DNA of 64,000 nt. Origin: Actinomadura craniellae (GTDB lineage Bacteria; Actinomycetota; Actinomycetes; Streptosporangiales; Streptosporangiaceae). Positions 1-64,000 of the stretch are shown here, piece by piece. Made by a program: the position numbers and the translations under genes. The notes below the pieces were generated by a model. It did no database searches. It had not been told where the DNA came from and worked only from the letters and a program-made list of their open reading frames with translations. The stretch lies in NCBI RefSeq assembly GCF_003289645.1, contig NZ_QLYX01000014.1:124001-188000 (forward strand). The letters are read 5' to 3'. Each line of letters opens with the position of its first letter. Within the stretch, counting starts at the first letter, position 1.

Positions 1-417
1 TCGGTGGTGTTCGCGCTGCTCACCAAGGTCTACGCGATGCAGGAGGGCTTCCTGCCCTCCGATACCCGGGTACAGAAGATCTTCGGCTTCTGGAGCATGG
101 AGCGCGGCCTGATCTTCGGCGGGCTGCTCGCCCTGGCCGGTTTCGGCGGCCTGATCGCCTCGCTGCTGCACTGGCGGATCAACAACTTCGGCGAGCTCGA
201 CCCGCGCGAGTCGCTGCGCCTGGTGGTGCCCTCCGCCACCGCGCTGGTGATGAGCCTCCAGGCGGTGTTCGCCTGCCTGTTCGTCAGCATCCTGGGCATC
301 CGGCGCCGGCAGCACCCGCCGCTGGTCACCGACGCGGCCGAGGAGGCCGCGCAGGTGGTCGACGAGGCCGCCGACAAGGTGGCCGCCGAGCGGGCCGAGG
401 AGCGCGCCGAGCGCTGA
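1..417 (+). CDS. Membrane glycosyltransferase, C-terminal part (5' end outside window)
   Basis: Only the last 138 codons are present and the frame is open to the left edge. Two hydrophobic segments (about residues 40-57 and 80-102) are followed by a short charged, Ala/Glu-rich tail rich in EEA and AER motifs. This arrangement resembles the C-terminal membrane anchor of actinobacterial family 2 glycosyltransferases of the polyprenyl-phosphate sugar synthase type. The catalytic domain is not visible, so the function is inferred from the tail alone. If correct, it could supply a polyprenyl-phosphate sugar donor to the mannosyltransferases encoded downstream at 6.6-10.5 kb. Confidence 0.55.
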   Translation, partial: SVVFALLTKVYAMQEGFLPSDTRVQKIFGFWSMERGLIFGGLLALAGFGGLIASLLHWRINNFGELDPRESLRLVVPSATALVMSLQAVFACLFVSILGIRRRQHPPLVTDAAEEAAQVVDEAADKVAAERAEERAER

Positions 418-447
418 TAACGGTGTGAGACGTGCCCCGGGGGCCTC

Positions 448-453
448 TACCCT
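448..453 (+). promoter_or_regulatory. -10 box of a probable leaderless promoter for metG
   Basis: TACCCT matches the actinobacterial -10 consensus TANNNT and ends exactly six bases before the metG ATG. No Shine-Dalgarno sequence lies between, so transcription would begin at or next to the start codon. I see no clear -35 element. Confidence 0.5.
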
Positions 454-459
454 TGGGGC

Positions 460-2253
460 ATGTCCTCGTCGAGCCGACACATCCTCACCGCACCGGCCTG
501 GCCCTATGCCAACGGCCCCCGCCACATCGGGCACGTCTCCGGGTTCGCCCTGCCCTGCGACATGTTCAGCCGCTACCAGCGGATGGCGGGCCACCGGGTC
601 CTCATGGTCAGCGGCACCGACGAGCACGGCACGCCGATCCAGGTGCAGGCCGACAAGGAGGGCGTCGGCACCCGCGAGCTGGCCGACCGCTACAACCGGG
701 TGATCGCCGAGGACCTGCGCGGCCTGGGCATGTCCTACGACCTGTTCACCCGGACCAGCACCCGCAACCACTACGCGGTGGTCCAGCAGATCTTCAAGGG
801 CCTGTACGACAACGGTTACGTCTTCCCGCGGACCACGATGGGCGCGATCTCGCCGTCCACCGGGCGCACCCTGCCCGACCGCTACATCGAGGGCACCTGC
901 CCGATCTGCGGCTACGACGGCGCCCGCGGCGACCAGTGCGACAACTGCGGCAACCAGCTCGACCCGATCGACCTGATCAACCCCCGGTCGCGGATCAACG
1001 GCGAGACGCCGAAGTTCGTGGAGACCGAGCACTTCATGCTCGACCTGCCCGCGTTCACCGAGGCGCTCGGCGCGTACCTGCGCGGCAAGCAGGGCGAGTG
1101 GCGGCCCAACGTGCTGAAGTTCTCCCTCAACCTGCTGGACGAACTGCAACCCCGGGCGATCAGCCGGGACCTCGACTGGGGCGTCCCGATCCCGCTGGAC
1201 GGCTGGCGCGACCAGCCGAACAAGCGGCTGTACGTGTGGTTCGACGCGGTGATCGGCTACTTCTCGGCCTCGGTCGAGTGGGCCCGCCGCTCGGGCGACC
1301 CGGACGCCTGGCGGGCCTGGTGGCAGGACCCGGCGGCGCTGTCGTACTACTTCATGGGCAAGGACAACATCGTCTTCCACTCCGAGATCTGGCCCGCCAT
1401 CCTGCTCGGCTACGCCGGGCAGGGCGACCGGGGCGGCACGCCGGGCTCGCTGGGCGCGCTGAACCTGCCCACCGAGGTGGTGGCCTCGGAGTTCCTGACC
1501 ATGGAGGGGAAGAAGTTCTCCTCGTCCCGGCAGGTCGTCATCTACGTGCGCGACTTCCTGGAGCGCTACGACGTCGACGCGTTGCGCTACTACGTCGCGG
1601 TGGCCGGCCCGGAGAACCAGGACACCGACTTCACCTGGCAGCACTTCCGCGAGCGCAACAACAACGAGCTGGTCGCGCAGTGGGGCAACCTGGTGAACCG
1701 TTCGGTCGCCATGGCGGCCAAGGAGTTCGGCGCGATCCCGGAGCCGGGCGAGCTGACCGACGCCGACCGGGCGCTGCTGGAACGCAGCCGGTCCGCCTTC
1801 GCCGCGGTGGGCGCCGAGCTCGGCCGCTCCCGCTTCAAGAACGCGGTGACCGAGGCGTTCGACGTGGTCCGCGACGCCAACGGCTACCTCTCCCAGCAGG
1901 AACCCTGGAAGATCAAGGACGATCCCGCCCGGAAGGGCTCGATCCTGCACGTGGCGCTCCAGGTGGTCGACGACGCCAAGACGCTCCTCACGCCTTTCCT
2001 GCCCAGCTCGTCCGGCAAGGTGCATGCGCTGCTCGGCGGCGAGGGCACCTGGTCGGCGATGCCGGAGCTCCGCGAGGTGGACGAGGAGGGCGGCCCGTCC
2101 TACCCGGTGATCACCGGTGACTACGAGGTGGAGCAGGCCCGCTGGGAGCACCGGCCGATCCGGCCAGGCACCCCGCTGGCCAAGCCCACCCCGCTGTTCG
2201 CCAAGCTCGACGCCTCGATCGTCGACGAAGAGCTGGCCCGGCTCGAATCATGA
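460..2253 (+). CDS. metG: Methionyl-tRNA synthetase
   Basis: Class I aminoacyl-tRNA synthetase that charges tRNA-Met in the cytoplasm. The 597-residue product carries the HIGH motif at residues 22-25 and the KMSKS-equivalent KKFSSS at 351-356. A single zinc knuckle (Cys147, Cys150, Cys160, Cys163) is present. The protein stops after the anticodon-binding domain, so it lacks the C-terminal tRNA-binding extension found in some bacteria; this short form is usual in actinobacteria. The ATG is preceded by a -10-like box rather than a ribosome binding site. Its stop codon overlaps the tatD start (ATGA), implying translational coupling. Confidence 0.97.
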
Positions 2254-3062
2254 GCCGCGCCACCACGCTGCCCGAGGCGCCGCCGGCACTGGCGGTCGAG
2301 GTGTTCGACAGCCACTGCCACCTCGACATGCACGACCACCTCGCCGTCGCCGACGCGGTGGCGGCGGCGCGGTCGGTCGGGGTGCGCCGCATCATGACGA
2401 TCGGCTGCGACCTGGAGTCGTCCCGCTGGGCGGCCCGGGCCGCCGCCGAGCACGCCGACGTGTACGCCGGGGTGGCGATCCACCCCAACGAGACGGCCGG
2501 GGTGGACGACGCGACGCTGGCCGAGATCGCCGCGCTGGCCGGGCAGCCGGGAGTGCGCGCGGTCGGTGAGACGGGGCTCGACTACTACCGCGACCGGGCC
2601 GGGTCCGCCGACCAGCAGCGGTCGTTCCGGGCGCACATCGACATCGCCAAGCGCACCGGCAAGGCGCTGGTCATCCACGACCGCGAGGCGCACGACGACG
2701 TGCTGCGGGTGCTGGCCGAGGAGGGCGCGCCGGAGAAGGTGGTGTTCCACTGTTTCTCCGGTGGCGCCGAGCTGGCCCGGACCTGCGCCGAGCTGGGGTA
2801 CGTGATGAGCTTCGCCGGCAACGTCACGTTCAAGAACGCCGGGGACCTGCGGGAGGCGCTGGCGGTGGCGCCGCTGGACCTGCTGCTGGTCGAGACCGAC
2901 GCGCCCTTCCTGACGCCGATGCCGTACCGGGGCAGGCCCAACGCGTCCTACCTGATCCCGCTGACGGTCCGCTTCATGGCCGAGACCAGGGGCGTTCCGG
3001 TGGACGAGCTGTGCGCGGCGATCGCGGCCACCGGCGAGCGGCTGTTCGGCCCCTGGGACTGA
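2250..3062 (+). CDS. tatD: TatD-family metal-dependent deoxyribonuclease
   Basis: TIM-barrel amidohydrolase-fold nuclease of 270 residues. The first metal site is the His-Cys-His-Leu-Asp motif at residues 22-26. [21 protein letters not shown] and VETDAPFL supply the remaining conserved acidic and histidine ligands. TatD proteins have 3'-5' exonuclease activity linked to DNA repair and quality control. The start codon overlaps the metG stop by four bases. The order metG-tatD-rpfB-ksgA is conserved across actinobacteria, including mycobacteria, which supports the assignment. Confidence 0.93.
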
Positions 3063-3227
3063 CCCGCGCTCGCTCGCCGGTCGCGGGAGGCGCCGGCCAC
3101 ACCGGAGGTGGCGCCAGGCCGGTCTCCGCGCGCTCGCCGGTCACGGGTCCGTCATATGAGGACATCGGCCGACAGAGTGCCGGTAAGGTTCTGGCCCGTT
3201 GTACGGGTTTGATCCTTGGAGGAACGG

Positions 3228-4010
3228 GTGCGCCGCTTTCTCTCGGCCGCCATCGTGCTGGCCGTCCTGGCGGCTGCGGGCTGTGGTGGCGAGGAGGCGC
3301 CGAAGCGTCCCGCCGCCGACGCGCCGCAGCGGGCCACGCCGACCCCGCGCCAGGTGGTCCTTTCGGTGGACGGCCGGAAGACCACCATCACGACCGCCGC
3401 GGCGACCGTGCGGGCCGCGCTCGCCCAGGTGGGTGTGCAACTCGGCCGGTACCACCTGGTGGAACCCGCTCTGGACGCCCCGCCGGGCACGCAGATCAAG
3501 GTCGTCCGGCTGCTGTCGGCGCCGGTCACCCGCCGGCTGCCGATCGCGCAGCGCACGATCGAGAAGAAGAACGCCCGGCTGACCGCGTGGAGCGAGAAGG
3601 TGCTGCGCCCGGGCCGGCCAGGGATCCGGGTCGTGCAGATCGCCTATGTCCGGCGCAACGGCAAGAAGGTCCGGGCGATCGTCGCCCAGCAGATCACCCG
3701 CAGGCCGGTGACCCGGGTCGTCGCGGTCGGCCCGCGGCCCACCAGCACCGGCGGCGCCGCCGCCCGACTCAACTGGCGGGGGCTGGCCGGCTGCGAGTCG
3801 CACAACAACCCCAAGGCGGTCAACTCGGCCGGCGGGTACTACGGGCTGTACCAGTTCTCGCAGGCCAGCTGGGCGTCCGTGGGCGGCACCGGGCTGCCGA
3901 GCGAGGCCACCCCCGCCGAGCAGACCTACCGCGCCCAACTGCTCTACAACAGGGTGCAGGGACGCTGGCAGGGGCAGTGGCCGCACTGCGGGCGCTTCCT
4001 GTTCTCCTGA
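3228..4010 (+). CDS. rpfB: Resuscitation-promoting factor, RpfB type
   Basis: Secreted peptidoglycan-cleaving growth factor of 260 residues. An N-terminal export signal ends in a lipobox-like AAGC (Cys19). A DUF348-type module follows at about residues 43-90, a G5-like region at about 95-168 and a C-terminal Rpf transglycosylase-like domain at about 183-260. The Rpf domain contains the catalytic-glutamate motif GCESHNNP (Glu190) and GGYYGLYQFS. Only one DUF348 copy is visible, fewer than in mycobacterial RpfB. GTG at 3228 was chosen because GGAGG lies at 3218-3222; an in-frame TTG at 3216 overlaps that site. Its place between tatD and ksgA matches the mycobacterial order. Confidence 0.9.
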   Translation: MRRFLSAAIVLAVLAAAGCGGEEAPKRPAADAPQRATPTPRQVVLSVDGRKTTITTAAATVRAALAQVGVQLGRYHLVEPALDAPPGTQIKVVRLLSAPVTRRLPIAQRTIEKKNARLTAWSEKVLRPGRPGIRVVQIAYVRRNGKKVRAIVAQQITRRPVTRVVAVGPRPTSTGGAAARLNWRGLAGCESHNNPKAVNSAGGYYGLYQFSQASWASVGGTGLPSEATPAEQTYRAQLLYNRVQGRWQGQWPHCGRFLFS

Positions 4011-4030
4011 CCGCCTGAGCCGAGGGAGCG

Positions 4031-4147
4031 AGCGGAGCGGGTCGTGAGGGACGAGCGGCCCGCGCAGCGAGCGAGGCGAAGGCGGCAGTGGTACAGCCTG
4101 AGCGGAGCGGGTCGCGAGGGACGAGCGGCCCGCGCAGCGAGCGAGGT
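4031..4147. repeat. Imperfect direct repeat, two copies offset by 70 bp
   Basis: The stretch at 4031-4077 recurs at 4101-4147 with only a few substitutions. Both are purine-rich and made of short GAGCG/GAGCGAG words. They lie between rpfB and ksgA, where no gene is supported. They are probably intergenic repeat DNA. Confidence 0.7.
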
Positions 4148-4202
4148 GCAGGCGGCGGCCGGCACTGTACGGGCGGCCGGCGGGGTGCGGGAGACTGGGC
4201 GG

Positions 4203-5153
4203 GTGGGGGACACACAGGCACTGCTCGGCCCGGCCGAGATCCGCGCGCTCGCCGGGCGGCTGGGCATCCGGCCGACCAAGACGCTCGGGCAGAACTTCGT
4301 CATCGACGCCAACACCGTGCGCCGCATCGTCCGGGCCGCGGAACTCGCCCCTGACGACGTGGTGATCGAGGTGGGCCCCGGGCTGGGCTCGCTCACCCTG
4401 GCGCTGCTGCCGCAGGCGCGCCGGGTAGTGGCGGTGGAGATCGACCCGGCGCTGGCCGGGGCGTTGCCCGGCACGGTGGCCGACCGGGCGCCGGGCCTGG
4501 CCGACCGGCTGGAGGTGCTGCCCGCCGACGCGCTGCGGATCACCGGGGTGCCGGGGCCGGAGCCGACCGCGCTGGTCGCCAACCTTCCCTACAACGTCGC
4601 GGTCCCCGTGGTGTTGCACCTGCTGGAGACGCTGCCCGGGCTGCGCCGGGGCCTGGTCATGGTGCAGTCGGAGGTCGCTGACCGGCTGGTGGCCGGGCCG
4701 GGCGGGCGGATCTATGGGGTGCCGTCGGTGAAGCTGGCCTGGTACGCCGCCGCGCGCCGGGCCGGGCCGGTGGGCCGGGCGGTGTTCTGGCCGGTGCCCA
4801 ACGTCGATTCCGGTCTGGTGGCGTTCACTCGGCGGGAGCCGCCGCCGACCTCGGCCTCCCGGCAGGAGGTGTTCGCCGTGGTCGACGCCGCGTTCGCGCA
4901 GCGCCGCAAGACGCTGCGGGCGGCGCTGGCCGGCTGGGCGGGGTCGCCGGCCGCCGCCGAGCGGGCGTTGCGGGCCGCCGGGGTCGATCCGTCCGCCCGG
5001 GGCGAGGCTCTGGATGTGGCCGCGTTCGCGCAGATTGCCCAGTATCGTCCTGGGGTCGGTGCGCGAAACGAGACGGAGGCCCATGGTGAAGGCGCGAGCG
5101 ATCGGGGCGCTGATGCTCGCGATGGCAGTGATTCCGGCAACGGGATGCACTGA
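4203..5153 (+). CDS. ksgA: 16S rRNA dimethyladenosine transferase KsgA/RsmA
   Basis: S-adenosylmethionine-dependent enzyme that dimethylates the two adjacent adenosines near the 3' end of 16S rRNA during 30S maturation. Diagnostic motifs are GQNF at residues 29-32, the SAM motif EVGPGLGSL and the catalytic NLPYNV. From GTG 4203 the protein is 316 residues, the usual length, and GGGAG sits about ten bases upstream; GTG 4185 is an alternative. The last 24 codons overlap the next gene in another frame, and this tail is not conserved-looking. In most actinobacteria ispE follows ksgA, but it does not here. Confidence 0.95.
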
Positions 5154-6075
5154 CGACGCCGGAGCCGTCCCGAAGATCACCTCGACCGCCCGTCCCGGCG
5201 TGGCCCCGACCCCACCCGCACAGGGCGCCTACTTCGGCGCCACCGTCGCCGCCCCCGGCGACCCGTCCGCCCGGCAGCGCGACCGCGCCGCCGAACTGGT
5301 CCGGCTGGAGGAGGCGCTGGGCCGGAAGGCCGACATCGCACACACCTACCGCTCCTGGGCCCAGCCGTTCCCGCAGGCGGCCGACCTCAAGATGCTGGAC
5401 GGCACCCGCTTCCTGCTGGTGAGCTGGAGCGGCGGCGACACCCGGGAGATCGCGGCAGGCCGGCACGACGCGCTGATCCGGGACCGGGCCCGCGCCATCA
5501 AGGCCACCGGCAAGCCGATCTTCCTGCGCTGGGAACGGGAGATGGACCGGCCCGGGCTGCGCGCCAAGGTGCACTCGCCCGCCGACTACATCGCCGCGTG
5601 GAAGCACCTGCGCGAGGTGTTCCGCGGGCAGGGCGTCCACAACGTCGCCTGGGTCTGGTGCCCCACCGCCGCCGGGTCCGGCGCGGCCGGCGCCTACTAC
5701 CCCGGCGACGACCAGGTCGACTGGATCTGCACCGGCGCCTTCCCCGGCGTCGAGCACGACTACCGGGACCTGGCGGACTCGCTGCTGAAGTTCCTCGACT
5801 GGGCCGAGGAACGCCCCAAACCGATCATGATCGGCGAGTTCGGCGTGCCGCGCGCCTACCGCGAGCGGCGCGCCGAATGGCTCCGCAGCGCCGCACAGAC
5901 CCTGCAGAACCCGCGCATCAAAGCCGTCGTCTACTACAACTCCGACGCCGGCTCCCGCGACGACCCGCGCCGCCAGTACACGGTCACCGGCGACCCCACG
6001 GCGACCGCCGCCCTACGCGAACTGGCCACCAGCCCCTACTTCAACCCGCGCAGCCTCCCGGTCGACAGCGGCTGA
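5083..6075 (+). CDS. Secreted GH26-like beta-mannanase/endoglucanase lipoprotein
   Basis: Predicted exported glycoside hydrolase of 330 residues. The signal peptide ends in the lipobox ATGC (Cys22), so membrane anchoring is likely. The body shows the GH26-like pattern: a candidate acid/base Glu153 in RWEREM and a candidate nucleophile Glu252 in MIGEFG, both on predicted barrel strands. Family GH26 contains beta-mannanases and related glucanases; the substrate cannot be told from sequence. GGAGG at 5075-5079 precedes the ATG closely, and an in-frame GTG follows immediately at 5086. The gene begins inside the ksgA reading frame, an overlap of 71 bases. Confidence 0.78.
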
Positions 6076-6084
6076 GTTTGCTGT

Positions 6085-6484
6085 GTTGGCTTGGCGCTCG
6101 TTCCTCGCGCTGGTCGCGGCGCCTTCGGCGCGCCGTCTTCCCTCGTCACGGTGAAGATCGCTCGTACCTCACGATCTTCACCACTCCTCAGTCCAGACGA
6201 CGCGGGCGCCGCTCCCTGCTAGCTTGGCTCGCTTCGCTCGCTGGTCGCAGCGCCCTTGGCGCGCCGTCTTCCCTCGTCACGGTGAAGATCGCTCGTACCT
6301 CACGATCTTCACCACTCCTCAGTCCAGACGACGCGGGCGCCGCTCCCTGTTAGCTTGGCTCGCTTCGCTCGCTGGTCGCGGCGCCCTTGGCGCGCCGTCT
6401 TCCCTCGTCGTGGTGAAGATCGCTCGTACCTCACGATCTTCACCACTCCTCAGTCCAGACGACGCGGGCGCTGCTCCCGGACCG
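6085..6484. repeat. Three tandem copies of a 131-bp repeat with internal hairpins
   Basis: Landmarks recur at exactly 131-base intervals: GTCTTCCCTCGTC lies at 6135, 6266 and 6397. Each copy contains a perfect 10-bp stem, GTGAAGATCG/CGATCTTCAC, around an 11-base loop at 6151-6181, 6282-6312 and 6413-6443. Copies 2 and 3 are nearly identical; copy 1 diverges in its first 50 bases. Reading frames across the array share the repeat periodicity and have no coding support. The array fills the gap between two convergent genes. Confidence 0.9.
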
Positions 6485-6583
6485 CCTCGCTTCGCATCGG
6501 CATTCTGTTTCGGCCGGCTTCGCCGGTGATCCGTCAGCGGAGGGCAACCCCGAGGTCAACGGCCGAGCAGCGGCCCGGACATG

Positions 6584-6620
6584 GAGCGGCCCCGGCGGAA
6601 CGGGTCCGCCGGGGCTGCTC
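6584..6620 (-). terminator. Hairpin terminator for the GT87-like gene
   Basis: A 16-bp GC-rich stem (6584-6599 with 6605-6620, one G-U pair) and a 5-base loop lie just beyond the stop of the minus-strand gene. There is no long U tract, which is common for actinobacterial terminators. Confidence 0.65.
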
Positions 6621-6628
6621 GGTGTGGG

Positions 6629-7891
6629 TCAGCGCAGGGCGCCGACCGGGGGTTCGCCCGGGGCCTCCACGGGCGGTTCCTCCTTCTCGGCGCTGCGGCG
6701 CAGCCGGCGGCGGCGTTCCCAGGGGATCGCGGCGCCCAGCACCGGGATGACCAGGAGTGAGGCCTGGGCCCACCAGCGGTGCCGCCACCACCAGTCGTAG
6801 TCCACGTACTGGGTGAGATAGATGTAGCCCAGGCCCGCCCACAGGGCCGCCGAGGCCAGCGCGGCCTGGCCGAAGCGGGTGGGGCGGGCGATCAGGAAGG
6901 GCACGAACCACAGCAGGTACTGGGCGCCCAGCCGCGGTGTGACGAGCATGAACGCCAGCAGCATGGCCGTGGTGGTGTCCACCTTGTCGCTGCGCCACCA
7001 GGCGATCATCACCACCAGCAGCGTGGCGTACAGCACCATCTGCCCGTATTTGGAGAACGCGGGTACCAGCGCCCACTCGCCGCCGGTCATCATCGCCGTC
7101 CAGCCCCACTCGCCGACGATCGGCCGCACCCAGCCCAGCACCTGGCTGATCTCGCGCAGTTTCGACAGCGGGGTCCCGGCCCCGAGCGGCAGCGAGAGCA
7201 GGAACAGTACCGGCACCGCGCCCGCCATCACGAACGCCTGGGCGCGCAGCCGCCAGGTGGGCAGCATCGCCAGCAGGACGGGCAGCAGGATGATCGGCCA
7301 ACTCTTGGCCGACAGGGCCAGGCCGAACAGCACGCCCGCGTACCAGCCCCGCCCGGAGCGGGCGGCCAGGTACGCCCCGACCAGGAAGACCAGCGACACC
7401 GGTTCGAGCTGGGCGTGGATGACCGCGACCATCAGCGCCAGCGGGTTGCAGGCGTACTGGAAGCGGGCCAGCGCCTCGCGGCCGGCGGCCTTGTCGTCGG
7501 TGCCGCCGCCCGCGGCCAGCTTCCCGACCAGCACGATCAGCACGATGTCGGCGACCACCGTGACCAGCCGGCCGCTGATCTCCCAGGGGATGCCCAGGCC
7601 CAGCGGCAGCGCGTAGACGTACGGGATCATCGGCAGGAAGCGCCAGGCCCCGTCGGTGGTGAGGATCGGGTCCTGGCGGGCCAGGATCGCCTCGCCCGCG
7701 GGCCGGAAGCTCTGGACGAAGTCCACCGGCTGCCAGTCACTCCCGGCAGCGATGATGAGCAGCACCAGCCGCAGGCCGATGCCCACGCCCAAGGCCATGC
7801 GCAGGGACGGCCGCCACCCGCGCCACTGCGCGATCAGCGCCAGCGCGAAGCCGGTGATCAGAAGGAACGTTGTCAGTATCGGGTGATCCAT
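6629..7891 (-). CDS. GT87-family polyprenyl-phosphate-dependent mannosyltransferase (DUF2029)
   Basis: Polytopic membrane protein of 420 residues with about ten hydrophobic segments and a short basic C-terminal tail. The pattern resembles the GT-C fold family GT87, actinobacterial mannosyltransferases that use polyprenyl-phosphomannose to build lipomannan or glycoproteins at the outer face of the membrane. A conserved-looking acidic pair near the first loop (GSDWQPVDF) is the likely catalytic region. No acceptor can be assigned. It lies near rsmI and the O-mannosyltransferase, so a role in cell-envelope mannosylation is plausible. Confidence 0.72.
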   Translation of the reverse strand: MDHPILTTFLLITGFALALIAQWRGWRPSLRMALGVGIGLRLVLLIIAAGSDWQPVDFVQSFRPAGEAILARQDPILTTDGAWRFLPMIPYVYALPLGLGIPWEISGRLVTVVADIVLIVLVGKLAAGGGTDDKAAGREALARFQYACNPLALMVAVIHAQLEPVSLVFLVGAYLAARSGRGWYAGVLFGLALSAKSWPIILLPVLLAMLPTWRLRAQAFVMAGAVPVLFLLSLPLGAGTPLSKLREISQVLGWVRPIVGEWGWTAMMTGGEWALVPAFSKYGQMVLYATLLVVMIAWWRSDKVDTTTAMLLAFMLVTPRLGAQYLLWFVPFLIARPTRFGQAALASAALWAGLGYIYLTQYVDYDWWWRHRWWAQASLLVIPVLGAAIPWERRRRLRRSAEKEEPPVEAPGEPPVGALR

Positions 7892-8008
7892 CGCAGGCCA
7901 AGGTTGTCAGGAGTGTTCAGGTCAGGGCAGCAATCTGGAGCAACTCACAGGGAATTCTCAGATACCCCGCAGATTACGTGCACGCACGCAAGTGTTCTGC
8001 GGGCACCC

Positions 8009-8857
8009 TCACCCCTTGGCCGACAGGACAGCGTCATAGACCACCCGCTTGGGCAGGCGGTTCTCTTTGGCAACTTCAACGATCGCCTGTTTCCGCGGGG
8101 TTCCCGCCGCCTCCCGTGCCTTGACCGCGGCGGCGAGATCGGCCGGGGCGGACAGCCCCTCGGGCTCGGGTGCCCCACCGACCACGATAGTGATCTCTCC
8201 CTTGACGCCGCCGGCGGCCCAGCCGGCCAGCTTGTCCAGCGGGCCCCGGCGGACCTCCTCGTAGGTCTTGGTCAGCTCGCGGCAGACGGCGGCGGGCCGG
8301 TCGGCGCCGAGGGCCGCGGCCATCGCGGTGAGCGCGTCCGCCAGCCGGTGCGGGGCCTCGAAGAAGACCATGGTGCGCGGCTCGGCGGCGAGTGCGGCCA
8401 GCCGGCGGTCACGCTCGCCGCCCTTGCGCGGCAGGAAGCCCTCGAAACAGAAACGGTCGGACGGCAGGCCGGAGACGACCAGCGCGGTGGTGACGGCCGA
8501 CGGGCCGGGCAGCACGGTCACCGGCACCCCGGCGGCCACCGCCCCGGTCACCAGCCGGTAGCCCGGGTCGGACACCCCCGGCAGCCCGGCGTCGGTGATC
8601 ACCAGGACGTCGCGGCCGGCCCGCAGGTCGTCGAGCAGTTCGGCGGCGCGGGCCCGCTCGTTCTGGTCGTAGTAGGACACGATCCGGCCGCGCGGCTCGA
8701 CGCCGAGGTCGGCGGCGAGCCGGCGTAGCCGCCGGGTGTCCTCGGCCGCGATGATCTCGGCTTCCGCGAGCGCCGCGCGCAGCCGCCCGGACGCGTCGTC
8801 GGCGCGCCCGATCGGCGCCCCGGCCAGGATGAGCGTCCCCGCCCCGATCTCTGTCAC
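8009..8857 (-). CDS. rsmI: 16S rRNA 2'-O-ribose C1402 methyltransferase
   Basis: Tetrapyrrole-methylase-fold SAM enzyme that 2'-O-methylates C1402 of 16S rRNA in the decoding centre. The 282-residue protein opens with the family signature GTLILAGAPIG, followed by AEDTRR and DAGLPGVSDPGYRLV. The C-terminal small domain (KQAIVEVAKENRLPKRVVYDA) is complete. GTG at 8857 was chosen because the family N-terminus begins here. It is divergent from the protein O-mannosyltransferase with only 58 bp between them, an arrangement also known from mycobacteria. Confidence 0.94.
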   Translation of the reverse strand: MTEIGAGTLILAGAPIGRADDASGRLRAALAEAEIIAAEDTRRLRRLAADLGVEPRGRIVSYYDQNERARAAELLDDLRAGRDVLVITDAGLPGVSDPGYRLVTGAVAAGVPVTVLPGPSAVTTALVVSGLPSDRFCFEGFLPRKGGERDRRLAALAAEPRTMVFFEAPHRLADALTAMAAALGADRPAAVCRELTKTYEEVRRGPLDKLAGWAAGGVKGEITIVVGGAPEPEGLSAPADLAAAVKAREAAGTPRKQAIVEVAKENRLPKRVVYDAVLSAKG

Positions 8858-8903
8858 GGGCCCATTGTCCCGTCTTACGGCGTTGGGGGCTGCTGACGGC
8901 CCG

Positions 8904-8909
8904 TACGAT
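8904..8909 (+). promoter_or_regulatory. -10 box of a probable leaderless promoter for the O-mannosyltransferase
   Basis: TACGAT fits TANNNT and ends six bases before ATG 8916, with no Shine-Dalgarno sequence between. The intergenic space to rsmI is short, so this box probably sets the start. Confidence 0.5.
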
Positions 8910-8915
8910 AACCGA

Positions 8916-10481
8916 ATGGCGACGACGGACATGGAGCCGCTCACCGACTCGGCGGAGCCCCCGCGCCCGCCCGCGCTGCGCGACCGGCTGGCCCCGCCGA
9001 TCCCGGGCAGCCGGCTGATCGGCTGGCTGGGCCCGCTCGTCATCGCCGTGTTCGCGGCGGTGCTGCGGTTCACCCGGCTCGACCAGCCCAAGGCCGTGGT
9101 CTTCGACGAGACCTACTACGCCAAGGACGCTCTGGCGCTGCTGAAGTTCGGGTACGAGCACAACACCGTCAAGGACGCCGACAAGCTGCTGATCGAGCAG
9201 CCGGGGGCGAACATCTGGTCCGAGGGGGCGGCCTTCGTGGCCCACCCGCCGGCCGGCAAGTGGATGATCGCGATCGGTGAGCACCTGTTCGGCGCGACCC
9301 CGTTCGGCTGGCGGTTCGTCCCCGCGCTGATCGGCGCGCTGTCGGTGCTGGTGCTGGCCCGGGTGGCCCGCCGGATGACCGGTTCGACGCTGCTGGGCTG
9401 CGCGGCCGGGCTGCTGCTGGCGCTGGACGGGTTGCACTTCGTCACCAGCCGCGCCGCGCTCCTCGACATCTTCGTGATGTTCTGGGTGTTGTGCGGGTTC
9501 GCGTGCCTGGTCGCCGACCGCGACCGGGCCCGGCGCACCCTGGCCGGGAAGGTGGAGGCGGGGGGCGGTACGGCCGGGTTCGGGCCGTTCGTCATGCACT
9601 GGTGGCGGCTGGCGGCCGGGGTCTGCCTGGGCCTGGCCTGTGCCACGAAGTGGACCGGCATCTTCTACATCGCCGCGTTCGGCCTGATGGTCGTGCTCTG
9701 GGACATGGGGGCGCGGCGCGCCGCGGGGGTGCGGCGCCCGTACACCGGGGCGCTGGTCCTGGAGGCCGTCCCGGCGTTCTTCTCGCTGGTGGGGGTGGCC
9801 CTCGTCACCTACCTGGCCACCTGGTCGGGCTGGATCTTCGCGGCCGGCGGCTGGGGGCGCGGCAAGGTCGCCGGGTTCGTCCTGGCCCGGCCGTTCGAGG
9901 CGCTGCCCGACCTGTGGAACTACCACCTGGAGATGTGGAACTTCCACACCCACCTGGACGCCACCCACCCGTACCAGTCGTGGCCGTGGAACTGGCCGAT
10001 CCTGTTCCGTCCGGTGGTGTTCTTCTACCAGGAGCCCAAGGGCACGTGCGGCGCCGAGCGCTGCTCCCAGGAGATCCTGGGCATCGGCACCGTGGCGATC
10101 TGGTGGGCGTCGCTGGCGGCCCTGGCCGCGATGGTGCTCGTCTGGCTGATCCGGCGCGACTGGCGGGCCGGGGCGGTCGTGCTGGGCTACCTGGCGGGCT
10201 GGCTGCCCTGGTTCCCCTCGGCGCTCGCCGACCGCACGATGTTCCTGTTCTACGCCACCCCGCTGCTGCCCTTCATGATCCTCGCGATCGTGCTGGCACT
10301 CGGCATGATCATCGGCCCGGAGCGCGAGCCCGGCCCGCGGCGGGTGGTGGGCGCGGCCGTCGCCGGGGGCTTCGTGCTCGTGGTGCTGGCCAACTTCGCC
10401 TACATCTATCCGGTGCTGTCCGCCCACACGCTCGCCTACGACGACTGGCTGTCCCGGATGTGGTTCAAGACCTGGATCTGA
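8916..10481 (+). CDS. pmt: Protein O-mannosyltransferase (GT39, PMT family)
   Basis: Integral membrane enzyme of 521 residues that transfers mannose from polyprenyl-phosphomannose to Ser/Thr of secreted proteins. After a short cytosolic N-terminus, the first external loop carries the PMT catalytic acidic motif FDETYYAKDA. About ten transmembrane segments follow, with PMT-typical loop motifs (HPPAGKWMI, LDGLHFVTSR, CATKWTG, HPYQSWPWNWP). The C-terminal PMT_4TMC region is intact. The gene ends inside the tail of the convergent MFS gene (46-base overlap). Pairing with rsmI is conserved in actinobacteria. Confidence 0.93.
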   Translation: MATTDMEPLTDSAEPPRPPALRDRLAPPIPGSRLIGWLGPLVIAVFAAVLRFTRLDQPKAVVFDETYYAKDALALLKFGYEHNTVKDADKLLIEQPGANIWSEGAAFVAHPPAGKWMIAIGEHLFGATPFGWRFVPALIGALSVLVLARVARRMTGSTLLGCAAGLLLALDGLHFVTSRAALLDIFVMFWVLCGFACLVADRDRARRTLAGKVEAGGGTAGFGPFVMHWWRLAAGVCLGLACATKWTGIFYIAAFGLMVVLWDMGARRAAGVRRPYTGALVLEAVPAFFSLVGVALVTYLATWSGWIFAAGGWGRGKVAGFVLARPFEALPDLWNYHLEMWNFHTHLDATHPYQSWPWNWPILFRPVVFFYQEPKGTCGAERCSQEILGIGTVAIWWASLAALAAMVLVWLIRRDWRAGAVVLGYLAGWLPWFPSALADRTMFLFYATPLLPFMILAIVLALGMIIGPEREPGPRRVVGAAVAGGFVLVVLANFAYIYPVLSAHTLAYDDWLSRMWFKTWI

Positions 10482-11653
10482 TCGGGTGCGGGGCGGAGCG
10501 GGCGGCGGCCCAGCATGATCACCGCCCAGGCGAGCAGCCCCCCGGCCCCGGCGCCGGCGAAGGCGCCCGGTACCCCGGCCAGTTCCTGCGCGACCCCGGC
10601 CAGCGCCGAGCCCAGCGCGGCGCCGGCGCCGATCGCGGCGACCACCCAGGCGAACGCCTCGGTCACCGTGCCGCGCGGGGCGAGCCGGTCGATCAGGTTG
10701 AAGGCGCAGGCCAGCACGGGCGCGAGGAAGATCCCGCTGGCGAACGCCAGCACCAGCATGACCGGCGGCGCGGGCGCCCACACCAGCGGCAGGTAGCCCG
10801 CGGCGAGCCCGGCCAGCAGCCAGGGCAGCCGCCGGTGGTCGGGGCCGGTCCAGGTCCGGGCGCCGTACCAGAGCCCGCCGGCCAGCGCGCCCGCCGACAT
10901 CGCCGCCAGCAGCATCCCGGACGCCGCCGCCGACCCCTGCCGCTCGGCGTAGGCGACCACGGCGACGCTGTAGACGCCCAGCGCGATGCCCGCGCAGCCC
11001 AGCGACGTCAGCAGCACCCGCAGCCCGGGTGAGCGCAGCGGGCCCGCCCAGTCGGCGGCCCGGGGTTCCCCGCGCCAGCGCCGGGACGGGCCGGAGGTGG
11101 TCACCACCAGCGTGCCCGCGACGCCGAGCGCCCCGGACAGCAGCAGGGCGGTCTCCGGGGAGAGCGCCGCGGCGGCCACCACGATCAGCGGGCCGACGGT
11201 GAACAGCACCTCCTGGGACGCGGCGTCGAGGGCGTACGCCGCGCGCACCTGCTCCTGGGTGGGCAGCACGGCCGTCCAGAGCGCGCGCAGCCCGGCTTCC
11301 AGCGGCGGGGTGGCGAAGCCGGCCACCACCACGGCGGCGATCGCCACCGGCAGCGGGCTGATGCCGATCAGGGCGAGCAGCCCGAATCCGGCGGCGGCCG
11401 CCCAGGCGGCGGGGACCAGCACCTGGGGCTGGCCGAGGCGGTCCATCACCCGGCCCAGCACCGGCTGGCCGGCGGCGGTGGCCAGGCCGTAGACGGCGGC
11501 GAGGGTGCCCGCCAGCGGGTAGCTGCCGCCCTGGGCGCGGACGTGCAGCACGATCGCCAGCGCCCCCATGCCGTTGGGCAGCCGGCCCAGGAGGGTGCCG
11601 CCGAGCAGGCGTGCGGCGTGCGGGGTCCGCAGGAAGACAACGTAGGTACGCAT
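10436..11653 (-). CDS. MFS transporter, probable efflux type
   Basis: Twelve-helix major facilitator protein of 405 residues. The first cytoplasmic loop motif is present as GRVMDRLGQPQVL between helices 2 and 3. Short loops and the absence of binding-protein features suggest drug or metabolite export, but the substrate is unknown. It is divergent from the LacI-type regulator at 11770, and paired palindromes lie between the two start codons, so the regulator probably controls it. The 3' end overlaps the O-mannosyltransferase tail to tail. Confidence 0.82.
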   Translation of the reverse strand: MRTYVVFLRTPHAARLLGGTLLGRLPNGMGALAIVLHVRAQGGSYPLAGTLAAVYGLATAAGQPVLGRVMDRLGQPQVLVPAAWAAAAGFGLLALIGISPLPVAIAAVVVAGFATPPLEAGLRALWTAVLPTQEQVRAAYALDAASQEVLFTVGPLIVVAAAALSPETALLLSGALGVAGTLVVTTSGPSRRWRGEPRAADWAGPLRSPGLRVLLTSLGCAGIALGVYSVAVVAYAERQGSAAASGMLLAAMSAGALAGGLWYGARTWTGPDHRRLPWLLAGLAAGYLPLVWAPAPPVMLVLAFASGIFLAPVLACAFNLIDRLAPRGTVTEAFAWVVAAIGAGAALGSALAGVAQELAGVPGAFAGAGAGGLLAWAVIMLGRRPLRPAPDQIQVLNHIRDSQSS

Positions 11654-11686
11654 TCGGCTCCGCGCTTTCGGACCCGGCGAGGGGGG

Positions 11687-11721
11687 GTCATACGTATTAC
11701 TGGTCCCGTCATACGTATCAC
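11687..11721. promoter_or_regulatory. Two 14-bp operator palindromes, probably for the LacI-family regulator
   Basis: GTCATACGTATTAC (11687-11700) and GTCATACGTATCAC (11708-11721) share the perfect core ATACGTAT. Their centres are 21 bp apart, two helical turns, so both lie on one face of the DNA. They sit between the divergent MFS and LacI-type genes. The arrangement suggests joint repression and autoregulation. Confidence 0.72.
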
Positions 11722-11769
11722 TTCGGACGCCTTCCCCTCTACTCTGTTTTGCGTCACCGAGGAGGGAGC

Positions 11770-12765
11770 GTGTCCATCCGCCCGACCAGCAGGGACGTCG
11801 CGCAGGCCGCTGGGGTCTCCCAGTCCACGGTCTCGCTGGTGCTGGCCGGGAAGTGGACCGGGCGGGTCTCCCCCGCCACCGCCGAGGCGGTGCGCGCGGC
11901 GGCCGAGCAACTGGGCTACCGGCCCAACCTCGCCGCCCGCAACCTGCGCCTGGGCTCCACCCGCACGGTGCTGCTGGTCGTCCCCACCCTGTCGAGCCCC
12001 TTCTTCGGCGCGGTCTACACCGGCGCCGCCCGGGTCGCCGCCGCGCACGGCTTCGGCATCGTGGTCTACCCCTGGCCGGACGGCGTCGGCCCCGCCGACA
12101 GCCCGTTCGCCGCGCCGCACGACGCGATCGACGGCGTCCTCGCCTCGTCCATGGCCGTTGAGTCGCTCGGCGAGTTCGCGGGAACACCCGCGGTGATGCT
12201 CGACAGCGACCCCGCCGGCGGCGCCCCCACGGTCAACTTCGACGTGGCGGGCGGGATGCGCGCGCTGGTCGGCCACCTCGCCGGGCTGGGCCACCGCCGG
12301 TTCGGGCACCTGGCGGCGGCGGTGGACGAGTGGACCTTCCGCGACCGCGGCGCGGCGCTGGCCGAGGCGGTGGCGGCCCTGCCGGACGGCCGGCTGGTCC
12401 GGGCCGAGACCGCGATCGACGTGCCCGCCGCCCGGGTGGCCGCGCGGGACCTGCTGGCCGGCGCCCGGCCGACCGCCCTGCTCTGCGACGACGACCAGAT
12501 CGCCGCGGGCGCGTACAAGGCGGCGCGCGGGCTCGGGCTGGAGGTGCCGGGGGACCTGTCGGTGACCGGGTTCGACGACGTCCTGCTGGCCGAGGCGCTG
12601 GAACCGGAGCTGACCACGGTGCGGCTGCCCGCCGAGGCGCTGGGCGCGCACGGGATGACCGCGCTGCTGGACCTGCTCGGCGGCGGGCGTCCCCGGTCCC
12701 GGTCCCTGGCCGGGGAGCTGATGGCCCGCGGCTCCACCGCCCCGCCCGCCGGAGCGGCGCCGTGA
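11770..12765 (+). CDS. LacI-family transcriptional regulator
   Basis: DNA-binding repressor or activator of 331 residues. The N-terminal HTH (TSRDVAQAAGVSQSTVSLVLAGK, in two parts around residues 6-28) is a textbook LacI recognition helix with hinge. The periplasmic-binding-protein-like sensor domain begins near LGSTRTVLLVVPT and ends with the dimer motif FDDVLLAEALEPELTTVRLP. GTG 11770 is preceded by GGAGGGAG. The effector is unknown; GalR/LacI members usually bind sugars or nucleosides, whereas the apparent target here is an MFS transporter. The stop overlaps the next gene by four bases (GTGA). Confidence 0.92.
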   Translation: MSIRPTSRDVAQAAGVSQSTVSLVLAGKWTGRVSPATAEAVRAAAEQLGYRPNLAARNLRLGSTRTVLLVVPTLSSPFFGAVYTGAARVAAAHGFGIVVYPWPDGVGPADSPFAAPHDAIDGVLASSMAVESLGEFAGTPAVMLDSDPAGGAPTVNFDVAGGMRALVGHLAGLGHRRFGHLAAAVDEWTFRDRGAALAEAVAALPDGRLVRAETAIDVPAARVAARDLLAGARPTALLCDDDQIAAGAYKAARGLGLEVPGDLSVTGFDDVLLAEALEPELTTVRLPAEALGAHGMTALLDLLGGGRPRSRSLAGELMARGSTAPPAGAAP

Positions 12766-13796
12766 GACGGCCATCCAGCGCCGTCGACCTGACCGCGCAC
12801 CCCGAGGGCCGGATCGGCACCGCGCCGCCGCGCACCCGGATGTGGCGCGACGGCGCGCTGGTGGCCGAGGGCTTCCCGGTGGCCGAGGTGAGCGACCGGC
12901 TGGCCGAGCCCGGCACCACGGTCTGGCTCGACCTGTGCGGGCCGGAGCGGTCCGAGCTGGACGTGATCTCCGCCGAGCTGGGCCTGCACGGCCTGGCGGT
13001 GGAGGACGCGGTCAGCCGGCACGAGCGGGCCAGGCTCGACCGCTACCCCGAGTACCTGTTCCTCAACGTCTACTCCACCGAGGGGGAGGGCGACGGCCAG
13101 GCGCTGCGCGAGGTGTCGGCGTTCGTCACGCCCCGGGCGCTGGTGACCGTCCGGCAGGGTGTGGGGTTCGACGTGGACGCGCTGGTCGGGCACTGGGATG
13201 CGCACCCCGACCTGGCCCGGTACGGCGTCTCCTACCTGCTGCACGGCCTGCTGGACCTGGTCGTCGACCGGCATGTCGCCGCGATCCAGGCGCTCGACGA
13301 CGAGTCCGAGGCGCTGGAGGACCTGCTGTTCTCCGCGGACTCGGGGGCGTCGATGCGCGAGTTGCAGCGGCGCAGCTTCGAGCTGCGCAAGAACCTGGTG
13401 CGGGTGCGCAAGGCGGTGCTGCCGATGCGCGACATCGTCGTCACCCTGCTCCGCCGCGACGTGCACGCGGTGGAGGAGCCGATGCTGCCGTACTTCCAGG
13501 ACGTCTACGACCACGCGCTGCACGCCATCGAGCGCACCGACAGCCTGCGCGACATGATCGCCAACCTGCTGGAGACCCGGATCTCCTTGCAGGACACCCA
13601 GCGCAACGAGGTGATGAAGAAGGTCACCAGCTGGGCCGGGATCATCGCGGTGCCCACCGCCATCACCGGCTTCTACGGCCAGAACGTGCCCTATCCCGGC
13701 AGGGACCAGTACTGGGGCTTCCTCACCGGCACGGCGATCATGGTGGCGAGCAGCCTCGTGCTGTACGTGATCTTCAAACTACGCGACTGGTTGTGA
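12762..13796 (+). CDS. CorA-like divalent metal transporter with GQN signature
   Basis: CorA/ZntB superfamily membrane protein of 344 residues: a large cytosolic N-terminal alpha/beta domain, a long stalk helix and two C-terminal transmembrane helices. The pore signature, normally YGMN, reads YGQN here (residues 305-308), followed by VPYPGRDQY in the external loop. Substitutions at this Met are known in CorA relatives such as ZntB and can change ion choice or direction, so magnesium uptake should not be assumed. It starts inside the LacI stop codon and is probably translated from the same mRNA. Confidence 0.85.
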   Translation: MRRPSSAVDLTAHPEGRIGTAPPRTRMWRDGALVAEGFPVAEVSDRLAEPGTTVWLDLCGPERSELDVISAELGLHGLAVEDAVSRHERARLDRYPEYLFLNVYSTEGEGDGQALREVSAFVTPRALVTVRQGVGFDVDALVGHWDAHPDLARYGVSYLLHGLLDLVVDRHVAAIQALDDESEALEDLLFSADSGASMRELQRRSFELRKNLVRVRKAVLPMRDIVVTLLRRDVHAVEEPMLPYFQDVYDHALHAIERTDSLRDMIANLLETRISLQDTQRNEVMKKVTSWAGIIAVPTAITGFYGQNVPYPGRDQYWGFLTGTAIMVASSLVLYVIFKLRDWL

Positions 13797-13856
13797 AACG
13801 ACCAATACCTGACTTACGCCTGATATTTTCGCGAAACACGTGGAACATACGCTCGC

Positions 13857-16352
13857 ATGATGGCTGAGCGTCCCGAGTCCGTGGCCGTAGGCGTCGAGGA
13901 AGAGTTCCACACCGTGGATCTGGAGTCCAGGCGGCTGCTGCCCCGGGCCGACAGCCTGCTCCAGCAGCTCCCGGCCGAGCGGTTCGGCGCGGAACTGCAA
14001 CGCTCCGTGGTGGAGACCAACAGCCGCCCCTTCGTCCGGCTCGCCGACCTCGCCGAGGACCTGGCGGCGCTGCGGCGCGGCGTGGTCGCCGCGGCCGAGC
14101 CGCTGGGCCTGGGCATCGTCGCCGCCGGGACGGTGCCGGTCGCCGACATCGAGGCGCTCAAGGTCACCCCCGACCCGCGGTACGAGAACATGCTGGACGA
14201 GTACCAGGTGCTGGCCCGCGAGCAGCTGATCTGCGGCGCCCAGGTACACGTCGACGTGGGCGACCGCGACCTGGCGGTGGCGGTGGCGCACCGAATCGCG
14301 CCCTGGGTCCCCGCCATGCTGGCGCTGTCCACCAGCTCCCCGTACTGGCTCGGCAACGACACCGGCTACGCCAGCTACCGCACCCTGCTCTGGCAGCGCT
14401 GGCCCACCACCGGCCCGGTCGGCGAGTTCGCGTCCGCCCACGAGTACGACCGGACCATCGCCGACCTGGTCCGCTCGGGAGTGATCAGCGACCAGGGCAT
14501 GATCTACTTCGATGTCCGGCCGTCCGCGCACCTGCCCACGGTCGAGCTGCGGATCTGCGACGCCTGCCCGCTGGTGGAGGACGTGGTGCTGCTCGCCGGG
14601 CTGTTCCGCGCCCTCGTCCTGGTGGAGCTGGACGCCATCACCGCGGGCAAACCCCCGCTGCCCGTCCGGCCCGAGCTGATCCGCGCGGCGACCTGGCGGG
14701 CCGCCCGCTCGGGGCTGTCCGGCGAACTCGTCGACCCGGCCGCCGGGACGCCCGTGCCCGCCCGCGCCTTCGTCGAACGGCTGCTGGCGGAGCTGCGCCC
14801 CACCCTGGAGAGCACCGGCGACTGGGAGCTGGTCGACGAGCTGGGCCGGGCCGCGCTGGCCCGCGGCGACTCGGCGGCCCGGCAGCGGGCGGCGTTCCTG
14901 CGCGGCGGGCCGGAGGAGGTCGTCGACCTGCTGGTGGCCGAGACCCGCGCCAACACCGAGTGGATCCCCGGGGCGGGCCCCGACCGCACCGAGGTCGTCG
15001 CCATGCTGGCGGGCTACGACGCCGCCAAGGACGAGGCGATCGTCTTCGACGGCAGCGCCCGCAACCCCTACGGCCCGCTGCTGACCGCGCTCGACCGGAT
15101 CGGCATCGAGGGGCTGCGCGAACGCGAGCGGCAGCGCGACGAGGTGCAACGCCGGCTGGGCATGACCTTCCACGTGGACGGCGAGGACCAGGACCGGCTG
15201 TTCCCGGTGGACATCATCCCCCGCATCGTCGCCGCCGAGGACTGGTCGCACCTGTCGGCCGGGCTGGCGCAGCGGGTGCGCGCGCTGGAAGCCTTCCTGC
15301 ACGACGCCTACGGCCCCCGGCTGGCGGTGCGCGACGGCGTGCTGCCCGGCTGGGCGATCGACGAGTCCCCCGGAATGCGTCCCGAGGGCCGGCTGGTGCC
15401 CGCCGCCGCGGTGCGGTGCGCGGTCGCCGGGATCGACCTGGTCCGCGACGACGCCGGGCGCTGGGCGGTGCTGGAGGACAACCTGCGGATCCCCTCCGGG
15501 CTGGGCTACGCGCTGGCCAACCGCTGGCTGGCCGCCCGGATCCTGCCCGAACCGGCCGGCGCCCTGCCCACCCCCACCCCCGCCCGGGCGATGAACGCGC
15601 TGCGCCGGGCGCTGACCCGGGCCTCGTCCGCGCTGGCCGTGGTGACCTCCGGCCCGTCCGACCCGGCCCACTACGAGCACCGGCTGCTGGCCCGCGAGCT
15701 GGGCGTGCCGCTGGTCGAACCCGCCGACCTGCGGGTGATCCGCGAGGGGGTGTTCGCCGCGGGCGAGCGCGTCGAGGTGCTGTACCGGCGGATCGAGGAG
15801 GAGGACCTGCTGGCGATGGACGGGATGCCGGAGGCGGTCTTCCGCGGCCGGGTGACCCTGGCCAACGCCCCCGGCAACGGGGTCGGCGACGACAAGGCGC
15901 TGTACTCCTACGTCCCCGCGCTGATCCGGTACTACCTGGACGAGGAACCGCTGATCGAGAACGTGCCGACGTACCTGTGCCGCGACCCGGAACGGCTGGC
16001 GGAGGTGCTCGACCGGCTCGATGAGCTCGTCGTCAAGCCCGTGGACGGCTACGGCGGGATCGGCGTGGTCATCGGGCCGGACGCCTCCCCCGCCGAGCTG
16101 GCCGAGGTCAAGGAGCTCATCCGGGCCGAGCCCGCCCGCTGGGTCGCGCAGGAGACCGTGCGGCTGTCCACGCACCCCACGTTCGTGGACGGCCGGCTGG
16201 AACCCCGCGCGGTGGACCTGCGGGCCTTCGTCTGCGGCGGCCCCGAACCGGAGGTGGTGCCGCTCGCGCTGACCCGGGTGGCGCCGGCCGGCAGCAGGAT
16301 CGTGAACTCCTCCCGCGGAGGAGGTTCCAAGGACACCTGGCTGATGCAGTGA
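13857..16352 (+). CDS. Fused GCS2 (YbdK-like) carboxylate-amine ligase and circularly permuted ATP-grasp ligase
   Basis: Two-domain ligase of 831 residues. Residues about 8-370 resemble glutamate-cysteine ligase family 2 (YbdK/EgtA-like): GVEEEFHTVDL at the N-terminus, then ICGAQVHVDVG and VELRICDACP. Residues about 375-831 match the circularly permuted ATP-grasp (DUF404/DUF407) fold, ending with KPVDGYGGIGVV, WVAQETV and SSRGGGSKDTW. Both halves activate carboxylates with ATP to form amide bonds, so the fusion could make two consecutive peptide bonds. Substrates are unknown. It heads a cassette with an asparagine-synthetase-like and an EgtC-like protein. A second in-frame ATG at 13860 is an equally good start. 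Confidence 0.87.
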   Translation: MMAERPESVAVGVEEEFHTVDLESRRLLPRADSLLQQLPAERFGAELQRSVVETNSRPFVRLADLAEDLAALRRGVVAAAEPLGLGIVAAGTVPVADIEALKVTPDPRYENMLDEYQVLAREQLICGAQVHVDVGDRDLAVAVAHRIAPWVPAMLALSTSSPYWLGNDTGYASYRTLLWQRWPTTGPVGEFASAHEYDRTIADLVRSGVISDQGMIYFDVRPSAHLPTVELRICDACPLVEDVVLLAGLFRALVLVELDAITAGKPPLPVRPELIRAATWRAARSGLSGELVDPAAGTPVPARAFVERLLAELRPTLESTGDWELVDELGRAALARGDSAARQRAAFLRGGPEEVVDLLVAETRANTEWIPGAGPDRTEVVAMLAGYDAAKDEAIVFDGSARNPYGPLLTALDRIGIEGLRERERQRDEVQRRLGMTFHVDGEDQDRLFPVDIIPRIVAAEDWSHLSAGLAQRVRALEAFLHDAYGPRLAVRDGVLPGWAIDESPGMRPEGRLVPAAAVRCAVAGIDLVRDDAGRWAVLEDNLRIPSGLGYALANRWLAARILPEPAGALPTPTPARAMNALRRALTRASSALAVVTSGPSDPAHYEHRLLARELGVPLVEPADLRVIREGVFAAGERVEVLYRRIEEEDLLAMDGMPEAVFRGRVTLANAPGNGVGDDKALYSYVPALIRYYLDEEPLIENVPTYLCRDPERLAEVLDRLDELVVKPVDGYGGIGVVIGPDASPAELAEVKELIRAEPARWVAQETVRLSTHPTFVDGRLEPRAVDLRAFVCGGPEPEVVPLALTRVAPAGSRIVNSSRGGGSKDTWLMQ

Positions 16353-16381
16353 CCCCACCCCGTCGCGAGGAGAGGAACCAC

Positions 16382-16414
16382 ATGAACGCTCGGAGCCGCC
16401 GATGTGCGGGCTGA
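16382..16414 (+). CDS. Possible 10-residue leader peptide overlapping the asnO start
   Basis: ATG 16382 opens the frame MNARSRRCAG and stops at TGA 16412-16414, inside the next gene. It is preceded by a strong purine-rich site (GAGGAGAGG, 16367-16375), better than the one serving the amidotransferase itself. Overlap in a different frame suggests translational coupling or a regulatory leader. It may be incidental, and there is no homology evidence. Confidence 0.3.
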   Translation: MNARSRRCAG

Positions 16415-32790: not shown

Positions 32791-33669
32791 GTGACGCTGA
32801 CCGACGACGCCGAACATTCCGGCCCTGACCTGGTGCTCCACCGGCGCGCGGCGCTGCACTCGGTCCGCGAGCGGGTGCGGATCCTCTTCGTCAACACCCA
32901 GGAGGTCGCGCCGATCGCCGGCCTGGGCCTCGCGCCCTACCGGCAGTGGATCGCCGAGGTCACCGGAACACCGGCCGACCGGGTCGAGGTGGTGAACGTC
33001 GCCGACGGCGACCCCCTGCCGGCCACGGTCGAGGCGCACGGGGTGATCGGCGGGGGCTCGGGCCACTCGGCCTTCGAGGACCTGCCGTGGATCGGCCGCA
33101 CCAAGGACTTCTTCCGCGCCGTGCAGCGGGCGGGCGTCCCCGAGCTGCACATCTGCTGGTCACACCAGGCCAAGGCCGAGGCCCACGGCGGCCGGGCCGC
33201 ACCGGGCGAGGCGGGCCGCCGGTTCGGGATCGAGCGGCTGCGGCTGACCGCCGCCGGCCGCCACGACCCCCTGTTCCGGGACCTTCCGGACGAGTTCGAG
33301 GTCTTCACCTCGCACGTGGACGTCGTCACCGCGCTCCCCCGCGACCCCGCACCGGTCGAGCTGGCCCGCAGCGACACCTACCCCTACGAGGCCCTGGCCT
33401 ACGGCCCCACCGCCCGGACGATCCAGGCCCATCCGGAGCTGACGTCCCCCATCACCGCCGCGCTGGCCGACTCCCGCCGCGACCGGCTCGTCCGGGAGGG
33501 CCTGGTCGGCCCGGCCGACGCGGACTACGCGGAGTTCCTGGACGAACTCCACCGCCAGGACAAGCAGATCCGCGAGACCGGCCGGCAGCTCTTCGACAAC
33601 TGGCTACTGCACTTCGTCGGCCCCCGCTTCCGGGACCTGCCGCCCGGTCAGCCGAGGGAGGCCAGGTAG
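32791..33669 (+). CDS. Class I glutamine amidotransferase-like protein
   Basis: Protein of 292 residues with a GATase1-like fold. The nucleophile elbow reads HICWSHQ, with Cys in place of the usual G-x-C-x-G-H-Q context, and the triad partners appear as IQAHPE. No synthetase domain is attached. Such stand-alone GATases act on glutamine, gamma-glutamyl compounds or small peptides; the substrate here is unknown. GTG 32791 has only a weak site upstream. Its 3' end overlaps the convergent flavoprotein gene by 22 bases. Confidence 0.75.
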   Translation: MTLTDDAEHSGPDLVLHRRAALHSVRERVRILFVNTQEVAPIAGLGLAPYRQWIAEVTGTPADRVEVVNVADGDPLPATVEAHGVIGGGSGHSAFEDLPWIGRTKDFFRAVQRAGVPELHICWSHQAKAEAHGGRAAPGEAGRRFGIERLRLTAAGRHDPLFRDLPDEFEVFTSHVDVVTALPRDPAPVELARSDTYPYEALAYGPTARTIQAHPELTSPITAALADSRRDRLVREGLVGPADADYAEFLDELHRQDKQIRETGRQLFDNWLLHFVGPRFRDLPPGQPREAR

Positions 33670-34874
33670 GCCGCGGTCTTGGCGGGGTCCATCAGCCAGT
33701 TCTCGAAGTCCGTGGGGTTGGCGTAGCCGTGCGCGAAGCGGCGGGCCACCGGCTCGTGCTGGGTGGCGGCGCCCAGGACCTGCTGGACGTGCTCGGGCAG
33801 CGGGCCCAGCATCATGTTGGTGTAGGCCGTGGGGTGCCGCGCGTACGCCCAGTAGGAGTCGAAGGCGTGCTGCATCCACTCGGCGTCGAACGGGTGCGCG
33901 CCGCGGGCCAGGATCGCCCGCAGGTAGATCTCGGCGCAGTGCGCCGCGTTGTTGGCGCCCTGGCCGGTCACCGGGTCGTTGGCCACCACCACGTCGGCCA
34001 TGCCGAGCACCAGGGCGGACGCCGACAGCCGCCCGACCGGCATGCGCACGATCGGCGCGTACCCGCCGTACAGGGTGGACCGGGCGTCGGTGGGCTCGGC
34101 GTCCATCACCCGCTCGTACTCCCACGGCGCGAACTCCCGGATCAGCTCCTGGGTGCGCTTGAGATGCTCGTCGGGGCCGGGCCGGTCGTCCCAGCAGTCC
34201 AGCGGCCCGCCCGGCACGGCCTCCCAGAGCAGGATCTCGCAGGGCCCGGTGTTGGTCAGGCCCGGCATGAAGAACAGCTCGCCGACCCCCGGCACCGCGT
34301 TGATCCGCACATGCGGGTCGGGGTAGTCGGGGCGCGGGGTGGTGCCGTGCAGGTAGATGCACGACAGGTGCCGCTGCGGCCGGTCATAGGGGGAGCGCGC
34401 GACGTCCCGGTCGAACAGCTCGACCAGCTCGCCCTTGCCCGCGGCGATGATCGTCAGGTCGTACAGTTCGGCCAGGCCCGCCAGGTCGGAGGTCATCACC
34501 GAGTGGTAGACGACGTTGCCGCCGCGCCGCTCGAACAGTTCCAGCCAGCCGCCCATCTTGACCCGCTGGTCCACCGACTGGGCGTACTCGTCCCACTCGC
34601 CCACGAAGGTCAGCGCGGCCTGTCCCGGCGGGCCCACCACGGTCAGCCGCTGCGACCGCAGCCGCGGCGCCTGGTCCTCCCACAGGTTCAGCCCGTGCTC
34701 GCGCTCCAGCCGCAGCGCGGGGCCGAACATGCACTGGGTGGACATGATGCGCCCGGCGCGGATCTCGTCCGGTGTGCGCGCCGACATGATCGTGACGTCG
34801 TACCCCTCGGCCTGGAGGCCCAGCCCGAGCTGCATGCCCGCCTGACCGGCGCCGACGATCAGGATCTTACGCAT
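33648..34874 (-). CDS. FAD-dependent monooxygenase, styrene/indole monooxygenase (StyA) family
   Basis: Flavoprotein of 408 residues. The N-terminal dinucleotide fold is ILIVGAGQAGMQLGLGL (3-19). A substrate domain follows and the flavin-motif GMADVVVANDPVTGQGANNA lies near 290-310, given in part. StyA-type enzymes epoxidise styrene or indole using FADH2 from a separate reductase. No StyB-like reductase is adjacent. It is the last gene of the conservon operon, overlapping the GTPase stop by one base (TGATG), where a cytochrome P450 usually stands. Confidence 0.85.
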   Translation of the reverse strand: MRKILIVGAGQAGMQLGLGLQAEGYDVTIMSARTPDEIRAGRIMSTQCMFGPALRLEREHGLNLWEDQAPRLRSQRLTVVGPPGQAALTFVGEWDEYAQSVDQRVKMGGWLELFERRGGNVVYHSVMTSDLAGLAELYDLTIIAAGKGELVELFDRDVARSPYDRPQRHLSCIYLHGTTPRPDYPDPHVRINAVPGVGELFFMPGLTNTGPCEILLWEAVPGGPLDCWDDRPGPDEHLKRTQELIREFAPWEYERVMDAEPTDARSTLYGGYAPIVRMPVGRLSASALVLGMADVVVANDPVTGQGANNAAHCAEIYLRAILARGAHPFDAEWMQHAFDSYWAYARHPTAYTNMMLGPLPEHVQQVLGAATQHEPVARRFAHGYANPTDFENWLMDPAKTAAYLASLG

Positions 34875-35452
34875 CAGTGCTCCTTCGCGGTGGTCTGCAG
34901 GGTGTGCCGCAGCGCGGCGGTGAGGGAGTGCACGACGGCCCCGCGGTCGCGGACGTCGCAGGCCAGCAGCGGGACGTGCTCGGGCAGCCGGAGCGCGTCG
35001 CGCACCGCGTCCGGCGGGTGCGTCTGCACTCCGTCGAAGAGGTTGACCACCACCACGAACGGGACGTCGCTGTCGTTCTCGAAGTAGTTGACCGCCGGGA
35101 ACGAGACGTCCAGCCGGCGGGTGTCGACGAGCACCAGCGCGGCGCTGGCGCCCCGGCACAGGTCATCCCACATCGGCCAGAACCTGGGCTGCCCCGGGGT
35201 GCCGAAGAGGTAGAGCACCAGGTCCGGGCCCAGGGAGATCCGGCCGAAGTCCATCGCCACGGTGGTCGTGGCCTTGGCGTCGCCCTCGGCGAGCGGGTCG
35301 ACCGTCCGGCTCGCCTGGGTCATCCACGCCTCGGTGTTGACCGGCGGGATCTCCGACACCTGCCCGACCAGGGTCGTCTTGCCCACGCCGAACCCGCCCG
35401 CGATGACGATCTTGACCGACGTGCGGCGGTCAGGCGAGTTGATGTAGGCCAT
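34874..35452 (-). CDS. cvnD: Conservon GTPase CvnD (MglA/Ras-like)
   Basis: Small GTP-binding protein of 192 residues. P-loop GGFGVGKTT at 19-27, switch region MDFGRISLG, G3-like FGTPGQPRF and a degenerate NKxD equivalent VNLFDG. Conservons encode a membrane-associated sensor complex likened to eukaryotic G-protein coupled systems; CvnD is the switch. It overlaps the upstream DUF742 gene by 23 bases. Confidence 0.92.
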   Translation of the reverse strand: MAYINSPDRRTSVKIVIAGGFGVGKTTLVGQVSEIPPVNTEAWMTQASRTVDPLAEGDAKATTTVAMDFGRISLGPDLVLYLFGTPGQPRFWPMWDDLCRGASAALVLVDTRRLDVSFPAVNYFENDSDVPFVVVVNLFDGVQTHPPDAVRDALRLPEHVPLLACDVRDRGAVVHSLTAALRHTLQTTAKEH

Positions 35453-35771
35453 CGATGACCCTTTCCAGGAGGCCGCGATCGAAGGGGGATTCGGTCTCGG
35501 AGACGATCAGCACCCGGTCGGTGGCGATCAGGTCACCCAGCAGCACCCGGGTCACGCCGAGCGGCACCTCGCAGTGCGCCGACAGCTCCGCGACCGACTC
35601 GACGGCGGCGTGCGCGCGCTCGTACAGCCGGCGGGCCTCGGGCAGCAGCTTCGCCGCGTACACCGGGTCGTAGCGCCCGACCGAGACCAGGGTGTGCACG
35701 AAGAGGTGCCGCTTGGCCCGCGTCCGCCCGGCGGTCAGCACGTAGGGCCGCACCCAGGGGCTGCCGCTCAT
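35430..35771 (-). CDS. cvnC: Conservon DUF742 protein CvnC
   Basis: 113 residues matching DUF742: WVRPYVLTAGRTRAK at the start, then YERAHAAVESVAELSAHCEVPLGVTRVLLGDL in two helical pieces. DUF742 proteins are winged-helix-like adaptors within conservon complexes. It lies between the roadblock and GTPase genes in standard order and overlaps both. Confidence 0.9.
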   Translation of the reverse strand: MSGSPWVRPYVLTAGRTRAKRHLFVHTLVSVGRYDPVYAAKLLPEARRLYERAHAAVESVAELSAHCEVPLGVTRVLLGDLIATDRVLIVSETESPFDRGLLERVIDGLHQLA

Positions 35772-36205
35772 GCCCGAACGGCCGATCGGCGGCGCAACTC
35801 GTCGCGCATCTGCGGGGTGAGGACGTGCCCGACGGCGTCCACGAGCTGGGCCATCCGGAAGGCCACCGCGCCCACCTGGCCGCCGTCGCCGACCAGGACG
35901 GCCAGCCCGGCCAGCCCGCCGATCCCCATGAACAGGAAGTGCCCGGCCGGGAATTTCAGCATGATCTGGTCGCAGCCGCCCTGGCCGACCAGCTCGGCGA
36001 CGCTGCGGCCCAGGCTGATCATGCCGCTGGTCATCGCCGACAGCGGGTCGGCGAGGTCGGCCGCGATGCCCGCCGAGGCGGTGAGGGCCAGCCCGTCGGA
36101 GGACACGAGCAGCGCGTGGGTCACGCCGGGCGTGGCCGCGACGAAGTTGTCGATCAGCCAGCCGAAGTCCTCGGGGCGTTTCGGCTGGGCGTCGGCGTAG
36201 GTCAT
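35768..36205 (-). CDS. cvnB: Conservon roadblock/LC7 protein CvnB
   Basis: 145 residues with a roadblock/LC7 fold: FGWLIDNFVAATPGVTHALLVSSDGL in two strands and a helix, then SLGRSVAELVGQGGCDQIML and VLVGDGGQVGAVAFRMAQLV. In conservons this protein acts as a GTPase-activating partner for CvnD. Coupled at both ends by four-base overlaps. Confidence 0.92.
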   Translation of the reverse strand: MTYADAQPKRPEDFGWLIDNFVAATPGVTHALLVSSDGLALTASAGIAADLADPLSAMTSGMISLGRSVAELVGQGGCDQIMLKFPAGHFLFMGIGGLAGLAVLVGDGGQVGAVAFRMAQLVDAVGHVLTPQMRDELRRRSAVRA

Positions 36206-37392
36206 CGGGGCTCCTCTTCCGAGCTGTCGTTCGTGGGCGGCCGACGGGCTTGGGTCTCGCCGCCGGCGAAGGCCTCCAGGTCGGCGGCGAAGGAGCGGGC
36301 CGCGGCGGCGGAGTCCGTGGCCTGGACGGGCGCGGCCGGGGCCGGGGCGTCCCCGCGCAGGCTGCCGCGCTGCCGGCGGGGCAGCGCGCCCGGGGTCTCC
36401 GGGGCGGATGCGGGCGGCTGGGGGGCGGGGGTCGGCCGGTGCGACGCCTGCAGGTGCGCGGTCGAGTCCTCCGCTGTGGCGGGGGCGGTCTCGGCGGGGA
36501 TCTCGCACAGCAGGGCCGCCGGGACGGTCACCATCGCGGTGGTGCCCTGCCGCGGCGCGGGCCGGCACGCCAGGCTCACCTTGAAGCCGTGCTTGCGGGC
36601 CAGCCGGTGCACGATGGGGAAACCGGTGTGTGCGCCGGCCCGCTCGTCGATCGGCGGTACCGGGCCGGCCAGCATCGCGTTCAGGTTCGCGAGCTGGGTG
36701 GGGCCGATTCCGATGCCGTCGTCCTCCACCCGGATCATCACTCCGCCGTCCGGGAGCAGGTGCGCGCTGACCGTCACGACGCCCGGCGAGTACCGGGTGG
36801 CGTTGTCGAGCAGCGCGGCCAGCAGCGTGGCCGCGTCGTCGGCGGCGTAGGCCACCACGGCCAGTTCGGCCAGGACGCCGATGGAGATCCGGGTGTAGTG
36901 CTCGATGGCCGACTGGGCCTCGCGGATCACGTTCACCAGGCTCGCGGTGTGGCCGCTCAGCTCGTCGCCTCCCCGGTCGGCCAGTACCCGGAGTTCCCGC
37001 GCGGTCCGGCGCATCCGGGTGACGGCGTGGTCCACCTCGTACAGTTGCTGCAGCCGCTCGGGGTCCTCCTCGTCGTTCTCCAGCCGGTCCAGTGCGGGCC
37101 GCAGTTGCTCGGCCAGGACCAGGATCTGCACGGCGAACTGCTCGCAGACGGCCGACCACCCGTCAGGGGCGGGCGGCGTCCACGGTTTCGGTGGCTGCCC
37201 GGCCCACCCCGCCGGGACATGCGCCGGCTGAGCGGGGACGGGCTGAGCAGGAATGGGCTGGGCTGGAACGGGCTGGGCCGCGGGCGGCGGGGCGGCGGGA
37301 GCGGGCTGGACGTCCCTGGCGGGAGCGGTCCAAGGAGACCAGGGCGGCGCCTGCTCGGCGCTGGAGCGGCGGGGGGACTTGCGCCATCTCAT
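36202..37392 (-). CDS. cvnA: Conservon sensor ATPase CvnA, soluble form
   Basis: Histidine-kinase-like ATPase of 396 residues. The HATPase region shows N-box LLDNATRYSP, G1 VEDDGIGIG and a G2-like HTGFPIVHRLA. The helical part before it (about 95-190) lacks a clear phospho-acceptor His. The N-terminus carries short Pro-rich repeats (QPVPAQPIPAQP), and no transmembrane segment or extracellular sensor is present, unlike many CvnA proteins. The C-terminal 110 residues are Pro/Ala-rich and disordered. The start at ATG 37392 is uncertain; upstream in-frame codons are possible. Confidence 0.85.
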   Translation of the reverse strand: MRWRKSPRRSSAEQAPPWSPWTAPARDVQPAPAAPPPAAQPVPAQPIPAQPVPAQPAHVPAGWAGQPPKPWTPPAPDGWSAVCEQFAVQILVLAEQLRPALDRLENDEEDPERLQQLYEVDHAVTRMRRTARELRVLADRGGDELSGHTASLVNVIREAQSAIEHYTRISIGVLAELAVVAYAADDAATLLAALLDNATRYSPGVVTVSAHLLPDGGVMIRVEDDGIGIGPTQLANLNAMLAGPVPPIDERAGAHTGFPIVHRLARKHGFKVSLACRPAPRQGTTAMVTVPAALLCEIPAETAPATAEDSTAHLQASHRPTPAPQPPASAPETPGALPRRQRGSLRGDAPAPAAPVQATDSAAAARSFAADLEAFAGGETQARRPPTNDSSEEEPR

Positions 37393-37680
37393 CCGGCGCA
37401 CCGCGCCGTCTCGGCCGGGGCCGTCCGCCCCGGCGTGCCGTACCTGCCGAACGAACCGGTCGCGGGGTCGATGGTATCGATCTGCGCACCTCTTCTGGGA
37501 ACGGGTCCTGGGGCACACCGATAAGGCATGATCATCTCAGCGGGCGACATACTATCCCGAACTTTGTCGCAATTCTCGCCGTCCGCAACCGACCAGATAC
37601 GGCAATAACCCCTATTCCCTCCCTCAGGAGGGGACAAAAGACTCACTTAGCTACAAATCACCCGCAAGTGCGAGGTGCCG
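37393..37680. other. Intergenic region upstream of the conservon
   Basis: About 290 bases, AT-richer than average, with no supported gene. It includes the short hairpin CCCTCC-CTCA-GGAGGG at 37617-37632, which could end the MFS transcript reading leftward. The conservon promoter should lie here, but I cannot fix its boxes. Confidence 0.5.
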
Positions 37681-39060
37681 TCACCGGGCGGCGAGGCGGT
37701 GCGGCAGGAGGGCGAGGGCCGCGCCGCAGCAGGCGATGAGGAGCGAGGCGAGCAGGGCCAGGTCCGCGCCTTCGGTCATGGCGGCGGCCACGGACGGCGC
37801 GGAGGGCGCGGTCGCCACCGCCACCATCACCGCCACGCCGATGGACGCCCCGAGGTAGCGCGCGGTGTTGCCGGCCCCGGACCCCATGCCGGCCCGGTCG
37901 GCGGGGACGCTCGCCACCGCGAGCGAGGCCAGCACCGCGTTGAGCATCCCGGTGCCCACCCCGCAGACCACCAGGCCGGGCACCAGCCGCCACCACGGGG
38001 TGTCCGGATGGATCCCGAGCATCGCCGCCTCCCCGGCCGCGCACAGGACCAGGCCGGCCGCGACCAGATGCCGGCCGGCCACCCGGTCGCCGAGCCGGCG
38101 GACCTGGAGCGCGATCACGAACGACGTGGCCGACCACGCGCCGAACAGCAGCGCGGCCCCCAGGAAGGACATTCCGGTCGCGACGTGGAGCACCGTCGGC
38201 AGGTAGCTGATGACCCCGATGACCGCGACCCCCAGGAACAGGGCTCCGATGACGGACACCGTGAAGTCGGGATTCCGGAACAGCCCCAGGTCGAGCATCG
38301 GCTCGCGGCGGCGGGACTCGATCACGGCGAACCCGGCCAGCAGGAGCACCGCCGCGCCGGCGGCCACGACCACCTCGGGACTCGTCCAGTCGGCCCGGCC
38401 CCAGGTGATCGCGGCGACCAGGGCGGCGAACCCCGCGCCCAGCGTCAGCGCCCCGGGCAGGTCCGGCTCGCGGCGGCGGGTGGCGCGGGACTCGCGGAGC
38501 CGCCACGCGGCCGCGGCCGCCAGCAGCGCGGCCGCGCCGGCGGTCACGACGTACCAGAGCCGCCAGCCGCCGAGCACGGCCGCCGCGACCGGGCCGAGCA
38601 TGGTACCGCCGCCCAGCATGGCGCCCCACACTCCGGTGGCGCGCAACCGCTCCGGCCCGGCCGGGAAGGCGTGGCCGACGGCGCCCAGCCCGGCGGCCAG
38701 CAGCGCCGCGCTCGCCGCCCCCTGGACGATCCGTCCCAGGACGAAGACCAGCGGACCGGTCGCGACCGCGTCGGCCGCGGCGGCCAGGGCGAGCACCACC
38801 GCGCCCGCGACGAAGACCCGCTTGCGCCCGCGGGCGTCGGCCAGCGCGCCCGCGACGAGCAGCAGCGCGGCCAGGCCCAGGTTGATGCCGCCGATGATCC
38901 AGACCTGCGCCGTCAGGTCGGCGTCCAGCGCCTGCGCGATGGCCGGCAGGGTCACCAACGGGGCGGAATAGTTCATCAGCGCGAGCAGGGTGGCCGCGCC
39001 GGCGAGCACCAGCGTGACCCGGGCATGCGGGGCCCGGGTGGGCACCTCGGTGGTCACCAT
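37681..39060 (-). CDS. MFS transporter (DHA1/DHA2-like drug efflux type)
   Basis: Membrane protein of 459 residues with about 14 hydrophobic segments. The A-motif between helices 2 and 3 reads GALADARGRKRV and motif C-like GAMLGGGTMLGPV is present, as in drug/proton antiporters. ATG 39060 was chosen because GGAGG precedes it. It is divergent from an HxlR regulator, with two inverted repeats between, so redox- or xenobiotic-responsive expression is likely. The substrate is unknown. Confidence 0.87.
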   Translation of the reverse strand: MVTTEVPTRAPHARVTLVLAGAATLLALMNYSAPLVTLPAIAQALDADLTAQVWIIGGINLGLAALLLVAGALADARGRKRVFVAGAVVLALAAAADAVATGPLVFVLGRIVQGAASAALLAAGLGAVGHAFPAGPERLRATGVWGAMLGGGTMLGPVAAAVLGGWRLWYVVTAGAAALLAAAAAWRLRESRATRRREPDLPGALTLGAGFAALVAAITWGRADWTSPEVVVAAGAAVLLLAGFAVIESRRREPMLDLGLFRNPDFTVSVIGALFLGVAVIGVISYLPTVLHVATGMSFLGAALLFGAWSATSFVIALQVRRLGDRVAGRHLVAAGLVLCAAGEAAMLGIHPDTPWWRLVPGLVVCGVGTGMLNAVLASLAVASVPADRAGMGSGAGNTARYLGASIGVAVMVAVATAPSAPSVAAAMTEGADLALLASLLIACCGAALALLPHRLAAR

Positions 39061-39070
39061 CCGGCCTCCA

Positions 39071-39120
39071 GGTTCGGTCACTGAACCGACGCTAGCACGC
39101 GTGGTTCAATGAACGAACCA
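39071..39120. promoter_or_regulatory. Two inverted repeats, candidate HxlR operators
   Basis: GGTTC...GAACC spans 39071-39087, and TGGTTC...GAACCA spans 39102-39120 with a 7-base spacer. Both lie between the divergent MFS and HxlR genes. A -10 box TACGCT at 39126-39131 follows the second, so binding there would block HxlR transcription. Confidence 0.6.
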
Positions 39121-39138
39121 GCGGGTACGCTGGGACGC

Positions 39139-39645
39139 ATGGCCCTTGGCAAGGACTACGCGGGGCAGAACTGCTCCATAGCCCGCGCCCTGGAGGTGGT
39201 GGGAGAGCGCTGGACCCTCCTGATCATCCGGGACGCCTTCTTCGGGGTACGCCGCTTCAGCGACTTCCTCGCCCACCTCGACTGCCCCCGGGCCGTGCTC
39301 TCCGGCCGGCTGCAGACCCTCGTCGAGAGCGGGGTGCTGACCAAGCGGCTCGGCGAGTACACGCTCACCGAGTCCGGCCGCGAGCTGTGGCCGATCGTGT
39401 ACATGCTGGGCCAATGGGGCGGCCGGCACTTCTCCGCGGACGGCCCCACCCGGGTACTCGTGCACGCCGAATGCGGTACCCCCATCGACCCCGCGGGCGA
39501 CTGCCCGCCCTGCGGCGTCCCCGGCGTCCCGCCCACCGACCTGGAGGTCCACACGGTCCCCGGGCGCGACCTCCGCGACGACCCCGTCGCCCGCGCCCTG
39601 CGGTCCCCGCACCGGCTGCTCGAACCCCTGCCCGTCCGGCCCTGA
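39139..39645 (+). CDS. HxlR-family transcriptional regulator
   Basis: Winged-helix regulator of 168 residues. The HTH region shows NCSIARALEVVGERWTLLIIRD and RRFSDFLAHLDCPRAVLSGRLQTL, typical of HxlR. Cys in both segments could serve as a redox or electrophile sensor. The C-terminal tail carries CGTPIDPAGDCPPCG, a possible metal site. Start ATG 39139 is chosen because TACGCT (39126-39131) lies seven bases upstream as a leaderless -10 box, and the alternative ATG 39109 lies within an operator-like repeat. Confidence 0.87.
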   Translation: MALGKDYAGQNCSIARALEVVGERWTLLIIRDAFFGVRRFSDFLAHLDCPRAVLSGRLQTLVESGVLTKRLGEYTLTESGRELWPIVYMLGQWGGRHFSADGPTRVLVHAECGTPIDPAGDCPPCGVPGVPPTDLEVHTVPGRDLRDDPVARALRSPHRLLEPLPVRP

Positions 39646-39670
39646 AAACGCCCGCCCGCGGTGCCCGGCC

Positions 39671-40654
39671 TCAGAACCAGCCGCTCCTGCGCAGCCGCCA
39701 GTACGTCAGGAGGCAGACGAAGATCATGATGCCCCACACCATCGGGTAGCCGGCGGCCCACTTCAGCTCCGGCATGTGGACGAAGTTCATGCCGTAGATG
39801 CCGGCGACCATGGTGGGCACCGCGATGAGCGCCGCCCAGGCGGAGATCTTGCGCATGTCCTGGTTCTGCCGCAGCCCGATCAGCGCGACGTGCGCGTTCA
39901 GCACGCTGTTGAGCAGCTCGTTGTGCGCGTCGACCTGCCGGTCCACCCGCAGCAGGTGGTCCAGCACGTCGCGGAAGTACTCCAGGGTCCCGGCGCACAG
40001 TTCGTAACGCCCCTTGACGATGTCCTGGAGCACCGGGACGAGCGGGTCCTCCGCGCCGCGGAACTCCAGCACCTCGCGCTTGAGGGAGTAGATCTCCGCG
40101 GTGACGTCCCGGTTCCCGGGGCTGAACACCGCCCGCTCCAGTTGCATGATGTCGGCCTCGATCTCGTGCGTCACCGCGGAGTAGGTGTCGACCACCTCGT
40201 CGCAGACCGCGTAGAGCACCGCGGCGGGCCCGGCCGACAGCATCTCCTCGGCCGCCTCGACCCGGGCCCGCACCGCGGAGAGCGGATTGGCCCGGCCGTG
40301 CCGGACGGTGACGACGAAGTCGGCGCCGAGGAACACCATGATCTCGCCGACCTCGATCTGGGAGGTCGGCTCCGCGTAGTGCAGGGTCTTGACCACCACG
40401 AACAGGCTGTCGCCGTAGCGCTCCAGCTTGGGCCGCTGGTGGGCGTTGACGGCGTCCTCCACGGCCAGCGGGTGCAAGGCGAGCTCGTCGGCGACCAGGT
40501 CCAGTTCCTCCCGGGTCGGCTCGTGCATGCCGATCCACAGGAAGCAGTCGTCGCCCCCGGCCTTCGCCGCGTCGAAGGCGTCACTGATGTCACCGGTGAT
40601 GGTCTTCCGGCTGCCACGGCGGTAAATGGCCTGGTCCACTATCACCCGGCTCAT
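39671..40654 (-). CDS. corA: CorA-family magnesium/cobalt transporter
   Basis: 327 residues with the standard CorA layout: cytosolic alpha/beta funnel, long stalk helix, two C-terminal transmembrane helices and the pore signature YGMNF (287-291), followed by the acidic external loop MPEL. This canonical signature supports magnesium uptake, unlike the CorA-like protein at 12762. A 53-residue protein may be encoded directly upstream on the same strand. Confidence 0.92.
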   Translation of the reverse strand: MSRVIVDQAIYRRGSRKTITGDISDAFDAAKAGGDDCFLWIGMHEPTREELDLVADELALHPLAVEDAVNAHQRPKLERYGDSLFVVVKTLHYAEPTSQIEVGEIMVFLGADFVVTVRHGRANPLSAVRARVEAAEEMLSAGPAAVLYAVCDEVVDTYSAVTHEIEADIMQLERAVFSPGNRDVTAEIYSLKREVLEFRGAEDPLVPVLQDIVKGRYELCAGTLEYFRDVLDHLLRVDRQVDAHNELLNSVLNAHVALIGLRQNQDMRKISAWAALIAVPTMVAGIYGMNFVHMPELKWAAGYPMVWGIMIFVCLLTYWRLRRSGWF

Positions 40655-40697
40655 TCTCGACCATGCCGGGCGTCAGGGAACCCTTCCGGGAAAACCG

Positions 40698-40859
40698 CTA
40701 TTCGCCGATGAGGTCCTCGCGCCGCACCCCGGCCTCGGCCATCGCCTCCTCCAGCCGGACACCGAGCTCGGTGGGCCCCTCCAGTTCCGGTTCGAGCGGG
40801 GTCTGGCCGACCCCGCCCGGCTCGGGCACACCTTCGGGCACGATCATCGCTTCGCTCAT
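40698..40859 (-). CDS. Probable small protein of 53 residues upstream of corA
   Basis: ATG 40859 follows GGGGGAG at a four-base spacing and opens a 53-codon frame ending TAG at 40698-40700, 44 bases before corA. The peptide begins MSEAMIVPEGVPEPGG and ends in an acidic amphipathic helix (VRLEEAMAEAGVRREDLIGE). No homology is known to me. The strong ribosome binding site and its place in front of corA suggest a real small gene. Confidence 0.5.
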   Translation of the reverse strand: MSEAMIVPEGVPEPGGVGQTPLEPELEGPTELGVRLEEAMAEAGVRREDLIGE

Positions 40860-40969
40860 CGTCTCCCCCAGACGGTGCTCAACGCACCGTGTTCTCCCAC
40901 GTCAACCGCTGTGGTCCGACGTTAGGGCGCTTACCCGGCCATGCGGCGCGGCATGCGCGCGAGCAGCCG

Positions 40970-42757
40970 TCACCGCCGCCCGAAGAACTCCTGCGCCTTG
41001 GTCCGGGCACCCTTGCGCACCACGCCCCAGGAGTCGGGGTCGCCCTTGGCGATCGCCTCGACGACGTCCTTGATCTGCTCGAAGTCCGCGTGCGGCGGGA
41101 TGGGCGGGATGTCGGGGTCGCAGTGCACGTCGAGGACGGTGGGCCGGTCCGACAGCAGCGCCCGCTCCCAGGCGGGGCCGATCGCCTCGGGCTTCTCGAT
41201 CTCGATGCCCTCCAGGCCGATCGAGCGGGCGAACGCGGCATAGGACACGTCCGGCAGCGTCTGGGACTCCTCGAACTTCGGCGACCCGCCCATCGCCCGC
41301 AACTCCCAGGTGACCTGGTTGAGGTCGTTGTTGTGCAGGACGGCCACGATCAGCCGGGGGTCGGACCACCGCTGGTGATAGCGCTTGATCGAGATCAGCT
41401 CGGCGAGCCCGTTCATCTGCATCGCACCGTCGCCGACCAGCGCGATCGCGGGCCGGCCCGGGTGGGCGAACTTGGCACCGATCGCGTACGGCACCCCGCA
41501 CCCCATGGTCGCCAGCGTCCCCGACAGGGTGCCGCGCATCCGGCCGCGGAACTTCAGGTCGCGGGCGTACCAGTTGGCCGCCGACCCCGAGTCGGCCGTC
41601 ACGATGGCGTCGTCGGGCAGCCGGGACGACAGTTCCCAGAACAACCGCATCGGGTTGATCGGCTCGGCCGGGACGAGCGCCTGCCGCTCCACGACCTCCC
41701 ACCAGCGCGCGACACCCCGCTCCACGCCTTCGCGCCAGGACCGGTCCTCCGTGCGGCGCAGCCGGGGGATCAGCGCGCGCAGCGTCTCCGCGGCGTCGCC
41801 GACCAGGTTGACCTCGGTCGGGTAGCGCAGCCCGATCAGCCGGCCGTCGATGTCGATCTGCACGGCCCGGGCCGACCCGAACTCGGGCAGGAACTGGCTG
41901 TAGGGGAAGTTGGAGCCGACGATCAGCAGCGTGTCGCAGTCGCGCATCAGCTCGTAGGAGGGGCGGGTGCCCAGCAGCCCGATGGCCCCGGTGACATACG
42001 GCAGGTCGTCGGGCAGGACGTCCTTGCCGAGCAGGGCCTTGGCCACCCCGGCGCCGGTGAGCTCGGCGACCTCCTGGACCTCCGCCGCCGCGTACCGGGC
42101 GCCCTGGCCGACCAGGATCGCCACCTTCGAGCCGGCGTTGATCACCTCGGCGGCCCGCTCGACCTCGCTCTCGGGCGCCCGGGTCACCGGCCGCACGTAG
42201 CCCGGCGCCGAGGACGGCACGTTCTTGAACGCGTGGGCGGGCGGCTCGTAGGTCTCCTCCTGGAGGTCGGACGGGATGATCACGCAGGTCGGGGCCCGCT
42301 CGGCCAGCGCGATCCGCATCGCCCGGTCGATCAGGTTGGGCAGTTGCGCGGGCACCGTCGCCGTCTGCACGAACGCGCCGGCGACGTCCTTGTACAGGGT
42401 CTGCAGGTCCACCTCCTGCTGGTAGCTGCCACCCATCGCGCTGCGCGCGGTCTGACCGACGATCGCCACCACCGGCACATGGTCGAGCTTGGCGTCGTAC
42501 AGGCCGTTGAGCAGGTGGATCGCGCCCGGGCCGCTGGTCGCCATGCACACCCCGGGCCAGCCGCTGAACTTGGCGTAGCCGACCGCCTGGAACGCCGCCA
42601 TCTCCTCGTGCCGGCTCTGCACGAACCGGGGGTCGTCGCCGGCCCGGCCGAAGGCCGCCAGGATCCCGTTGATCCCGTCCCCGGGGTAGCCGAAGACGTA
42701 CTCCACCCCCCACTCGCGCAGCCGCTGGAGCACGTGGTCGCCCACCGTCGGAGCCAT
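40970..42757 (-). CDS. Thiamine pyrophosphate-dependent enzyme, pyruvate oxidase/dehydrogenase (PoxB)-like
   Basis: ThDP enzyme of 595 residues with the three standard domains. The activating glutamate lies in SRHEEMAAF, the ThDP motif is GDGAMQMNG followed about 27 residues later by HNNDLN. PoxB-like proteins oxidatively decarboxylate pyruvate to acetate; acetolactate synthase and other 2-oxo acid enzymes share the fold. No partner subunit is adjacent. ATG 42757 has GAAAGGTGAA nearby as ribosome binding site. It is divergent from the methyltransferase array. Confidence 0.88.
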   Translation of the reverse strand: MAPTVGDHVLQRLREWGVEYVFGYPGDGINGILAAFGRAGDDPRFVQSRHEEMAAFQAVGYAKFSGWPGVCMATSGPGAIHLLNGLYDAKLDHVPVVAIVGQTARSAMGGSYQQEVDLQTLYKDVAGAFVQTATVPAQLPNLIDRAMRIALAERAPTCVIIPSDLQEETYEPPAHAFKNVPSSAPGYVRPVTRAPESEVERAAEVINAGSKVAILVGQGARYAAAEVQEVAELTGAGVAKALLGKDVLPDDLPYVTGAIGLLGTRPSYELMRDCDTLLIVGSNFPYSQFLPEFGSARAVQIDIDGRLIGLRYPTEVNLVGDAAETLRALIPRLRRTEDRSWREGVERGVARWWEVVERQALVPAEPINPMRLFWELSSRLPDDAIVTADSGSAANWYARDLKFRGRMRGTLSGTLATMGCGVPYAIGAKFAHPGRPAIALVGDGAMQMNGLAELISIKRYHQRWSDPRLIVAVLHNNDLNQVTWELRAMGGSPKFEESQTLPDVSYAAFARSIGLEGIEIEKPEAIGPAWERALLSDRPTVLDVHCDPDIPPIPPHADFEQIKDVVEAIAKGDPDSWGVVRKGARTKAQEFFGRR

Positions 42758-42847
42758 GATCGTTCACCTTTCGCCGGGTACTCTCCCGTCCGCGCTTCCC
42801 CGGAGCGGTGCACGAAACCGCGAAATCACCCCGAGTTAAAGGGCGTC

Positions 42848-42893
42848 GAACAAACTTGTCCGCCTGAGTCACGGGCGAATGCGGGGCTACCAT
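42848..42893 (+). promoter_or_regulatory. Leaderless promoter with upstream dyad, methyltransferase copy 1
   Basis: Dyad GAACA-N4-TGTCC at 42848-42861; 26 bases later TACCAT (42888-42893), six bases before GTG 42900. Same layout as the other three copies. Confidence 0.65.
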
Positions 42894-42899
42894 GGCCGC

Positions 42900-43724
42900 G
42901 TGACGTCGCCCGGGCCCCCTGAGATGCCGAGGTTCGATCCCACGGTGCCCTCCGAGGCCCGGGTGTTCAATCGCTTCACCGGCGGCAAGGACAACTTCGC
43001 GCCCGACCGCGAACTCGCCCGGCTCGCGCTGGAGATCGCACCGGAACTGCCGGTGATATTCCGCGAGTCCCACAGGTTCTTCGACCGCGCCGTCCGGTTC
43101 CTGGTCGACGCCGGGGTACAGCAGTTCATCGACGTCGGGTGCGGGATGCCCACCCCGAACAGCCTCTACCACATACTCCAGTCGATCGTCCCGGACGCGA
43201 AGGTCGCCTGCGTCGACAACGACCCCGTCGTGGTGACGCACGGGCGCGCGCTCGCCGAAGTCGAGGGCTCCGTCCGCTACGTCCACGCCGACGCCCGCGA
43301 CCCCGACCGGATGCTCGACCACCCCGACCTCACCCAGGTCATCGACCTAGGAAGCCCGGTCGCGATCCTGCTCCAGTCGCTGCTCGCCGTCATCACCGAG
43401 GACGACGTCGCCCGCACGACGGCCCGGCGGCTCGTCGACCGCCTGCCGTCCGGCTGCGGGTACCTGCTGGTCACCCACCCGGTCGGCGACATCCGGCCCG
43501 AGGTCACCACGCTGCTCGCCGAGCTCTACCAGGACCAGGGAACGATCAAGGGTGAGCGCAAGACGAACGCCCGCCCCTGGAAGGACGTGGAGCGTTTCAT
43601 GGACGGCCTCCAGCTCGTGCCGCCCGGGATGGTCCCCCTCCCCGACTGGCGGCCCGACCCCGGCGAGCCCACCATCGACACCTCCGCCTTCTGGGTCATC
43701 GGCGGGATCGGCCAGAAACCCTGA
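42900..43724 (+). CDS. DUF574/Methyltransf_19 SAM-dependent methyltransferase, array copy 1
   Basis: 274 residues of the actinobacterial S-adenosyl methyltransferase family (PF04672, DUF574). GGKDNF at 28-33 is the family mark; the SAM loop is IDVGCGMPT (77-85) and VDNDPVVV carries the acidic residue for the ribose. No substrate is known for this family. GTG 42900 is chosen because a TACCAT -10 box ends six bases upstream; an in-frame ATG 42879 would add seven residues and overlaps that box. First of four tandem paralogues. Confidence 0.85.
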   Translation: MTSPGPPEMPRFDPTVPSEARVFNRFTGGKDNFAPDRELARLALEIAPELPVIFRESHRFFDRAVRFLVDAGVQQFIDVGCGMPTPNSLYHILQSIVPDAKVACVDNDPVVVTHGRALAEVEGSVRYVHADARDPDRMLDHPDLTQVIDLGSPVAILLQSLLAVITEDDVARTTARRLVDRLPSGCGYLLVTHPVGDIRPEVTTLLAELYQDQGTIKGERKTNARPWKDVERFMDGLQLVPPGMVPLPDWRPDPGEPTIDTSAFWVIGGIGQKP

Positions 43725-43782
43725 ACCGCAGACCCCTCGGCGGCGGACGAAATCGCAGAGTCACCCCGAGTTAGCGAAAATT

Positions 43783-43828
43783 GAGCAAGCATGTTCCCCC
43801 GGTTCGTAGGCGAATGCGGGGTTACCAT
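43783..43828 (+). promoter_or_regulatory. Leaderless promoter with upstream dyad, methyltransferase copy 2
   Basis: Dyad GAGCA-N4-TGTTC at 43783-43796, then TACCAT at 43823-43828, six bases before GTG 43835. Spacing identical to copy 1. Confidence 0.65.
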
Positions 43829-43834
43829 GACCGC

Positions 43835-44659
43835 GTGACTTCGCCCGAGCCTCCTGATATGCCGAGGTTCGATCCCACGGTGCCCTCCCAGGCCCGGGTG
43901 TTCGACAGACTCACCGGCGGCAAGGACAACTTCGCGCCCGACCGCGGCCTCGCCGAGATCTTCCTGGAGATCGCGCCGGAGCTGCCGGTGCTGTTCCGCG
44001 AGCGCTGCAGGTTCTTCGACCGCGCCGCCCGGTTCCTGGTCGACGCCGGGGTCCGGCAGTTCATCGACGTCGGGTGCGGCATGCCCGCCCCCCACAACCT
44101 GCACCACGTGCTCCGGCCGATCGCTCAGGACGCGAAGGTCGTCTACGTCGACCACGACCCCGTCGTGGTGTCGCACGGGCGCGCACTCGCCGAAGTCCAC
44201 GACACCGTCCGCTACGTCCACGCCGACGCCCGCGACCCCGACCGGATGCTCGACCACCCCGACCTCACCCAGGTCATCGACCTGAACGACCCCGTCGCGA
44301 TCCTGCTGGATTCGCTGCTCTCCCCCATCACCGAGGACGACGTCGTCACCACGATGGTCCGGCGGATCATCGAGCGCCTGCCGTCCGGCTGCGGATACCT
44401 GCTGATCACCGACTCGGTCAGCGACATCCGGCCCGAGGTCACCGCCGCGCTCGCCCGGCTCTACCAGGAGCAGGGGGTGGTCAAGGGCGAGCACAAGGAG
44501 AACACCCGTTCCTGGAAGGAACTGGAGCACTTCATGGACGGCCTCCAGTTGGTGCCGCCCGGGATGGTCCCCCTCCCCGGCTGGCGGCCCCACCTCGGCG
44601 AGCCCACCGTCGACACCGCGACCTTCTGGCTCGTCGGCGGGATCGGCCGGAAACCCTGA
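43835..44659 (+). CDS. DUF574 SAM-dependent methyltransferase, array copy 2
   Basis: 274 residues. Same architecture as copy 1 with GGKDNF, IDVGCGMPA and VDHDPVVV. It differs mainly around residues 35-60 (LAEIFLEIAPELPVLFRERCRF) and in the C-terminal region (KENTRSWKELEHF). It has its own leaderless promoter, so the four genes need not form one operon. 111 bases separate it from copy 1. Confidence 0.85.
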   Translation: MTSPEPPDMPRFDPTVPSQARVFDRLTGGKDNFAPDRGLAEIFLEIAPELPVLFRERCRFFDRAARFLVDAGVRQFIDVGCGMPAPHNLHHVLRPIAQDAKVVYVDHDPVVVSHGRALAEVHDTVRYVHADARDPDRMLDHPDLTQVIDLNDPVAILLDSLLSPITEDDVVTTMVRRIIERLPSGCGYLLITDSVSDIRPEVTAALARLYQEQGVVKGEHKENTRSWKELEHFMDGLQLVPPGMVPLPGWRPHLGEPTVDTATFWLVGGIGRKP

Positions 44660-44723
44660 ACCGCCGGGCGCCGCCCCTCGACGACGCACGAAACCACGGG
44701 ATCGACCCGAGGTGGCAGGCGCT

Positions 44724-44769
44724 GAACAAATCCGTTCGCCCGAGTTGTAGGCGAATGCGGGGCTACCAT
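44724..44769 (+). promoter_or_regulatory. Leaderless promoter with upstream dyad, methyltransferase copy 3
   Basis: Dyad GAACA-N4-CGTTC at 44724-44737, then TACCAT at 44764-44769, six bases before GTG 44776. Confidence 0.65.
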
Positions 44770-44775
44770 GGCCGC

Positions 44776-45600
44776 GTGACTTCACCGGGGCCCGCCGAAC
44801 TGCCAGGGTTCGACCCCACGGTGCCCTCCGAGGCCCGGGTGACCGACAGCTTCACCGGCGGCAAGGACAACTTCGCGGCCGATCGCGAGCTCGCCAAGCT
44901 CGCCCTGGAGATCGCACCGGAACTGCCGATGGTGTTCCAGGAGTCCCGCAAGTTCGCCGACCGTGCCGCCCGGTTCCTGGTCGACGCCGGAGTCCGGCAG
45001 TTCATCGACGTCGGGTGCGGCATGCCCACCCCCGACAGCCTGCACCACGTGCTCCGACCGGTCGCCCCCGACGCGAAGGTCGCCTACGTCGACCACGACC
45101 CCGTCGTGGTGGCACACGGACGGGCGCTCATCGACATCACCGGTCCCGTCCGCTTCGTCCAGGCCGACGCCCGCGACCCCGACCGGATGCTCGACCACCC
45201 CGACCTCACCCGGATCATCGACCTGAACGCCCCTGTCGCGATCCTGCTCCAGTCGCTGCTCACCGTCATCCCCGAGGACGACGTCGCCACCGCGGTGGTC
45301 CGGCGGTTCATCGACCGCCTGCCGTCCGGCCACGGATACCTGCTGGTCACCCACGCGGTCCGCGACATCCGGCCCGAGGTCACCGCCGAGCTCGCCCAGC
45401 TCTACCAGGAGCAGGGGACGGTCAAGGGCGAGCACAAGGAGAACGTCCGTTCCTGGAAGGAGGTGGAGCATTTCCTGGACGGCCTCCGGCTGGTGCCGCC
45501 CGGGGTGGTCCCCCTCCCCGACTGGCGGCCCGACCCCGGCGAGCCCACCATCGACACCTCCGCCTTCTGGGTCGTCGGCGGGATCGGCCAGAAGCCCTGA
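44776..45600 (+). CDS. DUF574 SAM-dependent methyltransferase, array copy 3
   Basis: 274 residues, closest to copy 4: both open VTSPGPAELP and share long identical stretches through the SAM-binding half (GVRQFIDVGCGMPTPDSLHH). Motifs GGKDNF, IDVGCGMPT and VDHDPVVV are intact, so it should bind SAM. The acceptor-binding differences lie at residues 35-65 and after 170. Confidence 0.85.
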   Translation: MTSPGPAELPGFDPTVPSEARVTDSFTGGKDNFAADRELAKLALEIAPELPMVFQESRKFADRAARFLVDAGVRQFIDVGCGMPTPDSLHHVLRPVAPDAKVAYVDHDPVVVAHGRALIDITGPVRFVQADARDPDRMLDHPDLTRIIDLNAPVAILLQSLLTVIPEDDVATAVVRRFIDRLPSGHGYLLVTHAVRDIRPEVTAELAQLYQEQGTVKGEHKENVRSWKEVEHFLDGLRLVPPGVVPLPDWRPDPGEPTIDTSAFWVVGGIGQKP

Positions 45601-45635
45601 ACCGCGGAATCGCCGTCGAACGATAATGCGGCACC

Positions 45636-45681
45636 GAACAAACCTGTTCGCCCGAGTCGTAGGTGAATGCGGGGCTACCAT
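45636..45681 (+). promoter_or_regulatory. Leaderless promoter with upstream dyad, methyltransferase copy 4
   Basis: Dyad GAACA-N4-TGTTC at 45636-45649 (perfect arms), then TACCAT at 45676-45681, six bases before GTG 45688. Confidence 0.65.
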
Positions 45682-45687
45682 GGCCGC

Positions 45688-46509
45688 GTGACTTCACCGG
45701 GGCCCGCCGAACTGCCGAGGTTCGACCCCACGATGCCCTCCCACGCCCGGGTGGTCGATCGCTTCGCCGGTGGCAAGGACAACTTCGCGCCGGATCGCGA
45801 GCTCGCCCGGCTCGCCCTGGAGATCGCACCGGAGATTCCGCTGCTGTTCCAGGAGGCCCGCAAGTTCGCCGACCGTGCCGCCCGGTTCCTGGTCGAGGCT
45901 GGAGTCCGGCAGTTCATCGACGTCGGGTGCGGCATGCCCACCCCCGACAGCCTGCACCACGTGCTCCGACCGGTCGCCCCCGACGCGAAGGTCGCCTACG
46001 TCGACCACGACCCCGTCGTGGTGGCACACGGACGGGCGTGCGTCGACATCGACGGCCCCGTCCGCTTCGTCCAGGCCGACGCCCGCGACCCCGACCGGAT
46101 GCTCGACCACCCCGACCTCACCCGGATCATCGACCTGGACGCCCCGGTCGCGATCCTGCTCCAGTCACTGCTCGCCGACTTCGCCGATGACGACCTCGCC
46201 ACCGCGATGGTCCGGCGGATCGTCGAGCGCCTGCCGTCCGGCCACGGATACCTGCTGATCACCCACGCGATCTGCGACATCCGGCCCGAGGCCACCGCCG
46301 CGCTCGCCCGGCTCTACGCGGAGCGCGGGATGGTCGACGGTCACCGTGAGAGGGCCCGCTCCTGGAAGGAGGTGGAGCACTTCATGGACGGCCTCCGGCC
46401 CGTGCCGCCCGGCGTGGTCCCCCTCCCCGACTGGCGGCCCGACCCCGGCGAGCCCACCATCGACACCTCCGCCTTCTGGGTCGTCGGCGGGATCGGCCGG
46501 AAACCCTGA
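45688..46509 (+). CDS. DUF574 SAM-dependent methyltransferase, array copy 4
   Basis: 273 residues, one shorter than its siblings because of a change near residue 215 (YAERGMVDGHRERARSW). All SAM motifs are intact (GGKDNF, IDVGCGMPT, VDHDPVVV). It ends ten bases before the convergent ppx gene with no clear terminator. High similarity to copy 3 indicates a recent duplication. Confidence 0.85.
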   Translation: MTSPGPAELPRFDPTMPSHARVVDRFAGGKDNFAPDRELARLALEIAPEIPLLFQEARKFADRAARFLVEAGVRQFIDVGCGMPTPDSLHHVLRPVAPDAKVAYVDHDPVVVAHGRACVDIDGPVRFVQADARDPDRMLDHPDLTRIIDLDAPVAILLQSLLADFADDDLATAMVRRIVERLPSGHGYLLITHAICDIRPEATAALARLYAERGMVDGHRERARSWKEVEHFMDGLRPVPPGVVPLPDWRPDPGEPTIDTSAFWVVGGIGRKP

Positions 46510-46519
46510 GGCGAGAACC

Positions 46520-47533
46520 TCAGGTCGACGCGCACGCGGTGACCGGCACCCGGCGCGGGCCGGGCCGGGTGAACGGCTGGATCAGGTGGGCGATGTCCCC
46601 GGCGCCGTCGAGGCCGGAGATCCCCTGCAACCGGCGTAGCGCGATCCCCTCGCGCAGTGCCCAGGGGCAGAGGTCGAAGGCCGGCACGCCCAGCTCGACC
46701 ATGACGGCCTCGGCCACCGCCGCGCCCGCGACGATCTGCCGGGACCGGGGGGCCGAGACGCCCCGCAGCCGGGCGCGCCGGGCCGCCTCCATGGTGGCGA
46801 GGTCGCGGCCGCAGGTGCGGAGCGCGGACAGTTCCAGCCGCCGGGGGGCGTGCCCCTGGCGTGCGCCGGCCAGGATCGCCAGTTGCTCGAAGGTCCTGGA
46901 GGCGGCGACCGGCCGTGCCGCCCGGCGGTCGGCCGGCGGCGGCAGTTCGGCCAGCACTTCGGCGAAATGGTCGCGGACCCGGCGGCGCAGCCGCTTCACC
47001 CGCTTGCGGCCGGGCGGGTCGTCCGGCAGGTGCTCGCGGGTCAGCCGGCCCGCCCCCAGCGGCAGCGACAGGGCCACCTGCGGGTCCGTCCCGTCGCCGT
47101 AGGCGATCTCCAGCGAGCCGCCGCCGATGTCGGCCAGCAGGATCGGCCCCGCCGACCAGCCGAACCAGGCGCGGGCCGCCCGGAAGGTCAGCCGGGCCTC
47201 GGTCGCGCCGCTCAGGAACCCCAGCCGCACGCCGCCGGCCGCCGTGACGTGCTCCACGACCTCGGTCGCGTTGGCGGCGTCGCGCACCGCCGAGGTGGCG
47301 TAGGCGATCAGTTCGGCCGCCCCCGCGTCCCGGGCGGCGTCCGCCGCCCGGGCGACCGCCCGGGCCAGCCGGCGCACCGCCGCCCGCTCGATCTCTCCGC
47401 CGGGGCCGGTGGCCTCGGCCAGCCGGACGGGGTACTTGACCCGGTGCACCGGGGTGGGCGGGCGCCCCGGCAGCAGGTCGGTGACAAGAAGCTGCGTCGA
47501 ACGGGATCCGACGTCCAACACCCCTGCGCGCAT
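46520..47533 (-). CDS. ppx: Ppx/GppA-family exopolyphosphatase
   Basis: ASKHA-fold phosphatase of 337 residues. Phosphate-binding loops are LDVGSRSTQLLVTD at the N-terminus and LLADIGGGSLEIAYG in the middle, with YATSAVRDAAN between. The short form without an HD domain is usual in actinobacteria and hydrolyses polyphosphate or pppGpp. ATG 47533 begins the conserved core directly. No operon partners are evident. Confidence 0.9.
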   Translation of the reverse strand: MRAGVLDVGSRSTQLLVTDLLPGRPPTPVHRVKYPVRLAEATGPGGEIERAAVRRLARAVARAADAARDAGAAELIAYATSAVRDAANATEVVEHVTAAGGVRLGFLSGATEARLTFRAARAWFGWSAGPILLADIGGGSLEIAYGDGTDPQVALSLPLGAGRLTREHLPDDPPGRKRVKRLRRRVRDHFAEVLAELPPPADRRAARPVAASRTFEQLAILAGARQGHAPRRLELSALRTCGRDLATMEAARRARLRGVSAPRSRQIVAGAAVAEAVMVELGVPAFDLCPWALREGIALRRLQGISGLDGAGDIAHLIQPFTRPGPRRVPVTACAST

Positions 47534-47621
47534 GGCGCCGCTTTACCCCGGCTTGACTCCCACCACACACCCGGGCCCCTGGCCTGCGGCCGCTCAGAAC
47601 AGCGCCGGCCGGCCCTGCCGG

Positions 47622-49802
47622 TCAGGACGCCGCCGGGGCCAGCCGGCGCTGCTCCAACTCGACGATCTGGCGGGCCAGGGACTGCTCGGAGATGTCCACG
47701 GCGTCGGGCGTGGAGTCGGCGAGGTCGCTGCGCCGGGCGTAGTCGTCGAAGAGCCGAGCCTTGGTGTGCAGGATCTCCAGCATCCGCTGGTCCACGCTGT
47801 CGGCCGCCAGCAGCCGGTGTACCTGGACCTTGCGGACCTGGCCCATCCGGTGGGCGCGGGCGACGGCCTGGCTCTCCATGGTCGGCTTGATCTGCGGCTC
47901 GCACAGGATCACCACCGAGGCGGCCTGGAGGTTGAGGCCGACCCCGCCCGCCTGGATCTGGGCGAGCAGGACCGCGTGGCCCGGGGCGGCGGCGAACTCG
48001 TCCACCACTTCCTGGCGGCGTTCGGCGGCCACGTCACCGGAGATCGGCCCGAAGGCGCGCGGGCCGAGGGCGCCGTGGACGGCGGCCAGCACGTCGCGGA
48101 AGTAGGAGAAGACCACGACCTTGAGGTCGTTGTCGGCGGCCTCGGCGACGAGTTCCCGCAGCCGCTTGAGCTTGGCCGACCGGGCGGGGTCGGCGTAGGC
48201 GGCGCGGCGCATGGCCATGAAGTTCCCCTCGGCCACCGCCGCGCGGTAGGCGGCGAGGTCGGTCCGGCCGAACTCCTCCCACTCGTCCACCTGGACCAGG
48301 TCGGGTAGTTCGGTGAGCACGTCCTGCTGGTTGCGGCGCAGGTAGACGGGGGCGACGGCCTTGCGGAACACCTGGGGGCCGGCGGCGAGGCCGGCCTGCC
48401 GCAGCTGCGGGACCAGGCCGGGCTGGAGGTGGGCGACGAGGTTGTTGAACTCCTCGACCCGGTTCTCCATCGGCGTCCCGGTGAGGAACAGCACCCGGTC
48501 GGTGCGCGCGCACCAGGCGGCGACGGCCTGGGACCGGCGGGTCGTGGGGTTCTTGACGTAGTGGGCCTCGTCCACCACGAGCATCCCGAGCCGGACGTCG
48601 CCGGGGATGGTCATCCGGTACAGGGAGTCGATGGTCGTCACCGCGACGTCGCCGGCGCGGATCCACTCGGCGAGCGCCTCCGCCCGGTCCCGGCCGTGCA
48701 CGGGGTAGACCGCGAGCGTGCTGTGCCGGGCGATCTCCCGGGTCCAGTTGATCAGCACGCTGGCCGGGCAGGCCACCAGGAAGTGCGTGCGCCCCTCGGC
48801 CTTGAGGTGCGCCAGGGCGGCGATGGCCTGGACGGTTTTGCCCAGCCCCATCTCGTCGCCGAGGATCACCCGGTGCCGGGCGAGGGCGAAGCGGGCGCCG
48901 AACGACTGGTAGCCGCGTAGCGAGACCCGGCGGTGGGCGTCGTCCAGCGGCTGGGCGTTGACCTGGTCGGCCAGGTCGCCGGGGAGGAAGCCCTCGGCGG
49001 CGGCGCGGTCGGGTTCCAGGCCGGCGATCTCGGTGAGCAGGTTGTGGTACTCGGCCGAGCGCAGTTCGAAGTCGACCCACGCCTCGATCTCCGAGACGGG
49101 CGGGCGCAGCAGGTCCGCGGTGGCCTGGGCGACCAGCAGCGGTGTCTGCTGCGTCTCGGCGTCGGCGAGGACCCGCTCGACCTGGGCGGCGGCGTCCTGG
49201 GCGTGCCGCCGGCGTGCCGCGCCGGCGATCAGCATCCGCAGCCGCCCGCTCGCCGGGCGCGCGGCGGGTAGCGCCGCGGCCAGTTCCCGGTCGATCGCCG
49301 CCGCGGCGGTGATCGACCGGGGCAGTTCGGGGCCGGCGTCCACCAGCCGGTGCAGCGCGATCAGCAGGGCCGTGGTGTCGGGGTCGCGCTGCTCGACGTC
49401 GATCCGCACCGAGATGGTCTCGGCCACCGCCCGGGTGAGCTGTGCGGCGGCGGCGTGCACCTGCCGGGCGGTCTGCGCGCCGATCCCGGGGAGCAGTTGC
49501 AGCTGGTAAGGGGTGGTCTCCAGGATCTGGCCCACCGTGGAGTAGCCGGCCTGCTCCAACAGCCCCAGCCGCAGCCGGCCACCGGTCACGTCCTTGAGCC
49601 GCTCCAGCGGTACGTCGCCGAGCGCGCCGCGCGCCTCCCCGGCCCGCAGCCGGGAGATGACCTCTCCGACCGCGGACCGCGCCCGGGCGTGGTCGGACAG
49701 CAGCGTGCGGGCCGCGCCGAGCAGGCGTTCCCCGTCCGCGAGCAGGGACCTGACCGCTCTGGGCGGCAGGTCGTTCCGTGTCGTCTCCACCAAGCGCTGC
49801 AC
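47622..49802 (-). CDS. SNF2-family DEAD/DEAH-box helicase with N-terminal helix-hairpin-helix
   Basis: Superfamily 2 ATPase of 726 residues. A helix-hairpin-helix (LLPGIGAQTARQV, 103-115) precedes the SNF2 core. Motif I is DEMGLGKT (316-323), motif II DEAH, and the C-terminal half shows LLAQIQAGGVGLNLQAASVVI and ARAHRMGQ. It probably remodels DNA or protein-DNA complexes; no SWIM domain or nuclease is attached. The GTG start at 49802 has GGAAAG upstream. It is divergent from the P450 cluster, sharing a promoter region. Confidence 0.88.
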   Translation of the reverse strand: MQRLVETTRNDLPPRAVRSLLADGERLLGAARTLLSDHARARSAVGEVISRLRAGEARGALGDVPLERLKDVTGGRLRLGLLEQAGYSTVGQILETTPYQLQLLPGIGAQTARQVHAAAAQLTRAVAETISVRIDVEQRDPDTTALLIALHRLVDAGPELPRSITAAAAIDRELAAALPAARPASGRLRMLIAGAARRRHAQDAAAQVERVLADAETQQTPLLVAQATADLLRPPVSEIEAWVDFELRSAEYHNLLTEIAGLEPDRAAAEGFLPGDLADQVNAQPLDDAHRRVSLRGYQSFGARFALARHRVILGDEMGLGKTVQAIAALAHLKAEGRTHFLVACPASVLINWTREIARHSTLAVYPVHGRDRAEALAEWIRAGDVAVTTIDSLYRMTIPGDVRLGMLVVDEAHYVKNPTTRRSQAVAAWCARTDRVLFLTGTPMENRVEEFNNLVAHLQPGLVPQLRQAGLAAGPQVFRKAVAPVYLRRNQQDVLTELPDLVQVDEWEEFGRTDLAAYRAAVAEGNFMAMRRAAYADPARSAKLKRLRELVAEAADNDLKVVVFSYFRDVLAAVHGALGPRAFGPISGDVAAERRQEVVDEFAAAPGHAVLLAQIQAGGVGLNLQAASVVILCEPQIKPTMESQAVARAHRMGQVRKVQVHRLLAADSVDQRMLEILHTKARLFDDYARRSDLADSTPDAVDISEQSLARQIVELEQRRLAPAAS

Positions 49803-50121
49803 TCTTTCCGCGGCGGTTCCGGGGACATGATTCCATCACCATCCCGTGGAAACGGTCATTTCTCCAAGGTGACCGTGCGCGACCGGCCGGCCACCGGGAC
49901 CGCTCCTTGTGGACACCATGAGCAGCGATCCCGTCACCGGTTTCTGGCACGCCTTTTCGTGGACGCCATAGGGTTGTTATCTCCAACTAGGTGTTGTTAT
50001 CGTCACCATAGCCATCGAGTTGGATATTCCAACCCACTAGGAATGTCCAACCCCCGGAACGCCGTCATCCCTTTTCGGAATGTGTCGTGGGCAGCCGAAA
50101 ACCGAGCGATCGGAAGTGAAA
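49803..50121. promoter_or_regulatory. Divergent control region between SNF2 gene and P450
   Basis: About 320 bases without a gene, AT-richer than the flanks. It includes the direct repeat GTTGTTATC at 49973-49981 and 49993-50001, TCCAAC half-sites at 49982-49987 and 50046-50051, the palindrome at 50019-50033 and a -10-like TAGGAA at 50038-50043. These features point to a regulated promoter for the P450 gene. Confidence 0.6.
50019..50033 (+). promoter_or_regulatory. Operator palindrome GTTGGA-N3-TCCAAC upstream of the P450
   Basis: GTTGGATATTCCAAC is an inverted repeat lying just before the -10-like box. The same dyad with a different spacer occurs at 62804-62818, upstream of the MFS transporter at the far end of the cluster. 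Confidence 0.68.
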
Positions 50122-51354
50122 ATGAGTCAGATCGGGACTCTGGCCGACCCCCTGGACATATTGGGGCGTCTGCTGGCCTTCGACGGGAAACAGAACCCCT
50201 ATCCGCTGTACGAGGAGATGCGCGCGCACGGCCCGCTGGCCGACCTGGACGGCGCCCACTTCTTCGTCACCGGTTACACCGAATGCGCGCGGGCGCTGCG
50301 CGAACCGGACCTGCTGTCCACCGACGCCGCCGTCCAGGACCTCAGGCTGCCCGGCTGGCGCGAGCACTCCTCCTGGCGCTGGCTCACCAAGAACATGCTG
50401 TTCTCCAACGACCCCGACCACGAGCGGCTGCGCCGCTTCTTCGGCACCGCGTTCTCCGCCCGCAGCGTCGCCGGGCTGCGGCCCATGGTGGAACGGCTCG
50501 CCGACGACGCCGTGGAGCACGTCGCCGGGCTCGGCGCGGACGGCGCGGTCGTCGACCTGGTCCCGGAATTCTCCTACCGCTTCGCGACGTCCGTCATCGG
50601 GGAACTGCTCGGCATCCCGCCGGAGCGGCAGCCGGGGCTGCGCGGGATCATCGGCGACATCACCACCGCCCTCGACCCGATCGGCGACCTCCGCCAGCTC
50701 GAACCGGGCGACGCCGCCATGGACCGGCTAGCCGAGTACTTCTACGAGCTCGTCGCCCGCCGCCGGGCGGACCCCGGGCCGGACCTGACCAGCTCCTTCA
50801 TCCGCGCCCGCGACGAGAGCGACGACATCACCGACGAGGATCTCGTCGCCAACCTGATGCTGCTGCTCGTCGCCGCCGCCGAGGCACCGCAGGACCTGCT
50901 GAGCAACACGGTGCGGCTGGCCATCGAACACCCCGAGCACGCGGCCCGGCTCCGGGCGGACCAGGGGACGGCCCCGGGCTTCGTCGACGAGACCCTGCGC
51001 TACGACCCGGCGGTGCAGGCGCTGAACCGGGTGGCGGCGCGGGACCTGGAGTTCTTCGGCGCCACCGTGCGCGCCGGTGTCCCGGTGACGCTGCTCATCG
51101 CCGCGGGCAACCGCGACCCGCGCCGGTTCGCCGACCCCGGCCGCTTCGACCCGGCCCGGACCGACAACCAGCCGCTCACGCTGAGCGCCGGGGCGCACTA
51201 CTGCCTGGGCGCCGCGCTGGCCCGGATGTCCGCCGAGACCGTCGTGCCGAAGCTGCTGCGCCGGCTGCCCGGGCTGGCGCTCGCCGAGCCGCCCACCTTC
51301 CGCGACCAGCTCGTCCAGCGCGGCCACGACCGGCTGCCGGTCACCACGGGTTGA
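50122..51354 (+). CDS. Cytochrome P450, putative polyyne-tailoring oxygenase
   Basis: Heme monooxygenase of 410 residues. The heme loop is LSAGAHYCLG with ligand Cys361; the usual Phe is Leu. The ExxR motif is ETLRY. The I-helix reads VAAAEAP (Glu254, Ala255), so the conserved Thr of the A/G-G-x-D/E-T motif is replaced by Ala. P450s lacking that Thr often rely on substrate-assisted proton delivery. GGAAGTGAA precedes ATG 50122. It is followed after 15 bases by a degenerate alpha/beta hydrolase, and it lies next to a polyyne core, where P450s usually hydroxylate the chain. Confidence 0.9.
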   Translation: MSQIGTLADPLDILGRLLAFDGKQNPYPLYEEMRAHGPLADLDGAHFFVTGYTECARALREPDLLSTDAAVQDLRLPGWREHSSWRWLTKNMLFSNDPDHERLRRFFGTAFSARSVAGLRPMVERLADDAVEHVAGLGADGAVVDLVPEFSYRFATSVIGELLGIPPERQPGLRGIIGDITTALDPIGDLRQLEPGDAAMDRLAEYFYELVARRRADPGPDLTSSFIRARDESDDITDEDLVANLMLLLVAAAEAPQDLLSNTVRLAIEHPEHAARLRADQGTAPGFVDETLRYDPAVQALNRVAARDLEFFGATVRAGVPVTLLIAAGNRDPRRFADPGRFDPARTDNQPLTLSAGAHYCLGAALARMSAETVVPKLLRRLPGLALAEPPTFRDQLVQRGHDRLPVTTG

Positions 51355-51369
51355 AAGGAGAAAGCCCCT

Positions 51370-52266
51370 ATGTCCGACTCCACCGATGAGCTCAGCGACG
51401 CCCGGCTCGCAGCCTCCCTGGACGGCGACTTCCACAGCCGGTACGCCGAGGTCAACGGGATCCGGCTGCACTACGTGATCGGCGGGGCGGGCGAGCCGCT
51501 GGTCCTGCTGCCCGGCTGGCCCGAGACCTGGTGGGAGTACCGCAAGGTCATGCCGGCCCTGGCGACCCGGTACCGGGTGATCGTCGTCGACATCCGCGGG
51601 ATGGGCGGCTCGGACAAGCCCGACTCGGGCTTCGAGAAGAAGTCGATGGCCGGGGACGTCCGCGAGCTGGTCCGCCGGCTCGGGTACGAGAAGGTCGACA
51701 TCGCCGGGCACGGCATCGGCGCCATGATCGCGTTCAGCTACGCCGCCGTCCACCCGGAGGCGACCCGGCGGCTCGCGGTGCTGAACACCACGCACATCGA
51801 CGAGAGCTACTACGAGTTCCCCATGCTGCCGCGCCCCGGCGACCCGCCCCCGCACCGCTGGTGGCTGGCCTTCCAGCAGGTCCAGGAGCTGCCCGTGCAG
51901 CTCCTCACCGGGCGGGCCAGGCTCATCATCGACTACATGTTCGGCCTCAGCCTGGTGGACCCGGACGCGATCACCCCCTTCGACCGGGACGTCTACGCCC
52001 GGGCGTACTCCCCCGCCGAGGCGATCCGGGCCAGCCAGGGCTGGTTCCAGGCCTACCAGCAGGACATCGAGGACTTCCTCGGCTACGACAAGATCTCCGT
52101 GCCGATGCTGGGGCTGGCCTACGGCCCCTTCTTCGACTACATGAAGCAGGTGCTGCCCGGCCAGGGCACCGACGTGCGGATGGCCGAGATCGAGGGCACC
52201 CGCAACTACCTGGTCGAGGAGCAACCCGAGGCCGTCGTCCGGGAGTTCTTCGCGTTCTTCACCTGA
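51370..52266 (+). CDS. Catalytically degenerate alpha/beta-hydrolase-fold protein (epoxide hydrolase relative)
   Basis: 298 residues with overall epoxide-hydrolase/haloalkane-dehalogenase-like fold (VVDIRGMGGSDKP, RLGYEKVDIAGHGIGAM). Three catalytic positions are changed. The HGxP oxyanion motif is PGWP (48-51). The nucleophile elbow G-H-D/S-x-G reads GHGIG with Gly115 in place of Asp/Ser. The C-terminal His position is Asn279 (GTRNYLVEEQPE instead of a G-H-x(3)-EE-x-PE pattern). The gene is otherwise intact, so a non-hydrolytic role is likely. It is translated with the P450. Confidence 0.82.
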   Translation: MSDSTDELSDARLAASLDGDFHSRYAEVNGIRLHYVIGGAGEPLVLLPGWPETWWEYRKVMPALATRYRVIVVDIRGMGGSDKPDSGFEKKSMAGDVRELVRRLGYEKVDIAGHGIGAMIAFSYAAVHPEATRRLAVLNTTHIDESYYEFPMLPRPGDPPPHRWWLAFQQVQELPVQLLTGRARLIIDYMFGLSLVDPDAITPFDRDVYARAYSPAEAIRASQGWFQAYQQDIEDFLGYDKISVPMLGLAYGPFFDYMKQVLPGQGTDVRMAEIEGTRNYLVEEQPEAVVREFFAFFT

Positions 52267-52275
52267 GCGAACGGA

Positions 52276-52305
52276 GCAGGGGCCGCCCCGCGGGGCGGCC
52301 CCTGC
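52276..52305. terminator. Perfect 30-bp palindrome, bidirectional terminator
   Basis: A GC-only inverted repeat without mismatches lies between the convergent hydrolase-fold and rubredoxin genes, followed by CCTTTA on the plus strand. It separates the two arms of the polyyne cluster. Confidence 0.8.
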
Positions 52306-52313
52306 CCTTTACC

Positions 52314-52502
52314 TCACAGCGGCGACATCACGAAGTCCTCCTTGCTGACGCCGCACTCGGGGCAGGCCCAGTCGTCGGGGATCTCGTCCCAGGAGGTGCC
52401 GGGCGCGATGCCCTCCTCCGGCAGCCCCTGGTCCTCGTAGTAGACGAAACCGCAGACCAGGCACATCCAGGCCCGTCCCTTGACGGCGGTCTCGGCGGTC
52501 AT
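52314..52502 (-). CDS. Rubredoxin
   Basis: Iron-sulfur electron carrier of 62 residues with Cys14, Cys17, Cys47 and Cys50 in CxxCG and CPxCG loops. Rubredoxins supply electrons to membrane-bound di-iron oxygenases and desaturases. In polyyne clusters a rubredoxin gene follows the desaturases and hydrolase, as here. Its start overlaps the hydrolase stop by four bases, so it is the last gene of the operon. Confidence 0.93.
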   Translation of the reverse strand: MTAETAVKGRAWMCLVCGFVYYEDQGLPEEGIAPGTSWDEIPDDWACPECGVSKEDFVMSPL

Positions 52503-53359
52503 CGCGCCTTCTCCTCGTCCTTGATGCCGTGCCCGCTGACGAACGCCGAGATCAGCTCCTTGACCTCGGGCGCCATCAGGATCCCGATATGGCCGGTGCC
52601 CGGCGCCCGCTCCAGCCGCACGTCGCGCAGCCCGGCCGCCACCGCCTCCGCCTCGGCGAACGGCACCACGTCGTCGCCCGGGTCGTGGACGGCCAGCACC
52701 GGGCAGTCGAGGTCACCGCCCAGCCCCACCACGTCCCAGTGGCTCACCGGCACCCCGTTACGCCGGTGCAGCTCGCGGTAGATCCGCCGCACGGTCGGCC
52801 GGGCCAGCCGCAGCTCGCCGCGCGACCAGCGTTCGAGCACCCCGGTGAGAGTGCAGGCCGGCGCGACCAGGGCGAGGCAGTCGATCGGCGCGGCGGGGCG
52901 GGCGGCGACCGCCCCGACGGACGCGATCGAACCGAGCGAGTGCGCCACGATCACCCGGACGTCGCCGAGCGTGTCGAGGACCGCGCCCACCGCCCGGGTG
53001 AACTGGGTCATCGTCGCCTGGGAACCCTCGGCCACCCCGTGCCCGGGAGCGTCGAAGGCGGCCACCCGGTAGCCGAGCGCGCGCAGCGGCGGGATCAGGC
53101 TGTGCATGCTGCTGCTGTCGGTGCCCCAGCCGTGCACCAGCAGGGCGGTCGGCCCGCCCTCGCCCCACAGGTACCCGCCGCGCACGTCCGGGTCGCCCTC
53201 GACCGGGAACCCGCGCGAGCCCAGCGGGGGCAGGTCGTCGGGGTACACGCCGAGGGCGCGGGTGGTGCTGAAGGCGTCGGTCGCGCGCCGCCCGGCGAAT
53301 CCGGGCGCCAGGCGGCCGAGCGCGGCGTAGCCGGACCGCCGCAGCGCGACCGGCGTCAC
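52499..53359 (-). CDS. Alpha/beta hydrolase, putative polyyne chain-releasing thioesterase
   Basis: 286 residues with an intact hydrolase triad: nucleophile Ser141 in AHSLGS, an Asp in HDPGDDVVP and a His in GTGHIGI. HGWGTDSSS forms the oxyanion loop. In polyyne clusters a hydrolase in this position releases the finished acyl chain from the acyl carrier protein. GTG 53359 overlaps the desaturase stop by four bases, matching tight coupling across the operon. Confidence 0.85.
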   Translation of the reverse strand: MTPVALRRSGYAALGRLAPGFAGRRATDAFSTTRALGVYPDDLPPLGSRGFPVEGDPDVRGGYLWGEGGPTALLVHGWGTDSSSMHSLIPPLRALGYRVAAFDAPGHGVAEGSQATMTQFTRAVGAVLDTLGDVRVIVAHSLGSIASVGAVAARPAAPIDCLALVAPACTLTGVLERWSRGELRLARPTVRRIYRELHRRNGVPVSHWDVVGLGGDLDCPVLAVHDPGDDVVPFAEAEAVAAGLRDVRLERAPGTGHIGILMAPEVKELISAFVSGHGIKDEEKAR

Positions 53360-54459
53360 GGAGCGGTCCCCACGGCCTGCCGTTCCCGCTGCTCGGGGGC
53401 GACCTGCTGCCGGCCGAAGTCGGCGTAGAAGCCGGACTCGGTGTCGTAGAAGTGCAGCCGGCGGACGATCCGCCACAGGTGCCGCGCCTTCAGGTCCTGC
53501 TCCCGCACCATGCCCGGGTAGGCGGCCTTCAGCGCCTCCTGGGCCTTGGGCAGGTTGTAGAACGGGACGGGCGGCGCGACGTGGTGCGCGGTGTGCACCG
53601 AGATGTTGTGGGTGAGGAACAGCAGCCACCGGGGGTAGCGGTAGTCGGTGGTCAGCAGCAGCCGGCCGGCGTTCTTCGTCCAGTGCTCGGACGTCAGGTA
53701 GGGGACGTCGGAGGCGCTGTGGTGCATCAGCGTGGTGGCGCTGAACCACGCGTGGATGGCGAACCAGGGTGCCACGAAGTACAGCAGCAGCCCGGTGAAC
53801 CCGGTGAAGTAGATCAGCGGCGGGAAGTACAGCGCGGACGCCACCAGCACGAACACGATCGAGCGCCGCACGTCGCGCCGCATCTCCCGCTTCGGGAAGA
53901 ACCCCGGCCGGAAACCCGACACCCGCCAGTAGTTGATCGTGCCCGCCCAGAACGCGACGGTCCGGGTACCGGCATAGATCACCTTGTCCCACCACGGCAT
54001 GCGGTCGTACAGCGCCGCCGGGATCGGTCGCCAGTCGGTGTCCAGCTCCAGATTGTTGGTGTGGGTGTGGTGCAGGTTGTGCACGTGCCGCCAGGCATGG
54101 AACGGATAGATCAGCGGCAGCAGTGACACGTGCCCGACGAGGGAGTTGAACTTCCGCGACCGCGAGAACGAGCCGTGCCCGCAGTCGTGCGCGATGCAGT
54201 GCAGGCCCCAGCCGCCCAGGCCCGCCACCACCCACAGCGGCAGGTACAGCGCCCAGTGCGGGGCGGCGGCGATGCCGGCCAGCGCCCCCAGGTACAGGGC
54301 CCAGCTCACGGCGAAACCGAGCAGCCCGCGCCACACCCGCGGCGTGAAGTACTCGCGGGGGATCGCCTGCGCCAGCCGCTCCCCCTTGATCTCCTCGGAC
54401 TTGCGCATGAACTCGGCGAAATTCTCGTCTGGAGCGGCGGGAAAACGGTAGGTCGCCAT
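53356..54459 (-). CDS. Membrane fatty acid desaturase/acetylenase (DesA-like)
   Basis: 367-residue di-iron membrane enzyme. His boxes HDCGH (91-95), HNLHH (127-131) and HTAHH (289-293) are complete, with four transmembrane segments between them. It belongs to the delta-12/omega-3 type rather than the delta-9 acyl-CoA type. In polyyne clusters the desaturase after the acyl carrier protein belongs to this class. It overlaps the hydrolase gene by four bases. Confidence 0.9.
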   Translation of the reverse strand: MATYRFPAAPDENFAEFMRKSEEIKGERLAQAIPREYFTPRVWRGLLGFAVSWALYLGALAGIAAAPHWALYLPLWVVAGLGGWGLHCIAHDCGHGSFSRSRKFNSLVGHVSLLPLIYPFHAWRHVHNLHHTHTNNLELDTDWRPIPAALYDRMPWWDKVIYAGTRTVAFWAGTINYWRVSGFRPGFFPKREMRRDVRRSIVFVLVASALYFPPLIYFTGFTGLLLYFVAPWFAIHAWFSATTLMHHSASDVPYLTSEHWTKNAGRLLLTTDYRYPRWLLFLTHNISVHTAHHVAPPVPFYNLPKAQEALKAAYPGMVREQDLKARHLWRIVRRLHFYDTESGFYADFGRQQVAPEQRERQAVGTAP

Positions 54460-54474
54460 GGTTTCCGTCCTCGG

Positions 54475-54768
54475 TTATGAATGGCCGGCGAGACCGAGTT
54501 CTTTGGCCAGGTATCCGCTCAGGTCGTCCACCGTCTGGTACTCGTACAGCAGCCCGGGGGAAAGGCGCCGCTCCACGATTTTCTCCAGCGATCCGGAGAC
54601 CTGGACGGCGACCCGGGAATCGAGGCCGTACGCCTCGAACGTCTTCTTGGTGTCGATGTTCTCGGGAGATTCGCCGACCCGTTCCGCCAGGTGCTCGATC
54701 AGCCAGCGGCGGATCGACTCCGCGGTGCGCGGCCCCTCGAATTCGACTTTCTTCTTGCGTCTGAACAT
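54475..54768 (-). CDS. Stand-alone acyl carrier protein
   Basis: 97 residues with phosphopantetheine attachment Ser51 in YGLDSRVAV. The Arg after Ser and the basic N-terminus (MFRRKKK) resemble PKS-type carriers loaded by fatty acyl-AMP ligases, as in JamC-like proteins. It is expected to carry the fatty acyl chain through successive desaturation and acetylenation. It lies between two desaturase genes. Confidence 0.9.
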   Translation of the reverse strand: MFRRKKKVEFEGPRTAESIRRWLIEHLAERVGESPENIDTKKTFEAYGLDSRVAVQVSGSLEKIVERRLSPGLLYEYQTVDDLSGYLAKELGLAGHS

Positions 54769-54788
54769 CGGGTTCCCGTTCTCGTCGG

Positions 54789-55757
54789 TCAGTTGGTTCC
54801 GGGTTCGGCCGCGGGGCGTTTGCGGGCCCGGCGGGCGGCGATGGCGGCGGCGTCCGGCTGGCGCAGGTTCCACACCACCCGCAGCCGGCCGAGCCCGGTC
54901 AGCACCCAGCCGCTGAGGTCGGGCTCCCACGGGCGGACGGCGTGCCGGTAGGAGCCGGGGAAGGCGTGGTGGTTGTTCTGCAGGCCCTCGCCGAAAGTGA
55001 AGATCGCCACCGGCCAGTTGTTGGCGCTGCGGTCGCCGTTGTCGAAGGGCCGGCCGCCGATCATGTGGCTGAGCGAGCCGACGCACCAAGCCGCCTGGTT
55101 GGCCAGGAACATCCGGGCCAGCCCGCCGAACAGGAAGCCGGTGAGCAGCGCCATGGGCGTCCGCTCCACCGCGAAGCCGATCAGCGCGGGCAGCGCCAGG
55201 CCGAGCAGCAGCCACAGCTGGTAGGTGCGGTGGTAGAAGAACAGCCGGCGGTCGCGCAGCACGTCCGGCGCCCAGAAGCGCCAGCTCGAACTCTCGTCGC
55301 TGAGCATCCACGGCATGTGCGCCCACCACAGGCCGCGCAGCCTGGCGCCCAGGCCGTCGCCGGAGAGGTTAGGCGAGTGCGGGTCGCCCTCCCGGTCGCT
55401 GAAGCGGTGGTGCCGGCGGTGCGTGGTGACCCAGTACATGATCGGGCCCTGGCCGCCCATCGAGCCGCTGATCATGAGGGCGCCCTCGAAGAACCGCGAG
55501 GTGCGGAACGACTTGTGCGCGAGATAGCGGTGGAAGCCGATGGTGATGCCGGCCATGTGGACGAAGTACATCCCCGCGAAGAGCCACAGGTCGGTCGCGG
55601 TGTACCAGCCGTTCCAGAGGAAGATCGCGGCCGCGACGGTGCCCAGACCGGGCAGCGTCATGGTCGCGAACGCGGTGATCCATTTGATCCGGGCGCTCGC
55701 CGGGTCGAGCTTGACGATCGATCCTTCCGGCGGCGCGGAAATCGTTGCCGTGGACAC
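54789..55757 (-). CDS. Acyl desaturase/acetylenase (delta-9 type) with altered third His box
   Basis: 322-residue membrane desaturase. His boxes HRYLAH (76-81) and HRRHH (113-117) are standard. The third, usually HNxHH, reads QNNHH (260-264), so its first His is Gln. Such variants exist in bacterial desaturases, but the change could affect iron binding or reaction outcome (double versus triple bond). GGAGG lies nine bases before GTG 55757. Co-transcribed with the second delta-9-type gene. Confidence 0.88.
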   Translation of the reverse strand: MSTATISAPPEGSIVKLDPASARIKWITAFATMTLPGLGTVAAAIFLWNGWYTATDLWLFAGMYFVHMAGITIGFHRYLAHKSFRTSRFFEGALMISGSMGGQGPIMYWVTTHRRHHRFSDREGDPHSPNLSGDGLGARLRGLWWAHMPWMLSDESSSWRFWAPDVLRDRRLFFYHRTYQLWLLLGLALPALIGFAVERTPMALLTGFLFGGLARMFLANQAAWCVGSLSHMIGGRPFDNGDRSANNWPVAIFTFGEGLQNNHHAFPGSYRHAVRPWEPDLSGWVLTGLGRLRVVWNLRQPDAAAIAARRARKRPAAEPGTN

Positions 55758-55772
55758 GGTGGACTGGCCTCC

Positions 55773-56669
55773 CTACTTCTTCGCTCGGCGATAGCGCACG
55801 TCGGACGCCAGCCCGACAAGGTCGAGGGTGCGGATGAACATTCCGGTGACGTCGATCTGCCAGAAGGAGTGCCGGTTGGTGGCGAGCGCGGGCTGCGAGT
55901 GGTGGTTGTTGTGCCAGGAGCCGCCCACGGACAGCGGCGCGAGCGGGGCGACGTTGCGGCTGTTGTCGCGGGTCCGGTAGGGCCGGTTGCCCAGCGTGTG
56001 GCCGATCGAGTTGACGCTCCAGGTGACCTGGTCGAGCAGGAAGATCCGGGCCAGCCCGCCCCACAGGAACCCGCCGGCCGCACCTTCGGCACCGCCCAGC
56101 AGCCCGCCGATCGCGGCGGGGATCGCCAGGCCCAGCAGGACCCAGCCGAAGTAGTACTGGTTGACCTTCATGACCAGGCGGTCCCGGACCAGGTCCGACA
56201 CGTGCCTGGTCCACCCGGCGCGGCGGATGGTGAACAGCCAGCCGGCGTGCCCGTGCCAGAGGCCGCGCAGCCTGCCCCGCAGCCCGGGGCCGAGCGGGCG
56301 GGGCGAGTGCGGGTCGCCGTCCCGGTCGGTGCAGGCGTGGTGCTGGCGGTGGACGGCCACCCAGAACAGGATCGGTCCCTGCGCCGCCATGCTCCCGGTG
56401 ACCCCCAGGAACGCGGTCACCGCCGGGCCCGCGGTGAACGAGCGGTGCGAGAAGAAGCGGTGCAGCCCGCCCTCCACCCCGAGCGCCGTCACCAGGTACA
56501 TGCCGGCGAGCAGGGCCAGGTCGCGGAGGGTGAACCCGTAGCGGAGGGAGAACGCCAGCGCGGCCACGAAGCCGAGCGCGGGCAGTCCCACGGTGACGTA
56601 GGCCATCCGGCGGGCCAGGACGTCGGTGTCGCCGCCGTGTACCGGTGCGGCCTCAAGGGGTCGGGTCAT
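55773..56669 (-). CDS. Acyl desaturase/acetylenase (delta-9 type)
   Basis: 298-residue membrane di-iron desaturase with complete boxes HRFFSH (70-75), HRQHH (107-111) and HNNHH (253-257), and four to five transmembrane segments. It resembles JamB/CayB-type enzymes that convert a single bond in an acyl-ACP to a double or triple bond. It lies directly after the fatty acyl-AMP ligase gene (12 bases), as in known polyyne clusters. Confidence 0.9.
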   Translation of the reverse strand: MTRPLEAAPVHGGDTDVLARRMAYVTVGLPALGFVAALAFSLRYGFTLRDLALLAGMYLVTALGVEGGLHRFFSHRSFTAGPAVTAFLGVTGSMAAQGPILFWVAVHRQHHACTDRDGDPHSPRPLGPGLRGRLRGLWHGHAGWLFTIRRAGWTRHVSDLVRDRLVMKVNQYYFGWVLLGLAIPAAIGGLLGGAEGAAGGFLWGGLARIFLLDQVTWSVNSIGHTLGNRPYRTRDNSRNVAPLAPLSVGGSWHNNHHSQPALATNRHSFWQIDVTGMFIRTLDLVGLASDVRYRRAKK

Positions 56670-56681
56670 CGTGGCCTCCGG

Positions 56682-58475
56682 TCACGGCGTGTTCTCGTCA
56701 GTGGCCGGGGCGAACCGTTTGAGCGTTCCCTGGACGAACGCCTGCCGGGTGGCGTCCCGGCGCACCTTCCCGCTGGTGGTGGTGAAGATCGTGCCGACCG
56801 GGCCGAGGTGGACCGCGGCCGGCCGGACGCCGTGGTCGGCGGTCACCGCGGCCAGCACGAGGTCGCGGGCCGCGGCCACCTCGGCCGCGGTGCGCCGCCT
56901 GATCCCGTGGAACTCGGCGACGACGACCAGCGACTCGGTGGTGGCGTCGCGCAGCGAGAACGCCGCCGCCTGGCGCAGTTCGGCGCCCGCCGCCAGCACC
57001 GACCGCTCGATGTCCTGCGGGTAGAGGTTGCGGCCGGCGATGACGATCAGGTCCTTGATCCGGCCGGTGACGAACAGTTCCCCGTCCCGCAGGAAACCCA
57101 GGTCCCCGGTGCGCAGGTAGGTCGGGGGGCGCTCGCCCGCGACGGGTGCGGAGCAGGCGCCGGTGGAGAGCAGGGCGGTGAACGTCTCGGCGCTCGGCTC
57201 CGGCCGGCCGAGGTAGCCGGCGGCGACGTTCGGGCCGCCCACCCAGATCTCGCCCACCCCGTCGGGCGGCACCCGGCGCCGCGCGTCCGGGTCGGCGATG
57301 GCGACCTCGTGTCCCGCGGCCACCGCACCGCAGCTCACGATCTCGACGGCGTCCTCGCCGCCGGGCTCGGCGTCCCGGACGACCCCCTTCTCCAGCGCCG
57401 GCCGGTCCAGCCACATGGTCCGGACCGGGGCGCCGGCGGCCTTGCCGGACACGAACAGCGTCGCCTCGGCGAGGCCGTAGCAGGGGACGAGCGCCGCCGG
57501 GTCGTACCCGCGGGGGGCGAACCGCTCGGCGAAGCGCTCGACGGTGGCGGGGAACACCGGTTCGGCGCCGCAGTACACCTGCCGCAGCGAGCCCAGGTCC
57601 AGGGTCGCCAGTTCCTCGTCGGTGACGGTGTCGACGCACAGGTCGAACGCGAAGTTGGGACCGACCGAGATGGTGACCCGGTTGTCGGTGATCGCTCTGA
57701 GCCAGCGGTACGGCTGCTGGACGAAGTCCACCGGCGACATCAGCACCAGCGGCCAGCCGCTGTGCAGGGCGAGCATGATCGTGCCCATCAGGCCCATGTC
57801 GTGGTAGGGCGGTAGCCACGAGCAGCCGACGCGGTCCGCCTCGACGCCCATGTTGTGTTCCAGGACATGGCAGTTGCTGACCAGGTTGGCGTGGGTGAGC
57901 ACGATGCCCTTGGGGTCGCCGGTGGAGCCCGAGGTGTACTGCAGCAGAGCCGGGTCCGCCGGTTCCGGGAGGATGCCGGGTGCCGTGCCCGCCCGCCGGA
58001 AGAACTCCTCGTCGAGCGACAGCCAGTCCGGGGCCCGCATCCCGGGCGGTGGTTCGGCGGCCGGTGCCGCGCCGGTGCCCGCGAAGCGCGGGTGCGCGAT
58101 GACCGCGTCCGGCCGGCAGTCCTCGATGATCGAGGCGAAGCGGGCCTTGGCCCGGCGGCCGAAGGGCGGGAAAGACGGTACGGCGGTGGCGCCCGCCAGG
58201 AAGATGCCGAACAGCGCCGCGACGTAATACGGGCCGGGGTCGAGGGCGAGGACCACCCGCCGTCCGGTGAGCCCGCGATCTCTTAATTCGGCACCGACGG
58301 TGGCGGCGTGTTCGGCCACGTCGTGGTAGGTCCAGTCCACGATTTCGGTGGCCGAACCGTCAGGTGAAAAACCTTCGAGGAAACGGAATGCGAGCCGTCG
58401 TGGCTGCCGTGCCCGCTCATGCAGAATCTCGGGCAACGAGGTCGTGGGCCATTTGCTGTGGTGTTCCACGGACAC
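56682..58475 (-). CDS. Fatty acyl-AMP ligase (FAAL), putative polyyne starter activation
   Basis: ANL-superfamily adenylating enzyme of 597 residues. The core motif TSGSTGDPKG lies at 181-190, with YRTGDLGFL-type and NLYPQDIE motifs further on and a complete C-terminal domain. FAALs differ from acyl-CoA ligases by an insertion that blocks CoA; the long N-terminal region and WLPPYHDMGL pattern fit FAAL. It should activate a fatty acid and load it on the adjacent acyl carrier protein. GTG 58475 begins the family N-terminus. Confidence 0.92.
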   Translation of the reverse strand: MSVEHHSKWPTTSLPEILHERARQPRRLAFRFLEGFSPDGSATEIVDWTYHDVAEHAATVGAELRDRGLTGRRVVLALDPGPYYVAALFGIFLAGATAVPSFPPFGRRAKARFASIIEDCRPDAVIAHPRFAGTGAAPAAEPPPGMRAPDWLSLDEEFFRRAGTAPGILPEPADPALLQYTSGSTGDPKGIVLTHANLVSNCHVLEHNMGVEADRVGCSWLPPYHDMGLMGTIMLALHSGWPLVLMSPVDFVQQPYRWLRAITDNRVTISVGPNFAFDLCVDTVTDEELATLDLGSLRQVYCGAEPVFPATVERFAERFAPRGYDPAALVPCYGLAEATLFVSGKAAGAPVRTMWLDRPALEKGVVRDAEPGGEDAVEIVSCGAVAAGHEVAIADPDARRRVPPDGVGEIWVGGPNVAAGYLGRPEPSAETFTALLSTGACSAPVAGERPPTYLRTGDLGFLRDGELFVTGRIKDLIVIAGRNLYPQDIERSVLAAGAELRQAAAFSLRDATTESLVVVAEFHGIRRRTAAEVAAARDLVLAAVTADHGVRPAAVHLGPVGTIFTTTSGKVRRDATRQAFVQGTLKRFAPATDENTP

Positions 58476-58541
58476 TACACAGGTCCCCTTTTTGAAATTG
58501 TTAACCTTATGCTTCAGGTGTACTTCGAGCCTATTTCGGCC

Positions 58542-59339
58542 TCACGCTGAACGGGCCACCCGCAACTGCCGGGCGGATCCCAGGTGCGCGCCGTCCGGCC
58601 CCCAGGCGTCGATCTCCTCCTCGTTCCAGCCGTCCGGCCCGGCGGCCCGGGTGCGAGCCCGCAGCAGCACCCAGGGTGATGCCGCCGTCGCCAGTGCGTC
58701 GCCCGGCCGCACGGTGAACTCGACGGTCGGGACCAGCACCAGATCCGAGAGGACCGCCGCGTAGGCGGGCGCCAGCGCGTCCATCAGCAGGATGAACCTG
58801 AGCAGGTCCGGTGGCCGGTCGTCCTCGACCAGGCGGATCCAGGCGGTCAGTTCCGGCTCCTTGCCGCCTGCGTAGGGGCGGTTCGGCCCGACCGGCCTGA
58901 TCTGCATGTACACGGAGATGGGCACGAACTCCGGGGGGATGGCGAAGAGCTCGCACTCCTCCGGCGGCGGGGCCGCCGGGGGTTCGGGCGCGAAGACCGG
59001 CCAGCCCCCGGACGGGGCGGTGCCGTAGATCGCGGTCGCCTCGGCGTGCACCCCCTTCTCCGTCGTGGCCTGGGCGGACAGGCCGGTGATCGTGCGCCCG
59101 GTGCGGGCGACGGCCGCCTCGACGGCGAACGCGCCGCCGACCGGGCGATGGAACCTGCCGGTGACGCTGTGCAGCCGGGCGCCGGGCGCCCGCTCCGACA
59201 TCGCCGCGACCATCAGCGCGAGGAGCAGGCCGCCGTGCAGCCCGCCGAAGCCCCCGAGGTGCGGCCCCGGATCAAGGGGACCGTCGATCGGAGTGTCCAA
59301 AAGGGCGGCCGGCGAAACCGACCCTTCGACTGCCGTCAC
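58542..59339 (-). CDS. Acyl-CoA thioesterase-like protein (4HBT_3 double-hotdog)
   Basis: 265 residues resembling PF13622-type acyl-CoA thioesterases: FGGLHGGLLLALMVAAM in the first hotdog and GDALATAASPWVLLRARTRAA in the second. It might provide fatty acid for the ligase or edit mis-loaded chains; no catalytic Asp/Glu can be assigned with certainty. GTG 59339 was chosen with AGGGGG about eleven bases upstream. It stands 66 bases before the FAAL gene, in the same direction. Confidence 0.72.
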   Translation of the reverse strand: MTAVEGSVSPAALLDTPIDGPLDPGPHLGGFGGLHGGLLLALMVAAMSERAPGARLHSVTGRFHRPVGGAFAVEAAVARTGRTITGLSAQATTEKGVHAEATAIYGTAPSGGWPVFAPEPPAAPPPEECELFAIPPEFVPISVYMQIRPVGPNRPYAGGKEPELTAWIRLVEDDRPPDLLRFILLMDALAPAYAAVLSDLVLVPTVEFTVRPGDALATAASPWVLLRARTRAAGPDGWNEEEIDAWGPDGAHLGSARQLRVARSA

Positions 59340-59375
59340 GAGACACTTACCCCCTGCCGGACGATCTCGTAAATA

Positions 59376-59391
59376 CCACTCGGCCGAGTGG
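59376..59391. promoter_or_regulatory. Perfect 16-bp palindrome upstream of the thioesterase-FAAL operon
   Basis: CCACTCGGCCGAGTGG lies 37 bases before the thioesterase start, followed at once by a GTTGGA half-site (59392-59397). A regulator-binding role is plausible. Confidence 0.5.
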
Positions 59392-59429
59392 GTTGGAACA
59401 TGCGACTGACTATAAGGAGAGCAATTCAG

Positions 59430-59474
59430 ATGCGCAAGACCGCTAGGTGTCGAGCAACGGAAAAGCGGGTGTGA
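59430..59474 (+). CDS. Possible 14-residue peptide frame
   Basis: ATG 59430 follows AAGGAGAG by eight bases and encodes MRKTARCRATEKRV before TGA. A TATAAG -10-like box lies just upstream. It may be a leader or chance occurrence. No homology evidence. Confidence 0.2.
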   Translation: MRKTARCRATEKRV

Positions 59475-59596
59475 TTGCGGTTCCCCAGACACAACCCGGC
59501 AGTTCGCTGTATCGCTGAACAAGCAGGATCATGAATCGTTGTGACACCAGCCACAGGAAATACGAAACGGCATCTTCGCGTCGCGTCCCGTGACTT

Positions 59597-60046
59597 TCAG
59601 TCGGCGGGCAGGGCGCCCCGGCCGGTGGGCGAGTGCAGGCCCTTGCGCGCGGGCTCGCCGCAGTGCCGGCAGATGAGCGCCGGCTCCAGGACCTCGTCGC
59701 AGGAGTGCCGCAGCCGCAGCGGCGGGTCGTCGGGGTTGAGGTGCCGGTCACCCCACTTCATCAGGGTCAGCAGCACGTCGCACAACTCCCAGCCCGCGGC
59801 GGTCAGGTGGTACTCGTACCGCAGCGCGTGGTGGCTGTAGCGCTCGCGCCGGATGATGCCCGCGGTCTCCAGCTTCCGCAGCCGGTTGGTGAGGATGTCA
59901 CGGGACGCCCCGATGTTGCGGACCAGCCGTTCGAACCGGCGGACCCCGTGACTCAGCTCGCGGACGACGAGCAGCGTCCACCGCTCGCCCACCAGGTCGA
60001 GCACATCGGCGATGGAACACTCCCGGGGCGCCACGGTGTCAGGCAT
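59597..60046 (-). CDS. HxlR-family transcriptional regulator
   Basis: 149 residues with a winged-helix HxlR core (CSIADVLDLVGERWTLLVVREL, RRFERLVRNIGASRDILTNRL). Cys10 and the C-terminal CRHCG could sense thiol-reactive compounds, which polyynes are. ATG 60046 has a leaderless -10 box (TAGGAT) six bases upstream and no ribosome binding site. It lies inside the polyyne cluster and is the best candidate for its regulator. Confidence 0.88.
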   Translation of the reverse strand: MPDTVAPRECSIADVLDLVGERWTLLVVRELSHGVRRFERLVRNIGASRDILTNRLRKLETAGIIRRERYSHHALRYEYHLTAAGWELCDVLLTLMKWGDRHLNPDDPPLRLRHSCDEVLEPALICRHCGEPARKGLHSPTGRGALPAD

Positions 60047-60052
60047 GGGCCC

Positions 60053-60080
60053 ATCCTAGGCAAGTTAGTTGTGATTTCAA
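60053..60080 (-). promoter_or_regulatory. Leaderless promoter of the HxlR gene
   Basis: On the minus strand TTGAAA (60075-60080) is followed after 16 bases by TAGGAT (60053-60058), which ends six bases before the ATG. Confidence 0.6.
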
Positions 60081-60159
60081 ACGCTCTGGCGGGGGTGCGG
60101 GGGCGGCCGCACCCCCGCCGGAGCCGGTTCCCGGCGAGGGCGGGCTCGCCGGGAACTCC

Positions 60160-61323
60160 TCAGAGGCGCTCGATGATGGTGGCGTTGGCCAGACCACCCG
60201 CCTCGCACATGGTCTGCAGCCCGTACCGGGCGCCGCGGTCCTCCAGGTTGTGCAGCAGGGTGGTCATGAGGCGGGCCCCGCTGCCGCCCAGCGGGTGGCC
60301 GATGGAGATCGCGCCACCCCGCACGTTGACCCTGTCGAGATCGGCGCCGGTCTCCCGCTGCCAGGCCAGCACCACCGAGGCGAACGCCTCGTTGACCTCG
60401 AACAGGTCGATGTCGCCGAGGCTCAGCCCGCCCTTGGCCAGCACCTTCTGGGTGGCGGGCACGACGGCGGTGAGCATCAGCAGCGGGTCGTCCCCGGCCA
60501 CCGCGAACGCGTGGAACCTGGCCCGCGGGCGCAGTCCCAGCCGTGCGGCGGTGTCGATGCCCATGATCAGCAGCGCCGCGGCGCCGTCGTTGATCGGCGA
60601 GGAGTTGCCCGCCGTGACATGCCAGCCGATCTCGGGGAACCGCTCCGCCACCCGCGGGTCGTGGAAGGCCGGCCGGAGCCCCGCCAGGGCCTCGGCCGAG
60701 GTGCCGGCGCGCACGGTCTCGTCCCGCTGCCCGGCCCAGGCGACCTCCCGGTCGAACTCGCCGCGGTCCCAGGCGGTGGCGGCGCGCCGGTGCGACTCCA
60801 GGGCGAACGCGTCCTGTTCCTCCCGGTCGATCTTCCAGCGGGCCGCGATCAGCTCGGCGCTGATCCCCTGGCCGACCAGCCCCTCCGGGTAGCGCGCGGC
60901 CAGCAGCGACCCGAACGGGTCGCTGCCCGGCAGCACGCTCGACCCCATCGGCACCCGCGACATCGACTCCACGCCGCAGGCGATCGCCACGTCGTAGGCC
61001 CCGCTGATCACGCCCTGCGCCGCGATGTGCACGGCCTGCTGGGACGAGCCGCACTGCCGGTCGACGGTCATGGCCGGGACGCTCTCGGGGAATCCCGCGG
61101 CCAGCACCGCGTTGCGGGTGATGTTGATCGCCTGCTCCCCCACCTGGGTCACGCAGCCGCCGATGACGTCGTCCACCAGCGCGGGGTCGATCCCGGTCCG
61201 GTCCACCAGTGCGCGGAGCGTCCGGGCCAGCAGGTCCACGGGGTGCTCCTCGTGCAGCGCCCCCGTCGGCTTGCCCTTGCCGACCGGTGTGCGCACCGCT
61301 TCAACGATCACTGCTTCCCGCAT
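60160..61323 (-). CDS. Acetyl-CoA C-acyltransferase (thiolase), possible polyyne self-resistance copy
   Basis: Thiolase of 387 residues with nucleophile Cys91 in DRQCGSSQQAV, His343 in GHPLGGSG and the second active-site Cys373 in TMCEAGG. A biosynthetic or degradative role is possible. Its position between the polyyne core and the exporter is notable, because bacterial polyynes have been reported to inactivate acetyl-CoA acetyltransferases and one Massilia cluster encodes a protective thiolase. AAGGAGG precedes ATG 61323. It follows the MFS gene by 40 bases, probably in one operon. Confidence 0.88.
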   Translation of the reverse strand: MREAVIVEAVRTPVGKGKPTGALHEEHPVDLLARTLRALVDRTGIDPALVDDVIGGCVTQVGEQAINITRNAVLAAGFPESVPAMTVDRQCGSSQQAVHIAAQGVISGAYDVAIACGVESMSRVPMGSSVLPGSDPFGSLLAARYPEGLVGQGISAELIAARWKIDREEQDAFALESHRRAATAWDRGEFDREVAWAGQRDETVRAGTSAEALAGLRPAFHDPRVAERFPEIGWHVTAGNSSPINDGAAALLIMGIDTAARLGLRPRARFHAFAVAGDDPLLMLTAVVPATQKVLAKGGLSLGDIDLFEVNEAFASVVLAWQRETGADLDRVNVRGGAISIGHPLGGSGARLMTTLLHNLEDRGARYGLQTMCEAGGLANATIIERL

Positions 61324-61363
61324 GGCGTCCTCCTTGAATGGGAACTTGATGGGAAAAGGCAAC

Positions 61364-62788
61364 TCACTGGTCGGACCGTTCGGGCTGCGGCGCCCGTCCG
61401 GCGCGGCCGACGAAGACACAGAGCGCGGCGGCGGCGACGGCGGCCGCGAGGGTGGCCAGCCAGCCGGCGTCAAAGGCGGACGCCAGCTCGTCCGAGCCGC
61501 CCATGGCGACGACGAGCAGCGCGACACCGAGCACCATGCCGATCTGCCGGGCCATGGTGACCACGCCCGAGCCGGTCGAGAAGCTCTGCGGCGGCACCGC
61601 AGAGACGGCCGCGCCGATCAGCGTGGGGAGGGTCAGCCCCACCCCGACGCCGGTGAGCAGCATGCCGGGCAGCATCCCCGTGACGTAGCCGCCGCCGGGC
61701 TCCATCAGCGCGTACCACCAGGCGATGCCGGCGGCGAACGTCAGGCTGCCGACAAAGGCGATCGGCCCCGCGCCCCACCGCCGGATGTAGGAGCCGGAGG
61801 TCATGGCCAGCGCGGGCACCATGAGCGGGCCGGGCGCGATCGCCAGCCCGGTCTGCAGCGGGGACCAGTCCCAGACCTGCTGGCACCAGAGCGCGACCGA
61901 CAGCAGCATCCCGGCGAACGCCACCGAGAACAGGATGTTGGCGAGCGTCGCCGGGGCGAAGGCCGGCAGCCGCAGCATCGACAGCGGCAGCACCGGAGCC
62001 TCGTGCCGCGCCGACCGCAGGACGAACCCGGCCAGCAGCACCAGGGCGACCGCCAGCGAGCCCAGCGTCCCGGCCGACAGCCAACCCCAGTCCTCGCTGC
62101 GGACCAGCCCGAGGGCCAGCGCGGCGATCGCGACGGTGAGCATGGCCGCGCCGAACAGGTCCGGCCGGGGCAGGTCCCGGGCCGGCACCCGGGGCAGCAC
62201 CCGCCAGCCGACCACCAGCGCGGCGATCCCGATCGGCACGTTGACCAGGAAGGCCCAGTGCCAGTCGATCCCGGTGAGCAGCCCGCCGAACACCGGGCCG
62301 AGCGCGACGGCCAGGCCGCTGATCGCCGTCCAGGCGCGCACCATGGACATCCGGCGCTCGGGCGGGGACGCGGCCAGCAGCAGGCCCAACGACGAGGGGA
62401 GCAGCAGGGCCGCGCCGAACGCCTGCACGACCCGGGCCGCGACCAGCGACCAGACGTCCGGTGCGAGCGCGCACGCCGCGGAGGCCGCCGTGAAGACCAC
62501 GATGCCGGACAGGTACACGCCGCGCGCGCCGACCCGGTCGGCGAAGTTGCCCGCGGGCACCAGCAGCGCGGCGAACACCACCGCGTAGGCGTTGAGCACC
62601 CATGACAGCGACGCGAGCGAGGCGTCGGGGAAGTACCGGCCGATCTCGGGCAGGGCCACGTTGACGATGAAGACGTCGAGGTTGGACATCGACACCCCGG
62701 CGGCGACGACAGCGAAGACGACGCCGAGCCGTGGCCGGGCCGCGGTGGACCCGGTCTCGGCGGTGGCCTGGGCCTGGGGACTGCTCAC
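61364..62788 (-). CDS. MFS transporter, DHA2 type (14-helix drug antiporter)
   Basis: 474 residues with about 14 transmembrane helices. Family marks are motif A GNFADRVGARGVYL, motif C-like AISGLAVALGPVFGGLLT and VNVPIG, typical of EmrB/QacA exporters. GTG 62788 has GGAGGGA upstream. As the first gene of an operon with the thiolase and under the cluster dyad, it probably exports the cluster product. Confidence 0.9.
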   Translation of the reverse strand: MSSPQAQATAETGSTAARPRLGVVFAVVAAGVSMSNLDVFIVNVALPEIGRYFPDASLASLSWVLNAYAVVFAALLVPAGNFADRVGARGVYLSGIVVFTAASAACALAPDVWSLVAARVVQAFGAALLLPSSLGLLLAASPPERRMSMVRAWTAISGLAVALGPVFGGLLTGIDWHWAFLVNVPIGIAALVVGWRVLPRVPARDLPRPDLFGAAMLTVAIAALALGLVRSEDWGWLSAGTLGSLAVALVLLAGFVLRSARHEAPVLPLSMLRLPAFAPATLANILFSVAFAGMLLSVALWCQQVWDWSPLQTGLAIAPGPLMVPALAMTSGSYIRRWGAGPIAFVGSLTFAAGIAWWYALMEPGGGYVTGMLPGMLLTGVGVGLTLPTLIGAAVSAVPPQSFSTGSGVVTMARQIGMVLGVALLVVAMGGSDELASAFDAGWLATLAAAVAAAALCVFVGRAGRAPQPERSDQ

Positions 62789-62803
62789 GCTTCCCTCCAG
62801 TAA

Positions 62804-62818
62804 GTTGGACTATCCAAC
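62804..62818 (-). promoter_or_regulatory. Operator palindrome GTTGGA-N3-TCCAAC upstream of the MFS-thiolase operon
   Basis: GTTGGACTATCCAAC, extended to a perfect 7-bp arm each side (AGTTGGA...TCCAACT, 62803-62819). It matches the dyad at 50019-50033 upstream of the P450, suggesting one regulator for both ends of the cluster. Confidence 0.7.
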
Positions 62819-63001
62819 TGACATGTTGCGGCGACCCTAGCAATCCCGAATCCGGTTCGACAACCACCTGTCCGGCGCCGAACAGGCACCAGCCGGGACG
62901 AAGCGGGCACCGAACTCCCTGATCAACCACGCCGCGGGGTGATTTCCCCCGGGCGGCCGGGGAGGAGTGATGTGCCTAACGTCGCAGGAGGTGATCGTCT
63001 C

Positions 63002-63703
63002 GTGGTCGGCCGTCGATGGTTCTTGCCCGCCCTCGCCGGGGCGGCGGGCTGGGCGCTGCTGGTGCGCCCCCGCCTGCTGCGCTGGGGCGCGACCCGCGCG
63101 GAGGCGGCGCGCCGCTACCCCGGGGACGACCTGCTGGGTCCGCCCGACGGCCGGTCGACCATGGCCGCGACCCTGCCCGCGCCGCCCGAGGCGGTGTGGC
63201 CCTGGCTGGTGCAACTGGGCTGCGGGCGGGCCGGATGGTACAGCTGGGACCGGCTCGACAACGGAGGGCGGCCCAGCGCCGAGCGGATCGTCCCCGAATG
63301 GCAGGACCTGGCGGTGGGCGACCGGCTGGACTCGGTGCCCAGCGGCGCCACCTGGTTCACCGTCGCGCTGCTGGATCCCTCCCGGACCCTGGTGCTGCGG
63401 ACCGACCTGGAGCTGCCGTCCGGCCGGGTCTTCGATCCGCGCGGCCCGTGGCCGCACGACTACACCGCCGACGTGTGGGGCTTCCACCTGCACCCGCTGC
63501 CGGACGGGCGGACCCGGCTCGTCGTCCGCACCTTGGGCCGGGGCCGCCCCCGGTGGGCCGCGCGGGTGTCGAACATCCTGATCGGCGAGCCCGCCCACCT
63601 CGTCATGCAACTCCGCCAGTTCCAGAACCTGCGCCGGCGGCTGGAACGCCCCGCCGGGCGTGCCAGGGAAATCGCCGAGCCGGCCGCGGCGCAGGGCGCC
63701 TGA
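63002..63703 (+). CDS. SRPBCC-like protein with N-terminal membrane segment
   Basis: 233 residues. An N-terminal hydrophobic segment (about 6-20) is followed by a START/SRPBCC-like domain: LPAPPEAVWPWLVQLG, then GRAGWYSWDRLDNGG and AERIVPEWQDLAVGD. The ligand is unknown. GTG 63002 is chosen because AGGAGGTGATC (62986-62996) is a near-perfect ribosome binding site at five bases. It precedes a universal stress protein gene by 18 bases. Confidence 0.8.
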   Translation: MVGRRWFLPALAGAAGWALLVRPRLLRWGATRAEAARRYPGDDLLGPPDGRSTMAATLPAPPEAVWPWLVQLGCGRAGWYSWDRLDNGGRPSAERIVPEWQDLAVGDRLDSVPSGATWFTVALLDPSRTLVLRTDLELPSGRVFDPRGPWPHDYTADVWGFHLHPLPDGRTRLVVRTLGRGRPRWAARVSNILIGEPAHLVMQLRQFQNLRRRLERPAGRAREIAEPAAAQGA

Positions 63704-63721
63704 CCGGCCGTGGAGGCGAGC

Positions 63722-64000
63722 ATGACCGATGACCGTCCGATCGTGGTGGGCACCGACGGCTCCGAGACGTCCCGCCGGGCCGTGGAGTGGGCCGCCGACG
63801 ACGCCGCGCTGCGGAACCGCCCCCTGGTGATCGTGTACGCCGTGGAGCAGTGGACCTACGGCGCCGCGGGACTCGCCCTGCCCGAGACCGCGGAGGCGCT
63901 GGAGCGCGAGGGGCGCCGGATCCTGGCCAACGCCCGGGACCTGGCCACGGCCCGGCGGCCCGGCGTGCCGGTGACCACCGAGCTGGTGTTCGAGGCGCCC
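63722..64000 (+). CDS. Universal stress protein (partial, 3' end outside window)
   Basis: The first 93 codons are visible. PIVVGTDGSETSRRAVEWAADDAA is the UspA start pattern, given in part, with a likely nucleotide-binding fold. GGAGG (63712-63716) lies five bases before ATG 63722. UspA proteins respond to stress or dormancy in actinobacteria, often through ATP binding. The C-terminus, including the ATP motif G-2x-G-9x-G-S/T, lies beyond the window. Confidence 0.88.
   Translation, partial: MTDDRPIVVGTDGSETSRRAVEWAADDAALRNRPLVIVYAVEQWTYGAAGLALPETAEALEREGRRILANARDLATARRPGVPVTTELVFEAP

Follow-up and report, generated by a model that had tools for sequence, protein, structure and literature searches.

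A hydrolase-fold protein with replaced catalytic residues, conserved with the polyyne pathway in actinobacteria

In the window (the whole 64,000-nucleotide stretch of Actinomadura craniellae DNA analyzed here), an alpha/beta-hydrolase-fold protein with replaced catalytic residues was recognized, and it very probably has a new, non-hydrolytic job in the polyyne pathway. The same form is found in over twenty soil bacteria, all of them with polyyne biosynthesis genes. Judged from its residues, the protein is most unlikely to be an epoxide hydrolase by the mechanism of its family. It is reasonably probable that it is a homologue of the epoxide hydrolase Alp1U in which hydrolysis was lost a single time, at the root of a clade serving polyyne biosynthesis in actinobacteria, and that it has since been retained as a partner serving the pathway's cytochrome P450 in a role other than hydrolysis.

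The open reading frame matches the Pfam profile Abhydrolase_1 (E-value 2.9e-23), and its ATG is preceded by a good ribosome-binding site, AGGAGAA. It starts 15 bases after the stop codon of the P450 gene on the same strand. The predicted structure, based on a 39-sequence alignment, has a mean pLDDT of 92.9, which agrees with an earlier sequence-only reading that the remaining fold is intact; both the fold and the Pfam profile place the protein in the alpha/beta-hydrolase superfamily. Its closest relative with a solved structure is Alp1U (E-value 1e-100). The model is similar to Alp1U with a TM-score of 0.95 and an rmsd of 1.1 Å in Foldseek, and with a Z-score of 48 over 293 residues in VIA-align. 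Alp1U is a demonstrated epoxide hydrolase of kinamycin biosynthesis, in which Asp137 and His300 are catalytic (PMC5970136). The two proteins are ~50% identical over the full length and share the PGWP loop, the cap and the WW motif (PDB 6KXR, 6KXH and 7CLZ for Alp1U). Unlike in Alp1U, the nucleophile Asp, the acid Asp, the His, Tyr247 and Trp187 are all replaced, and Arg278 is gained. Alp1U originates from an angucycline cluster, while the window protein is encoded in a polyyne cluster.

Table 1. Features of the window: the hydrolase-fold gene, the residues discussed, and the surrounding polyyne cluster. Fractions compare the 23 GHG-type proteins with the 30 triad-type relatives.
Feature	Position	Strand	Remarks
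Cytochrome P450	50080..51354	+	Pfam p450; homologues point to a start at ~50122
Alp1U-like alpha/beta-hydrolase-fold gene, catalytic residues replaced	51370..52266	+	298 aa; Pfam Abhydrolase_1; best solved structure Alp1U
Pro48 of PGWP	51511..51513	+	Family feature, present in active Alp1U; no loss
Gly115, codon GGC	51712..51714	+	Column of nucleophile Asp (Alp1U D137); 23/23 G vs 30/30 D
Asn139, codon AAC	51784..51786	+	Charge-relay acid column, nucleophile +24; 23/23 N vs 29 D + 1 E
Leu166	51865..51867	+	Alp1U W187, oxirane oxyanion residue; 23/23 L vs mostly F/W
Phe226	52045..52047	+	Alp1U Y247, epoxide-activating cap Tyr; 23/23 F vs 30/30 Y
Arg278-Asn279	52201..52206	+	Gly/Val-His of catalytic base; Asn279 codon AAC, 52204-52206; 23/23 RN vs 30/30 H, mostly G before
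Rubredoxin	52314..52502	-	Pfam Rubredoxin
Alpha/beta-hydrolase thioesterase	52499..53359	-	Ser elbow AHSLGS, C-terminal GHI
Fatty-acid desaturase	53356..54459	-	Polyyne marker in genome searches
Acyl carrier protein (ACP)	54475..54768	-	Pfam PP-binding
Fatty-acid desaturase	54789..55757	-	
Fatty-acid desaturase	55773..56669	-	
Fatty acyl-AMP ligase (FAAL)	56682..58475	-	
4HBT-type thioesterase	58542..59522	-	ORF start uncertain
HxlR-type regulator	59597..60046	-	Conserved beside related clusters
Thiolase (acetyl-CoA acetyltransferase)	60160..61323	-	Candidate MasL-like self-resistance gene
DHA2/MFS efflux transporter	61364..62788	-	Conserved beside related clusters

The features of an Alp1U-type enzyme, namely the Asp nucleophile, the catalytic His, the charge-relay acid, and the Tyr/Trp activating the epoxide oxygen, are absent from the window protein. 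Gly115 in GHGIG at the nucleophile elbow and Asn279 in the column of the catalytic His had been pointed out in the sequence-only reading, and both were confirmed by the alignment (Table 1). Three further replacements had been overlooked: D139N, Y226F (Y247 in Alp1U) and L166 (W187 in Alp1U). Tyr247 and Trp187 are positions mutated in ligand-bound Alp1U structures. In this family, the acid is found 24 residues past the nucleophile; the titles of structure entries indicate D129 and E153 for Cif, and Alp1U has Asp at this position. The Alp1U paper assigns Asp278 as the acid, from a homology model (PMC5970136). The column of Asp278 is Tyr257 in 23/23 clade members and nucleophile +24 is Asn139; thus, the acid is absent under either assignment. 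Because G115, N139, N279 and F226 are present in every clade member, the mechanism of Asp nucleophile and His-activated water cannot run as it does in the family.

PGWP had been read as a lost oxyanion loop, and this part did not hold. The column of Pro48 includes 21 Gly, 7 Pro and only 2 His among the 30 triad-type relatives, and PGWP is present in the active Alp1U. This change is therefore separate from the disarming.

Homologues were gathered by the protein alone, through a contig search and from 299 genomes of the window's family, and further homologues were obtained via the polyyne desaturase in 393 genomes of a single genus, identified as Streptomyces because it overlaps with named records. 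The 53 distinct sequences, including Alp1U, fall into 23 GHG-type and 30 GHD-type (triad) proteins, with no intermediates. The residues G115, N139, L166, F226, R278 and N279 are invariant in the GHG-type proteins, and so are the clade-specific polar residues E52, R163, Y229, Y251 and R278. Only four of 281 positions are fixed, or nearly so, differently between the two groups: D115G, D139N, Y226F and H279N. The catalytic set was thus changed and almost no other conserved site, and the probability of all four catalytic positions being among the lost conserved ones by chance is 3e-6. The GHG type is monophyletic, forming one branch with 100/100 support, and is spread over Streptomyces and Actinomadura; the disarming appears to have arisen once, in the clade ancestor. 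None of the 253 pairwise dN/dS values in the clade reaches 0.64, indicating purifying selection, and codons 115 and 139 vary synonymously while their residues are constant. The identical state in 23 distinct homologues excludes chance or sequencing error. G115 and N279 occur together in all of them. A full triad in an equivalent cluster, named beforehand as the case that would speak against the sequence-only reading, was sought among the clusters examined, and none was found.

Comparable proteins are known among engineered and natural members of the fold. Cif, Cif-like epoxide hydrolases and fluoroacetate dehalogenase have the same fold and motif order (Z-score about 39) and are 25-37% identical to the window protein, but their wild types retain the triad. 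According to the titles of structure entries, crystal structures exist for the engineered equivalents D129S, E153Q and Y239F of Cif, and likewise for D110N, H280N and Y219F of fluoroacetate dehalogenase, and several of the mutant structures contain a bound ligand or a trapped adduct. FlsH resembles the window protein in being an Alp1U relative from a natural-product cluster that works without epoxide opening (PMC5970136, PMC9391479). It differs in being a deacylase with the catalytic residues kept; S92, E115 and H241 were mutated in the FlsH study. The HOD/QDO dioxygenases perform non-hydrolytic chemistry on the hydrolase fold, for which the nucleophile is dispensable while the His-Asp dyad is required (PMC10548524). 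Both columns of this dyad are Asn in the window protein, and an HOD-like oxygenase is therefore ruled out.

The occurrence of the GHG form follows the polyyne pathway. Searching by sequence alone located 19 GHG loci. Nine of these are in a polyyne cluster, where they immediately follow the P450 gene, and ten are elsewhere, in verticillate Streptomyces and in one record labelled Streptosporangium nondiastaticum. A polyyne desaturase is encoded elsewhere in all ten genomes with an out-of-cluster copy, which rejects a pathway-free role for these apparent orphans, and the nine polyyne regions fetched from them contain a complete cluster with the P450. The gene is thus tied to the polyyne pathway, being retained in polyyne genomes even when located elsewhere in the chromosome. 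The out-of-cluster copies (L001-L008, L018 and L022) are kept at no fewer than two different chromosomal sites.

Of the 299 genomes of the window's family, 36 encode a homologue; the polyyne desaturase was found in four, exactly the four with the GHG form, and in none of the remaining 32. The desaturase was also sought in three genomes with the GHD form from outside the family (L019-L021), and none was found. Among genomes located through this gene alone, each counted once, the pathway is present in 21/21 genomes with the GHG form vs 0/35 with only other relatives, the GHD residue state being checked in the members whose loci were fetched. Fisher's exact p is 3e-16, computed on 22 GHG-form genomes since one had been entered twice, and it is only indicative as the genomes are related. 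In a phylum-wide sample of 396 genomes, the polyyne desaturase was found only in the window's own genome. It is very likely that the protein works in the polyyne pathway.

The converse is looser. Thirteen Streptomyces genomes were positive for the desaturase; all 13 encode a related P450, and nine encode the hydrolase-fold gene. In the four genomes without it, the P450 is divergent in two (47-48% identity), 65% identical in one, and 79% identical in one, where it is at a separate locus. A replacement gene was sought in these four clusters, and no consistent substitute was found. The Streptomyces with the 79% P450 has a split pathway (L128, L129), in which the desaturases are far from the P450 and an HxlR-type gene, with no hydrolase-fold gene. 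Streptomyces griseofuscus DSM 40191 carries two copies of the polyyne cluster (L016, L017), inverted and near both chromosome ends.

Polyynes are reactive triple-bond antifungals. A complete polyyne cluster occupies positions 50080-62788 of the window and includes a MasL-like thiolase gene. It unites the genes for FAAL, three desaturases, ACP, thioesterase and rubredoxin, a core set of seven by which bacterial polyyne clusters are recognized in the literature (PMC8406139). The clusters for caryoynencin, cepacin, collimonin, ergoyne, protegencin and massilin have the same seven-gene cassette, but the cassette common to the known bacterial clusters lacks such a pseudo-epoxide-hydrolase (PMC8406139). 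The alpha/beta-hydrolase thioesterase of the window retains its Ser elbow, so hydrolysis is provided for elsewhere in the cluster. The thiolase MasL is both a polyyne target and a self-resistance gene (PMC9098870), and by analogy, the window thiolase may have a MasL-like self-resistance role. The window thiolase is 75-82% identical to the thiolases of related clusters. A KAS III-like gene, possibly another resistance or priming gene, adjoins the polyyne clusters of verticillate Streptomyces (L079-L087, L130); a close relative of the window thiolase was sought in three of the verticillate genomes carrying it and was not found. Upstream from the cluster, at 42879-46509 (+), an S-adenosyl methyltransferase gene (Methyltransf_19) appears to be present as four copies in tandem, starting near 42879, 43781, 44760 and 45667; Pfam confirmed two of them.

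In every in-cluster copy, the P450 gene is immediately upstream of the hydrolase-fold gene on the same strand. The coupling of the protein to a P450 product, as the sequence-only reading proposed, is inferred from this gene order. The I helix of the cluster P450s has EAP instead of the usual ETT/DTT (23/23), with the acid kept and Thr changed to Ala. The T252A mutant of P450cam still epoxidises olefins; by this analogy, an epoxide is possible as the product of the cluster P450. At the same site, QSP is observed in two divergent P450s from clusters without the hydrolase-fold gene. As the gene is missing from a genome with a 79%-identical P450, it is not required for every P450 product.

In the favored explanation, the intact core and cap, together with the conserved pocket tryptophans W50, W164, W165 and W225, would bind the polyyne oxidized by the P450, in an epoxide or hydroxyl form. 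With the carboxylate of the Asp, the catalytic base and the epoxide-activating Tyr all lost, water could no longer attack. The reactive intermediate would then be held or passed on, or a different nucleophile would open it; bicarbonate/CO2, or a hydroxyl or carboxylate of the substrate itself, could serve. Two arginines specific to the clade, Arg278 and Arg163, perhaps assist in this. Against this explanation, the pocket residues T140, T141, H142, D144, E52, Y229 and Y251 may be candidates for a new nucleophile or base. Also against a partner of the P450 is the distance between the two genes in ten genomes, and against a universal partner role, the lack of the gene in 4/13 sampled Streptomyces polyyne genomes. 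There is good support for the broader claim of the sequence-only reading, that the pathway retains the protein for a function other than hydrolysis: the replacement in 23/23 homologues, purifying selection, occurrence only in polyyne genomes, and P450 adjacency of the in-cluster copies.

It is less probable, yet worth consideration, that the protein is non-catalytic and sequesters an unstable polyyne or acyl form, or carries it to the exporter or off host targets. Some hydrolase-fold pseudoenzymes became receptors. The complete loss of catalytic groups with retention of the pocket tryptophans is compatible with binding or protection, as is the retention of the gene in genomes where it no longer adjoins the P450, and other likely self-protection genes in the cluster suggest a host-toxic product (PMC9098870). 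However, the strict P450 adjacency of the in-cluster copies favors a post-oxidation step over export, the thiolase and the MFS pump may already provide protection, and the gene is missing from some polyyne genomes.

A more specific form of epoxide opening is rather unlikely: the disarmed protein would hold the P450 epoxide while bicarbonate/CO2, placed near Arg278 in the space vacated by the Asp carboxylate, opens it to a cyclic carbonate. Sch 31828 and L-660,631 are cyclic carbonates, and it is the cyclic carbonate of Sch 31828 that leads to this reading. Sch 31828, from Microbispora, was the only actinobacterial polyyne named in a 2021 survey, with no cluster then assigned (PMC8406139), and the Sch 31828 paper is cited in a passage of another article that deals with cyclic carbonates (PMC5789884). 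If true, the protein would be an enzyme that converts an epoxide to a carbonate.

It is improbable that the active site has moved within the pocket, for example to Asp144, His142, Glu52, Tyr229/Tyr251 or Arg278, making the protein a new enzyme of hydrolytic or lyase type. The invariant clade-specific polar residues E52, R163, Y229, Y251 and R278 would fit such a site, but H142 and D144 are also present in triad-type relatives and hence are not new, the elbow residue is not replaced by Ser, Cys or Asp, and the His-Asp dyad of the hydrolase-fold dioxygenases is gone as well (PMC10548524). A functionless recent relic or an assembly error is hardly credible: each of the four catalytic replacements (G115, N139, F226 and N279) is one base from the usual triad-type codon (GAC at Gly115 and CAC at Asn279 being the commonest), as had been noted for two of the losses, but the same state in 23 distinct proteins with synonymous changes at the Gly115 and Asn139 codons, together with a single origin at the clade base, argues against it, and residue invariance with purifying selection rules out a recent pseudogene.

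The GHG-type proteins represent a clean natural case of a hydrolase in which the switch affected exactly the four catalytic positions together, sparing nearly every other conserved site, and was then frozen. They have a clear link to a pathway, and they make the reuse of an epoxide-hydrolase fold directly testable. The gene also marks a group of actinobacterial polyyne clusters whose products are not tied to genes in the literature covered. A non-hydrolytic epoxide or carbonate step, if the protein performs one, would add to the known enzyme activities and be of practical interest.
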